Of a stretch of DNA of 64,000 nt, positions 1 through 64,000 are shown one piece after another; within the stretch, counting starts at the first letter, position 1, and every line of letters starts with the position of its first letter. This DNA comes from Calliopum simillimum (lineage: Eukaryota; Arthropoda; Insecta; Diptera; Lauxaniidae), in the NCBI GenBank assembly GCA_951812925.1, contig OX638370.1:37513948-37577947 (forward strand), in the 5' to 3' direction. A program made the position numbers and the translations under genes. The notes under the pieces were generated by a model that was not told the DNA's origin, did not search any database, and worked only from the letters and a program-made list of their open reading frames with translations.

Positions 1-554
1 CTTTACAATTAAAAATGAAATTTGTAAACCAAAAAGCAACTAGGAAATATTCTATAAAAACGAATATTAGCGGTTCTTAAAGAATATTTCCTAAACGGTA
101 ATTTTTTCGTATAAACGAATCCATATTATTTGTTAAATATGTAATTCTTCACAAAATAGATCCTCATGCTATTTATTCTGCGACTCTTCGTTTTCATCAA
201 AAAGCTTTTGAAACGAAAAGTAATTGAAATCGCATGGATTCCGGAAGAGTCCTGCTAATTTTAATATCGTAAGTTTCCTTGCACATGGCGTATTCCATGG
301 CTGTCTGTTATTTTTCTCTATTTTAGGTTAATTTCAGTTTTTCAATAGCGGTATCTTTCGCTGCGTGACAACTCAAGAGTCTAATTTCTCAAGAGTTCCG
401 GTGACCTTCCTGAACGTTAGTCGCATAATTTAAGGCTAATGATTTTATTCATTTTTCAATTGAATATACATTAATTCAGTTATAAAACAAGCGCCTAAAA
501 TTACGCTACATTTTTAACGAAAATTCTGGTACAAATTAAGAACGGCCATTAAAC
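1..554. other. AT-rich, nothing recognised
   Basis: No ORF, repeat family or signal I can support. Confidence 0.5.
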
Positions 555-1037
555 TTACTGTCCTCAGTTTCTGAGTGAAATTTGGTTGCATTATAGCATT
601 TTGGATATTTTCCTTATAGGGGAGGTGCCACGCCCTCTTGTTTGAGTTCGCCTAGTTTATGATCAGAGCTTGCATATACTCTTTTTAGTGTCTGAGTGAA
701 ACTTTGTTGGATTATCTTGAAAAACGCCTTTAGTTTAGCATTTTGAAACTTTTGCTTAGTTATATGGAAGGTGCCACGACCTTTTGTTCGAGATCGGTTA
801 CGTTTTGAATATATTTTTTGTATGGGTAGTAGGCGTGTCCGTTAACCGTTTTTGCTCATTTTCAATCCCATGAGCTAACTTACGACAAAGCAACTGTGCC
901 AAATTTCATCTACGGACGGACATGGCTATTTCGACTCAGGCGATGACGCTGATCAAGAATATGTTTACTTTTCCATACTTGACACTTTTCCTTCTTCGCG
1001 TTAAAAACGGAAGGACAAAGTGAATATATTCTGGGAA
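555..1037 (+). repeat. Dispersed 'GTGCCACGCCC' repeat, copy 1 (truncated both ends)
   Basis: This copy contains the ~120-bp module (GGGAGGTGCCACGCCCTC, then GTCTGAGTGAAATTTGGTTG) and the 3' block with GACGGACATGGCTAT and GACGCTGATCAAGAATAT. The 5' start and the terminal hairpin are missing. Confidence 0.75.
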
Positions 1038-3185
1038 AGAAACGATTTCCAATACGTGGAAAAATATCCAAATTCATACTTTTCTAGTTTTCAAACTCGT
1101 GTCTTCCTTTGATTATTTTTAAATCATTTTTGAAGCTTAGTTAGTTTTGGGTGCCGTATGGCACCGCTTGGCAGTAATGGTTAACCTTCTGAGAAGATAC
1201 GGTTTATTTTTTTAAACCACACTCAGATGAATCTTCGGATTTAGCCCCTTTATTTACCTAAAAATCAAACCTGGTATGTACATATTGATTTTTCACGATG
1301 CATTCATTATAATCAAAAATCTTTAGTTTTTGGCCTTGAAAAGAATGTAGCTGCAAAATAACCTGGCCACAGGTTGATAAACAACACTCATGTCAGCAGG
1401 CGCCAACACCCACTTTAGACCTTTGCCAGTGTTGCCAGTTATTTTTGAGTGCAGACGCGCACAACTACCACGTGTTCTTTTTAATGTAACAGCACAAATT
1501 TACAAACATTACAGCAACAGCAACAACAAAAACTTTCTTGTATACCACCACGAAATCACGCGACATGAAAAATTTTCATTTACTCCTTTTTCTGCTGCTT
1601 CTTTTTCTTTTGCTGTTGTATTCTGCTGCTGCGCTGCTGCAATGCTGCATTGCCAACAACTTGTTTTTTTATTTGCTCTTTTTATGTGCGTCTCGCTCCA
1701 CATTTTGTTTTTATTTCATTGGAATTGCTACGAAAGTTTTCCCATTTTTAGATCTTGCCGGTTTCTGTTGCAGCAGACACAACAGCAGCAAAAACATTGG
1801 CGGCAACACCAATAATTTTTTCATTTTTTTTTTTTTGAATTTATTTTTAGTATTTTCTTCATTATCTTGTATTTCTCTTTGCTTGGAATGTCATTTTAAA
1901 AAGGCAACAGCAAACATTTCCCCTGAATCTCGTACGATACTCTCAGAAATTCCACTCCTCTCAATATTGCCATTCTTTTTCTCTTTTTGTTTGTTGTTTT
2001 GTGCGCTCTTTATTTTTTGGTTGCTCTGTGTGCTGCTGTGCTGCAATGCAAAAATAGTCACACTAGTTGTTGCACTGTAGGACAAAATGGAAATCTTAAA
2101 GTTTATTTTTATTGTTTAATCTTCAAGTTTTTACCAGTTTAATTTTCACATAAGATACTCTAGGGTCTGGCCAGACGCCATACGTATTCTGAATGCGGTA
2201 TTCATATGATTCTTAATCAAAAACACGGTTTTAATGTCCAACCCACAATAGATAAAACCGCTCTTTTGTTAAATATATGTGTCAAAAATATAGGTACTAT
2301 AATCCTCCTTGTGCCCGAAATTCGACCATTTCGAGTTGACTTCGAAAAGGCCACGGAACTGTAAACATAAGCAATCAAACTCTCATATATCACCATGTCT
2401 GCGCATTTTCTCTTTAGGGACATGGCACTGCTAACTTTAAAACAAACAGTTTTTAATATCCTTTCTTAAAGTACATTCTATAGAACGTAAGAGCGTTTTT
2501 TTCCTACTATCACAATAACTTTTCTTACGGTTAACCCTAATCCCATACCGAATTTCATAATATTTTTTCATTTAGGGGCGTGGCATCGCCCACTTAAAAA
2601 GAGTGAAAAACATTGTGAACTGCTCCTCTTTATAAACTTTCCAAAACAAATAGAAAATCAACATTATGTTGAGATAAAGGCATAAGAAACGGGACCGAAC
2701 CGATTTCGTTTGCCTATTTATGTAAAAGTGATTCTCCGAAAAATGTTCCATTCAATGTCCCGGGGTTCAAAACCATGTTTGAATTTAAAATTTGATATTT
2801 TATTTATTTAAAACAGATACTTAACAAAAGCTTCTGTACGAATAGCTTAAAATAGAAATATAATTCTAAATATTTAACTATGATGTTATAACATAAAGTG
2901 ATAAAAAATCATTCTTCCGCTTCATAGTGCACTTAATTTGCCCCTTTCTCATATTGCCATATTTTCTAATAAAAAACTTATACGACATTGTTTGCATACC
3001 TATATATTTCAGTAACTGTTTTTCTGTGTTAACTCCTCGAAAAAAAAATTAGTTTGTATTCAATTGACATACATAGAAGTTGTTACCTCATTTCAGACTA
3101 TCTCCGCTCAGTTTTTCTTATTCTAACTGCAAATTTTTAAAAAATTTAGTAAAAAGAGAACTGAAAAAGAAGAGAAAGAGGAAGC
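1038..3185. other. AT-rich, no supported gene
   Basis: Overlapping ORFs at 1390-2080 come from CTG/TTC-rich low complexity (Leu/Phe/Cys runs). A scrap of a GGGCGTGGCATCGCCC module is at 2572. Confidence 0.5.
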
Positions 3186-3275
3186 TCAGTTCTTTTTCAG
3201 CTCAGACAGTTTTGGTGTTTCGATAGTGAGTGTTAGTGTTTTTTTTTTTTTTTTAAGTGTGTGTCATTCTCCCTG
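3186..3275 (+). promoter_or_regulatory. Weak candidate core promoter and first exon
   Basis: An initiator-like TCAGTT at 3186 lies in a purine-rich stretch and is followed at 3275 by a consensus donor GTAAGTTATT. No TATA box was seen. This could be a non-coding first exon upstream of the Acsl ATG exon, but nothing links them by sequence. Confidence 0.12.
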
Positions 3276-3341
3276 TAAGTTATTTTTATATTGCTAAACA
3301 TATTCTTTTATCTTTAGATAATTAAATCAATTATAATTTTG

Positions 3342-3392
3342 TCATTCTACCGTCTAGTCATTCTCCCGTCTAGTCATTCTCCTGTCAAATTT
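3342..3392. repeat. Three tandem copies of GTCATTCT.C(C/T)GTCTA
   Basis: The 15-bp unit GTCTAGTCATTCTCC and variants occur three times in a row; GTCATTCTCC also occurs at 3262. Confidence 0.7.
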
Positions 3393-3504
3393 ACTCCGGG
3401 AGAATGGTTCTCTTACGATATAATGTTATTTATTAGTTAATTCATTAGAATTGTTGAGCTAATTTTCCTGTTTTATGATTAGGGGCTGTGTCAATAAATC
3501 TTTT

Positions 3505-3891
3505 TTAGGGTTGCCACCTGGTTATTTTCGAAAATCTTATTTAATTCTTACTTTTTTTTGACTAAATTGAAATTTTTGGTTTCAGAAACGCTCAGATAAA
3601 CTTTTTTAAAATTGCGCAAAACTTTCGTTGTTGCCACCCGCTTTTTTTGTTGGTTTTGTTTATACCATATTTCCGTTTGGTTGTCGTCAAAAATTTAAAT
3701 TCATTAAAGAAAAACAAAATTTAAACAAAAATTTCGAAAACAACCATGTAGAAACCCTAAAAATGTGTGTTGGAATTTAAAATAGTTTAAGCATATTGTT
3801 TCTAAAATTTTATTATATATTTTTTAAATATATTGCTTAAGCGAAACTTTCAATAAAAAGTCAATAAAAAGATCATATGGCAACCCTGAAA
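3505..3891. repeat. Possible small hAT-like element, ends AGGGTTGCCA
   Basis: TAGGGTTGCCACC on the left and TGGCAACCCTGA on the right are inverted 11-bp ends ~390 bp apart. No 8-bp duplication is visible, so this is tentative. Confidence 0.35.
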
Positions 3892-4797
3892 GTTTCTGTT
3901 CATTTTTCAAAAAGGTTCTAAAAATTAAGGTCATTATATTCTGTATCTTCAAATAAGGCATGTTTTGGTACATATTTCGGAGATTCACCCATAATGATCT
4001 TTTTTAAAAATATCTACAATATTTAACACCACAGTACAATCATTGTGCTCTAAATTAAATGAAAACTCAATCGCACCACATTTGAACCTGCTGCCGAAGA
4101 TTTTCATTTATTTTTCCATCTACAATATCAGGTCACGTTATGTGAATTGCATCGCGTGTTAATTTCATATACGAATTTCTCTTTCGTTTTTTCTTTGCTG
4201 TTTTTCTACTTCAAATGAAAAAACTAAATTCATGCCAATTTTCCTTTTTTTTTTTCATTTGTTCGTAAAATGAAGGTAAAATCACAAGTAAACGAAAGAA
4301 AAAAGTTCAATCACCACATGAAAACAAAAATAAGAAAAAAAAAAAAAAAATTTCATTTACTGTTTTGCCCATAACTACCATTTGAAGCCAACACGACCAA
4401 GTGTCACTTTTCCATGTGCCTACCTAGCTACCACCAAATGTACCCGTCGTGAGTACAAATCCAAGTACATTTTCAGTGCATTCTGTTGAGTTGACAGCTG
4501 CGGCTTTAACAGCTTTCAAATTAAGCGTCCGTTATAACTGTCAATTTGCAATTGTGAATTATTTGTTTGTTTTGTTTTGTGTATATATTTGTACTATTCG
4601 TCCAGTTACTCTTAACGTCAATTCACAATTCATCAATCTTTTTAATTTTACCCCTGAATATGCAGTTTAACTGATTTTCTTATTGGTATTCTTTTATTAT
4701 TAGAATATCGGATATACATAGGTAGCTCCAGTTGGGAATATAAACCAAATTGGTTTGTCAAGATTATCCAAAAAAATTCTAATACAAAAATGCTTTG
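3892..4797. other. AT-rich, no supported gene
   Basis: A 73-codon ORF at 4449-4670 has slightly richer composition but no family features. Confidence 0.4.
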
Positions 4798-5070
4798 CTA
4801 TAAGAAAGTTACATCAGCAAAGATGATTCCAGTTATTGGTCTATTAGAACCCATAGAGTACATGGGCATGGGAGTGGGCATTGTTTGGCCAAAAACTTCC
4901 CCAACGTCTGCATTACCAGAGAAGGCTTTTTTATGAAAGTCTCTCTGTTTACTGTCGCGACTTCTAGCTTGAACACTACTGGGCGAAAGAGCCATAGTCC
5001 TATCCCCGCTGGCCATTGTCGATTGCTGAGTCAGTCTGCGAATGACAGTTGTTTTCATTCTTATCGTCAA
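4798..5070 (-). CDS. Unrecognised 90-codon ORF of coding-like composition
   Basis: This ORF ends ~80 bp beyond the 3' end of the LINE at 5150. It encodes 90 residues with internal methionines, including MASGDRTMALSPSSVQ and a Met/Pro-rich TMPTPMPMYSMGSN. Its base composition (near half GC) differs sharply from the ~30% GC around it. I do not recognise the product. It may be a fragment of a real exon, a captured piece of a transcript, or part of an element. No splice sites stand out. Confidence 0.2.
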   Translation of the reverse strand: MTIRMKTTVIRRLTQQSTMASGDRTMALSPSSVQARSRDSKQRDFHKKAFSGNADVGEVFGQTMPTPMPMYSMGSNRPITGIIFADVTFL

Positions 5071-5149
5071 TGTCGCATCCGATTAAAATTTCATTTTCAT
5101 TTCGTTTATTCAGTCTTTGGATATACTAGTTCCTTACAGACTAGCAAAA

Positions 5150-6793
5150 AATAATAAATAACAGTTATATATATTTAAGAGAAAATAAAATTAAAATATA
5201 AATTACACAATAAATAAACTGCCAACCGATTTCTTAAAATTAAGTTTAGTTAAAGCAAAATCTAAACTATTGACAATAGATAGTTCATTATACAATAGTA
5301 AAGCTCTATTAATAGGTTCATTTAGTGTATATTGAGTTCTATGCAGTTGAGTATAAAATAAATTGAAATGTCGCAACGTTCTTGACGGAATATTGAATTC
5401 AACTTATTGTAATAATGGAGTACAATCAATTTTACCAGAAATAATGTCATGAATAAAGACAATGGAACTAATCTTTCTCCTCGATTCAAGAGATTGCAAA
5501 CCCAGAAGCATACATCTTGCATTATAAGAAGGCAAAGATACCTCGAAATTTAGAGACCTAAGTGCAAATCTAGTAAACGATTTTTGAATTCGTTCCAATC
5601 TAGAGGAATGACAATTATAGGAAGGATTCCAAATAAATGAAGCATACTCCAACCTTGACCTAACAAACGCACCATAAAGGCACAACAAGGTATGGGGATC
5701 TGAAAATTCAGAGCTATTCCTGCGCACAAAAGCCAGTAAAGAATATCCTTTAGGAATTATATAATTTAAATGGTCAACAAAGGTGAACTTAGAGTCAAAA
5801 ATCACACCAAGATCGCGAATTGAATTAACAACCTGCAAAGGAACATCAGACAGAAAATAGATAGAGCTCAAGCAATTTCTACACTTAGAGAAGGAAAAGG
5901 AAAAACATTTATTAATATTCAATGGTAAATAATTCTGTTTACTCCATAAAAACACATTATTAAGATCACTCTGTAAGACAGCAGACCCACCCACAGATAC
6001 TTTATTGAATAACTTCAAGTCATCAGCATAAAGTAAAAATTTAGCTACTTGTATATATTTACTTACATCATCAATAAATAAAATGAAAAATAGAGGGCTA
6101 AGAATGCTACCTTGCGGTACACCTGATGATGCCACAAATTTAAAAGATTTAACATTATTAATTTCCACAAAACCATTTCTATTTTTAAGGTAAGATTTAA
6201 TCCAATCCAAAAAAGCAGAGTGGCAACCCATTTTAGCCAATTTCGCAATTAAAGCATTACGACACACCTTATCAAAGGCTTTAGAAAAATCCGTATACAT
6301 AGATTGCATCAACTTGATTTCCTTGTTCAAATGATGAAATACAATATTTTGAAAAAATAGACAAGTTTGTCACCGTTGACCTACCAGCTACAAAGCCATG
6401 CTGCTCAGGACAAATATGACGCTTTGCTAAAAAGAATAACTTATTCTTTACAATACTCTCAAATAACTTAGAGATATTCGAGAGCTTAGAGATTGGTCTG
6501 TAGTTAGAAACATAATTTTTATTACCATTTTTAAAAACTGGTGTTATGGAAGCTATTTTCCATGCATCAATAAACAAGCCCATGGAGAGTGATTTATTAA
6601 AAATATCACACAGAGGCCCAGATAAAGCATGAGCACATTTAATAAGCAAGACAGATGAGAAACCATCAATATCTACTTTAACAGAACTTTTCATAGAAAT
6701 TAAAGCATTAAAAATATCAGTCTCAGAAAGCACTATAGAACCCAAGTCCAAAAAAGAGTCAATATTACTTAAAATTGCTTCATTAAACCAAGA
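5150..6793 (-). mobile_element. 5'-truncated non-LTR retrotransposon (jockey/CR1-like) with decayed reverse transcriptase
   Basis: Read on the minus strand, about 530 codons of a reverse transcriptase remain, from WFNEAILSNIDSF near 6790 to GSLFIV-stop at 5203. Motifs in order: NYRPISKLSNISKLFE, EQHGFVAGRSTVTNLS, YTDFSKAFDKV (motif A), SGVPQGSILSPLFFILFIDDV (B), LLYADDLKLF (C, catalytic DD intact), then the C-terminal LEYASFIWNP block. Two lesions are visible. A 4-bp duplication near 6298 shifts the frame just before motif A. An in-frame TAA at 5404 precedes the last ~66 codons, which continue in the same frame. The endonuclease domain is missing, so the copy is 5'-truncated. The clade call is by residue pattern only. 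Confidence 0.88.
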
Positions 6794-8080
6794 ATGTCAA
6801 GTAATATAATAGTATATACTGACACGATACACCCCACATAATCACAACTTACCGGCAGACCGTTCTGGAAGGGGTAATTATGCAGAAAATGAAAATCACC
6901 AGTTGTTTTTTTTTTTTTTTGAATAAAGTTATGGTGTATGTATTGGGCATTTGAATCATCTTTTTCGTTCTCCAAAAAAGTTTGAATGTTAAAAAAATTT
7001 AATCATAACTACTACCAAATTGTACTTAGTCTACCTTTAAGATGAAATTACAAATGTGTTTCATATCGATTTATATTAAAAACTTTTATAGGGTTAATTT
7101 TAAGCACGATAGAACTTGAAACTGTAAAAAATAACACAAAAAATTAAATTGTAGTAAATCAAAATTTTTTTTTTATTCGGAAGATCAATACATGGCTCTA
7201 ACGTTTGAAAGCTATTTTGGGCGTTTGGACTATTGTGTGCGCCATAATAATCACGAAGACGACTTAAGTTGCACGAATGGACGACTGACGTCTGATTTTC
7301 AAAGTAAATTCTGTTAATTTCGTAGCTTCTTCAAGCGTGCGTCTATTTGTGATGATTTGTTAAAGTATACTGAAACAAATAACAAAAAAATGATCATAAA
7401 AAGTTAATTTTTTGTGTTATTTTCTACAATTTGAATATCAGTCTTAAAAAACACCCTTTATGTATAAAACAGTAAGAAATCTAAAATTTTTTTAATACAT
7501 TAACGCAAATCATAAATAAAAATGACCGTAGGGCTAAATACCACCTTTTCTATGTCATAGCTCGTCAAAATTTAATAAATGATAATATTATACATTAGAA
7601 AAATTTTTGGATTTATGGTTAACAGAAAAAATGTTTTACAAAGACTTAAGCAACAAACTTTCTACTGTTAATTTAACAGAATCAAGTTTGTAGCTTAAGT
7701 CTTTTTATATTACTATGTACATATTGCTTCATACAAAAATATAGTACTGCGTATTTGTTTAAATTAGCTTTACATGCGGATCGAAAGAGCTATAATTATA
7801 TATTAATTGTTTTCATACACTTGTTCAGAAATCAATTAGCATTAATTAATTTCAAAAAAATTTAAAAAATTAAATATTACGCAAAAGAATGGTCTGTAAT
7901 TTAAACTTGAAAATTGACATTTTATTAGATGCTTAATTCTAACGGTTTAAAAATAAACTTCGGTCTTCAAGGCTACATGTCAATAAAATTGTGTTATTTT
8001 AATATGTACTTTTACATACATATAATTACAAACTCGTATGTTGTACTACATGCGCGTGTAAAATAATTTGTAGTAAAAAT
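6794..8080. other. AT-rich, only the 63-nt hairpin
   Basis: Apart from the hairpin at 7641 I see nothing. Confidence 0.5.
7641..7703. ncRNA. 63-nt hairpin, precursor-miRNA-like
   Basis: AAGACTTAAGCAACAAACTT (7641-7660) pairs with AAGTTTGTAGCTTAAGTCTT (7684-7703) with one mismatch, and the loop holds a second palindrome CTGTTAATTTAACAG. Size and single bulge suit a pre-miRNA, but a tiny MITE would look the same. Expression is unknown. Confidence 0.25.
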
Positions 8081-8450
8081 TAGTAAGGGTATTATCTTAG
8101 GCCATGCCAAAAATTTAATACCCTACATTACATGGCTTTAAATAAGTCGCATAATTCAACTAGGTAGGTGCATATAATATGTCAAATAATGCTTTCATTG
8201 TAGGGTTTTCAGTTTTTGCTTGTCTTGTTTGTTACTTGCTTTTATCTGAACCAGCTCTTTTTTTTCTAGTACTTTTCCAAACTACTTCTAGTTGCATTAT
8301 CTACTAATTGCAAAATTTTAATCGATTCAAAAGGTGACGCTGTTCAATAATATAGATATATAATTACATATATAATTATCTTTACCCACTACGCTCTTTC
8401 TGTTACAAACCGAAGTACAAAATGAATATACCCTCAGCGTAGTAGGGTAT
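8081..8450 (+). repeat. Short variant of the dispersed repeat (copy 2)
   Basis: It starts TAGTAAGGGTATTATCTTAG and ends in the hairpin ATACCCT...AGGGTAT, but the GTGCCACGCCC modules between are absent and other sequence takes their place. It shows that the two ends define the family better than the middle. Confidence 0.6.
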
Positions 8451-9147
8451 AAAAATTCAATTGAATTCTAACCGCAAAAATAGCAAGTTTTGCAAAAGTA
8501 ATCTGTAAAGCCGTAAAACCGGTCGAACTATCACTTTGTGCTGTTATTCAAATGTTTTCGGTCTGTTAGCCATTAAGTTCGTATGGTTGCATGTGTTTTT
8601 TACTGCAAAGTCGGTGAATAGTTATATACATTTCTTACTACTTTGGATATGATGACGCTGCAACGTCTGCTAGGCATTATATGAATTAGTTAAATAGTTA
8701 ATTAAGGTGGAAAAGAAAAAAGAATTCTCGTTTTTTCTGTTAAATTTTTGTAATAAGCGAAAAAGCTTATTACGTCTTAATTGTGTTCCTTTATTCTACA
8801 TACATACATCAATAATCAAAACTGTCTTGGACTCCCTTTGACTTAAGCGAATGTAAGGCTCCACAGTAAAAGGGACCTTATCTTCTTCCATTAAAAAAAA
8901 TTTATAGGGGACCTAAAAATAAGAAATAGAGTACATTTTATCGGTTGTCTAGTCACTGCCTAGACATGTTCTGAGTATCATTAAATTTGAAACACCAATA
9001 AATGTTTTTACCCAACCTTTATCCCTTTTAAAAAATGGGCTTTATCTTGAACTTTTCAGTATAAGTCAGACCTGCCATTCTAGAGTAAAAATTTAAAAAT
9101 TTGGCCCGCGCATACAAAGTCGTGGCACCATGTAAAATAAAATCTAT
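8451..9147. other. AT-rich, nothing recognised
   Basis: A few bases (GGCCCGCGCATACAAAGTCG) near 9105 look repeat-derived but match nothing else here. Confidence 0.4.
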
Positions 9148-9757
9148 TAATGGTGTAACCTTTGGCCTGGCCAAACATTAAATACCCTACACTGCAGTAT
9201 TTGGAAAATTTCGCCTCTTGTCCCAATTCACCGAGTTTTTGCTCAGAGCGTACATATATAGTCCTTAGTATTTGAGTGAAATTTAGTTCGATTATCTCAA
9301 AAAACGCTTTCAGTGTATCGTTTTGAAGCTTTTGCTTATATGGGAGGTGCCACGCCCTATTGTCCGAATTCGCCCAGTTTTATCTAAGAGCTTGCGCTTA
9401 AAATTCGTATTTATGTGTATTTTGGTTTAATTGTCGTGAAAAATACTCCTAAAGTTGCATTTTGAATAATTTTTTTGAATGGGCGGTGGGCGTGTCCGTT
9501 GACCGATTTCGCTCATTTTCAATCCCACGGGCTAACTTTGACAACGGAAGCAGTATACCAAATTTCATTGGATTATCTGGCTCAGTTTTCCCAAAAAATT
9601 TATTTCCATGCACACCCAGCCTGCCAGCCAGACATGGCTATATCGACTCAGGAGGTGACGCTGATCAAGAATATATATACTTTTCTATATCTGCCACGCC
9701 TCCTTCTCTGTGTTGCAAACGGAAGGACGAAGTGAATATACCCTGGGTGTAGGGTAT
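9148..9757 (+). repeat. Dispersed 'GTGCCACGCCC' repeat, copy 3, near full length
   Basis: The 5' end reads GGTGTAACCTTTGGCCTGGC, then ATACCCTACACTGCAG. One to two internal modules follow, then GGGCGTGTCCGTTGACCG, GACATGGCTATATCGACTC and the terminal hairpin ATACCCTGGGTGTAGGGTAT. Apparent small ORFs across it are fortuitous. Confidence 0.78.
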
Positions 9758-9939
9758 AAAAAGAAGTTTTCAATTATTTGAAAATATTGGAAACAACAAT
9801 TTCACGTTTACCCTTACTTGTGAGTGCGATTTTCATTGCCGTTGCGTTGGCCTGAGAGGTCGAGTATGCTTTAAGTTGTTATATCTCATTTTAACGTAGC
9901 ACTAAATAAAATATAAACATTAATAAAATAAAAAAATAT

Positions 9940-10135
9940 ATCCAGCCAAGATTTTGCATAAAAGGGCCGTGATAATTTTTATATTTTTTAAGAAATGTAA
10001 GAATTACCCATATGTTGGGAATGTAGAGGGTTAAAATTTTCCACAAAAATATTCCTCGTAATATCTTGCATAAGTTTGCTGAACTCAATGTAATCATGTC
10101 GTGATGCACCTCCGATGAAAGGATCATATAGTGTA
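9940..10135. repeat. Dispersed 'TAACCCTCTACAT' repeat, copy 1 (inverted)
   Basis: GTAGAGGGTTAAA, AAATATTCCTCGTAATATCTTG and GATGCACCTCCGATG match, inverted, the sequence at 50090-50215. Confidence 0.7.
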
Positions 10136-10139
10136 ACAT

Positions 10140-11759
10140 GTTTATTTAACACAAGAATGCGTTAAAAGTGGAAAGGTTAATCGATTTGGAAAAAGGTTAA
10201 TTTGATTTGAAAACAGTTTATTTGAATCGAATAAACATCAATTTGGAGTGGAAAACCTTACTATAAAATTTTAAGCCTATGATTTGGAAGTATTGAATAA
10301 AAAATTTTAGAAAATTTTTGAAACACCTTAATGTAATATACAATAACAAGTTGTACAACTAATTCAAAACATAGTCAGCAATACTTGCGGCGTGCTCATG
10401 GCTAAAATTTCACTTGGTAATGAAGTTGAGAAAAAACCCCGTTTTGTTTTCTATGTAAATTGCAAATGTTTATAATCAGACGCGACTTTTCTTATTTTTA
10501 AGATTTAATCACTTTTTTTTTAATTTGTTATGCTCTCTCTGCTGTTTAAAAAAAAGCTTACATTACCCAGCGGTAAATGAGCGGAGTATGTAGTTTAAAA
10601 ATTCATTGATTTAATTTTGTAAAATTTAGCAAAAGTTTACTTGTTCGGCATGTGCATTCTGTAGTCGAGCTATCTATAAACGATCTCACTTTCAAACTAT
10701 TGCAGGTTTAAATCTAGAGTTAATTGCGGAATCAGAATTTTAGTTACTTTGATAATGGATTTGGATTCAACTTCGAATAATACGTTAACATACATCTGGC
10801 GAAAGTTCTTTCCATTTTTTTCTTGCTTTCATACATTCTTTAAGTACAACTAATCCAAATATACACGAACTTTGTAATCTCATATTTTTCCGTTTTCACT
10901 TCACGTGAAATGCCCCTAGAATGGAGTACATTATTACCTACAAATCGTGTAATTATTCATCTATTACAATCTATGTTATAATATATTTGCTGCTGGGTTA
11001 TTGGTAAAAGTCTTGAAAGTTTTACTCATAACATTCAGAAAGCGAGAGAAAGATAAGCGCATATCAAATTATATGGATTCCAGTGAAAGGTTCAATAACC
11101 AGCAATTTTTTTTGGATTAAGTTTTGTATTTATTTATTTGCGATTTGTTTACCTTCAGCATATTTGACATTTTTGTTGACAATATTTATTGCTTATAAAA
11201 ACTAACATTTGTATGCGTACAACGGCTGTATCATGCTGATTAGTTTCATGTCATAATATATGTATTTATAAGTTATGAGTTTCCGCCAATATTTTCATGA
11301 AAGCTTTTGCATAAAGAATTGCAGTTTTTGTTGCTTTCCAAACATAAGTCAATTTCATTGCAATGTTGGTATTTCCAATTCTTATCCATAATTATAAAAT
11401 GATGCATTTTTTAAAATCGGTTTTATCCATTTTAAAAATAGTTCAAATTGTGCTTATACATTTGGTTTTTATATATGTATTTTTCTTTTTGCTAAATTAT
11501 TATTGGATGCGGCACCGCTCTTAAAAACATTATTTTCGTGTTCTTCATGTAAAATGTATTTCGCAACCGTTCGTCTGAGCTGCTCCTGACATCAGAAGAA
11601 ATTTCAGATGTATTCACTCATAAATCTTTATAAGCCAATGTAAATTATATTTGCTCAAGACTTTTTGGTTTTGTGATAGTTTTTCTGGCCATCCACTACA
11701 TGTGAATTACCTATAATGCCTTGCTTTGCATGATTACATTCCAATACAGGTTTTTCACT
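10140..11759. other. AT-rich, nothing beyond minisatellite scraps
   Basis: Inverted scraps of the AAATCAAATTAAACC minisatellite at 10170-10260. Otherwise nothing. Confidence 0.5.
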
Positions 11760-12467
11760 CCCAAGTCAAGCCTTTTCCAAATCAAATAAATCATATTAAC
11801 TACAGTCAAATTATTTTTTTTTGCAAATCAAAATAAACCTTTTCCGAATTAAATCCAAATCAAATTGAACATTTTTTAAATCAAATTGAACTTTTTCGAA
11901 ATCAAATTAAACCTTTTCCAAATTCAATAAGCCTTGACTACGTTTAAAATAACACTTTTGCGAATCCGAACCAAAGTAAACTTTTCCAAATCAAATTGAA
12001 CCATTTTTAAATCAAATTAATCCTTTTTTAAATCAAATTAAACCTTTTACAAATCAAATAAACCTTATCTACTGCTAAATTTTTCAAATCAAAATAAACC
12101 TTTTCCAAAACAAATTAAACTTTTTCAAATCAAATTAAAGCTTTTCCAAAAAACATTAAAATTTTTCCAAATAAAATTTACCCTTTTCCGAATAAAATTG
12201 TACTTTTTTGAAATCAAATAAAACCTTTTTAAAATCAAATTAAAATTTTTCGGAATCACGCTAAACCTTTTCCAAGTTAAAAGAACCTTATCTACATTTA
12301 AATTAATCCTTTTGCAATTCAAAATCTTTTCCAAATCAAAGTAAACTTTTCCAAATCAAATTAAACCTTTTCGAAGTCAAATTAAACCTTTTTAAAATTT
12401 AATTAAACCTTTTCCAAATCAAATCAAACCTTTTCCTAATTAAATTAAACCTTTTCCAAAACAAATA
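11760..12467. repeat. Minisatellite, ~21-bp unit (left half)
   Basis: Degenerate tandem copies of AAATCAAATTAAACCTTTTCC, roughly 34 units. It resumes at 13858 on the other side of a hairpin element. Short related pieces also occur near 10170-10260 (other strand) and 19640-19860. Confidence 0.88.
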
Positions 12468-13857
12468 GTACAGTCATTTGGTAGTTTTACCTGGAAAGTT
12501 TTGCGGGATTTCTGCAAATGAGTTATTTTATAGATTTCGATGTGCTCTTTCAGAATTTCAACTTTGCTACCTCGTATCGTGTTCGCTCGAGCCGCCATAT
12601 TGGAAAAATGGCGTCCAAAATCAGTTTTTTACAAATATCTCTTTAACGGTTATATTTAGAGAAAAATTTTTTAGCACAATGTTGTAGCTTATAAAATTTT
12701 CTATAAAAATGACCTTTGAATTGTTTTCGTACGACTTATAACTCAGGAGATATCTTTATTCAAAATTTTAGAAAAATTAGTAAATTGTGAATGCCACTTA
12801 TGAGTAGGCACAGTGATGTGTCAAGCTTATAATTACGATAACTTATGAACGGTGAGTTGCACGTTTAAAATAAAAACACTTATTTATAGGGAATAACTTG
12901 CGCTACAAGTAACATATTATTTTTTTTTCATATCACCTATAGTTAAGGAGATATTTTCCCCACAAACATAAAATTTTGAAAAATAAAGTTTTTTCAAAAT
13001 GGCTCCTAAACGAATCGTCCTAAAAAAAAAATTGTCCATGCAATTTGTAGAACGTTCAATTCCCTATAAGGGTCTCTTCGAGCTGTTTTTTCGTCAGACT
13101 TACCCTTCATGAGATATCGCGACTTGAAAATCATTCAAAATTGAACACAGTAGGGCGCATAGAACAATATTCAATTTTGAATGATTTTCAAGACGCTATA
13201 TCTCATGAAGGGTAAGTCTGACGAAAAAACAGCTCGAAGAGACCCTTATAAGGAATTGAACGTTCTACAAAATGCATGGACAATTTTTTTTTTAGGACGA
13301 ACCTTTTAGGAGCCATTTTGAAAAAACTTTATTTTTCAAAATTTTATGTTTGTGGGGAAAATATCTCCTTAACTATAGGTGATATGAAAAAAAAATAATA
13401 TGTAACTTGTAGCGCAAGTCATTCCCTATGAATAAGTGGTTTTATTTTAAACGTGCAACTCACCGTTCATAAGTTATCGTAATTATAAGCTTGACACATC
13501 ACTGTGCCTTCTCATAAGTGGCATTCACAATTTACTAATTTTTCTAAAATTTTGAATAAAGATATCTCCTGAGTTATAAGTCGTACGAAAACAATTCAAA
13601 GGTAATTTTTATAGAAAATTTTATAAGCTACAACATTGTGCTAAAAAATTTTTCTCTAAATATAACCGTTAAAGAGATATTTGTAAAAAACTGATTTTGG
13701 ACGCCATTTTTCCAATATGGCGGCTCGAGCGAACACGATACGAGGTAGCAAAGTTGAAATTCTGAAAGAGCACATCGAAATCTATAAAATAACTCATTTG
13801 CAGAAATCCCGCAAAACTTTCCAGGTAACATCATTTTTTTCTCCCAAATGATTGTAC
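12468..13857. mobile_element. 1390-bp hairpin (foldback) element with TA target duplication
   Basis: The two arms, 12468-13145 and 13170-13857, are near-perfect inverted copies around a 24-bp loop. The termini are GTACAGTCATTTGG and its complement with one change. Each end is flanked by TA, as expected for a Tc1/mariner-type insertion. It splits a minisatellite that is otherwise continuous. Matching ~69-codon ORFs in the arms are mirror images of each other and resemble nothing I know, so I do not call them genes. Confidence 0.85.
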
Positions 13858-14510
13858 TAAAATTAAAATTTTTCCAAATCAAATTTACCCTTTTCCGAAT
13901 TAAATTGTACATTTTCGAAATCAAATAAAACCTTTTTAAAAACAAATCAACATTTTTCGGAATCAAATTAAATCTTTTATAAATTAAAAGAACCTTATCC
14001 ACATTTAAATTTTTTTAAATAAATCTTTTGCAAATGAAAGTAAACTATTCCAAATCAAATTAAACTTTTCCTAATCAAATTAAACCTTTTCTCAATCAAA
14101 TTAAATCTTATTCGAAGCAAACTATTCCTGTTCCAAATTAAATAAAATTTATCAACATATAAATTAAACCTTTTCCAAATCAAAATAAACCTTTTACATA
14201 GAAAAAAAAAGAACTTTTCCAAATCAAATCAAACCTTTTTCAAATCAAATTAAACCTTTTTCAAATCAAATTAAATCCAAATCAATTTAAACCTGTTTTC
14301 TATTCAAATAAAACATTTTTCAAATCAAATTAAACCTTTTTCAAATCAAATTAAACCTTTTTCAAATCAAATTAAACCTTTTTCAACTCAAATTAAACCT
14401 TTTTTAAATCAAATTAAAACTTTTTGAAACAAAATTAAACCTTTTCCAAATCAAATTAAACCTTTTTCTGATCAAATTAAACGTTTTTCCAAATCAAATT
14501 CAATTTTTGT
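13858..14510. repeat. Minisatellite, ~21-bp unit (right half)
   Basis: This continues the array at 11760-12467 in the same orientation. Units are more regular near 14220-14460, where AAATCAAATTAAACCTTTTT repeats almost unchanged. Confidence 0.88.
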
Positions 14511-16036
14511 TGTGTTGATTCTAAAGAAACATAAAGGATGATTTGTTTACTACTTAAAAGTTGTTACAAAAATAAAATAAAAATTCAAAATTCATCAAAA
14601 TCTGCATATATCTAAATTATATCAAAGTAGTTTTGTAAGTGTGGTGGTACGCTTCCTTGTCCATACCCCACCCATACTTTTTGTAAGGTTTTTTTAGAAT
14701 TTGCATACTTTCAATATCACGTGTCATTTCTGTCAATGGCAATTTCACTATAATATCAGTGTTTAATATTTTTTTTTATTTGGTGGGGCTAAAAAAAACT
14801 CACAACTGTAAACAAATCCAACAATGAATCACAATACCATGGTGGGAAACTTTTTTCGCATTCATTGATTTTCCACGTCACACGACAGAATTAACCTCCA
14901 ATCAAAACTCACTTACCCTCAACACTGGAAGTATGAATAAAAACCAAAACGCAAATTCAAAACTTAACTTACGTACGCAGCAAAAACTGCCAGACAATCG
15001 GCGGCAAAAAGTCTTACATACAAACATACACATGAACATATACAATATACCGACAAATATACGGGGGGCTATTAAAAGTGTACACGTCATAGATACTTCC
15101 TTTTGTGCAAAATATTATGTATCTACTCGTATATATGTATTTCTTGAGGTTGCCGTATACGATATTGCGCTGAATTCATTCTTTACTTTTTTTTGCCAAT
15201 CAAAACACAACAAATCTCATATTGAACTCAAATTTTATATTAAAACTTTATTACACAGAATAATATGTTTTGTACTTTGGCGCTGATGGTTTTTGCAAAA
15301 ACAAAATCAGCTGTTTTGATGGCGTCAAGTTATGCAATAAATACTTTGTAAACAGCTCAACTTACTAATTCTACGGTAATTTCATTACATGTTAATTAAT
15401 AGAAACTGAACTTTGAATTAAAATTGCATTAAATGAAGTCAAAGTCCCCCCTACAAATGCTTGCCATTTATTTTTTTTTTTTTTTAAATATTTTTACTTA
15501 ATTTTACTTAGCAATTTACAACAACCGAAGCTGCTTGTAAATTAAATTATTTTTCTGTAACAATTACAATCGCCGCTTCATAAATATATTCGATAATCAA
15601 AATACCGACGTATCGCATGTGTAAAAATAAAAATTAAACCAGATCATTTTAAAAATCGTATGATTTTGTCAAAGTCCACAAAATTGTGGTGCTCATGAAA
15701 TACACTGCCGAGTAAACAAGTGAAAATTAAACAAATTGTTTGCGCGCCCGCATTGCCCGCGCTTTATCAGATACTGTCAGTTGCTTATTCAAGATGTTGT
15801 TTTTTCATTTTTATTACCACTTGCTTTTATTTAATACAGAGATCGTGCACATGATTTAAAATAATTGCTTTTTATTTTATACATATAAACGGATATATTT
15901 TCCTTAATGCAAATTTAAGAAAATATTATTCATAAGAAATTTGTCCGAAGAAAATTTGAAATCATTTGGAAAATATTATTAAAAATTTTCACTCATTGAT
16001 TGTTGAAAAAATTACAGAACACAATAATAAAATTAT
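14511..16036. other. Intergenic or intronic, no supported gene
   Basis: A 117-codon ORF at 14933-15286 lacks any domain or splice context. A GC-richer spot with TCAGTT at 15740-15785 could be a promoter but is unsupported. Confidence 0.4.
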
Positions 16037-16151
16037 TAATAGTGTTATCTTTGGCCTTGCTAATAATCATATAACCCCATACATCGTATTAATATTCAAA
16101 ATCTGAAAAAGTCTCTCAATAAGTTTAATGAAAGAGATCCAAATTTGAAAT
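16037..16151 (+). repeat. Second dispersed family ('GTTATCTTTGGCCTTGC'), copy a
   Basis: Starts TAATAGTGTTATCTTTGGCC and runs to GATCCAAATTTGAAAT. The same segment recurs at 16905-16940 plus 19498-19580. Its first ~20 bp resemble the start of the GTGCCACGCCC repeat. Confidence 0.65.
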
Positions 16152-16897
16152 TAGTAAGGGTGTAACCTTTGGCCTGGCCAAAAATTAAATACCCTGCACT
16201 GCAGCATTTTGAAAATTTTGCTTATATGGGAGGTGCCACGCCCTCTTGTCCGAGTTCACCCAGTTTTCGCTCAGAGCTTGCATTTATAGTTCTTGATGTC
16301 TGAGTGAAATTTGGATGTATTATCTTAAAAAACGTTTTAAGTATAGCGTTTTGAAGCTTTTGCTTATATGGGAGGTGCCACGCCCTCTTATCCGTGTTCA
16401 TCTAGTTTTTGATGTCTGAGTGAAATTCAGTTGGACTCTTTCAAAAAACTCTTTCAGTATAGCATTTTGAAACTTTTGCTTGTATAGGAGGTGCCACGCC
16501 CTCTTGTCCGATTTCACCCAGTTTTTGCTCAGAGCTTGCGCTTATAATTCTTAGAATTTATGTGTATTTTGGTTGCATTGTCGTGAAAAACACTCCTAAA
16601 GTTGCATTTTGAATATATTTTTTATGGGCGGTTGGCGTGTCTGTTGACCGATTTCGCTCATTTTCAAACCCACGGCAAAGCCACTGTACCAATTTTCATC
16701 GAATTGTCTTGGTTAGTTATCCCGTAAAAAATATTTCCACAGACAGACACCCAGCCAGTCAGACGGACGGACATGGCTATATCGACTCAGGAGGTGACGC
16801 TGATCAAGAATGTATATAATTTTCTATATCTGCTTTGCCTCCTTCTCGGCTTTACAAACGGAAGGACAAAAAGAATATACTCTTGGGTGTATGGTAT
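16152..16897 (+). repeat. Dispersed 'GTGCCACGCCC' repeat, copy 4
   Basis: A complete copy, from TAGTAAGGGTGTAACC to a slightly mutated terminal hairpin ending GTATGGTAT. It has three successive modules, each with GGGAGGTGCCACGCCCTC. Confidence 0.78.
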
Positions 16898-17227
16898 AAT
16901 TATTAAGAGTGATATCTTTGGCCTTGCCAAAATTCATATACAGTAGGTCCAAGCCAAAGTCGTACACCAAACAAACTTTTTTTCGATGCCCCAAAACTTA
17001 GTACGCAAAAATAACTTAATAAATATGAAGTACATTTTTAAATAGCCTATTTAATCCTTCAATTTTAACAAAAAACCGAACTTGAAATTTTCCGTTATTT
17101 TTGAAAATAAATAAAAAGTAACAGAAATCAAGCATATTCAGTACCAAAGCCAAAGTCGTACACCTTAACAAAATTTTAATTTTTACATGAGTTCAGTAAT
17201 AAGTGTACATTATTTTGTTTTTATTTG

Positions 17228-17646
17228 TCATGTTTGGTCCTTTTGGCATCCTTTGAATTAGTTTTTCACAATAGCTCGGATAAATTTTTTACCATTATCC
17301 ATGAATACCCTTTTCAGTTCAGTTTTTGAACAAATATTGTCCTGGCGAACTTTTGCGTCCAGATAATTCCACAAGATTTTAATATCATTTATATCTGGAC
17401 CCCGCGCCAGTGTTATGAATATATTGGGACAGTTCTATTGAATCCATGATCTCATATTATAAGGAATATGTTTGAGATCGTTTTCTTGGTAAAAATACAT
17501 ATCACTGCATTGACCAAGTTTATCCTTAAATTGCAGTAAATTTAGTCTTAAAATGTTCAAATAAATCTTATGATCCTTTCTTCCATCAACAAAATAGAGT
17601 ATTCTAGGCTTAGCTGCTGAAAAGAGCCTCAAACGATTAGTGAACC
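17228..17646 (-). pseudogene. Inverted second copy of the Tc1 transposase 3' half
   Basis: Its minus strand repeats 17885-18300, from the GSLMVWG region to the GCQKD end, with scattered differences and different gaps. The stretch around 17470-17600 keeps sequence (KDHKIYLNILRLNLLQFKDKLGQ) that is damaged in the plus-strand copy. It is therefore an independent, better-kept version of that part. Confidence 0.8.
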
Positions 17647-17649
17647 ACC

Positions 17650-18298
17650 TTCATGTTTTACATTTGGTCCAACGTTTTTCTTTAATAAAGAAGAAGCATC
17701 AAGAGGCTCGGTTGCTGTTTGCTAAAACTCACTGCCATAAAGATTTTTTCTTTTGGAAAAATGTCCTCTTCTTGAATAAAAGTAAGATTAATACTTTTGG
17801 ATCAGACGGCACACCATATATATGGAGAAAACCAACTGAAGCACCTTGTTCGAAAAACCTTAAACCATATGTAAAACATGAAAGTGGTTCACTAATGGTT
17901 TGGGGCTCTTTTCAGCAGCTGGGCCTAAAATACTCCATTTTGTTGATAGTAGTAAGGATCATAAGATGTATTTGAACATTTAGAGACTGAATTTATTGCA
18001 ATATAAGGACAAACTTGGTCAATGCAGTAATAGGTTCTTTTAATAAAATAACGATTTCAAACATATTTCTTATAATATGAGATCATGGATTCAATACAAC
18101 TGTCCCAATGTATTCGTAACACTGGCGCAGGGTCCAGACATAAATGCTATTAAAATCTTGTGGAATTATCTGGACGCAAAAGTTCGCCAGCATAATATTT
18201 CTTCAAAAACTGAACTGAAAAGGGTATTCATGGAAAATGGTAAAAAATTTATCCGAGCTATTGTGAAAAACTTATTCAAAGGATGCCAAAAGGACTAA
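17650..18298 (+). pseudogene. Tc1-type DDE transposase remnant
   Basis: The first part reads KKHQEARLLFAKTH, FFFWKNVLFLNKSKINTFGSDG and GSLMVWGSF, the catalytic-core pattern of Tc1 transposases. The start of the protein (DNA-binding domain) is absent. The frame is lost after ~17940 and resumes at 18077 with NVFVTLAQGPDINAIKILWNYL, where canonical Tc1 has SPDLNPIE.LW, and ends GCQKD-stop. An inverted copy of the 3' half lies at 17228-17646 on the minus strand. Confidence 0.85.
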
Positions 18299-18309
18299 AC
18301 ATGACAAAT

Positions 18310-19021
18310 TACTAGTAAGGGTGGTATCTTTGGCCTGGCCAAAAATTAAATACCCTACACTGCATTTCAAGTATATTATTAAAAACTTAGTTCGAATATC
18401 TCGAAAATCGCTTTCAGTATAGCGTATTGAAGCTTTTGCTTATGTGGGAGGTACCACGCCCTCTTGTCCGAGTTCGCCCAGTTTTTGTTCAGTGCTCGCA
18501 TTTATAATATTTAGTGGGTGAGTGAAATTTGGTAGGATTATCTCAAAAAACTCTTTCAGTATAGCATTTTCAATCTTTTGCTTATATGGGAGGTGCCACG
18601 CCCCCTTGTCCGATTTCACCCAATTTTTGTTGAGAGCTTTCATTTATAGTTCTTAGTGTCTGAGTTAAATTTGGTTCGAATATCTCAAAAATCGCTTTCA
18701 GTATAGCGTTTTGAAGCTTTTGCTTATATGGGAGGTGCCACGCCCTTTTGTCCGAGTTCGCTCAGTTTTTTCTCAGAGCTTGCGCTTACAATTTCTAGTA
18801 TTTATGTGTATTTTGGTTGCATTGTCGTGAAAAATACTCCTAAAATTGCATTTTGAATATATTTTTTGTATGGGTGGTAGGCGTGTCCGTTGACCGATTT
18901 TGCTCATTTTCAATCCCCCGAGCTATCTTTGATGACGGAGGCAGGGTACCAAATTTCATTGAATTATCTTGCTTAGTTTTCCCAAAAAGTGTATTTCCAC
19001 ACACATCACCCAGCCAGCCAC

Positions 19022-19081
<60 letters not shown>

Positions 19082-19215
19082 ACAGACGGACATGGCTATA
19101 TCGACTCAGGAGGTGACGCTGATCAAGAATATATATACTTTTCTATACCTGCCACGCCTCCTTCTCTGCGTTACAAACGGAAGGACAAAGTGAATATACC
19201 CTGGGTGTAGGGTAT
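18310..19215 (+). repeat. Dispersed 'GTGCCACGCCC' repeat, copy 5, nested in the Tc1 foldback element
   Basis: This 906-bp copy interrupts the right arm of the inverted repeat of the element at 16941. The uninterrupted left arm supplies the empty site, so both ends are fixed to within 2 bp: it begins TACTAGTAAGGGTG and ends GTGTAGGGTAT. At most 2 bp are duplicated. It holds three modules and an expanded CAGC tract. Confidence 0.85.
19011..19083 (+). repeat. (CAGC)n microsatellite inside the dispersed repeat
   Basis: About 18 units of CAGC/CCAG. Other copies have only two to four units at the same place, so this is a local expansion. Reading it as a QPAS protein repeat is an artefact. Confidence 0.9.
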
Positions 19216-19580
19216 AAAAACAAAATAATGTACACTAATTACTGAACTCATGTAAAAATTAAAATTTTGTTTAGGTGTACGACTTTGGCTTTGGTACTGA
19301 ATATGCTTGATTTCTGTAACTTTTTATTTATTTTCAAAAATAACGGAAAATTTCAAGTTTGGTTTTTTGTTAAAATTGAAGGATTAAATAGGCTATTTAA
19401 AGATGTACTTCAAATTTCTTAAATTATTTTTGCGTACTTAGTTTTGGGGCATTGAAAAAAAGTTTGTTTGGTGTACGACTTTGGCTTGGACCTACTGTAA
19501 CTACCCCCAATCACCGTATTAATAATCACAATTTGAAAAAGTCCCTCAATAAGTTTAATGAAAGGGATTCAAATTTTAAA

Positions 19581-20416
19581 AAAACTTTATAAAAAGCTTG
19601 CTCGATTCATTTCAATGCAGCTCTCTCACTCTAAGTTAAACCTTTTCCACATCACATTGATCTTTTTTCAAATCAAATTAAACCTTTTTCAAATCGAATT
19701 AGTAGACACAATATTCAACCATATACAGGTTTACAACTCCGAGTTATACCTTTTCCACATCATACTGATCTTTTTTAAATCGAATTAAACTTTTTCGAAA
19801 GTAGAAATAAACTTAACCTAATGAAATTAACCTTTATCTCAAATCAATTTAAACTTTTCACAAAATACACCTCAATTGATATATCTCCTCTCTGCACCTA
19901 TAGCAGGTATCGTTATGAAACTTGGTATTTAGATGAATATTGTGTCTACCAAACACCTTCCAAAATGTAGGGCGTAGCACCCACTTAAAAAACTAACAGT
20001 ATGCATTAATAAAAGTTTTATAAATAAATATTTTCCTAATATTTTTTGCGCATCAAACGCAAGTTTAATGCATTTCTTGTCTTTTGTGATACCTTATAAA
20101 ATTTTACGTAAAATATTTTAACCCGTTATAACCCAGTTTTGGAAAAAAGGGCTCATATGGACCCATACAATTAGGACAAAATGGGTTAAGATGCTCCTGG
20201 TCTTAGTTCAAAAAATTACCATGACCAAAAATAATTTTCCTCATCACTAACTGTACTGCGGAAAAACTATCAGATATTAGGGAAGACTTATCTCGATTTA
20301 GTTAGTGTTAATTTTTCGGTATGTATGCGCATATGACAGATTCTACGCCAAAACGAACCAATTTTTACTTTGAAGCAAGCTCTTTTCATCGCTCAGACTG
20401 CTCGGAACTAATATTT
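19581..20416. other. Minisatellite scraps and AT-rich DNA
   Basis: Worn AAATCAAATTAAACC units at 19640-19860 and a TAACCC-type scrap near 20115. Confidence 0.5.
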
Positions 20417-21101
20417 ATACCCTACACCCAGGGTATATTCACTTTGTCCTTCCGTTTGTAACGCAGAGAAGGAGGCGTGGCAGATATGAAAAAGTATATG
20501 CATTCTTGATCAGCGTCACCTCCAGAGTCGATATAGCCATGTCCGTCTGTCTGTTTGGCTGGCTGGCTGGATTGAAAATGAGCGAAATCGGTCAACAGAC
20601 ACGCCTACCGCCCATATAAAATATATGTTCAAAACGCAATATTAAGAGTATTATTTTGCGATAACGCAAGCAAAATACACATAAATACTATGGATAGTAA
20701 ATACGAGCTCTGAGCGAAAACTAGGTGAATTCGGTCAAGAGGGCGTGGCACCTCCCATACTAGAAAAGTTCCAAAATGCTATAAAAGCGTTGAGATAATC
20801 CAACCAAATTTCACTAAAGCAGTTAATGCAAGCTCTGAGCAAAAAACTAAACAAACTCGGACAAGAGGGCGTGGCACCTCCCATATAAGTAAAAGATCCA
20901 AAATGCTATACTGAAAACATTTTTTGAGATAATGCAACCAAATTTCACTCAGACAATAAGAGCAGTAAGTGCATGATCTGAACAAAAGCTTTGGGAATTC
21001 TGAGAAGTGGTCGTGGCATCTCCCGTAAAAGGAAAATTTTCAAAATACTGCAGTGTATGGTATTTAATGTTTGGCCAGGCCAAAGGTAACACCATTACTA
21101 T
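20417..21101 (-). repeat. Dispersed 'GTGCCACGCCC' repeat, copy 6, minus strand
   Basis: The terminal hairpin ATACCCTACACCCAGGGTAT is on the left. Three modules carrying GGGCGTGGCACCTCCCAT follow, and the 5' end (GGCCAAAGGTAACACCATTA in this orientation) is at the right. Confidence 0.78.
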
Positions 21102-21979
21102 AATTTTTTTTGTTTTCGATATTTCTAATATGACGGTTTGAGAAAATCGCTTATAGCTTCGGTCTCTGGGAACCAACTACGGAATTTTTTTAAGAATGTG
21201 CAGAATTTGATTAAATGCTTATGATGCTGTTATTTTACTTTTATTTTCTATTTACATTGAAAGTTAGCGAATATAGTAATATGTCGCTTACAAATGCATT
21301 ATTTAAGGTTTATTTCAAAGCGTATTGTGTATGTAATTTCAGTTTAAAACCGTTTGGAAGTTTTTGTTTTTGTATCTCATTTAATTATCTTTTGTTTGCG
21401 AAACAAACTTTGAAGAAATTTTATATTTAATGCTACTTGTACAATAAAATAACTGTTGCAATTCGAATACAATGAAGTTGATAGAGTGTTGATTTATTTC
21501 CACTTAAATACTGCATCAGCAATTTTTTTTATTGTCATTACTCTGTTGGTGTTATTACTATTGTTGACTATATATGCGACCTCGAACTTGAAATTGTATA
21601 CAAAAAAAAAAAGCTCAACATTGTATTTTTTACAGTATGTAACTCAGAATTAAGCGGCAAAATTAATGCCAGATTTTAGACGCTATGAATTTTAATTAAA
21701 ATTTTTTTTACTTTTCGCTGACAATGAATTTGAGCGTAATGCAACAAAATACATTCAAATAAAAAGTATAAATTGAAAGTTGCCATAGATAAACAATTGA
21801 TATTTGACTTAAAGATTATGAAAATTTATTTCATAGAAAGTGTTTGTTGTTAAATAAATGGTTTTATTTGGCAAAGTGACAAATTTATTGAATTATATAA
21901 TTTCAATTGAAATGACTTTTAACATAAACATAAAATAAATTGTAATAGTTTTTAAAGAACTAACAGAAGAGTAAGACTA
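21102..21979. other. AT-rich, nothing recognised
   Basis: Short ORFs only, without family features. Confidence 0.5.
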
Positions 21980-23320
21980 TCTACATGGAAAAATTAAAAT
22001 TTTGTTTCTGCAGTAATTGTATTGTTTTGGTCGCAAGTCTTTGAAACCTCAGCACATTTGTAGTGTTTTCATATTAAAATTTGACTTTTATTTTATTTTA
22101 AATCATACAATAACTGAAATGTCATAGGTCTACAAAGGATAGCTAAAAATGAATCTAACATACGTGGATTTTAATGTGGTGAAAGCAAAATTAAAATAGT
22201 AAATTGTGATAACTATGTTCTGCTTACAAATTTTTAAAATTTCAGAACATTTGTAGTGTTTGCACTTTAAAATTTGACTTTTCTTGTATTTTTAGCTTAC
22301 AATGACTGAAAATGTAATAGTATATAGATTTTGATGTGGTGAAAGTAAAATTAAAATAGTGTTTTCATAAACCGCAAAATCCTTGAAATCCCTGTTTTGC
22401 ATAATTTTAATTAAAACGCCTTTTTACATAAACATCAAAGAAACTGTAATAGTTTTTAACATAGTTTTCTATAAAAAATTTCCAGAAGAGTATGATTTTT
22501 GCTTCCAAACCTTTGTAATTCCTAAACATTTGTAGTGTTTCCATACTTAAATTTTAATTTTTCTAAGTTTTAAAGCATATAATGACTGAAAAAGTTATAG
22601 TCCTACAAAGAACAACTACCTAAAATAGAACCAAAAATCAATATTAATAATTTAGTTCCATAAACTACAAGAAATATATTGTTTTTGCCCATAATGGTTT
22701 ATGTTGACTATTTGAAATTATACTAATTTTATGAAATTTAGTCAATATTAGCAAGAATCGAAAATTCTATTCATTTTTTCAACTTAGAAAACTACGACAA
22801 TAAGGATAAGAGAAAAAACTAAAAAACATTGAAAAATTGAATTTTTTGTCTGAGGTCGGGTTTGAACCAAAAACATATGAAGTCAAACTCTCTACATAGC
22901 GAATTTATCAAAGGACTGCGCTATGTGTCCTCCGAAAAATTGGTATCTTAAGTCATAATTTTCTAAGTTGAAAATGCATGGAATTTTCGTTTCTTGCAAA
23001 TAATGACTAAATTTTTTGTAATCAGAGAACATTTGTAGAGTTTTCATTCTAAAATTTGTTTTTTCTCGGTTTTAAAGCCGACAATGACCGTAAATGTCAT
23101 AGTCCGACAAAACAACAAATCCTTGAAATCGCAAAACATTTGTAGTAGAGTTACAGGCCTAAAAAAACAGCTAAAATATAACTTAAAGTACATGGATGTG
23201 GTAAAAGCGAAGCTAAAATAATGAACTGTCCTTTTTTTTTTGCTAACAAAAATCTTTGAAAATTTAAAACATTTGTAGTGTTTCCTTATAAGAAAAAATT
23301 AGAAATAATAAATTATTAGT
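21980..23320. repeat. Diverged tandem repeat with ACATTTGTAGTGTTT
   Basis: At least six copies of ACATTTGTAG(A/T)GTTT at 200-270-bp spacing, followed by AAAATTTGACTTTT and AATGACTGAAAATGTCATAG. tRNA-like module 1 interrupts it. Confidence 0.65.
22850..22935 (-). repeat. tRNA-like module 1 (SINE-like)
   Basis: Minus strand: ACATAGCGCAGTCCTTTG (A-box-like), then GGTTCAAACCCGACC (B-box). A T-rich stretch follows. Confidence 0.45.
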
Positions 23321-23543
23321 GTTAAATCATCGAAAAAAATAGGGGAAAAGGAGTGCTTCAAAAAGCCTTCTGAAGCATTTCTTTTTCACGAATAAGACCT
23401 TCCGCTCCGTAAGAATTATACTTTCTTTCTAACATTGCATGTCATAGGATGTAAGCGAGCAAAAGCTTACCGCAGCCTTACCAAAAAAGAGTTTTTGAAA
23501 CGCTTATTTGTAATTTGTAAAATTAAAAAAAAAAAAAAAAAAA

Positions 23544-23650
23544 TTGGCAGCACCAGGATTTGAATCCACGACCGTCCATATGATAGATAGAAACAGAATA
23601 TTTTACTTACATTTGCCAACTCATTAGACCGCTACACCATCGCCCGATAC
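23544..23650 (-). repeat. tRNA-like module 2 (SINE-like)
   Basis: Minus strand: GGTGTAGCGGTCTAATG (A-box-like) and GTGGATTCAAATCCTGG (B-box arm), ~70 nt apart, followed directly by T20. The spacing is too long for a normal tRNA and the ends do not pair. Confidence 0.5.
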
Positions 23651-23872
23651 GATGAAGAGGTATTAAATTTGTATATTAAGCAAATGTTGTTCAAACAGAA
23701 TTTGATATTTGAATGATTCCTAAAGCCTTACATAGAATCATTGTGTAGTCAGTTTCAATTCATTTTAACAAAAGTAAACAAATAAGGGAAAGGAAAATAG
23801 AAAAGTGAAATAAAAAATGTTGAATAAAAAATATTTTAATAAAAAAAAAATAAAGCAAAAAAAAAAAAAAAA

Positions 23873-23950
23873 AATCACGCGTGCTGGGTTCGAACCAATG
23901 TTATTCTTGCTGTAGCCTTTTAAAAAATCATTATGTTAGTGCTTCTAAAT
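23873..23950 (-). repeat. tRNA-like module 3 (SINE-like)
   Basis: Minus strand: GGTTCGAACCCAGC, a perfect B box, then ACGCGTGA and a long T run. No clear A box is seen. Confidence 0.45.
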
Positions 23951-25481
23951 TTCTATGTGGGGACAAGCGCTTTTGAAGTGCTTGGATCAGAAGCGCTAGA
24001 AATTTTTCCTCTTGGGATGTTTAGTCGCAAGCCTTATTTTTTTTACAAACAAAATCCAATTGTTTATTTTGACAGTTTCGAACCATAGGGTGAATTTGTT
24101 AATTTTTTTTTAAATTTTCAAATTCATTGCAAAATTTTAAATGCCATGAATGCGCTTCAAAACATTTGCATACATCCATAATACATAAGCAATAGGCGTG
24201 ATTTGATTGTTAATTAATTAATTGTTTACATTTATGTATGAATAACATAAACGTAAACTGTAAATTTATATTTTTTTTTTTAAGAGTCAATAAACTTTAA
24301 TAAAAAAGTTGCCATATGTTTAAAATTTAATGAAATAATTTTTTAAATTTGCAAAAATATTTCTCTTGATTTGATGAACTTAAAATTTTCATATTTTTTT
24401 TTTTTCAAAAATTATTTAAAAGTTTATTTCTTTCAGAGTAATTTTTTAGTAATTAATTGAATTGAGGAAATTTGCATATGCATTCCTTTTTTTTTTTAAA
24501 TATTTGCAAATTTATAAATTTATTTGAAATTTATCAAGATAAATAAAAATTCAGTCATGTCATTTTTTAATTAGCCTTGATATTGAACTTTTGCATTTTT
24601 ACATATTCATATGTTGCGGTGTCGAAATGAAATAAACCTGTTCAATATTACAATCAATTAAAAACATGCCTCACTCATTCACAGTCTGTGTATAAAATCA
24701 ACAAGTCATTTAGACATCAAATACGCGATGTTATTCATTTCGTCGCTGTCTAATAGAAAAATCATTCATTATTTTCTTTTTTCTTTTTCATTTTGCATTG
24801 TTTTCATTACTTTGGTGTGATGGAATTTTATCACACGACATCAGCCCACATTCAGAGAAATTTTATTATGTAGACCAAAGAGGGCAAAGTTCAAAAATAT
24901 AAGCTATATAAGAAAAACTCAAGTAATAAATTGAAGGCATTAGTTGTGATGTGATAAGTCGTCCATTATCACATGCAGTATAACATCACTAAATATAAAA
25001 ATCTTATCATAAGTTTTTATTTATTTAAAATTAAATATCTTAATTTATAAATAAATTAAAAAAAAAAAAATATCATATCACGTGTCACCCGGTCCATCCA
25101 ATTAGATTATACAAAATTGTTTATTTCTTAATTGAACCCAAGTGCTTGTGATAACTTAACTATAACGCAGGATATAAACAATTGAGTCAAAAAATGTCAT
25201 CGCTTATGACACTTTCTTGGGTGTTTCGATTTATCTCATTTCTTTTTCTTATGTAAGTAAGAGACTGTTTTGTTTTTGTTTGGATTAAATGTTGTTACAT
25301 ATTTTTTTTTACCCAATATAAATCACTTTGATCAATAATTACTTTGATAATGAGAGATTGACGAGTATTTTATTGAACTAGTGTAAAAGTTGTTAAGATG
25401 TTTCAAAAATTTCAAAACTCTTAATTGACTTATTTCATTTGTAGTGATCTATACCAGGGTGCAAGCTATCCGTGCGAATAC

Positions 25482-25640
25482 TTATAAAAAACGTGCTTGA
25501 AGTTACCAACAAAATACAAACTGCAACTGATTTGTTTTGGGCACGAGCGCTATGCTGATCGATTGTGTGTAGAAAACAATAACAAAGCAATAGGAAGCGA
25601 TTGTGCGGTAGTAAACTGAATTGTACGAATTACAACAATG
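25482..25640 (+). promoter_or_regulatory. Weak candidate TATA promoter with UTR-like sequence
   Basis: CTTATAAAAA at 25481-25490 is followed by about 130 bp that is less AT-rich than its surroundings and has no start codon context of note. It looks like a leader exon but lacks a convincing initiator and donor. Confidence 0.1.
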
Positions 25641-25687
25641 TAGGTGCCATTAGAAAGAAATAAAAAATGGACGATGTTAAGTTGAAA

Positions 25688-26560
25688 CTAGCAAGGGTGT
25701 TACCTTTCGTCTGGCCAAACATTAAATACCTTACACTGTAGTATTTTGAAAATTTTGCTTGTACGGGAGATGCCACGACCACTTCTCCAAATTCTCATAG
25801 CTTTTGCTCAGATCTTGCACCTACTGTCCTCAGTGTCTAAGAAAATTTGGTTGCATTATCTCAAAAAATGCATCCAGTATAGCATTTTGGATCTTTTACT
25901 TATATGGGATGTGCCACGACTTCTTGTGCGAGTTTGTCTAGTTATTGTTTAGAGCTTGCATCAACTGTTCTTAGTGTCTGAGTGAAATTTGGTTCGATTA
26001 TCTCAAAAAATGCTTTCAGTATAACATTTTCAAACTTTTTCTTATATGGGAGTTGCCACGCCCTTTTGTCTGAGTTCGCATTGTTTGGAGTTACTGCTCT
26101 TAGTTTCTGAGTGAAATTTTGTTGGATTATCTTGAAAAGCGCTTTCAGTATAACATTTCGAAACTTTTGCTTATATGGGAGGTGCCACGCCCTCTTGTCC
26201 AAGTTTATTTAGGTTTTTTTCAGAGCTCGCATATATTGTTTTTAGTGTCTGAGTGAAATTTGGTTCAGTTATCTCAAAAAAGCTTTCAGTATAACATTTT
26301 GAAATTTTTTCTTATACGGGAGGTGCCACGCCCTTTTGTCCGAGTTTGCCTAGTTTTTGCTCAGAGCTTGAGCCTACCGTCCCTAGTATTTATGTGTATT
26401 TTGGTTACATTGTCGTGAAAATACTCATAAAGTTTCATTTTGAATATATTTTTTGTATGGGCGGTAGGCGTGTCCGTTGCCCGTTTTTTCTCATTTTCAA
26501 TCCCACGAGCTAACTTTTACGACGAACCAACTGTACTAAATTTCATCGAGGTTAGTTTTC
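25688..26560 (+). repeat. Dispersed 'GTGCCACGCCC' repeat, copy 7, 3'-truncated
   Basis: It starts CTAGCAAGGGTGTTACCTTT and carries five modules, the most of any copy here. It breaks off after the GTGTCCGTTGCC block near 26560, without the terminal hairpin. Confidence 0.75.
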
Positions 26561-26683
26561 GCGTGAAAAAAAAGGATTCCAACAAATAATACATCGTTAG
26601 GAACATAATTATTGACTTAAACGAAATGTTTTTAGTTGAAGTCGGACTAACTGTTTTCTCTACACAGAGTGAAGAGAAAACCA

Positions 26684-26864
26684 CGTTCGTGAGTGTTTTA
26701 ACTACGTTTTGCTGATTTGGATTTAACAACGCTCCAAGTTCATATTTGTATGGTGCGCTGCTTAATCCTAATCAACGTGGTTGAAACTTTTTCAACAATG
26801 CTGGTTGCCAAGCGTTGTTAAACTCAGATCAGCAATGAAACGTAGTTAAAACACTCACGAAACG
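26684..26864. repeat. Inverted repeat with CGTGAGTGTTTTAACTACGTT arms
   Basis: The arms at 26684-26733 and 26811-26864 are ~50 bp with a few differences. A third related piece (ACGTTGTTAGATCCAAATCAG) follows directly, and AACGTGCGTTGTTAAAACTG occurs at 27318. Probably the ends of a decayed element. Confidence 0.6.
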
Positions 26865-26931
26865 TTGTTAGATCCAAATCAGCTCATTTCAATACAAATA
26901 GACTTTCAGTCAACTTCACAATAATGATGGC

Positions 26932-26996
26932 CGTGGCTGAGTTGCTAACGTTCGCACATATCACACGACAGGTTCCAGGTTCAAATCTCTCCAATA
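26932..26996 (+). repeat. tRNA-like module (SINE-like)
   Basis: An A-box-like TGGCTGAGTTGCTAACG and, 30 bp on, a B-box-like GGTTCAAATC. The acceptor ends do not pair, so it is not a working tRNA gene; a tRNA-derived SINE head is likelier. Confidence 0.4.
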
Positions 26997-27061
26997 CCAA
27001 ACAAAAAAATACGAGTAATTTATTTAAAGCAAAAATTGAAATTTAAAAAAGAAAATAATGA

Positions 27062-27186
27062 GGGGATTCCTGAAAACGTGTAAAAGCCTCGAAAACCTCG
27101 TAAACTTGTAAAAGTTGTCAAAATCAATACGAAATTTGACAGTTTTACGAGGTTTTCGAGGCTTTTACACGTTTTCAGGAATCCCC
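27062..27186. mobile_element. 125-bp hairpin MITE
   Basis: Two perfect 43-bp inverted arms (starting GGGGATTCCTGAAAACGTGT) around a 39-bp loop, with TAAT-like sequence on both sides. Confidence 0.85.
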
Positions 27187-29352
27187 TTAATATCAGTTTC
27201 ATTGTTGTTGACAGGAAAAAATTAGAATTAAAAAAATAATAAGAGAAAAAACTATTTTTTTTTGGATTTTATTTAGCAAATAATTAAAAAAAAAAAATAA
27301 TTAAAACCCATTCAGCAACGTGCGTTGTTAAAACTGCCTCAATCGAGCCATGTTCAAAATTTGGGTCGCCACGTGGGTAAAATAACCACGTAACTGAAAC
27401 AAATTTGAATCGTTCGAATCACAATTTTTGCTGTAAAAAAGTGACTACGCTAAGTTAACGTCAAAATGTCAAAATACTTATGGCACGACCGGTTGCTTGC
27501 TTGCATTCTTATCAGCCGAAAAAGAGTGGAAACGGTAAACGGCAAAATATTTGGTATGCATATAGCTGTAAATACGGTCTTTTGAGCATAATTTTAGCAC
27601 GTTGTTTGACAGTTCTAAGCAAAGCAACGTTCGATAGTCACAAATAGATTTTGTCGAAATAATTATGCCGACTAGTGTGTATCGAAACAATGCAGGAAAT
27701 CAAGAAATCATTAGACGAATTTCTATAAATAAGGTTTAAAACTTGAAAACTCGATCAGAACTTTGTCAGCTTAAATTTTGATAACTTCTATACTGATGCT
27801 ATCACTTTAAGTTTTATTTCATTAATGTTGCCTGTATTTCTGGATGGCGTGATTGTTTTATGACACGCGTATTAAAGTTGGCTACTTTTTGTTTGTTTTA
27901 TTTTGGCTACACAATTTGTTGTATTTTTTGTTGTTGTTGTTTTTACTTACTTAAAATTAAATTACGTTCTATTCTTTTATTCGTATCTAAGTATCCTCTG
28001 GCTTTTCCGTGTGCTTATAGCACAAAGTTCATTTTGAAAAACACCAGAGAACATCTCAATTTTTCACTTGACGACGTGTTTCAATTTCTGTGTTGCTTAG
28101 TCAGGAATTAAATTAAACTTTGAATTTACTCGATTACGTATACACTTATGTACATATGTATGTATATTATGTATGTATATTTACGAGAACACATTAAAAA
28201 CAAGTGCAAAATTACGCGCGCTGTAATTTTATCAATTTGACAATGAAATGTTTTCAATTGCCTCGAATTTATTTGCTATCTGTCTGTCTCAAAAACAAAA
28301 AAGAGAAATTACTTTAAGTAGTTACAAAGTTCACGTACTCACTCGTATGATAGACAGCAAATTAGTGATTTATAAAGTTGAGAGTTGGGAAAAAGTTTAA
28401 AGAACTTCGTATTGGCGTCTTAGTCACTTGGATTATTTTAAGGATGATGTAATAGAAAATGTTAATCATAATAACAATAATTTTTTTTAAATGACTTTGA
28501 TTCATTTTAATTAAATATTATTGAATTTGATTTCAAAGAAAAAAAAAAATGGAAGCTGTTTTTCCACTTTTTTTCACTTCCATTTCGTACCCGTAAGGAA
28601 AACTATTTTGCAATAAAATTTATAATGCAAGCTTCTTTCAAATAAAACTCCGTTCTTATAAAATTTTAAACACTTGGAAAATTTAAAACTCACTTCAGAA
28701 AGTCTTGCCCAAGAGACTGTAAGCTACATTTTATTGATTTAACAAAAACAAATTTTACAAGGTCATGGAAAAGTATTTCTTTACTTTCCATTCTCTATAT
28801 CCGCATGTTCTTCAAATAACTAGAGCACTTCCTGCAGTATTTTATAATATGTAAAGCAAAATACAAAAGTACATATGTACATATGTAATTTTATATGTAT
28901 CTGCAGAATTTTATTTAAGAAAGCGAATATTAAAAACCCACAGAATGAATGTTAAGTGATAAAAGAGAAAAACTTCAACAATGACCCTGAAATGCAAGTT
29001 AGCGTAATTTTGCTGCTACAAACATTCGTCATTCTTATCTGACAAGTTATGTGTACGAATATGGGGCATTCCATGCCGAACCAAAAAAGCATTCTGATTT
29101 TGTAGCCCGTTTTTATTTTTGAAGCCTCCATGCCATTTCGTTCAAGAGATATATATTTTTAAAAATTGCAAAAATTACATTATATTTTTTGAGATGTTTA
29201 TAACTCCGCCAATTATCGGCCAAACCGCGAATATATTTTTGTATATTTGTTTTTAAGCGAACTTTTTATAAAAAAACATAAAAACATTTTTTTAAATAAT
29301 ATTTCAAATTATTATTAATCCTCCAACATCTCCTTTTTCCATCCCTGAAGGG
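27187..29352. other. AT-rich, no supported gene
   Basis: An 83-codon ORF at 27860-28111 is Cys/Phe-rich and looks fortuitous. GTATGTA-type microsatellite at 28145-28180. Confidence 0.5.
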
Positions 29353-30573
29353 TATGTATGTATTCTCCTTTAACTCCTGGGAGGAGCATAGGGTCAATAT
29401 GAAACGTCTCCATTTGTTGCGATCCCTTGCGATGACTTTGATCTCTTGCCACGACTTTCCCAATTCTTGGATTTCCTTTTTCAGCGACCTTTTCCAGTTG
29501 GTTTTGGGTCTACGACGTCCACTACTGCCTTGTGGACTCCATTCAAGAGCCTGGCGACAAACTTTGCTGTGAGGTCTCCGGAGAGTATTACCAATCCATA
29601 TCCACTTGCGCAGCTTGACCTCGTTTGCTATAGTCTTCTGATTGCATTTTTGATGTAGGTCGGCATTTGATATAGTGCGAGGCCTTCAAACCTTTAGTAT
29701 ACGCCTTAAGCTTTTGTTGACAAATACTTGCAGCTTGTTCGTTAGTTGTAACAAGCCATGTTTCGCACCCATATAACAAAACCGATTTCACATTCGAATC
29801 AAAAATGCGTACTTTCGTTTTGGTGGACATAACGGAAGAAGACCATATTTTGTTCAGTTGAGCAAACGCGTCTTTTGCTTTTGCTATTCTTGAGTTGATA
29901 TCCTCTTTTGCTCCACCATCCATGGAGATAATGCTGCCTAAATACGTGAAACTATCGACGTTTTCGATGTCATCACTGCCAGCTCTAAACGTGATGTCAT
30001 TCCTGTTTGCGTTTGGTTTCATGCTTTTAGTCTTGGATACGTTGATTTTAAGGCCAGCCTTTTTGATTCCAAGACAAGGTCTTCAATTTTGCTTTGCATA
30101 TCTGAGTGCTTGGACGATAAGAGGCAAATGTCGTCAGCGTAGTCCAGATCTTCTAGATGTTCGATAAAGTTCCATTGGATACCCCATTTGGTCTTATAAA
30201 GAGCTTTATCTAGGATATCGTTAAGAACGATAAGGAAGAGAGATAGTGATAGTAAACACCCCTGACGTACGCCTGAATTAGTGGTGAATGTCGGTGACAA
30301 CAACCCGTTGTGTAATACACTGCATTTAAAGTCTTCATATTGTGCACGTACTAAGTTTATGGCCTTTGCGGCAATACCTCTTCGCTGCAGTGAAACCCAG
30401 ATGTTTTCTCGGGAGACACTGTCGAAGGCAGTGCAATAGTCTACGAAGACAAGTTGAAGCGCAGCACGCCACTCACATGATTGTTCGACAATTATTCTAA
30501 CGGTGTTGATTTGATCCACGCATGATCGGTTTGGCCGGAATCCTGCTTGCTGCCATCCTGAAGGGTGCTTCTG
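29353..30573 (-). mobile_element. 5'-truncated non-LTR retrotransposon (RTE-like) with decayed reverse transcriptase
   Basis: The minus strand begins at WQQAGFRPNRSCVDQINTVR and continues with FVDYCTAFDSV (motif A), SGVRQGCLLS (B) and LDYADDICLL (C, DD intact). The C-terminal region follows: FTYLGSIISMDGG, LLYGCETW, WIGNTLRR and a tail ending DRNKWRRFILTLCSS. At least two frameshifts break it, near 30020 and near 29590. The 3' end is a run of CATA-type tetranucleotides, as in RTE-clade elements that end in short tandem repeats instead of poly(A). A 78-bp fragment of the same 3' end occurs at 61454. It is unrelated in sequence to the LINE at 5150. Confidence 0.85.
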
Positions 30574-31689
30574 TACAAAATTTAGATAAAATATTAATAG
30601 TTAAGTAGTTGAATAATGGAGGGGAAAAAATTATTAAACAATTTAAAATAAAAGAACCCAGCGTTTGTCCATTCTCAAACTAGTCTTGAAATTTTTAATA
30701 AAATCGGAGAGAATGTATTAATCTATGTATTAATAAGCAAGACAAAAATTTGTCCTACCTTTTTTACTATGTTAGAAATGAAGCACAATTTTGAATTATA
30801 GACCATTAGAAAGGTATTTGTGTGTAAATGTGCACAATGTTAAAATTATTTTAATATTTTGGCATTAAGCCAGGTAAAATTAAATGCAAATTTTTCAATA
30901 TTAACACCGACAAAATACGCGGTCACACAGAGCTGAGAAGAGGATACAGCAGAAAGAGAAAGACAAAAAGCTGTCTGACACTGACTTCAGGTTTTTTGTT
31001 TTCTTGTTGTTTCACATTTTTCATTGCACCAGGGATAATAAATAAGCTTTTCTATTTTGTACCAAATAGAAAAAAAAATTACTAAAACTGTCCAAAAAGT
31101 ACCAAAATTATTTAATACATTTGTGGTAAAATTTTGGTCATTGGATAATTCTAGTTAGACTTGAAAATTTTGCAAAAAAAAATAAAAAAAAAAAATTATA
31201 TATTCATAAAAGGTTTATGTAATTTTTGCAATTGTTTAAAGATTTTTAACTCTTGAATGGTCTTATAAAAAAAAAATTTTTTAAAATCATGTATGTCTTA
31301 TTTGGCATGGAATCTCCCTTTCATATAAATCACAATAAAACTAGAGAATATTCAAGTGAAAATGTTATAATTTTAATGATATCTATACGAGACAAACGTT
31401 CGTTTTGTGTGATAATGCTGCCCATTTTATATTATCACAAAAAACATTAACAATACATAAAACTGATAACTTAAATGATAACCAGTGAAAAGATACTTAT
31501 ATGAATACTTTGATAAGTTACGCTCATAAATATGAAGTCTTATTAAGTTTGTAAAACACCTTTTTTGATTTTGATTTTTGTTTTACGTAGTACAGGTATT
31601 ATAGTTCGGTCTTGGATTAGGCTATTTTCAGGAGATGACGCGTCGGACGTTCTCATTGTATATCCGATATACGCATAGTTATTAGATCT
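30574..31689. other. AT-rich, nothing recognised
   Basis: No repeats or genes I can support. Confidence 0.5.
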
Positions 31690-32140
31690 AATTGAACATT
31701 TCGACATTTTAACAACAAAATTAAATTAAACTAAACTAAAACAAACTAAGCTAAACTAAATTAAACTAAAGCAAACTGAACTAAATTAGACTATTCTAAA
31801 GTAAACTAAAATTAATAAAACCAAACTAAATTAAATTAATCAAACTGAATCAAGCTATAATAAACTAGAATAAAGTAAACTAAACGTAACTAAATCAAAT
31901 TAATCTAAATTATTTAAACTAATTAAATAAAACTAAATTAAAAAAAAAAAACCAAATTAGACTTAACTTAATTCAACTAAAATAAATAAAACTAAACTAA
32001 ATTTAACTAAATTAGACTAAACTAATCTAAATTAAACTAAATTAAATTAATTTAAGTTCTTATAGAGGTGTACTAACCATTTCTTTACAATTGTAATTAA
32101 AACTAAACTTAATTTAAGTAAATTAACCTAAAATAAACTA
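31690..32140. repeat. CTAAA/TTAAA-type satellite
   Basis: Degenerate five-base units (AACTA, AATTA) for ~450 bp, with a short break near 32060. Confidence 0.85.
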
Positions 32141-32299
32141 AAATCTAAGTGGTTTTTAGATCTACATATACGCTCACACAATATGCGGCAACTTTTTAAA
32201 AATGCGATGATTTCAATAATCCGGTTTTTTGTAGAACTAGTCGAGGCTTCAGATTTCAGAATTGGTCAGATTTTTTTATTGTTGATTTATCTTTGTGGA

Positions 32300-32770
32300 T
32301 AACTAAATAATTATTTAAAGCTTCCATTCCAGTCTGAAGGACTAAATGCTGGATGAAAAGTCCAACAAAGAACCAAAATAGTACTCATGTGAAGTTGGTT
32401 CGTGATTTTTGAAAACCGAAATTTTTTTTCGAGGTCTGGGTCCGTTGGGAATACTTCTTGAGTTCTTTTACAAAATTCGAAATAGTTAGTTCTGCGAATA
32501 AAATCGGAGGAGTACCGTTTTTTGCCAAGCGCCATGTTTATCACTTAGAGGGGTTCTGATAACATTTTTGAGCTCACAAGAAAGAGTTTCTGGAGTTCTT
32601 TATTGTTTTTTTTTTAACTTTTTATTTTTATTTTAGGTGAAAAATTTTTTCAAATTACTAACGAAAAAAAGTTTTGATTACAGATCTGGATAGTGCTCGA
32701 AGAGTTCTAAAGAGAATCTTAGAGGCATTTTTTCGAAATATTTGTACTTTTAATTTTAATCGAAAAATCA
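32300..32770. repeat. Foldback repeat family, copy 1 (loop orientation 2)
   Basis: It shares GAAGTTGG(T/C)TC, GTTGGGAATA.TTCT and GGTTCTGATAACA with the copy at 46.67 kb. After that point its central segment is inverted relative to that copy. The right arm is mostly missing. Confidence 0.7.
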
Positions 32771-34646
32771 AAAAAACCGAAATATTTTTCTAATTTTTCG
32801 ATGAAAATGGAAATCAAATTACAAAGGTAGAATTTCAAGACAAATTTTATTGGACATTAGATGTGGATCTATTCAGAATCTTTTGCTATAAATCGTAATA
32901 ATCAATGAGTAACGCTTGAAACTCAATTTGAAAATAAAACGTGCAGTCAAAACAAGACAAATGTAAACAACTTGCATATGTAGTTATTGCAATTTACTTT
33001 TATATTGTATTTATGTAGGCACCTACTTTTAATGCTCTATTTAATATATGTAATAAATTTTTTTTTTAATTGGAAATTTTTATTTTTATTGTCAATAATA
33101 TGATTAAACTAGAAAAAAAGTAAATGAATAGCGTAATGCAGTATACTTGAACTTTGAACAACATAACACAAATTTATAACGTGATGATACCAAGTACCTA
33201 CGCAACATACTAAATGTCAGATGTTCTTTGAGCAAAGGTTTCATCTTTCAAAAGCCTACAAAAGTACTTCTTTATGAATATGATATGACATTTGTTTTAT
33301 AATGAATTGTATAAAGCTGAAGGTGTCCTTTTCAAAATCAAGCCTAAAGGTTACACCAACAAATTGTTAAATAAAGGACTAATGGACCCTATCTGTAACC
33401 TTTGGCAATAAAACTTCTTAGGAAATTAATTTTTTCTATTAAAAAACTGTTTTTTATCAAGTGCCTTTTGTTGTTTTTGAATTTTGATTAAACATTTTGG
33501 CTATTTATCAATACAATTGTTTTCAACTTTTTCGTTTGGTGTCCAAGCGAACTTTGTACATGCGGTCATCATGCGATTTTCTCTTAATTCTTTTACTTGA
33601 CATATTTAATGTGTGATATATTGAGTCTAAAGTTCACTGTTCCCGTTTTTTGTTGCGATTGTTTGATATTTTCATTATCTCTATTATATTGTTGTCTTTA
33701 GATATTTAATGCTTACCCATACATAAATATTTTTATGTGGAAAAAAAAGTGAATATACAGAGCAAAGGTTTTTGTTTTTTCATCCAACATTTGTGGAAAA
33801 TAAATCTAACTGGACTTTGGATAGTTATGCCATTCAATATATTTATTTATTTTTATTATGATTTTTTTTTTCTTTTTTAAGGAAGCAATAAACAAAAAAT
33901 GTCAGAGGAATTCTGTGTGGGTTCTGTTTTCATTTATTTGTTTTCTGCTTTAAATCATTTGCCAATTATTGCATAATTTATATATCAGCAAAATACACTT
34001 TTTATTAGTGTTGCTTTTGCTTCAACACTTGCCAAATTGTCTGTCTGTCTATCTGTGTTTGTATCTGCGATATGTATTTTTGTGTTGATACCACTTACTT
34101 GATTCTACCTTTATGTTATTGTATTTGTTATGTAAATATTTGATTCAAGCAAATTAATTAAATTATAAAATTGCCAATACAGCGCCATCTACAATTTAAA
34201 TAATGTGTTTATTTTGATTTAAGGCTGTAAATGTGTTTATTTTTGCATTATTCTTTTATTTTTGTCCTAGGTCAGGTGAACTTTTATTTTCTTTTGATTG
34301 GCATTTTTATTTAGAAAAAAAAAAAAACAAAAAATCTGCTTTTCTTTTTTTTTATACAACGTTATTTTTAGTTATTTAATTAAAAAATAAGAAAATATAT
34401 TGCCATTCTATCATTCATGATGAATTTGTCGTTCACACTATCTGCCGGCTTTTTCTATTTTCTCTCGGCTTGTGCTAATTTTATGTTTAATAATAACTTT
34501 GATATTTATAGTAATTTATTTTTACTTTAATTTTTCAGTTTTTAAAAATAAGCCTGTTCCACTTCTTCAATATTTTAAACTTTTCCCATTGATTGGTGCG
34601 ATAAAATTTAAAGTAATAAGTATCGAGCCAATTCGGCGCACAATGG
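32771..34646. other. AT-rich, nothing recognised
   Basis: Unique-looking sequence without ORFs of note. Confidence 0.5.
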
Positions 34647-34654
34647 GAGATCGT

Positions 34655-36168
34655 CAGTGGCGGATCTAAGTAATTTTCCGCCCTAGGCACTTATTTTTTT
34701 GCCGCCCCCCTTCAGATTTTTTTTATAGTAAAAGAAACTTATAATAAAAACAAAAAAATAGGTTACATTAACACTTTAATTATTTGTATGTTAAAATACA
34801 TCATACATTAAAAAATTTTTCGTCTAATTTTGTTAATTGCAAATTGGTGAATAATAAATATCTTCACAACCTATTTCAAGCAAAATATCTTTTTCTATTG
34901 TTAAAATAGCAATATAATTTTTGACTCGCTTTAGAACAGAGAAAGACATTTCAGCAGTGGAATTGGAAATTGGTGTACATACGCACATTGTACACGCAAT
35001 GTCAATATTTGGGAATAATGTGCAGAGATCATTTCTCCGAAGAATTTGACGCAAATCCTGATGCAAATTTTGTATTAAAGCTTTTTCAGCACAATAAGAC
35101 TTGAACTGGAGAAGTTCGTCACTTAATGATTTTTCTAAATCTTCAGGAAAACTTTTTCGTAATAGTTCAGCTTTTTCGCGTAGTTCATTGTTTCCCAAGG
35201 TTGCCATATCTATTAGACCGCCCAATTTTTACAGAGCTTTCACATATGACACAGGTCTTATTTTGAAATCACAGATCAACTGATCTAAAATTACATTGAA
35301 TGTAAAAATTCTGAAATTATCGCTGCCACTAGTTTCCTCATCTCTTGTTTCACCAAACTGCAATGCACACGTTCTTTTTCTTGAAGAAACTGTTTTGTAT
35401 TCCTTAATGACAGATATCTCCTGAGCTTTTTTTTTCGTAAAGATCAAATTCGTCACGAATAGCTTGAATTATACTGAATAGGCCATCGTACAGTTCAACC
35501 ACTTTCCCCAGGTTTGTTTTGACACCTTGCAAGATCGTGCTAACGGCGTTAACTTTTTTTAATACAAAATTCCATATACACAAAAGAAATGGTGTTTCTA
35601 ATTTATTTCTTATACCTTGAGCTTCACATCGTACCTCACCTTTTTCCTTGGAATCATTTTCAATGGCTTCAAGAGCCGACTATCGCTCGCGGCCGCATAA
35701 TTCATTGTCACGAATTCCCGTGATAAGAGTTCTTAAGCTTATAATCATTTGGTCTTGTAGAAGAATATCTATTTCAATCACTCATTTTGCCGCCCCTACA
35801 GTTCATTCTGCATTTGATAAGAGTTCTTGAGCTTATATTTCTTTGGTCTTATAGAACAATATGTATTTCAATCACTCATTTTGCCGACCTGGGCATTGAG
35901 TAAACTTTTCTTAAATATCCTTTATATTCGTCTTAATTTAACCGAATGGTACACTACATGGTTGTTTTTAATCGGTTAAGTCATCCATTCGTATTGCTTA
36001 AATAGTGCCGAATTTAAATGTTTTTCGAAGTACCATTTAGGTAAAATAAAATCAAGTTCAATACTTAAATTATAAAATTTTTTTTTATCACTCCAAAAAT
36101 TTGCCGCCCCACAAAATCTGCAGCACTAGGCAGGTGCCTACTGGTGCCTTAGGGTTAATCCGCCACTG
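34655..36168 (-). mobile_element. Decayed hAT transposon with 8-bp target duplication
   Basis: The terminal inverted repeats begin CAGTGGCGGAT. The exact 8-bp target duplication GAGATCGT lies at 34647-34654 and 36169-36176. The 1514-bp element holds a decayed transposase on the minus strand and has probably lost the region for the N-terminal zinc-finger part. The sequence outside rejoins cleanly when the element and one target copy are removed. Confidence 0.93.
34833..35560 (-). pseudogene. hAT transposase, C-terminal part (ZMYM1/DUF4371-like), broken
   Basis: The minus strand encodes VSTILQGVKTNLGKVVELYD and AIRDEFDLYEKKAQEISV, then the KRTCALQFGETRDEE and FTFNVILDQLICDF blocks, and ends with the dimerisation domain TPISNSTAEMSFSVLKRVKNY. 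This order is that of hAT transposases with a DUF4371 core, such as those related to ZMYM1. Lesions: a frameshift in an A-run near 35435 and an in-frame TAA at about 35229. The catalytic DDE residues of the N-terminal half are not recognisable. Confidence 0.82.
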
Positions 36169-36419
36169 GAGATCGTGGTAGGTAAAATTTGTTTTGGTTT
36201 AGTTGCACAGTGGGCTCAAAGTTGGACTTAAAATAACAAAACTGCTCTATAGAACTTTTTACATTAGAAAGTACTAGATAAACGCTCTCGTTAGCCGGAT
36301 GCACTTATGTAGCATATCGTTAGAAAGTATATTGTTTCTTTTTTTCAAATATTAAAATAAAAAAAAATGGAAAAACTGCAAACTTTGACAATAATAAAAA
36401 AAAATGCATCTTCTGATTT

Positions 36420-36870
36420 TCATTATTTTTCAATATAACATGTGGGAAACTATGCTTAAACGAATGCAAAGTCCCTGCTACCCTTTTTTGATAACTTTTT
36501 TTATGAACTTTTTCATATTGTAGTTTTTGACGGGACAAAATGAAGTGGTGACTTTTTTGGAACGCTATTTTTAATTCGTTTGCATCGATTTATGTCAAAA
36601 TAGCATTTTGGCAAAAAGTGCAAGCATTTAGCTTTTAAAAAAATATTTGCTTGAGTTTTTATATATAAAACGTGAATTATGGAGATTTTTCGAGCTCAAA
36701 AAACCAAAATCGATAAATTTTGAAAACTTTGATATTAAAAAAAAAAAAAAAATAATACAAATTTTGATACTCGTAATTTTCCAATATAATAATTGGCCAA
36801 GTATGCTTAATCGAAATGCAAAGTCCCTACTGCCTTTTTTGAGAATTTTTTTTCTTTATATTCTTTAACG
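36420..36870. repeat. Direct repeat of ~85 bp, ~350 bp apart
   Basis: TATGCTTAAACGAATGCAAAGTCCCT (in part) recurs at 36805 as TATGCTTAATCGAAATGCAA, in both cases after TTCAATATAA and before TTTTTTGA. Confidence 0.7.
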
Positions 36871-36959
36871 TTTTACAATAGCTTACAGTCTGCTTAAATT
36901 CGGAAGATGCTTATTTTTAACGAAAGGGTAGTAGGTAAGGGGTATATTTCACCCCTTTC

Positions 36960-37842
36960 AGCCCCTTGGAAATTGCCCTCTCTTTACTTGGACATACCAT
37001 AGCGAAGCATTTTACCAAATCTTATAACAAATTTTATTTTTGTAGGGCATGGCACTGCCCATTTTGCCAATTGAAAATTATTTCTCCAAATGCCCTTTGC
37101 ATATGTACCAGATTTTGTCTATCTACGTCAAGCAGTTTCTGAGATATGATGAATCAGCATTCAGAGGGGCGTGGCACCGCCCACTTTTCTAGTGAGAACT
37201 ATTTGTTCTAATTGTCTTAGCATATGTATCCAAATAAACCTAAGTGCGCCAAATATTGTTAGAGAAATTATGAACTTATTTTTTTGAGGGCGAGGAACCG
37301 CCCATTTTTCCGGTGAACATTATTTGTCCTGATGATTTTTACATATTTACCAAATCTCATTTATCTGCGTCAAATAGTTTCGGTGATATGATAAGTTAAT
37401 TTTTTGGGGGTGTGGCATCGCCCACTTTTTTAAGATAAAACTTAGCCTTTTTGTACTAACACAATGTAACAACTTCTTTAAAAACGGTTAGTTAGTTTCC
37501 GAGTCAATAAGGGACAAATACACAAGCAAACAAAATATAGTTTTTATAAAGTAGATTTTCGTTTATTTCGCATAACTTCAAAATTATAAAAGATACCTCA
37601 GAATTTTTAACATTTTTGAAATCATTGGGGTCAAGTTATTGGAAATTGATACCCATTTTGAAAAAAATTCCGACCACGCCCCAACATTGTATGGGAGGTA
37701 GGCGTGTATGTCGGCGGATTTTGTGCATATTCACAGATTTTTATTATTTTAATGTAAAAAACATTTGTAGAAAATTTTAATAGCCTAGCTCCATTATTAC
37801 TATATGTGACCGCCGTTCCATACGAACCCTCCCATTGTGCGG
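36960..37842. repeat. Dispersed 'GGGCGTGGCACCGCCC' modules
   Basis: Four ~125-bp units centred on (T/G)GGC.TGGCA(C/T)(T/C)GCCCA at 37030, 37160, 37290 and 37410. Each is followed by 'accaaat...gtcaa.tagtttc.g(a/t)gatatgat'. Similar in plan, not in sequence, to the GTGCCACGCCC repeat. Element D entered its right end. Confidence 0.7.
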
Positions 37843-37847
37843 CGGCG

Positions 37848-38897
37848 CACACAGGTGCCAATCGAAGTAAAAGCTGGCCAAAATTGTTATTCTGCAGGTA
37901 AACTTTTGAAAATCAGTTTTTAGGCACTAGGGATAGTGCGTGCAACTTTTGAGTAAAAATAAGTTGAGTTCGGACAAGGGGGCGTGGCATCTCCCATATA
38001 AGCAAAAGTTTAAAAGTGCTATACTGAAAGCGTTTTTTGAGATAGTCCAACCGAATTTCACTGAAACACTAAAGATGATAAAAGCAAGCTCTCAACAAAA
38101 AGTGGGTGAAATCGGGCAAGGGGGCGTGGCACCTCCCATATTAGCAAAAGTTTCAAAATGCTATACTAAAAGCGTTTTTTAATATATGCCGTCTAAATTT
38201 CACTCAGATACTAAGAATATTAAATACAAGCTTTGAGCAAAAAGTAGGCAATCTCAGACAGGAGGGCGTGGCACCTCCCATATAAGCAAGTTTAGAAATG
38301 CTATACTAAAAGCGTTTTTTGAGGTAAGCCGTCCAAATTTCACTGAGATACTAAGGATATTAAATGAAAACTTTGAGCAAAAGCTAGGCGAACTAAGAAC
38401 TAAGCAAAAAGTAGCACCCAATTTTTTCACCAATTATAGAAAAATCATTTGACAAAAAGACCCCGTTGTCGCCAGAGTGGAACCTGGTGGAACTTTTTTT
38501 GTAGCTCTATGACTCTCCAATTTATATCTCTCGCAGCTAACCTTGCATCATGTATTCAAAAAACCACTAATATTTCCTAATTTAGTATCGATTATCATTA
38601 TTTACGTACCGCGGGGGTGTCCTCCTTACTATCCAATGACGTTTTTAACATTCTTTTGTTTTGGAAACTAATAACAACGCATACAATATTACTCTTGCAA
38701 AGAAGAAAAAAAAATCTGTGCTAGGAACTACGACTTTGCGTTAAGGTACAAGAGAGCCAACTTGATATTACGTAATATTTCAAACGCCAAATCATGCGCT
38801 GGTGTTCTCTTTACAAAGCTTGGCTGAAAAAATAATCAAAATCGCAAGTCGATTTCACGATTTTTGGCCAGCTTTTACTTCGATTGGCACCTGTGTG
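37848..38897. mobile_element. Transib-type non-autonomous element D
   Basis: The terminal inverted repeats match perfectly over ~36 bp, starting CACACAGGTGCCAATCGAAG. The 5-bp GC-rich target duplication CGGCG lies at 37843-37847 and 38898-38902. The CAC...GTG ends and duplication size fit Transib. No transposase is present; part of the interior is dispersed-repeat modules. The intact termini suggest this is the youngest of the four. Confidence 0.75.
37925..38400 (-). repeat. Dispersed 'GTGCCACGCCC' repeat modules, copy 8, inside a Transib-type element
   Basis: Three or four minus-strand modules with GGGCGTGGCACCTCCCATAT lie within the element at 37848-38897. Both repeat ends are missing, so this is either a decayed nested insertion or an array that became part of the element. 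Confidence 0.7.
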
Positions 38898-38902
38898 CGG
38901 CG

Positions 38903-39699
38903 GGGAATAACACTTAATGAATTAAAAAAACAAAATTAATGCTTATTAATCGTAATGAAATATCGCTCAAACAATATGAAATAAGTTCCATATAAAAACG
39001 AAATAAATCCCAAAATTGAGTCTGTAAATGTTAAAAGGACGAAAGTCATGAATTTTGACATGTTGGTTTTTTTTTTTTTGCAAATTCCTAATGCTAGAAA
39101 ATAGCTCTATCGTCTTGTGTTATAATAGAGCCAGAACAAATTTTCCCTTGTCTGTACAGCGTCTTGAAATATCGGTTTTTTTTTGCTAAAAGAACGGAAG
39201 TCATGACTATTTAACTTCATGAAATTTTAACAAATAACAAACTTCATACTGCAAACAGGTAACTGGCAATTTTTTTAACAAAGCTATAGTGTAATATTGA
39301 AGAAAATGACCTCCAAGAATTTATTAAAAGTTTTCGAAAATGGCGGAGATATAGGAAATTGAATTTTGAAGGATATTTTTGTTTGAGAAGCTATAACTTT
39401 AGTTCTATTTATCCAATTTTAAAGTTTATGGTCTCAAACCATTTGCTTTACAGTAAATTAAATTTAGTTAAGCCAAAAGTTTACAAAAAAAAAAAAAAAA
39501 AATGTTTTCCCAAATCTTACACTTCAAAAAATTTTTTAGATTATATTTTTGGAAATAATTCATTTTTATTTTTTGTTCAAAAAGCAGCTTTAAGTGTGAT
39601 CTATAATTCCTCTACGAAAGTGATTGCAACTGTGATTCTGATTCCATAATGATTTTATTTCCAGACCCTCTTGAATGGGAAGAATTTCTATAAATCTGT
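38903..39699. other. AT-rich spacer between Transib-type elements D and A
   Basis: No gene; poly(T) and poly(A) tracts. Confidence 0.5.
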
Positions 39700-39704
39700 C
39701 GTCG

Positions 39705-40592
39705 CACAGTGCTGTCACTCCATACAACGGAACGGCATTTCCACAGTTTTGGTTCGATTTCAATGAGATTTACCATACTGATACATTTTTTTACGTTGTT
39801 TTCAGAAATGCAATTAATTTTCAAATGCAATGAATAGAAAAAGAGATATTCAAATAAATAAAACTTCGAATGTTAACTGGAAAAAATGTTTGCGCATGCT
39901 TTTAGGCTGTAAAAAACCATATAAAATTTTAATAGTTCAATGTGTTTTTGACATATAAAAGTATGCTGTAAAAAAAAATCAAATTTAAAAAAATTCAAAA
40001 GCATTTGAAAAAAATTTTGTGGTGTAAATTTTATAAAATCATTGATTTTTACGTAGATACGGGATATTCAGATAAATATTTAAAGTAAACGGGGAAAAAC
40101 GGGGTTGTGAATTTTTCCTATCTTAAAATATGGAATCTGTACTATTTGTACGTTTAAGAACAATGCCCGCAAGTCCCGTCTTTTTTTTTCCTGCTCTAAA
40201 GAAAATTAGCATTTTCCGGTTTTCAATAATTGAAAAATTTTTTTTATATCTTTTAAAATAACTTTAATTTGGCTAATCAAATTGGCATACAAAAAATATT
40301 AAAAATAAATGAGTATGTAGGCTTTCGTATGCATTTTTTTTTAACAATTGCTTTTGAGGTTTAGGAGCAGCAATTATTTTTAAAAAGTTCTGCGATTAGA
40401 AAATTTTCTTAAATGTTTTTTTTTTCGAAAAAAAGTTCGACTTTAAAAAGCTGTAACACTTACAAATCACACTAGTTTTCAAAAATTTTCAGGGGATTTC
40501 TTAATTGGACTATTTGCTTTAGAATGGCATAAAAAAAATTTTAAATTTGAACAAAAAATTTTTACGCAAATGCCTTCTATCGCAGCACTGTG
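39705..40592. mobile_element. Transib-type non-autonomous element A
   Basis: The ends are CACAGTGCTG and CAGCACTGTG, with GGCATTT shared a little further in. The 5-bp duplication CGTCG lies at 39700-39704 and 40593-40597. The 888-bp interior is AT-rich and non-coding. CACAGTG is also the heptamer of V(D)J recombination signals, a likeness known for Transib ends. Confidence 0.72.
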
Positions 40593-40597
40593 CGTCG

Positions 40598-41649
40598 CAC
40601 AGTGCGAAATTTGAGAAGTTTAGCGGAACTTTATTCAATTATTGGAATACATAAAATGCGTAAGATTATTCATTATTTCAGTAGCTTAATATCCCACCTC
40701 AAAAACCTCATACTCAGTTTGGTGAAAAACCCTGCCAAACAACTGCAAAATGCACCTAAAACTTGCATTACTAATTCAATCATACTTTTTGCTTATTAAA
40801 AGCTTTTCGATTTGTTAAAGTTAATAGAGTGGTACATTCAAACGGTAAGTCAGTAGGCCGCGAAATTTTTATAATTTTTTTTTTAATAAAATTTTCACTT
40901 GTTGGCATTCAAATAATTGCAAAATCTTTTCTTACTCGTATGTGATTTGTTTGTGAAAATTGTGCTTTTTAAGAAGTTCATAAGATTAACATTTTCAACT
41001 TCATTGGATACTTTAAAAGGTGTTACCACAAATTGCCATTTTGAAACGTACAAAATTTGAAAGGTAGGTTTATCCTCTACTAGAAACACAAAACATCTTT
41101 TGCGATATTTTGCGATCTTCTTTTTAACTAAACCTTTTCCAGAATGTCTTTGGAAATTTCATATAACACCGAAATTTCATGAAAAACCGACATCGGACGC
41201 CATCGTTGGTTTTGTTTTGGAAAAAATAGGCTCACCAACACTAACATCTGACACTCTCCATAGTTTAAAGGTAACTATTCGTGCGCTAGTTCATAATATA
41301 CTAAAAAGTAGGGGGAATCCTCTCGAAATTCAGAAGCATTTCTGAATAAAAATGCAAGAAATAGCAAATACCCCTTGTCTTACCCCCTTCATTTTTTATG
41401 GTGTTTTGATAAGAAAATATTTTTGTCTATCAAGTTTCATAGCGATATCTGGTATGGGAGCAGAAATACAACGTTTTAAGCATTTTCATATATGGGGGGT
41501 ATAATAACCCCTTGTCTGATCCCCCTTAATTTTTGCATAGTGTTTTACCAATTAAATATTTATCTAAGTATTAAGTTTCATAACTATAACTGCTATATGT
41601 GCTGAGATATGAATTAAGTTCCGCTAGACTCTGAAAATTTCGCTCTGTG
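40598..41649. mobile_element. Transib-type non-autonomous element B
   Basis: The ends are CACAGTGCGAAATTT on the left and AAATTTCGCTCTGTG on the right, with AGCGGAACTT also matching inside (~35-bp inverted repeat with mismatches). CGTCG flanks both sides (40593-40597, shared with element A, and 41650-41654). The interior holds two ~140-bp modules with CCCCTTGTCTTACCCCC and CCCCTTGTCTGATCCCCC. Confidence 0.75.
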
Positions 41650-41654
41650 CGTCG

Positions 41655-42111
41655 GTTGAATTTTGTTCCCTCTGATGATATTGTTTCTAATGATTTGCTC
41701 TTGATTTTTACAGTTTTGAAAAATATAATATAAGTTTCTTAATTCTTACTCATATGCTGACCATGTCTTCTAGTTGAATTTTTGCAGTAAAGGTTCCTTT
41801 AAATGAAACATGATAGTCCAAGTAGTTTTACTATATTTTTATCTTGATTTTGTTCGATGTGGGCGTTTAAAAAAAATTTTTCGTTTTGTTATTGTGCTTT
41901 TTTATTTTTATATTGTACAATTGGCTTTTTACATAAATTTTCATTTTACATCACATGCCATAAGTTATATTTGAATACACGTGTTTATGTTTGTGAAGCA
42001 TTCAAATAGGAACATATACATATTTATGATATAATATTTTAGAACTCATTTTGCTTTCTTGACATTGCTCACCAATCATATTTTGTTTCTTTCTTAATTT
42101 TATATTTGCAG
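41655..42111. other. Intron end just before the Acsl start-codon exon
   Basis: Unique sequence between element B and the exon, ending in a good polypyrimidine tract and acceptor. Confidence 0.6.
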
Positions 42112-42316
42112 AAACTATAACTTAAAACAGTTTAACATCAACAGGAAGAAAAATCGTCATTAGTCATCTTACTCGTTTGTTGAAATTTACTGGAAAATCT
42201 ACAACATATAAGGGAGTCTTCTATAGTGTATTAAAACAAATCCAATAACTCTATTTAGTTCATATTTTGTGAAGGCAAAAGTACAGCTTAAAGATGTTTA
42301 TCGAAGATGATGCACA
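42112..42316 (+). other. Acsl: Acsl exon with 5' UTR and start codon
   Basis: A pyrimidine-rich tract ending TATATTTGCAG precedes position 42112, and the donor GTAAGT follows 42316. The exon carries 182 nt of 5' UTR, then ATG at 42294 and codons for MFIEDDA plus two bases of Q8. Joined to 52473 it reads DDAQMESFWVQ without a break, which is why I accept it. An acceptor at its 5' end means at least one more upstream non-coding exon exists. M9, at the start of the next exon, is an alternative start if another 5' exon is used. The exon sits between two Transib-type elements. Confidence 0.85.
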
Positions 42317-45277
42317 GTAAGTATTGCAATTTTGTCAAAATTTTGTATAAATACATTTTTTAATTTGGTTGTGGTTTTTTAATTATACAAAATTTTATTT
42401 ACATTTTCGACATTTTTCATGCATATTCCATTTGTTTTTTTATTATTGTTAAAAATTTTCTTTTTTGTTGTCAAAATTTGATTTTTTTAAGTTTATTTTT
42501 GTTTTTGTGCTATGTTTTGGCCTATACAATCTTGTTTTATATATCTATATTGTTTCTTTTTTTAAGTTTTAGATATAAGCAATTACATACTGCCTTTGCT
42601 TAAAAAAAAAAAAAAAAAAAAAAAAAAACAATAACTTAAAGAGTAGAATATCAGCTTCTTGAAATCTTTCTTCCAATCGATATAACTGTCGCACAGTCCC
42701 AAAGTGTGTTTTTTATATCAAAATTTTTTGCCCGCTTTGGGACACACTGTAGAAAGATTTCAATAATAAGGGTTTATAGGTAATTGAACAAGGAAAAAAA
42801 TAAGCCACCGGTTTTTGGAAAAAAATCGTTTCGACCTCTTTTCTGTGGGCTCAAAGTCGAAAAATTGAAAACCGAAAATTTTCAGAATTCTACCATTCGA
42901 AAACCAATCATCCGATTTTTATGATTTTTTTTTTAATGATTAGATATCTTGCCCTTTAAGGTTTTTAAAAACTTAATTTTTCAAAATTCTTTCGGCTTCG
43001 TCCGGTATAATAAAACCCTTAATAACTCGAGAATTATTGTTTCGATTTGAGTGATTTTTTTTTTTTTTTGTGGATAGGTATGTTGCCTAGTAAAGTCCTG
43101 TTATAAAATTTTTTCAAAAGTCTTTCGGCTACGTCCGGGAAGATAAAAATCCTAATAACTCGGGAAACACTGAACTGATTCGGGTGATTTTTTTGTTAAT
43201 GGTTAAATACGTTGCCCGGTAAGGTATTGTAAAATTTATTTTTCAAAATTCCTTCGGCTTCGTCCGGGATATTAAAAATCTTAATAACTCGAGAAACATT
43301 GAACCGATTTGGGTAAATTTTTTTTTGGTGGATACATATGTTTTCTAGTAAAGTTTTATAATGTATTTTTTTCAAAAATACTTTCTGCAACGTCTGGGAT
43401 AACAAAAACCTAAAAAAATTTTTATTAATTTTTTTTTATTATGCAAATATCGTATTCGGTTGAACCCTTTCCTTTATTCAAACCGTTGTCACCTCGATAC
43501 GTATCGAAAGTTAGGTAACGAGGTGCAATTTATTTTATTTTTTAATATCGCTGAAGTCACCGAAGGAATTTCCGAAAAGTGCATATGACATGGCCTTACT
43601 AAGAAATATATCTACCTATCAAAAAACAAAAATCATTCAAATCGGAACAATTGTTCCCGATTTATAAAAACTTTTCAATTTACCGGACGAAGCCGAAGGA
43701 ATTTTGAAAAAATAAATTTTACGAAACCTTGCCGGACAACGTAATTACACATTAGAAAAAAATCAACTAAATCCGTTCAATATTTTTTGAGTTATTAAGA
43801 TTTTTAATATCGCGGACGAAGCCGAAGGAATTTTGAAAAAATAAATTTTAGAATACCTTACCGGGCAACGTATTTAACCATTAACAAAAAAATCACCCGA
43901 ATTAGTTCAGTGTTTCCCGAGTTATTAGGATTTTTATCATCCTGGACGTAGCCGAAAGACTTTTGAAAAAATTTTATAACAGGACTTTACTAGGCAACAT
44001 ACCTATCCACAAAAAAAAAAAAAAAATCACTCAAATCGAAACAATAATTCTCTAGTTATTAAGGTTCTTATTTTGCCGGACGAAGCCGAAAGAATTTTGA
44101 AAACTTAAGTTTTTAAAAACCTTAAAAAGCAAGATATCTACCCATTAAAAAAAAAATCCATAAAAATCGGATGATTGGTTTTCGAATGGTAGAATTCTGA
44201 AAATTTTCGGTTTTCAATTTTTCGACTTTGAGCCCACAGAAAAGAGGTCGAAACGATTTTTTTTCCAAAAACCGGTGGCTTATTTATTTTTTGTTTAATT
44301 ACCTATAAACCCTCATCATTGAAATCTTTCTACAGTGCGTCCCCAAGCGGGCAAAAAATTTTGATATAAAAAACACACTTTGGGACCACTGTGTGTCGCC
44401 GAATAGTACTCTCAGATTGGGAGTTTTTTTTAGTAACACTGGAAAATAATTTTTTTTGGCAAGTTTTGGGGAATAAATTTTTCGAGTGGTCCATATACTA
44501 TTTTTTTAACAAAGTTAAGGCCATTTTAAGATAACATCAGTAAATTCAAATATTGTACTTTATATCAAAATAAGGACTACACTAAATTTCTGTTTTTGAA
44601 TTTAATAATCTAAAATGGCCATAATTTTGTAATCAAAAATAGTAGATGACCACTCGATAGCTCAGACAAATTTCGTGCGCCCTTTCTGTTGTTGTCGGCA
44701 GACAGTTGCCTGTGAGTAGTGATAATCAAAATAAGTCTTGGTCTTGAGTCTTGTTCTTGGTAATTTTGCGAGACCAAGACCATGACCAAGACGCTGATAT
44801 TTTTGCAAGACCAAGACCAAATCTGCTATGGTCTTGGTCTTGCTCTCGATAATCGTCAAGACCAAGACTGCTTTTCAGTCTTAGTAGTTTATATAAAATT
44901 ATATATGTATAAATCATCTCTCAATTTGTATTTTGGCATCTTAAAAACCCAACTGCTTTGGAAAATATGGTTTTGAAATTTTGAATACTCAATATCTCTG
45001 AAAATTTTTTCAAGACCAAGACCAAGACTTAATGAGCAAGACCAAGACTTAATGAGCAAGACCAAGACCAAATCAATTATGTCGGTCAGTCAGTTAAACC
45101 TTAGAACAAGGCTGGTCAGCAGCCCCGTGGAAGGTAAAATACTTTTTTTTTTCTCAAGAGGAAGGCATCTTACGAATAAAGTGTTCATGGCATAAAGTTC
45201 TTAGAATCGTTCAAGGAATACATGTGATTTTTTATTTTTCTGAAAATTTTTTTAAAAAGTTTCGTTAAAAATTTATC

Positions 45278-45309
<32 letters not shown>

Positions 45310-48300
45310 CGCGTGTTTTAACTTTGTGCCACCCATTAAAGTTATTTTAAAGCACTCAAATTTGGAGGGTATACGTATTATTTTTTTAGCAAAAATTTTT
45401 TTAGGGGGAGTTGCTAAGTAACTCGTTTCCACAGCACCAATTTTAATGACCATCCTCCGCAGCGCCAACTTTTGCGTTCAAACTAAATTGTCCGTACGAA
45501 TTGTGCAAAAGTTCATATGAAAGATCTATGAAAATGTATTTACTTCTAACCTTCAAATGGTCAATTTAGCGAATTTATCATGGAACTTTAAATTTGAAAT
45601 CAACACCAAAGCACGTTCTCGTACATCAATCTGCGAATTTTTCATTTTCATTACTTTTACTTATTAATGTGGCGTGATGTTTGGCATTGCGCACAATCAG
45701 GGTGACTAACAGTCGCCAGATATTAAATAAAATATAACATTTTTATTTATATATGAAAATAAAAGATATAAAATTACCCATTTGGAAAGCAAGATAAGCA
45801 TCAATTATAAAGTTATATGCTTTGGGTTCAAATCCCAATAAAACAAATTAATTCTAAATAAACTAAACGATTGATAAGTAAACTTATAAGAATATTTATT
45901 CATACTAATGATTAACGTTTTGAACGTTTTAACAGGCAACTATCGATTACTACGATATATTCAATGTTTTACCTACCAGGTAGGTTTTGATATTAATTAA
46001 AAAAGAATTAAAAAATAATTTAATAAAATTACATGGTAGGTATTTCCCATAATTAGGTATTCGTGCGAATGTAGATATTTAGTCTACTAACGCATAATTT
46101 CACGTTTTTCAATATTTATCGAAATAAAAACGACAAGAACATGTTAATTTAATGTTATTTCAGTTTTATTTTTCTACAACAAATCAGTAGAGCGTAACAA
46201 ATAAAATGAATTTTCATTTAACAATAACGACAAAAAAATATTAATAGAAATAGATTGATTGATGCAATCGTTTGAACACATTTAATGCATTTATTTTAAA
46301 TCGAATCATAAAAACGATTATAAAATCAGAAAAAATGGTTTTTTTAATAAATATTATCGATTTCCTCCTTTGTTAGAATTTAACATTATTAATATAGTAC
46401 ATGTTAGAATTTAACATTATTAATATAGTACAGTAAAAATGTCCTAAAATGTACAATGGATGACCTAGAAAAAATTTAGCACTGCAATTTTTTGGCTAAT
46501 TTGCCGCAACTTAAACCTTTTAGGACCACTGTAGATTCCTAAAACCAAGAAAGTGACCTCCCCGGCTCTACTTTTCAGTCGCCATCTAGAAATATTTTTT
46601 ATTCGATTTATCTTGTTTCCTTTTAGTCGTACAAAAAAAAAATTTTGCACAATAAAATTCACTCATGTGAAGTTGGCTCCGTGATTTTCGAAAACCGAAA
46701 ATTTTTTGAAAGTTCTGGGTCTGTTGGGAATAGTTCTGAAGTTCTTTTACAAAATTCGAAATAGTTCTGCGAAATTGGACCAAAAATCGGAGGTGTACCG
46801 TTTTTTGCTCAGCGGCATGTTTTTCACGTAAAGGAGTTCTGATAACAAAAAGTACAAATATTTCGGAAAAATGTTACTACGATTTTCTTTAGAACTCTTC
46901 GAACACTATCCAGGTCTGTAATCAAAACTTTTTTTTTGTTAGAAGCTTTTTATAAAAAATTTGTTTCTAAAAAAAAAAAAAAAAAAAAGTACTTATAAAG
47001 AACTCCAGAGCTCTTTCTTGTGAGCTCAGAAATTAAAATGAAAATCATGGCGCTGGGCAAAAAACAGTACACTTCTGTATTTTGGTCCAATTTTACAGAA
47101 TTTTGTGAAAGAACTCCAGAACTATTCCCAACGGACCCAGAACTTTCAAAAAATTTTCGGTTTTTCGAAAACCACGGAAAATAATAAACGGGAAACTCCA
47201 TGGAAAGCACAGACCGAAGCACCGGATAAGTCTCTCTATGTAAGATACTAACAAATTTGGTAATGGGACCGATGAAAAAAACAAAAAGTAAAAAAAAAAC
47301 CCTAATGTACAATCTAATAAGTACCTACTTAAATAAGTACATAGCATTTTACTTAAAATTGTTATTAACGTTTTTAAATATATGTACATACATTTATATT
47401 AACAAACACTTATGCTTGAGTGCTTAATCAATTATAAGCTAATTATTTGTACGTATGCTAATTAAATGTAATTACAAATAATAATTTTCATTACTTGTTA
47501 GTTAACGTGTAGTAATTTTATTTTTTCACCTCTTGTTTGTTGTTGTCAACTCTTTGTTTCTGTTGTTGTTGCGCCACCCAAAAATTTGATTATAGGTATG
47601 TTGTTAAGGTCAATTGCCGCTGTCGTATAATTTAATTGTATAATAGTAAAATATTGGTTTCTAGATTCATTCTCTTATCAAAAAACTTTTATTGATTTTG
47701 ATTACCAGACCAGTCTGTAGTATTTTATTATAGTAATGGATTTTTTTTTGTTAGTTTATTAATTACTGATAGCAGTTTTGCTGAAATTTGCACAAATTTG
47801 TAAAGATTAGACTTATTTGCAGAATCGTAGATATGGTTTACGACTCTTTAAATTGTTTTAAAATATTTGCAAATTTTATTTTTACTATCAAAAACTTTAT
47901 GAGTCACTTATTTTTAATCTTCATAATTAAATCTAACTCTAGCCATTGTTTAAAACCATATTTATGTAGACTGTGCGACAAAACGATGGTCGATTTTTCT
48001 GAATCCAATTCTCTGAATAGTACTGGATAGTGCTAGGCATTTAGTGTTTTCCACAAGGCATTTTGATGGTTTAGGTCAATTTTAAGCTTATACATACATA
48101 TAAGATCATACTTAAGATCATACATATAAACTTATTTACTTACCGAACTCACAAACCGTTGTATCGCTATTTTTTTTCCAATGGATATTATTTGTCCCGA
48201 TGCTCTTTGCATACATGTATACTAAATCTGTTATGAAATATGACGTATTTTGTTTTTAAAGATTTTTGAATTCAAATAATAGTCGAATTTTTCTATTTTT

Positions 48301-51300
48301 ATAATAAAAATATAATATTTTGAGCAATTTTTGCTATCTTTTTTTGACATTTTTAAAACACTTAATTGCTTTTTTTTCTGGGAAATCGAAATAGAAATAT
48401 CTTGGGTGATATTACCTAAAGGCATTTACAATTATGTTTCAAAACAAAACTTATGCAATTTATGTGTATATATAACGTTAAATAAAATGATCATTATCAA
48501 TAAATATGTATGGACTGAACTGTCCATTTTCGTACCTATCTATGCACGTAGACTAATGCACTATGTTGAAATAAAAGCTTTTCCTTATCACCTATACGTT
48601 TTATTTTTATAACTATCACCGAGTTCGATAAGAGAAATTAATTAAATTTACAAAACTTTATATTGCCATTACTCAGTAACGTATTTGTATCCCAGTAAAA
48701 AATAAAATAATGGTCAAACTGTACGAATTTGAGTCCTGAAAACTAACATATACTTATACTTATGTTCCTTTCTCGATTTTATAGCCGATTTTGGAGGCTT
48801 GGAACCTCCTATTTACGATGCTGAACTTTTTTTTCTATCATGTCAGGATTCTGAGTTTTCCGTGCTTCAAAGTGCAGAAAAGCTGTCTTCTTGTCAAATT
48901 CGTTCATAGTCGGCTAAATGACTGACCATTAGGGTGTCTCTTATTTGGGAAAAGTCAAAATTTGATGTCGCGCTCCCCCAGAATCGAAAGACTTTGAGAA
49001 AAAAATGAGATCCCCTAAACGACAGTTGAGAAAAAAATGAGATCCCCTAAACGACAGTTTTTTTTTAAACGAATTGACCAGTGCCACGAAGACATTCAAA
49101 TTTAAATGAAAATTAACATTGATTTTATATACTTCTTGTTTTAACTTGCTGGGAATCACGTTGCTTGAAATATTTTTCGCCATCAAATGTGTATCTAATT
49201 GTTTTCGGGTCGCTGAACACGATACAAGTGTCAAAATTAAATTTTGACAGCTGATTTCAAATCAAAACACCGAGAAATGGAGGTTAAACCGGTAGCTTGT
49301 GTTGACACGTGTAGCCGTTGACAGCTGTCAAAATTTAATTTTGACACTTGTATCGTGTTCAGCGACCCGAAAACAATTAGATACACATTTGATGGCGAAA
49401 AATATTTCAAGCAACGTGATTCCCAGCAAGTTAAAACAAGAAGTACATAAAATCAATGTTAATTTTCATTTAAATTTGAATGTCTTCGTGGCACTGGTCA
49501 ATTCGTTTAAAAAAAACCTGTCGTTTAGGGGATCTCATTTTTTTCTCAAAGTCTTTCGATTCTGGGGGAGCGCGACATAAAATTTTGACTTTTCCCAAAT
49601 AAGAGACACCCTACTGACCATAGTAGTATTTTTCTCAGGAGTTAGTAGGTTAGTAGAAGGTTTGCAAAATCAGTTAACAGACTGTCCGTTTACTCCCAGT
49701 TTTTGCAAGTTTTTACCCCAAATCTCTCGTTTACGCATAAAACGTACACAAACGAGAGCTTTTCGGGTAAAAACTTGCAAAAACTTGGAGTAAACGAACA
49801 GTCTGATAACACTGTTCGACAATTTCGAAAGTTTTTACCCCAAATCTCTCGTTTACGCATAAAACGTACACAAACGAGAGCTTTTCGGGTAAAAACTTGC
49901 AAAAACTTGGAGTAAACGACAATTTCGAACTTTTTGTAAAACACATCAGAAAATCCAAAAAATTCTAAACATAGACGTCGAAAAAAATACCGTGTCTCGT
50001 GGTTTTTCACCACCACGTCACATTTTTTTTTTTAATCGATTTTTGAAGTTTTTAACTCCACTGTACCTACATGAAGAAAACAAAAATAGCAAATCGTTGT
50101 ATTTAACTATATGATCCTTACATCTGAGGTGCATCATGTGTTCAGCAAACTTATTCAGAATATCACGAGGAATATTTTTGTAGAAAACTTTAACCCTCTA
50201 CATCCCCCACATATGGGGTCATTTATACCCTTTTACTAAAAAAGTGCAAAAATGACACCTAAAATGGGAGAATATTGAGTCAATATGTACCACATAAATA
50301 TTTGGTATCAAATTTCGAAACTAGTTGCTGAACACTAAAAAGTCGAAATATCATCCCGAAAGCCAACAAATCGTTCAAATCAATGAGAACTTCTCACATC
50401 GCATATTTATTACATCTCTGATGCACTTTCCTTAAGTTATAAGCATTTTTCGTCTTAGGTAACTCTTTGTGAAATTTTTCGTAGAATATTTTTGTAGAAT
50501 AATTAAACCCATTGTAGTCCGGTTTTTTTTTCACCCACTGTAAAACTCTAAACTAAATTTTTTTTAAAAATCGTTGTCCTAAGATCATGACGAAGTCACA
50601 CAATGAACATTTTCCTAGAACTCATTAACCCATTATATCCTGTGTTATAAGTCTTTTCAACCCCCTTTTTCCAAAAAAAAAAAATAAATAAAAACTGTGA
50701 TACAATGAATAAAAGTATTATACAACGGAAAATTTCATTAGGAGTCACCTAAGACAAAAAATGCTTAAAGCTTAAGGAAAGCGCAATGAAATTTGGTACA
50801 CTGCTTCCATCATCAAAGTTAGCTCGTGGGATTGAAAATGAGCAAAATCGGTCAACGGACATGCTTACCGCCCATACAAAAAATATATTCAAAATGCAAC
50901 TTCAGGAGTATTTTTCACGACAATGCAACCGAAATACACATAAACATTACTGAAAAAATACTGCGCAAATTCGGACTAGAGGGCGTGGCAAAAGCTTCAA
51001 AACGCTATACAGAATTTCATTATGCTGTACTGGAAGATTTTTTTGAGATAATCGAACTAAATTTTACTCAAATACCAAGGTCTATAAATGCACGCTCTAA
51101 GTTAAAACTAGACGAACTCGGACAAGGAGGCGTGGCATCTACTTTATAAGCAAAAGCTTCAAAACGCTATACTGAAATCGTGTTTTGAGATAATCCAACC
51201 AAATTTCACTCAGACACTAAGAACTATAAATGCAAGCTCTGAGCAAAGACTGGGTGAACTCAGACAAGAGGGCGTGGCACCTTCCATATAAGCAAAATTT

Positions 51301-54300
51301 TCAAAATACTGCAGTAGTTATAGGGTATTTATTTTTTGAGCAGACCAAAGGTTACAGCCTTACTCGTTTTTTTGTTGGAAAGGTTATGAGGAAGAGCAGT
51401 GCATAGGACTATATTTGTTTTAAAGTGGGCGGTGCCACGCCCCTAAATGGAAAAAACGTTCTCCCGGCTAAACCACTGCAACGATTTCTTTGAAATTTGG
51501 CGTGGAGTTTCTATGAAATTTGGTGTGGAGATAGGATTAGCAGTAAGGAAAGATAAAATGACCATTATGTTTTTCAGTAGGTGGTGCCACGCCCCTAAAT
51601 GGTATAATATGCGATACGTGCTAAACTGCTGCACCGATTTCGAGCATTATCTGACCATATTTGACACCTTTAAGTAAAGTTTCCGTAAAAACAGAGCCCA
51701 ATTTATTTTAATTTCTAACAATATGGTAGTTAATTTACATTATAACATTACTTTTGCCTCACCTGTACACTTCTTTTCAATTAACAAACTGACTTGTCAT
51801 TAGAAGCGTAAAATTTGAATTTCGTTAGTTTCTTGATAACACTTACTGGGTAATTTTTCGAAGAAACGCGGCAATTTTATCAGCATTTTTAATCACGTCT
51901 GTTGTAAGCATAATAAATCAACTAAAACTCTTCAATATACTTGTATTTTTTTTTTTTAATTTTCTTATCACTTTAGTGACGTCATAAAAAAATATAGTAA
52001 AATTTCAAATTTAACAGGCTATTTAGTTTGTTAACAAAACTTTTTAAGTTTAATAAGTCAGTTTTTATTTTGCAGTAAACGAGTTAACTTGAGAACAAGG
52101 CAGGTGATATTAATTTGTAGACAAGAAAACTTTCTTAGCAGACACATTTGCTATATAATTTTTTTTCCGAATTCGGGGCATATTCATAACAATGTAATGA
52201 AACATGGGTCACGCGTAAGAATTGTTTGCCTTACTTTTGAAATAGTTTTAGTTTGGAAAGCAAAGCTTCATCTAATGGCCATACTTTATAAATAGTGCAA
52301 CAAAAATCTTTTATATATGGAAGACAATTTGTTCTTGAAGCGTCACTCATTTTACAGTTTTTTACACATATTTTTATTAGGTATATTTCTTTTTAATTAT
52401 ATCTCTTCTACTTAGTCTTAAGGTCATTTTTTATAAAACTGAAAAAAATGTTTCTTTTAATTTTTTTTTCAGGATGGAAAGCTTCTGGGTACAGAGTGCT
52501 ATCGGTGCCATCAAAGCTTTTGCTTTCGTTTGCGATATAATCACGTTACCAGTTTATTTGGTATTGCAAAGGCCATGGAAACGAAGGCAAGAATCACGCA
52601 GTGTTAAGGTGAGTAATGAGTTATGAAGCAAGTGCATAGTATTACACATAGGATGAAACTGTATTTTTTTTGCCGCTTGAATTTCTTTTACTGCTAATTT
52701 TATTCTTTTCAAATACAAATGCTATTTTTATGACAAAAATATAACAGCAGTGTTCACGTTCCTGAGCAATTGGTCTTGCAAAATGACAAATAGCAAATGT
52801 TTGCAATCACTTGTGAGCTATCTTAAAAGTATAAACATTGTATGTTATCTATTTAAAATTTTATTCCTCTGATAAAATCGTGTGATTAAAAAGGGAGCGT
52901 GGGCGTAAGCAACAAATTTTTACCTAAAAAATCTGTGTTGCAAATGCATGACATATTTATGCCATAGGTTAACAGTTGCGTAAAATGATAATAAATACAA
53001 AACTACGTTGGGCACTACTTATATTTCGGGAACTGGCAACACTAAGGTCAATAGCTAAAATCTGGCAACACCATAATAAAGTTTGACATTTTTTTGCATA
53101 AACGTACTCACAACGTTTTGATGTACAAGTGCTACGTGTATTTGTTTTGTTTACAGTGAGTTAAGAAAATCAATTTGGCGAAAAAATGGAAATTTCAAGA
53201 AAAGGTTTTCGTTGGATTATTTTTCACAACTTTTGACGTGGATTATGTCAATAAGAATGTGTCGATGAACTCAGTTCTTTATACGGCGTTAAATCACCAT
53301 CAAAAACCACAGCATATGGGTGGTATAGTGAATTCAAACGTGGACGTAGTTCGGTCGCTGACAAATTCCGTGAAGGTTGTCCAAAATCGGTTGTTGTGCC
53401 ACAAAACATCGATACACTGCATGAACTTATAATGCAAGATCGTCATGTAGTTGATGCTTTCACTTCCATTGAGTTCTCCAGGGTTCTGTTCCATATTTTT
53501 AACGTTAACTTTCTGTCTTCGACTTCAAACCCAATCCATTCCTTTGCTGATGACAGTAGCATTCATATTGCTATAAAAGCGAGTTCTGCTGGGGTTGAGA
53601 TTAAAATACAGCAAATGAATATCTCAATTCAGAAAATATTAATATGCTTTTAACACAACTCGAGCTTTAGTTTTTACTGTATAAAGTTGTAAGTAACAGG
53701 TTTGCTCTTGTCCGAATTCGCTCATTTTCCAACTAAAGCTGAACTATGCCATCCCTAGCGATTGATCGACATTTAGTTCTAACGGGTGATCCATTAAGAG
53801 CTTCCTACTTTGTTTTCTAAATAAAATACATAAAAATCAATGTATTGATGCAAATCTTTATTTGGAATGATAGTTCGGTTCCTAAAACTCAATATTTAAA
53901 TATTATTTCTTTCAAATGTTGCCCACGACTAGCTCTTAAATGGTTCATTCTGTGTGTCAAATTTTCGACAACTCTTTCAATCATATCGGGCGGTATCAAT
54001 TGAATAACAAGAGTTATGTTGGTTTCCAAAGCGTCAATAGTTTCGGGTTTGTCGGTATAAACAAGTGATTTAACATATCCCCAAAGAAAGTAATCCAATG
54101 GCGCCAAATCACATGATCTTGGTGGCCAATTAACAGGAGCATTTCATCGAACGTTTCCCTCAATAAAGCGATTTTTTCTCCAGCTGTATGACATGTTGCG
54201 CCATCCTGTTGAAACCAGAGGTCGGCTACACTTATATCCTGAATTTTTGGCAACAAAAATTCATTGCTCTGTAGCAAGCACCATTGACCGTAACACAGGC

Positions 54301-55505
54301 TCCATCCGCATTTTTGAAGAAATATGGTCCGATGGTGCCTCCTGCCCATAAACCACACCAAACAGTACATTTATCGGGATACATTGGAAGCTCTTGAATT
54401 GCTTCTGGTTGTTCATCGGCCAAAATACGGCAATTTTGCTTGTTAACGTAGCCTTTCAACCAGAAATGAGCTTCATCGCTAAACACAATTTTTCGATGAA
54501 ATAATGGATCAATTTGAAGTTGATGTAAGGCTCATAAACCGAAATTAAAACGTACACCAAGATCAGCCGGCTTCAATTCTTGTACGTTCTGTATTTTATA
54601 GGCTTTTAGACCAAGATCACGCCAAGATGCCCAAAGTCTGAGATCGACGACGAATGGAGTGTTCACGGTTTTCACGAACTCTCTCTGCTACTGCAGCAAT
54701 ATTCTCTAAACTACGGGCTGTATCTGGTGATGGTGTTACGAATAGTGCACTCAGTTGGACGCTCATAACGACCAAAATGATGTTGAAGAACTCTATAACA
54801 TTCACTAACCGATGACTGATTTTGGTAGTAAGTTTCCACAATTGAGGAGTGGCCGTACCAAAGGATCTAAGTACCATTTCGAGGCAAAAGTAATGTCATA
54901 CTTTTTATGTGCCTAATAGTCCGTTATTTGAATGTTATAATTTTTACAACATAATGACATCAATTTCACACTATCAAGAAAATGTTAAATAAAAACAGAA
55001 AACAATTTTATTAATTTCTAACAAAATGCCACCCGTTTCATATTATGACACTACTTTTGCCTCGAAATGGTACTTAGGCCCCTTGGTACGGCCACTCCTC
55101 AATTAATAAACGTTGTTCAGGAGTAAGTCTATTCATGATTGAGTCGTATTGAATACTGAACACAAACGTCATATGCACAAGCCATTTGCCACTTAATAGC
55201 TGTCAAAACAACACTGTTGGAAAAGGGATTGGATCACCCTTTGACCCTCTGTGGCCCGTACGATTAAGTTGCTTCCTTCTAACTTTTCTCCTTTTGCAAG
55301 ACGGCAATTTGCACCGGATCGTGAACGCTGCTATTATTTTTCATCATATTTCGTATATAATTTTTTTAAATTTTTATTTGGTTTTTTGTGTTTATTTTTT
55401 AATATTTTTATTTTTTTATAGGTTTTTTTTTTATTTTAATTTTTTTTTGATTTTTTATTTTTTTTTTTTTTTTTTTATTTTAAAAAATGTTTAATTTTTA
55501 TTTGA

Positions 55506-55536
<31 letters not shown>

Positions 55537-58500
55537 TTTTATTTTTATTAATTTTTTTTTTTTTTATTTTTAAATCCTTAAATGCAGTTAAACATTTTCT
55601 GTGATAAAAATTCGCTTGTATTGTGCAAATTGCATTTTGCTATTGTTTTAATTTTGTTCGTTATGTGAAAATCGTATGATCTTTGTAGTATTTTGCTGTT
55701 CGTCATTTTGTTGTTGTTTTTCTTGACGCTGTTGTGTTTTGAAGCTCAAAGTTTCGTATCTGAGAAAGTTCAAAGTTTTGATTTGTAAGTTTTTTTTTTG
55801 TTTTGACAGCTGTTGTAAGCTGAAAGTTCAGCTTATAATTGCATCTGTTTGAACTTTGTTATCTATTTATTTTTTTAATTTTTTAGTCTCAAAGATTAGT
55901 TTGTTAACACAAGTTAAGTTCGTAGGTCCAATCCCAAGTTCGAAATTAATAAGCATTAATTTATAACACGAATGCACTTTCAACATATTGCATTAATACG
56001 TACAATATGGTCAAGGCTTTCTAAAGTGTGTGCTTCGGATATTCAAAGTGTTTGCATTTTTAAAAAAAATTTATGAAAGTTCTATTTGAAGGTAGCACGC
56101 TCTATAAACACAGCAAAATATCAACTCAGCTATTGCGAGTATAAATTGAAGGCCATCTGTTTAAAATTGCGTCAAAGTAAACACCGTTTAATAGTTTTCT
56201 TTTAAAGTTGATGGGTTTGTTGAAAAAAGTAGTTATCAAACAATAATTTCATTCAAATTGCTGCTTCGACTGGCGTGTCAACCCAATTTTTTGGTATATT
56301 TTCAATGGTTTAAAGCTCTATGTCACTAATAACCCCACCAGTATTGTGTTTATTTGCCTGAATCATTGCTTGATTGTCAGCATAACATCGAATTTTAATG
56401 GTGCCACACACTGCGTCAAATCGAAATTCCACCCATGCGCCAAATGACGTCGCTCATTAACACGGTTCATTAGACAAATTTTGGACTTTGAGCGCAAAAG
56501 ATCGATCATTGCACGGCTTGTCTATCACTTAGTGCCATTCCGCTGAAACCATACCACGTCTAATTCCTCGATTTCTTGCAAAAAAAAAAAAAAAGAGTTC
56601 TCATGCATGCGTCTGTTTCACCTTCTATTGAGCATTATATTGCCTTTTTAATTTTCGAAGAAGAAATGAACCAGAATTGCTCCATCGCGTTGTTTATTGC
56701 GATAATATCCTAATCTAAAAGCGGTAACTTTTTCATCCATAAAACTGAAAGTACCAGTCTTTCCCCTCAAAACCCAATTTAAATTACATATATCGATTTC
56801 TCTTTTTTCATTCGAAACATCTTATACTAAAATAAAGAAAAAATTAGTTTTTACCATTTTTTTTAACTTTTTTTGGTTAGGATATCTCCGAGAAGAAAAA
56901 GGAACTAACGGTATAGTTCAAATTGGGTTTTGAAGAGAAAGCCTGGTACTTTCAACGACCATACCAGGTTTTATTGCTGAAAAGTTACCTTGTCTTCTTA
57001 TGTATATCGTTTCAAAAATAGCGAAATGTTGTAGCTTTTAGGTTAGAATATCTCAAAAACTAAAAAAATAAGTTACTGGATGGGCGTAATACGTCAACGG
57101 ACACGCCTACCTCTTAAAAATTCGTGATTCCCAAATGTATGCAACACATTATTTCCATATGAAATTATTGTACTTACATGAAAATTTGCATGATCTTTTT
57201 CAGAAAATTTATGAGTTTTGCAATTGGCTTAAATATGTCAAAAATTTTTTAACTTAAATTGAAAGAGTACTTTCTCACCTTAAATTTTTTTAAAGTTAGA
57301 AAATGTATCTAAACCAAGGGTGTCAGCGTAGAACAAAAGTGAGCCAATTTTGGCTCGACACCAAAAACATCAATATTTCTGTACAACATTCACAGAAATA
57401 ATTTTTGTTGTTTTTTTTTTCACGCTCGTCAAAATTTCGCGTTTTTGTTGCTTTTTTGCGTACACGCAAATTCGAACTCGAACCAACATAAAACAACAAC
57501 AACGACTACGTCGCATCAAAATCAAAAACAACAAACAATATGGGTATTAATGCGTTGATGCGCAGTTGCGAAAATGCAAGTCTTTAACGCACTAACGATG
57601 TTTTACAAATGACAAACTTTCGCAAACCGCATTTTCACAACGACGCAAGAGCATTGCGCATCAACGCGTGAATGCCCCTAATTTTTGTGTGTGTCCCAGT
57701 TCTAAGAAATTTTGAAAATTGTTGAAATATTATTGTTGTAAACGAAGCATGAAAAAACAACAAAAAATTGTTTTTGTGATTGTTTAATTCGAATTTGAAG
57801 TTGTTGTAATAGCGAAAATTTTGCGCTGACTGCGCTGCATGCGCTTGGCTCAGTGATTTGAAAACGCTGACACCCTTGATCTAAACGTAGCTAACTTATT
57901 AATTTTTCAAGGAAAATTGCAAACGCTGGATTTTAAAGATTCATTTTGATTTGAGCATATCTTTTAAAACATTTATGTAATCCAAATAATTTTTTCTATT
58001 AATTAATAACAAAATACTAAATTTCAATTAAAATTAATCAGTTTCACATGTAGAACCTTAAAGAGATTTTGGCTAATTTTTTCGAAGAAAAATATGACTT
58101 TTTAGAAAAAGTGCCTATTAACGGCGGCACTTTCCTAGCTAAACATATCTTTATAAAACTGCATTATTAGATTTTTGAAATTAAGTGGGCGTAAAAATTG
58201 ATTTTATTTCCGCCAATATACCACTATGAATCGCCACATTATGATATCTTATTTGAACATAAACATTATACTTCTACATAAAATACAAGGTCTGCCTATC
58301 TCTCTGTCTGTGTCTCGAGAACCATTCGTCCGGTTTGCATGATTTCTTCTTTCCTTTATAGATATTTTGCATGCCAAGGTTTTAGGATACCTTCGGCTTC
58401 GTCCGGGTTCTCCGAAAATCACATAATTCAAAAATCAGTTATCCGATTTACATGATTTTTTACTTTCGAAGACATGCTATCAGGTGAGATTCCAGGACAA

Positions 58501-61500
58501 ACTCTAATTTGAAATACCCTCAGCATCACCCGGAATATTAAAAAAATACCATCAGCTGGAAAAATGTCCAATGCAGCGATATAAAAAAGACCTGATTAAC
58601 AGATATAGATGAGATTGGGTGTATACATTTTAAAAGGGTATCGGGAACGGGCGAACGAAGTCACTCCCTAGTAACTAATTTTACTTTAAAATGAACTAAA
58701 CTCCAAAAGTAACAAGTCCATCAAAAATTTTATGTAAAGAATTTTTTTTTTTTTGTTCACTCCTATGTCAATTTTAAATTCTGTGGCAGAAAGAAAAAAC
58801 TGCTTAAGTCGACCTAAGCATAATAGGTTTGACTTCCAGTTTCCATTGGTTTTGGATGCAATTGTAAGAGTGATTTTACCCAAAACTATAAGAAAATTGA
58901 GTTCAAACCTATTTTGCTTAAGTCGACATTGGCTTTTCCTTCCTGCCACAGAATTTTTTTGTTAATGATAAATTTCTCCAATTTTTTTTCATAGAAATGT
59001 TGTGTAAAAATCATTTCTGTGTAAAAATTTTTTTTTTATTTATGTATAGTAGGGTGGGCCAAATTGTATGGACGAGATTTTATCGACCTCGGCTACCCCT
59101 CTATGTGTAAGTTCATTCAATTCTATGAATGTTTGCCCAAGGAACTATACCTCTGCGTTAAACTTTAGTTCGGCGCATTTTTGATCGAAAATTTTACCTT
59201 TTATTAATATTTTTTTTTATTTTCATACTAAATTTTAAAAATTTTTATAAAAGACAAAAGTAATGTCATTATATGATTTGGCTGGTGTTCTGTCAGTAAT
59301 TAATCAAATTGGGTTCTGATTGTATAAAAAGTTCACTTGATAGCGTGGAATTGATACTACATATTTAAAAAAGTGATATGGGTCAAATAGCCGATTATTA
59401 TGACCGACTTTCAAAATAAACGATTCATATTTTTGGATGAATTTTTTCAAACAAAACACCAACCTAGGCTGAAAGTTCATTCAATTCTATGAATATTTGC
59501 CCAATGAACCATACCTCTACGTTCAACTTTAGTTCGGCGCATTTTCGATTGAAAATTTTACCTTGCGTTTAATAATTATTTTTATGCTTGATTTTCAAAA
59601 TTCTTATAGAGGCAAAAGTAATATCATAATATGTTTTGGCTAGTATTCTGTCAGTAATCAATAAAATTGGGTTCTGTTTTTACGAAAAGTTTACTTGATA
59701 GCGTGGAATTGATTATATCGATACGTCCAACGTAAAAGTTGGTAACTCGAAAATAGTAGTTTTTAGCAATATTTACGGAGAAATTGCAATTTGAAAAAAG
59801 GCGTAAATAAAAATTCACATGCTTATGACGTTTAAAAAAATTAAAATTTTTTATAAAAAAGTAAAAGGCAATAATCCTGATCAAAAACTCTTCAAAAAAC
59901 CACCAAAAAAAGTTTCAGTTTTGCAACTAAGTTTTTACTGTGTCCGTTTCAAAAAATTTGAGTCTAGAGGGTTTAAACGCTAAAGAAAAATCACTTTTCT
60001 TATTTCCAAAGTTGTTTCAAAGCAAATGGTAGCAATAATACCTATCTATAAAAATAACTCTAAGCTTGAATAAAATGTATAGATATATTTATAGATATAA
60101 AGCTGTGCGATAGCAAACCTTTTATGGTGGCACATCAGGTGATAATTTTAATGCTTTAATTGAAAGGCGATTAATAACAATTTTGTACGATTAAAAAAAA
60201 AAAAAAAAAAAATCGCACTATTGACTCTTATAGAGATAATTTTCTTAGGAATTTTAAATTGAAATCAATTTTAAAGAACATCAAAAGTTATTCATTAGCT
60301 GTTACATATTAGAAGTATAATTCATACAACAATTAGAATACCCAAAGGAAACAGACTGCCGAAAACTTTTCGAAAAACCCATTTCTTTAGTGAAATACTT
60401 CACTTGTGGCTCACTAATAAGTTTATTTTATACTGAGTAGAACTAGTCCAAAAACAAGTGCTCTTGTTTTGAGTTACTTTACAATTGAATTGAATTTCTT
60501 TTAAAAATATTTTCCAGGACACGGTGAGTTCCAAACGATTTGGACAAAAGACTCTGTTTTTTCGGGTTTTTATCATTGTTTTTTATTTGTGTTCGGGATT
60601 CTGAAGAATTTGACAACTATGTAATTTATTTTACAGTACTAAAAATAAGTGTCAAAAGGTAGAAATATACATTAAAAATATAAAATTATAGACCACATCA
60701 TACCACACAATATTTCGGTTCCGAATTCTTATCGTTTTTTTTTTGCGTGCTTAAGAGACTACCAAATATTTAAGCGTACACTTTGACACAAAATTGTTTT
60801 CATAGCTAAGCCGTAAAGAAAATGTAAGAGGATGTTCTAGGGACCTAACGCGAAAATATTTATGTAGTTCTATGAAATTCGTATATTGGAGTAGATAATC
60901 TGCCGCTCTCGATACTTTTTTTTATAAGAGCCTCTTAACATATCAGGCTAGGGAAATCGAATTTTTGTGACAATATTATGCTGCATTTATCTTATCAACC
61001 AGCAACATTACACCTTCTTTTAAGTTCTCAATCAACTTTGAAGTGAAAATATAGAAAAATATATGAAAGGTCTTAAAATTTGGTAATTGTTTTTTTTTTT
61101 TTTTACTTGAAAGACTCATCTTGACTTGAAAGTCTTATAATTTGAATTCTTTTTTGGAACAAAAAATGTTTTGCATTATTTGCTTGGATCAGATGACATT
61201 GTTGGTTTGAACTTACTATTCAATGTGTTTATGTAAAACACCTATAAAATTACAAAAATTCATTTAAAAAATACAAAAAATTTGAAGGCGTTACGCGTTT
61301 CGGGACCCGCCATAGGTCAACCATATCCAGACAGAACTTTCAAACATACTATACTTAACCTTTAGCATAAATTTGTTGAGAATCACAGCAATAAGAAAAA
61401 TATGGCAAATGCAAAAAGTTCTAATTTTTGGTTTTTCCCTTGGTATGCATCGTAAGTATGTATATGTATGTATGTATGTATTCTCCTTTAACTCCTAGGA

Positions 61501-63685
61501 GGAGCATAGGGCCAAAGGAGCATAGGGCCAAGGTATGCATCGTGACTCATTGATATTATAATATTTTTGCAAAATCTATGCTAAAATAAAACTATGCTAA
61601 CGGTTAAATATAGCATTCTTGAAAGTTCTTCTGGATGTCGGCAAAAGCGTCTGATGAGGTTACCTACCCGAAACGCGTAACGCAAACCAGCCTTTCAATA
61701 AATTTTTTGGTTTTCTTATATGCATTTTGCATTTGTTTTACATAAACACATTGAACAGTAAGCTCAAACCAACAATGTCATCTGAAAAGTTTTATATTTG
61801 GGCATGTGTCATTTAAAAATTTTTTCATGACTAATTTTAACGCAGTTTTGAATCTTTCGAAAAAAGCTGTAAACTGTTAAGTGTAATTTGTTTTAAATTT
61901 TCAAGCACCTTTTTATTTTATTTTTTTCTAAGCATATGTAATCCATGCACAGTTTTGAAACATAAGTGACATATTTAAGGAGAATTCGGATTCTTTATGT
62001 GAAACTATATTTTTTTTTTCGAGTAAAATGTTGTGGGAATAATTAAAAAATACCCATCATGCAAGCGTAATTGTTGTCAAACTTACAATTATATGCGTCA
62101 CTTGCGTTTCAGTTATGGTTGCATGTACTTACATAAATTAATTTTTTTACTTAGTTAATAAAAATTTATAAGATGGCTGTTTTTAAAATATTTATTTTTT
62201 ATTTTTCATTTTTTGCAATTTCCCCCTTAACCAGGCGGTACCAATTTTAAAGTCAACGATTGAGAAATCAAAATACTCACCGGATGATATCGAGGTTTAT
62301 AAAGTTTTCAATGTGAAAACATTACTTTTTGTTTAATGTATAACACGCTCCTATGGTACTACATGGTGCTGGGAAAGTTTTCCGCCACATTTACCCATTT
62401 TTTTAAGCATTTTGGTTTTAATTGTTTTTGCATAAGAAAACACAAAAAATAATAATTTATAATTGCAATTGATAGTCAGTGTTGCCAGAAAGCTTAAAAG
62501 TTAATATTTTCACTGTGAAAAAGAAAAAGGTCTTAAATAGTCGGTGAAAACGGTTCAATTTCGCTATGAAAAGTAATCGAAATTGAACAGATTACGGAAC
62601 AGCCCGTTTTGCCCTAATCATAAAAAATTTATTTTTATTATTATTACTTTGCTTTGTTTTAAAAGTTCTTTCAATTCTATCATTTAAATCATTTGCGTAA
62701 TGTAAAAAAAGGGCTAGGGGTTAAAAATAACGGTAGCTAAACTGGCAACACTGTTGATAGTTGAGAAAAAATACACCTTTTGGAAACTCCTACTACTTAT
62801 AATTATCCTCTTTTCCATTTTACATCTACTTATTTATTTATGTATTTGCACTAAATTTTGGTTGCTTTCGATCGATGTTTTTTTTTTGTTGTTAAATATT
62901 TGGGAAAAGTAGAAGAAAATAATAAATTAATATACTCACACACACAAAATGCTTTTTTTGTTTTACTTTAGGCCAAGGTCATTACTACGGATGAAACGTC
63001 ACTAACGTATCGCACAATCGAACCGCCACGTGAGGTTCATGTGCAAATGTTGCAGGCCAACATTGATACGCTGGAGAAAATGTTCAACTATGTGACTCGC
63101 ATCCATTCGACCAAACGCTGTCTGGGTACACGTCAGATATTGAGTGAAGAGGATGAAGTACAACCGAATGGGCGTATTTTCAAAAAGTACAATATGGGCG
63201 AATATAAATGGAAGAACTTTATAGAAGCCGAACGTACGGCCGCCTCATTTGGACGTGGCCTGCGTGAATGTGGTCAACAGCCACGTGAGAATATTGTCAT
63301 TTTTGCGGAAACACGTGCGGAATGGATGATGGCAGCACATGGTTGTTTTAAACAATCAATGCAAATTGTTACCGTATATGCAACACTGGGCGATGAAGGT
63401 GTGGCACATTGTAAGTAAATTTTGGCTTTTTGTAAAAAAAATTAAAATTTCACATGCAAATTTTATATTTCTTTTTAGGTATCTCTGAGACCGAAGTAAC
63501 CACCGTCATTACTTCACATGACTTGTTGCCTAAGTTTAAGCTATTGCTGGCTAGTTGTCCAAATGTTACAACAATTATTTATATGGAAGATCAATTGCAT
63601 AAAACCGATACTAGTGGGTTCAAGGAAGGTGTCAAAATTATTCCATTTTCACAAGTGGTGCGCATGGGCTGTAATAGCAAATTTG
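42294..63685 (+). CDS. Acsl: Long-chain acyl-CoA synthetase (ACSL3/4 type), 5' part of gene, runs off the right edge
   Basis: ACSL enzymes join a long-chain fatty acid to CoA using ATP through an acyl-AMP intermediate, feeding membrane lipid synthesis, lipid storage and beta-oxidation. They sit on ER, lipid droplets or outer mitochondrial membrane. Coding segments are 42294-42316, 52473-52608, 62972-63410 and 63479-63685. All joins use GT/AG introns and stay in frame (Q8 and C200 are split codons). About 268 residues are visible. Residues 17-39 form a hydrophobic N-terminal anchor followed by a basic RPWKRR stretch. Exon 3 has the family blocks LGTR.ILSEEDE.QPNG, FAETRAEWM and YATLGDEGVAH. 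Exon 4 has ISETEVTTVITSHDLL. The ATP-binding P-loop and the rest of the ~700-residue enzyme lie outside the window. Two introns of about 10 kb are full of transposons. Identity as Acsl is firm; the exact isoform set is not visible. Confidence 0.96.
42692..42750. repeat. Subterminal hairpin at the left end of element C
   Basis: CACAGTCCCAAAG at the tip pairs with CTTTGGGACACACTGT about 30 bp further in. The right end has the same arrangement in mirror image (44333-44393), so each terminus can fold on itself as well as pair with the other. Confidence 0.6.
42692..44393. mobile_element. Transib-type palindromic element C made of mirrored ~130-bp modules
   Basis: The ends are CACAGTCCCAAAGTGTG (left) and CACACTTTGGGACCACTGTG (right), flanked by TGTCG at 42687-42691 and 44394-44398. 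The 1702-bp element is one large inverted repeat centred near 43545. Each arm has four to five tandem modules carrying TTCGGCTTCGTCCGGG and AATAACTCGAGAAACATTG. A module variant, GGCTACGTCC, occupies mirrored positions at 43128 and 43943. The Acsl start-codon exon ends 370 bp to its left. Confidence 0.8.
44720..45075. repeat. GACCAA hexamer-rich stretch
   Basis: Runs of CAAGACCAAGACC and complement GTCTTGGTCTTG are spread over ~350 bp, with a unique piece at 44885-44995. ORFs here are repeat artefacts. Confidence 0.8.
45284..45306. repeat. poly(A) tract followed by TCACGCGTG
   Basis: A long A run directly followed by TCACGCGTG, the same junction as at 23862-23883. Confidence 0.7.
46373..46433. 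repeat. 30-bp perfect tandem duplication
   Basis: GTTAGAATTTAACATTATTA and the following ten bases occur twice in a row. Confidence 0.9.
46670..47180. repeat. Foldback repeat family, copy 2 (loop orientation 1)
   Basis: The arms 46670-46845 and ~47040-47180 are inverted and contain the complements of GAAAACCGAAAATTTT and GTTGGGAATAGTTCT. The middle holds AGAACTCTTCGAACACTATC and a poly(A) tract. ORFs across the arms (minus strand) are not protein-like. Confidence 0.72.
47181..48921. other. Acsl intron: nothing recognised
   Basis: Short ORFs only. A lone GACTGTGCGAC at 47970 looks like a Transib-type end but has no partner. Confidence 0.45.
48930..49613. mobile_element. hAT-type foldback element, 684 bp, with 8-bp target duplication
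   Basis: The arms (48930-49255 and 49320-49613) are near-perfect inverted copies ending TAGGGTGTCTCTTATTTGGG. The 8-bp duplication CTGACCAT lies at 48922-48929 and 49614-49621. Both fit hAT. The left arm alone has a tandem 32-bp duplication (48991-49054). The arms contain mirror-image ORFs starting MTLVSCSATRKQLDTHLMAK that run out through the element end. No known protein was recognised. Confidence 0.85.
49678..49930. repeat. Palindromic unit (ends CAGACTGT) and partial tandem copy
   Basis: A ~125-bp palindrome with GTTTACTCC at its ends and GTTTTTGCAAGTTTTTACCC as arms is flanked by TA-like sites. A second copy without the outer ends follows at 49825-49925. Both hold ACGAGAGCTTTTCGGGT. The matching ORFs on both strands come from the palindrome. 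Confidence 0.7.
50090..50680. repeat. Dispersed 'TAACCCTCTACAT' repeat, copies 2-4 in tandem
   Basis: Three diverged units with TAACCCTCTACATCCC, TAAACCCATTGTAGTCC and TAACCCATTATATCCTG, each after AATATTTTTGTAGAA or similar. A related piece lies at 20115-20190. Confidence 0.65.
50772..51366 (-). repeat. Dispersed 'GTGCCACGCCC' repeat, copy 9, minus strand, in Acsl intron
   Basis: The 5' end (CCAAAGGTTACAGCCTTACT in this orientation) is at the right, with two or three modules in the middle. The left side stops in the block ATTTGGTACACTGCTTCC, so the terminal hairpin is lost. Confidence 0.72.
51425..51680. repeat. Dispersed 'GGTGCCACGCCCCTAAATGG' modules, two units
   Basis: GGTGCCACGCCCCTAAATGG at 51432 and 51584 (152-bp spacing) with GATTTCTTTGAAATTTGG in between. 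A third type of GTGCCACGCCC module; a single piece with TAGGGGCGTGGCATCGCCC is at 2572. Confidence 0.7.
51681..52472. other. Acsl intron: repeat scrap, then unique DNA
   Basis: AACATTACTTTTGCCTCACC near 51745 belongs to the CAAAAGTAATGTCAT family. The rest is plain intron. Confidence 0.5.
52473..52608 (+). CDS. Acsl: Acsl coding exon 2: membrane anchor
   Basis: The exon is bounded by TTTTTTTTTCAG on the left and GTGAGT on the right. It completes Q8 and encodes residues 9-53, from MESFWVQSAIGA to RQESRSVK. The central ~22 residues are hydrophobic and end in VYLVLQRPWKRR, a membrane segment followed by positive charge. This fits the N-terminal anchor of insect and vertebrate ACSLs. It ends in phase 0. 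Confidence 0.93.
52609..53185. other. Acsl intron: unique DNA and probable mariner left flank
   Basis: GGGCACTACTTATATTTCGGG near 53008 may be the old mariner terminus; not certain. Confidence 0.4.
53186..53455 (+). pseudogene. Mariner transposase, N-terminal DNA-binding part
   Basis: From ATG at 53186 the frame reads MEISRKGFRWIIFHNF, stop, RGLCQ, stop, then ECVDELSSLYGVKSPSKTTA, YGWYSEFKRGRSSVADKFRE and GCPKSVVVPQNIDTLHELI. This is the helix-turn-helix domain of mariner transposases (HTH_48 type). There are two in-frame stops (TGA, TAA). It ends at ~53455, where unrelated LINE sequence begins. The catalytic domain is absent. Confidence 0.85.
53456..53653 (+). pseudogene. LINE reverse-transcriptase fragment (FADD box)
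   Basis: The frame encodes FLSSTSNPIHSFADDSS, matching motif C ((Y/F)ADD) of reverse transcriptases, with the LSSTSNPI.SFADDSS context common in fly LINEs. It is ~65 codons and ends in a stop. It is in the same frame as the mariner fragment before it, giving a continuous 85-codon fusion ORF from 53396. I think the fusion is accidental. Confidence 0.6.
53889..55136 (-). pseudogene. Mariner-like transposase, full-length but broken
   Basis: It starts MNRLTPEQRLLIE, is interrupted at once by a nested element, then resumes with ETYYQNQSSVSECYRVLQHH. Later blocks are NREHSIRRRSQTLGIL, LGLKAYKIQNVQELKP, IVFSDEAHFWLKGYVNKQNC (first catalytic D), VWCGLWAGGTIGPYFF, DLWFQQDGATCHTA (second D), PLDYFLWGYV (third acidic site) and RASRGQHLKEIIFKY-stop. 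There are at least three frameshifts, near 54600, 54250 and 54120. All three catalytic positions are still readable, so decay is moderate. Confidence 0.88.
54844..55100. mobile_element. 257-bp MITE nested in the mariner transposase
   Basis: The inverted ends start GAGGAGTGGCCGTACCAA, flanked on both sides by AATT (54840-54843, 55101-55104). Removing it restores the reading LLIVETYYQ. Inside is GGCAAAAGTA(A/G)TGTCATA, which also occurs at 51745, 59265 and 59610, so it belongs to a wider family. Confidence 0.82.
55243..56235. other. Acsl intron: T-rich tract then AT-rich DNA
   Basis: No gene. Low complexity to 55590, then nothing recognised. Confidence 0.5.
55335..55590. repeat. T-rich low-complexity tract (TTTTA)n
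   Basis: About 250 bp almost only of T with scattered A. The Phe-rich ORF across it is an artefact. Confidence 0.9.
56236..56580 (-). pseudogene. Mariner transposase C-terminal fragment, heavily decayed
   Basis: The minus strand reads ELDVVWFQRNGTK, two stops, TSRAMIDLLRS, then after a frameshift GTIKIRCYADNQAM, and after another ASRSSNLNEIIV-stop. In working mariners the first block is WFQQDGATCH, so the second catalytic aspartate is changed to asparagine. It is a different subfamily from the element at 53.8 kb (GTIK.RCYADN instead of GYVKS.VYTDKP). Confidence 0.78.
56581..57306. other. Acsl intron: worn inverted repeat and a repeat scrap
   Basis: AAGTACCAGTCTTTCCCCTCAAAACCCAAT (in part) near 56750 is mirrored at 56920-56955. 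ACGTCAACGGACACGCCTAC at 57090 is a scrap of the dispersed repeat. Confidence 0.45.
57315..57878. mobile_element. Small non-autonomous hAT element with 8-bp target duplication
   Basis: The ends are CAAGGGTGTCAGCGT and its complement, with GTGAGCCAA and CACTGAGCCAA also matching further in. The 8-bp duplication ATCTAAAC lies at 57307-57314 and 57879-57886. A second inverted pair (around GCGTTGATGCGC, 57550 and 57655) sits in the middle. No transposase. Confidence 0.88.
58250..58545. repeat. Two 'TTCGGCTTCGTCCGGG' modules outside element C
   Basis: CTCGAGAACCATTCGTCCGG, GCATGATTT and CCTTCGGCTTCGTCCGGG occur in the same order as in element C's modules, preceded by CTCTCTGTCTGTGT. About 115-bp period, second unit worn. 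Confidence 0.7.
58776..58956. repeat. Inverted-repeat MITE-like element
   Basis: The arms start AAATTCTGTGGCAG on the left and its complement on the right, with GCTTAAGTCGAC and AATAGGTTTGA shared within ~60-bp arms. No clear target duplication. Confidence 0.7.
59050..59730. repeat. 364-bp direct duplication, diverged
   Basis: Two copies share GTTCATTCAATTCTATGAAT (59111 and 59475), TTTAGTTCGGCGCATTTT, CAAAAGTAAT(G/A)TCAT and ACTTGATAGCGTGGAATTGAT at constant spacing. The first is preceded by TAGGGTGGGCCAAATTG. No coding potential. Confidence 0.8.
59731..61189. other. Acsl intron: AT-rich, possible microexon only
   Basis: Nothing coding that I can support apart from the tentative 6-nt microexon. 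Confidence 0.5.
60518..60523 (+). other. Possible 6-nt microexon in Acsl intron
   Basis: TATTTTCCAG, then GACACG, then GTGAGT: an acceptor and a strong donor only six bases apart. Because the surrounding intron is phase 0, inclusion would add two residues (DT) in frame between K53 and A54. Chance pairing of such signals in a 10-kb intron is quite possible. Confidence 0.15.
61190..61784. mobile_element. Palindromic element hit in its centre by a LINE fragment
   Basis: The arms start CAGATGACATTGTTGGTTTGA and share TTCAATGTGTTTATGTAAAA and GCGTTACGCGTTTCGGG. The centre is the palindromic ATGCAT, exactly where the 78-bp LINE fragment entered. Arms are diverged; no target duplication seen. Confidence 0.75.
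61454..61531 (-). mobile_element. 78-bp 3' fragment of the RTE-like LINE with a 12-bp target duplication
   Basis: The fragment matches the 3' end of the LINE at 29353, with a TATG/CATA tetranucleotide tail on its left. It is flanked by GGTATGCATCGT at 61442-61453 and 61532-61543, a perfect 12-bp target duplication. At its 5' end a 16-bp piece containing GGAGCATAGGGCCAA is present twice, a small duplication made at the truncated 5' junction. Confidence 0.85.
61785..62971. other. Acsl intron end, nothing recognised
   Basis: Unique AT-rich sequence, polypyrimidine tract before the acceptor at 62970. Confidence 0.5.
62972..63410 (+). CDS. Acsl: Acsl coding exon 3: start of the AMP-binding domain
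   Basis: The acceptor is TTTTACTTTAG and the donor GTAAGT. The exon encodes residues 54-199 plus one base of C200. Visible family blocks are YRTIEPP, LGTRQILSEEDEVQPNG, YNMGEYKWKNF, FAETRAEWMMAAHGCFKQ and YATLGDEGVAH, typical of the N-terminal lobe of ACSL3/4-class synthetases. Codon use is far more GC-rich than the flanking intron. Reading on past 63410 gives a stop within two codons, so the splice is needed. Confidence 0.96.
63479..63685 (+). CDS. Acsl: Acsl coding exon 4
   Basis: A short intron of 68 bp (63411-63478) ends in TTCTTTTTAG. The exon finishes C200 and encodes residues 201-268 plus one base, from ISETEVTTVITSH to RMGCNSKF. The donor GTAAGT lies at 63686. The next exon, expected to hold the ATP-binding loop, is beyond the window; nothing after 63686 looks like it. 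Confidence 0.93.
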
Positions 63686-64000
63686 GTAAGTCAAATATGC
63701 TTATTAGGGGCATACACAATGAAGTACGCTGTCTTGTTTTATCTGTGTAAAAATCCTGGATCTAACAAATATTTAAGTGTACTGTATTTTCCAGAAAAAA
63801 AACAAATACTTCAGGTCAGTGTAAAACGTGCGAGAAGAAAAACTACAGTAAAATTTATGATATGGCAATACTACCAAGTTGCAACGCTTTGGTAAGCCGG
63901 GATGGTATTAGTTTTCATACATTTTCGCGAAATTGAGAGCGCAAACAAAAAAGAGGCACAAGGAGAGAGAGAAAAACTACTTTTGTCATTAAAGTAGCAT

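What the first reader, a model, noticed from the sequence alone, without database searches (positions are those of the whole stretch)
37843..44398. Cluster of four Transib-type elements within 6.6 kb at the 5' end of Acsl
Seen: four elements with CAC...GTG inverted ends and exact 5-bp GC-rich duplications: CGGCG (37843/38898), CGTCG (39700/40593 and 40593/41650) and TGTCG (42687/44394). All fit xGxCG. Known: Transib elements make 5-bp GC-rich duplications and have CAC-starting ends resembling RAG recombination signals. Inference: a Transib transposase active in this genome targeted this site several times. None of the four encodes a transposase, so they were mobilised in trans.
Basis: partly seen in the sequence, partly recalled or inferred. 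Interest (0 to 1): 0.8.

Follow-up and report, generated by a model that had tools for sequence, protein, structure and literature searches.

The report
Five RAG-like Transib transposons clustered together
Next to a fly gene sit five different defective transposons of the family that gave rise to our antibody-shuffling enzyme RAG1; each duplicated a 5-letter CG-rich target when it jumped in, two pairs landed on the same or overlapping targets, and the same genome still holds long open reading frames for the RAG1-like enzyme that moves such elements.

Summary
The four elements are real, with exact 5-bp duplications; a fifth (E0, 34639-37839, CGGCG), with a hAT transposon nested in it, abuts the first. 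Each has many relatives in the window's own 690-Mb genome. Of copies read at both ends, exact 5-bp duplications occur in 8 of 9 (E0), 26 of 33 (E1), 21 of 21 (E2), 10 of 10 (E3, sampled) and 10 of 10 (E4, sampled). The pooled target consensus is CGNCG, the site reported for Transib; strict xGxCG does not hold genome-wide. E3 has the ends of a 3081-bp element, matching it at 92% and 77% over its two parts; that element's 683-codon frame matches solved transposase 6pqn at E = 4e-118. So E3 is a deleted Transib; E0, E1, E2 and E4 are Transib by ends, duplication and target, with no parent found. Abutting insertions sharing one CGNCG recur elsewhere. More novel, on the side: two end-to-end fusions with no base between, like RAG signal joints. 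The cluster is a new member of a known kind.

The parts
34634..34638 (.). target duplication of E0, left copy, CGGCG
34639..37839 (.).
   Evidence: genomic copies with the same boundaries, 8 of 9 with exact 5-bp duplications
34655..36168 (-). hAT transposon nested inside E0 (8-bp duplication GAGATCGT, ends CAGTGGCGGAT, decayed transposase frame); not part of E0
   Evidence: hAT label rests on ends, 8-bp duplication and a recalled motif; Pfam gave no match
37840..37847 (.). CGGCGGCG: right duplication of E0 (37840-37844) overlapping left duplication of E1 (37843-37847)
37848..38897 (.). E1, Transib-type element with 36-bp identical terminal inverted repeats; shorter than its family (about 1.6 kb)
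37973..38389 (.). three 142-bp tandem units inside E1, also found in other repeats of the window that resemble mini-me/DINE-1
   Evidence: mini-me label partly recalled
38898..38902 (.). right duplication of E1, CGGCG
39700..39704 (.). left duplication of E2, CGTCG
39705..40592 (.). E2, young non-coding Transib-type element, ends CACAGTGCTG
40593..40597 (.). CGTCG shared by E2 (right) and E3 (left)
40598..41649 (+). E3, internal-deletion derivative of Transib family D (orientation as in D)
41061..41342 (+). open frame in E3 holding a remnant of the start of the family D transposase
41650..41654 (.). right duplication of E3, CGTCG
42687..42691 (.). left duplication of E4, TGTCG
42692..44393 (.). 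E4, foldback Transib-type element; about 83% complementary to itself over its length; left end lacks 3 bases of the family end CACAGTGGTCCC
44394..44398 (.). right duplication of E4, TGTCG

Best explanation
The five elements are non-autonomous DNA transposons of the Transib superfamily. A RAG1-like transposase made elsewhere in the genome bound their CACAGTG-type ends, cut them out and joined them to a 5-bp staggered target preferring CGNCG (mechanism inferred from known Transib chemistry). Each insertion duplicates the 5-bp target, so a good target survives, doubled, and can be hit again; this is how E2/E3 (one shared CGTCG) and E0/E1 (overlapping CGGCGGCG) came to abut. Shown here: boundaries, 5-bp duplications and a GC-rich target in all five families, a pooled CGNCG consensus, many genomic relatives, transposase-bearing elements with long open frames, and the parent family of E3. 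Inferred: movement in trans, which transposase moved E0, E1, E2 and E4, and the order of insertion.
For: Exact 5-bp duplications in 8 of 9 E0, 26 of 33 E1, 21 of 21 E2, 10 of 10 E3 and 10 of 10 E4 copies. Pooled 67 duplications of E1-E4: C 51, G 50, N, C 51, G 52; the 8 of E0 are CGCCG x3, CGGCG x2, GGACG, CCGCG, TGGCG. CGNCG is given as the Transib target in PMC4735498 and PMC5704228 (passages). PF12940 (RAG1), at the loose limit E <= 10, rings at 68 places in this genome (best E 0.0018, one over the curated cut-off) and in 0 of 14 control genomes. A Transib protein from the genome has 73 matches at E <= 1e-5, with open frames of 670-692 aa in several families. Family D (L089:144-3224, duplication CATCG) has E3's ends; E3 1-758 and 768-1052 match D at 92% and 77%. 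D's frame matches PDB 6pqn over residues 182-663, E = 4.2e-118; family A's at 7.7e-88.
Against: No transposase-bearing element with the ends of E0, E1, E2 or E4 was found, though ends of only some families were read. E1's end CACACAG matches CACAGTG at 5 of 7 only. E1 has 7 of 33 copies without an exact duplication and 7 of 40 loci without both ends. In the E3 sample, which left out CGTCG copies by design, position 4 is C in only 4 of 10. RSS-like nonamers are not convincingly present: the 12/23 spacer pair ranked 1 of 1891 in the five elements, but 159 of 5000 sets of random CACA pairs did as well, and on eight other Transib ends (two of them D's, which resemble E3's) spacer 12 ranked 25 and spacer 23 ranked 2 of 50.
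Confidence: 0.95

Rival explanations
1. The elements are hAT5-type transposons (hAT families with 5-bp duplications), since E0 contains hAT-like coding sequence.
For: hAT families with 5-bp duplications exist (PMC12730594, passages); hAT-like frame inside E0 (motif recalled).
Against: The hAT inside E0 has its own ends and an exact 8-bp duplication, so it is a later passenger; the left ends of 9 other E0 copies run through that place without it. E3 shares its ends with a RAG1-like transposase gene.
Confidence: 0.03
2. The clustering reflects a true insertion hotspot (for example open chromatin at a gene's 5' end) or a single burst rather than re-use of rare CGNCG targets.
For: Five elements in 9.8 kb and none by the same criteria in the other 54 kb of the window. 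Abutment is uncommon: 1 of 150 ends of fetched copies has a neighbour heptamer at gap 5.
Against: The window was picked for the cluster. Families differ in age: E2 copies 0.8% and E1 copies 2.9% from their consensus, other E3 copies 95-100% identical to the window's, long E4 matches 82-93%, E0 matches 79-91% over their main piece; these are the best-scoring copies only. Abutting pairs occur elsewhere: of 50 listed (of 89) heptamer-to-heptamer sites 13 have a gap of exactly 5, 9 of these with CGNCG between, against 26 over 19 other gaps and 11 at gap 0. The gene's 5' end was not verified.
Confidence: 0.3
3. The abutting pairs are composite elements that moved as one unit.
For: E2+E3 could be read as one 1945-bp unit flanked by CGTCG.
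Against: 17 of 20 other E2 copies and all 10 sampled E3 copies lie between duplications other than CGTCG; E1 and E0 copies likewise have many different duplications.
Confidence: 0.02

Closest known systems
Transib superfamily (Transib1-5 of Drosophila, Hztransib of Helicoverpa zea)
   Same: CAC-starting inverted ends, 5-bp duplications, CGNCG target preference, RAG1-like transposase in the genome with E = 4e-118 to the solved structure 6pqn (its identity as Hztransib is recalled; the tool calls it a putative DNA-mediated transposase)
   Different: all five are non-autonomous; E4 is a foldback; E1 carries 142-bp tandem units shared with another repeat class; E0, E1, E2, E4 have no parent identified
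TransibN1-N3 non-autonomous elements of Anopheles gambiae (named in a passage of PMC8355894)
   Same: non-autonomous Transib elements with RSS-like heptamers
   Different: the 12/23 spacer asymmetry reported for those was not supported here for spacer 12 on other Transib ends
V(D)J signal joints and episomal hAT circles (PMC2803484, passages)
   Same: end-to-end fusions of inverted ends with no base between, as in L152 and L151
   Different: here in an assembled fly chromosome and between Transib ends; how they formed is not shown

Membership tests
Transib superfamily | inverted ends starting CAC, RSS-heptamer-like | tested here: met
   CACAGTG exact at 4 of 10 ends of E0-E4, the other six match it at 5 or 6 of 7 positions; CACAGTG at the ends read of families A, B, C, D
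Transib superfamily | 5-bp target duplication | tested here: met
   8/9, 26/33, 21/21, 10/10, 10/10 for E0-E4; lengths 3, 4, 6, 7, 8 exact in 0 of 33 E1 and 0 of 21 E2 copies
Transib superfamily | CGNCG target preference | tested here: met
   pooled consensus of 67 duplications from E1-E4 and the 8 of E0; weaker in the E3 sample, which left out CGTCG copies; reported target in PMC4735498 and PMC5704228
Transib superfamily | RAG1-like transposase, own or of a parent with the same ends | tested here: met
   met for E3 only: family D
Transib superfamily | transposase-bearing parent with the ends of E0, E1, E2, E4 | tested here: inconclusive
   not found among the ends read; E4's end shares its first 11 bases with family C's and 16 of 20 with an end in L051; most of the 73 protein matches had no ends read
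Transib superfamily | nonamer-like motif at a 12- or 23-bp spacer | tested here: inconclusive
   weak for 23, not supported for 12
hAT5 (hAT with 5-bp duplications) | hAT transposase belonging to the element | tested here: not met
   the hAT frame lies in a separate nested element with its own 8-bp duplication
CACTA/EnSpm | 2-3 bp duplication (recalled) | tested here: not met
   duplication length is 5

The most novel reading that the evidence does not exclude
Transib transposases in this fly not only insert elements but also join element ends to each other without any base between, leaving RAG-style signal joints in the chromosome. Two cases: L152, two 1017-bp copies differing at 1 base joined head to tail, outer flanks CGTCG and CGCCG; and L151, an E2-like copy joined to another E2 copy only 83.5% like it over the aligned part, so it is not a simple recent duplication of one element. 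Together with CGNCG chains like the one in the window, the genome would be a natural record of V(D)J-like chemistry outside jawed vertebrates.
Probability: 0.35. Interest if true: 0.75.

Novelty: new member of a known kind. Interest (0 to 1): 0.42.

Why it matters
Transib is the living relative of the ancestor of RAG1. A genome with several long open Transib transposase frames, many young non-autonomous substrates, insertions that share one CGNCG, and candidate chromosomal signal joints offers natural material for asking how RAG-like enzymes choose targets and whether they join ends the V(D)J way. For the window alone the lesson is modest: a preferred target that is duplicated at each use can make clusters of unrelated insertions without a chromatin hotspot.

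Tried and rejected
hAT origin of E0: rejected once the hAT inside proved to be a nested element with its own 8-bp duplication. Worry that E0's CGGCG was part of the element, because many genomic alignments ran to the last query base: rejected, flanks diverge right after CATTGTG and duplications vary. 12/23 RSS-like asymmetry: looked strong in the five elements, failed for spacer 12 on eight other Transib ends, dropped. Gap-0 heptamer palindromes as signal joints in general: 9 of the 11 fetched match no known end at better than 20 of 30, only 2 kept. The overall count of CACTGTG-N0-20-CACAGTG sites is not enriched: 89 against 298 for the pattern read backwards; only the gap-5 and gap-0 classes stand out, in the 50 sites listed (first in contig order, not a random sample). 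Pfam on 33 of the frames, the nested hAT's included, gave no transposase (best E 0.0033, unrelated families). No match to the E1, E3 or E4 ends in IMG/VR or, for E1, in GTDB contigs. Full lists for gap 5 and gap 0 could not be obtained.
Full report
What is there. The four elements exist at the stated coordinates with exact 5-bp duplications. A systematic scan of the window for CAC...GTG inverted ends with equal 5-bp flanks brings out a fifth, E0, at 34639-37839 with CGGCG on both sides, directly left of E1. E0 is 3201 bp long because a 1514-bp hAT-like transposon with an exact 8-bp duplication (GAGATCGT) lies 16 bases inside its left end; without it E0 is 1679 bp. The cluster therefore spans 34634-44398. 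Against 200 dinucleotide shuffles, xGxCG-flanked pairs number 7 (5 elements plus 2 cross-pairings) versus a mean of 0.025 and a maximum of 1.

Copies in the genome. The window lies in a 690-Mb assembly of 334 contigs; from its repeats and genes it is a fly (inference). Each element belongs to a repeat family. First-look candidates number 11253 (E1), 1136 (E2), 713 (E3), 803 (E4) and 4851 (E0), of which the tool scores only the best 40, so young copies are over-represented in what follows. For E1, 33 of 40 loci gave both ends and 26 of these 33 have an exact 5-bp duplication; the 7 others differ at 1 to 5 positions. For E2, 21 of 21, window copy included. For E3, 10 of 10; I chose these among the 40 listed from copies whose alignment stopped short of the query's own CGTCG, so CGTCG is excluded by design, while 12 other copies align across both CGTCG flanks. 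For E4, 10 of 10, chosen from 40 listed; two of these share the same flanks, GCCACGCCC...CGCCCTCTTG, apparently one repeat used as target twice. For E0, 8 of 9; the miss is TGTCG/CGTCG. With boundaries fixed at CAC, lengths of 3, 4, 6, 7 and 8 fit 0 of 33 E1 and 0 of 21 E2 copies; since 20 of the 26 exact E1 and 17 of the 21 E2 duplications are not CGNCG, a shifted boundary with a shorter duplication is excluded too.

Target. The 67 pooled duplications of E1-E4 read C 51, G 50, any, C 51, G 52. The preference is the symmetric CGNCG, each fixed base kept about three times in four; exact CGNCG makes up 6 of 26 (E1) and 4 of 21 (E2). CGNCG is named as the Transib target in PMC4735498 (passage) and in a table of PMC5704228 (passage).

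Transposases. The RAG1 profile PF12940, at E <= 10, rings at 68 places of this genome, mostly over profile positions 530-640 (best E 0.0018, one place over the curated cut-off), and in 0 of 14 control genomes; alone this is weak. A 638-aa stretch from one of these places finds 73 matches at E <= 1e-5, several with open frames of 670-692 aa. Two of these proteins match PDB 6pqn at E = 4.2e-118 (family D) and 7.7e-88 (family A). Family D (L089) is a complete element, 144-3224, duplication CATCG, with a 683-codon open frame and with E3's ends; E3 1-758 matches D 144-910 at 92% and E3 768-1052 matches D 2968-3224 at 77%. E3 is thus a Transib with its middle deleted and keeps a remnant of the transposase start in the frame 41061-41342. 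Ends read for families A, B and C start CACAGTGGCGAC, CACAGTGGGGTA and CACAGTGGTCCG; none matches E0, E1 or E2 closely. E4's family end shares its first 11 bases with family C's, and L051, a locus with transposase remains, has an end 4 mismatches in 20 from E4's; these are leads only.

How the cluster formed. E2 and E3 share one CGTCG; E0 and E1 use overlapping CGGCGs in CGGCGGCG. An insertion at CGNCG leaves two copies of it, so the site can be used again. This recurs elsewhere: an E3 copy abuts family B through CGCCG (L087) and two other Transib ends abut through CGCCG (L049); an E1 copy, one of the 7 without an exact duplication, abuts a family-C-like end through CGCTG (L033); an E0 copy abuts an unknown CACAGTGG end through CGCCG. 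It is uncommon: of 150 ends of fetched copies, 1 has a neighbour heptamer (6 or more of 7) at gap 5, 1 weak one at gap 0, and 0 at gaps 1-4 and 6-15. A search for CACTGTG-N0-20-CACAGTG finds 89 sites, fewer than the 298 of the pattern read backwards; among the 50 listed, 13 have a gap of exactly 5, 9 of them with CGNCG between, and 11 have gap 0, against 26 over the other 19 gaps; the window's own E2/E3 junction is one of the 13. Of 9 gap-5 sites fetched, 4 have one side matching a known family end at 24 or more of 30, none both sides; two further end types occur twice each among them (L142/L150, L145/L148). Ages differ: E2 copies are 0.8% and E1 copies 2.9% from their consensus, other E3 copies are 95-100% identical to the window's, E4 copies 82-93% for the long matches and E0 matches 79-91% over their main piece. 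So the cluster probably built up over time and was not a single burst; whether the place is also a hotspot cannot be told from one window chosen for its cluster.

RSS-likeness. CACAGTG, the RSS heptamer, is exact at 4 of 10 ends. A nonamer search seemed to favour a 12/23 spacer pair (rank 1 of 1891, 0 of 83 permuted nonamers as good, but 159 of 5000 sets of random CACA pairs as good; rank 2 without E1; an earlier form gave 75 of 5000 shuffled nonamers and 21 of 5000 random CAC sets). On eight other ends, two of them D's, which resemble E3's, spacer 12 ranked 25 of 50 and spacer 23 ranked 2. I do not claim 12/23 asymmetry, although PMC8355894 reports it for some Transibs (passages).

Side result. 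Of 11 gap-0 sites fetched, 9 match no known end at better than 20 of 30 and 2 are precise Transib end-to-end fusions. L152 holds two 1017-bp copies with 1 difference, joined head to tail with no base between; outer flanks CGTCG and CGCCG. L151 joins an E2-like copy (82% to E2 over its main piece) to an E2 copy (94%) the same way; the two are 83.5% alike over 631 aligned bases. This is the structure of a RAG signal joint. It may come from excised circles recombining with a resident copy, from cutting and joining of two neighbouring ends, from other tandem duplication, or from assembly error. My searches for Transib with head-to-tail or signal joints (listings, plus passages of PMC2803484, and PMC8355894) showed no such report; subscription papers are mostly not held, and Kapitonov and Jurka 2005 was not available, so what I know of it is recalled.

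Verdict. A confirmed, enlarged cluster of non-autonomous Transib elements: new members of a known kind, with a likely clustering mechanism and one side observation that deserves its own test.

Noticed in passing
L152:2214-4247 (C2:73153000-73159450): Two 1017-bp family-C-ended elements, 1 mismatch apart, fused head to tail with no base between; flanks CGTCG / CGCCG. Looks like a RAG-type signal joint.
   Followed up: partly
L151:1-1845, junction at 962/963 (C1:126463400-126465330): Right end of an E2-like copy fused without any base to the left end of another E2 copy; the two are 83.5% alike over the aligned part.
   Followed up: partly
window 586-807, 9214-9409, 16203-16613, 18383-18878, 20607-21049, 25730-26406, 51015-51310: Repeats similar to the roughly 142-bp units inside E1; several look like mini-me/DINE-1-type Helitron elements (core motif recalled). 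E1 seems to carry part of another repeat class.
   Followed up: partly
window 48930-49613, 57315-57878, 62477-62753: Three further short inverted-repeat elements with 8-bp duplications (CTGACCAT, ATCTAAAC, TTGATAGT), probably hAT-type.
   Followed up: no
window 16966-19472: Large inverted-repeat structure with Tc1-like coding remains (17640-17975, family recalled, no Pfam or NCBIfam match) and a mini-me-type repeat nested inside it.
   Followed up: no
window 12533-13782: Long inverted repeat of about 1.25 kb with many exact 11-bp matches between its arms.
   Followed up: no
C1:28446547 and C1:76423110 (L113-L114, L121-L122): Two E4 copies inserted at the same CGCCC inside what looks like the GGGCGTGGC motif of the 142-bp repeat, suggesting that repeat is a recurrent landing site.
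   Followed up: no
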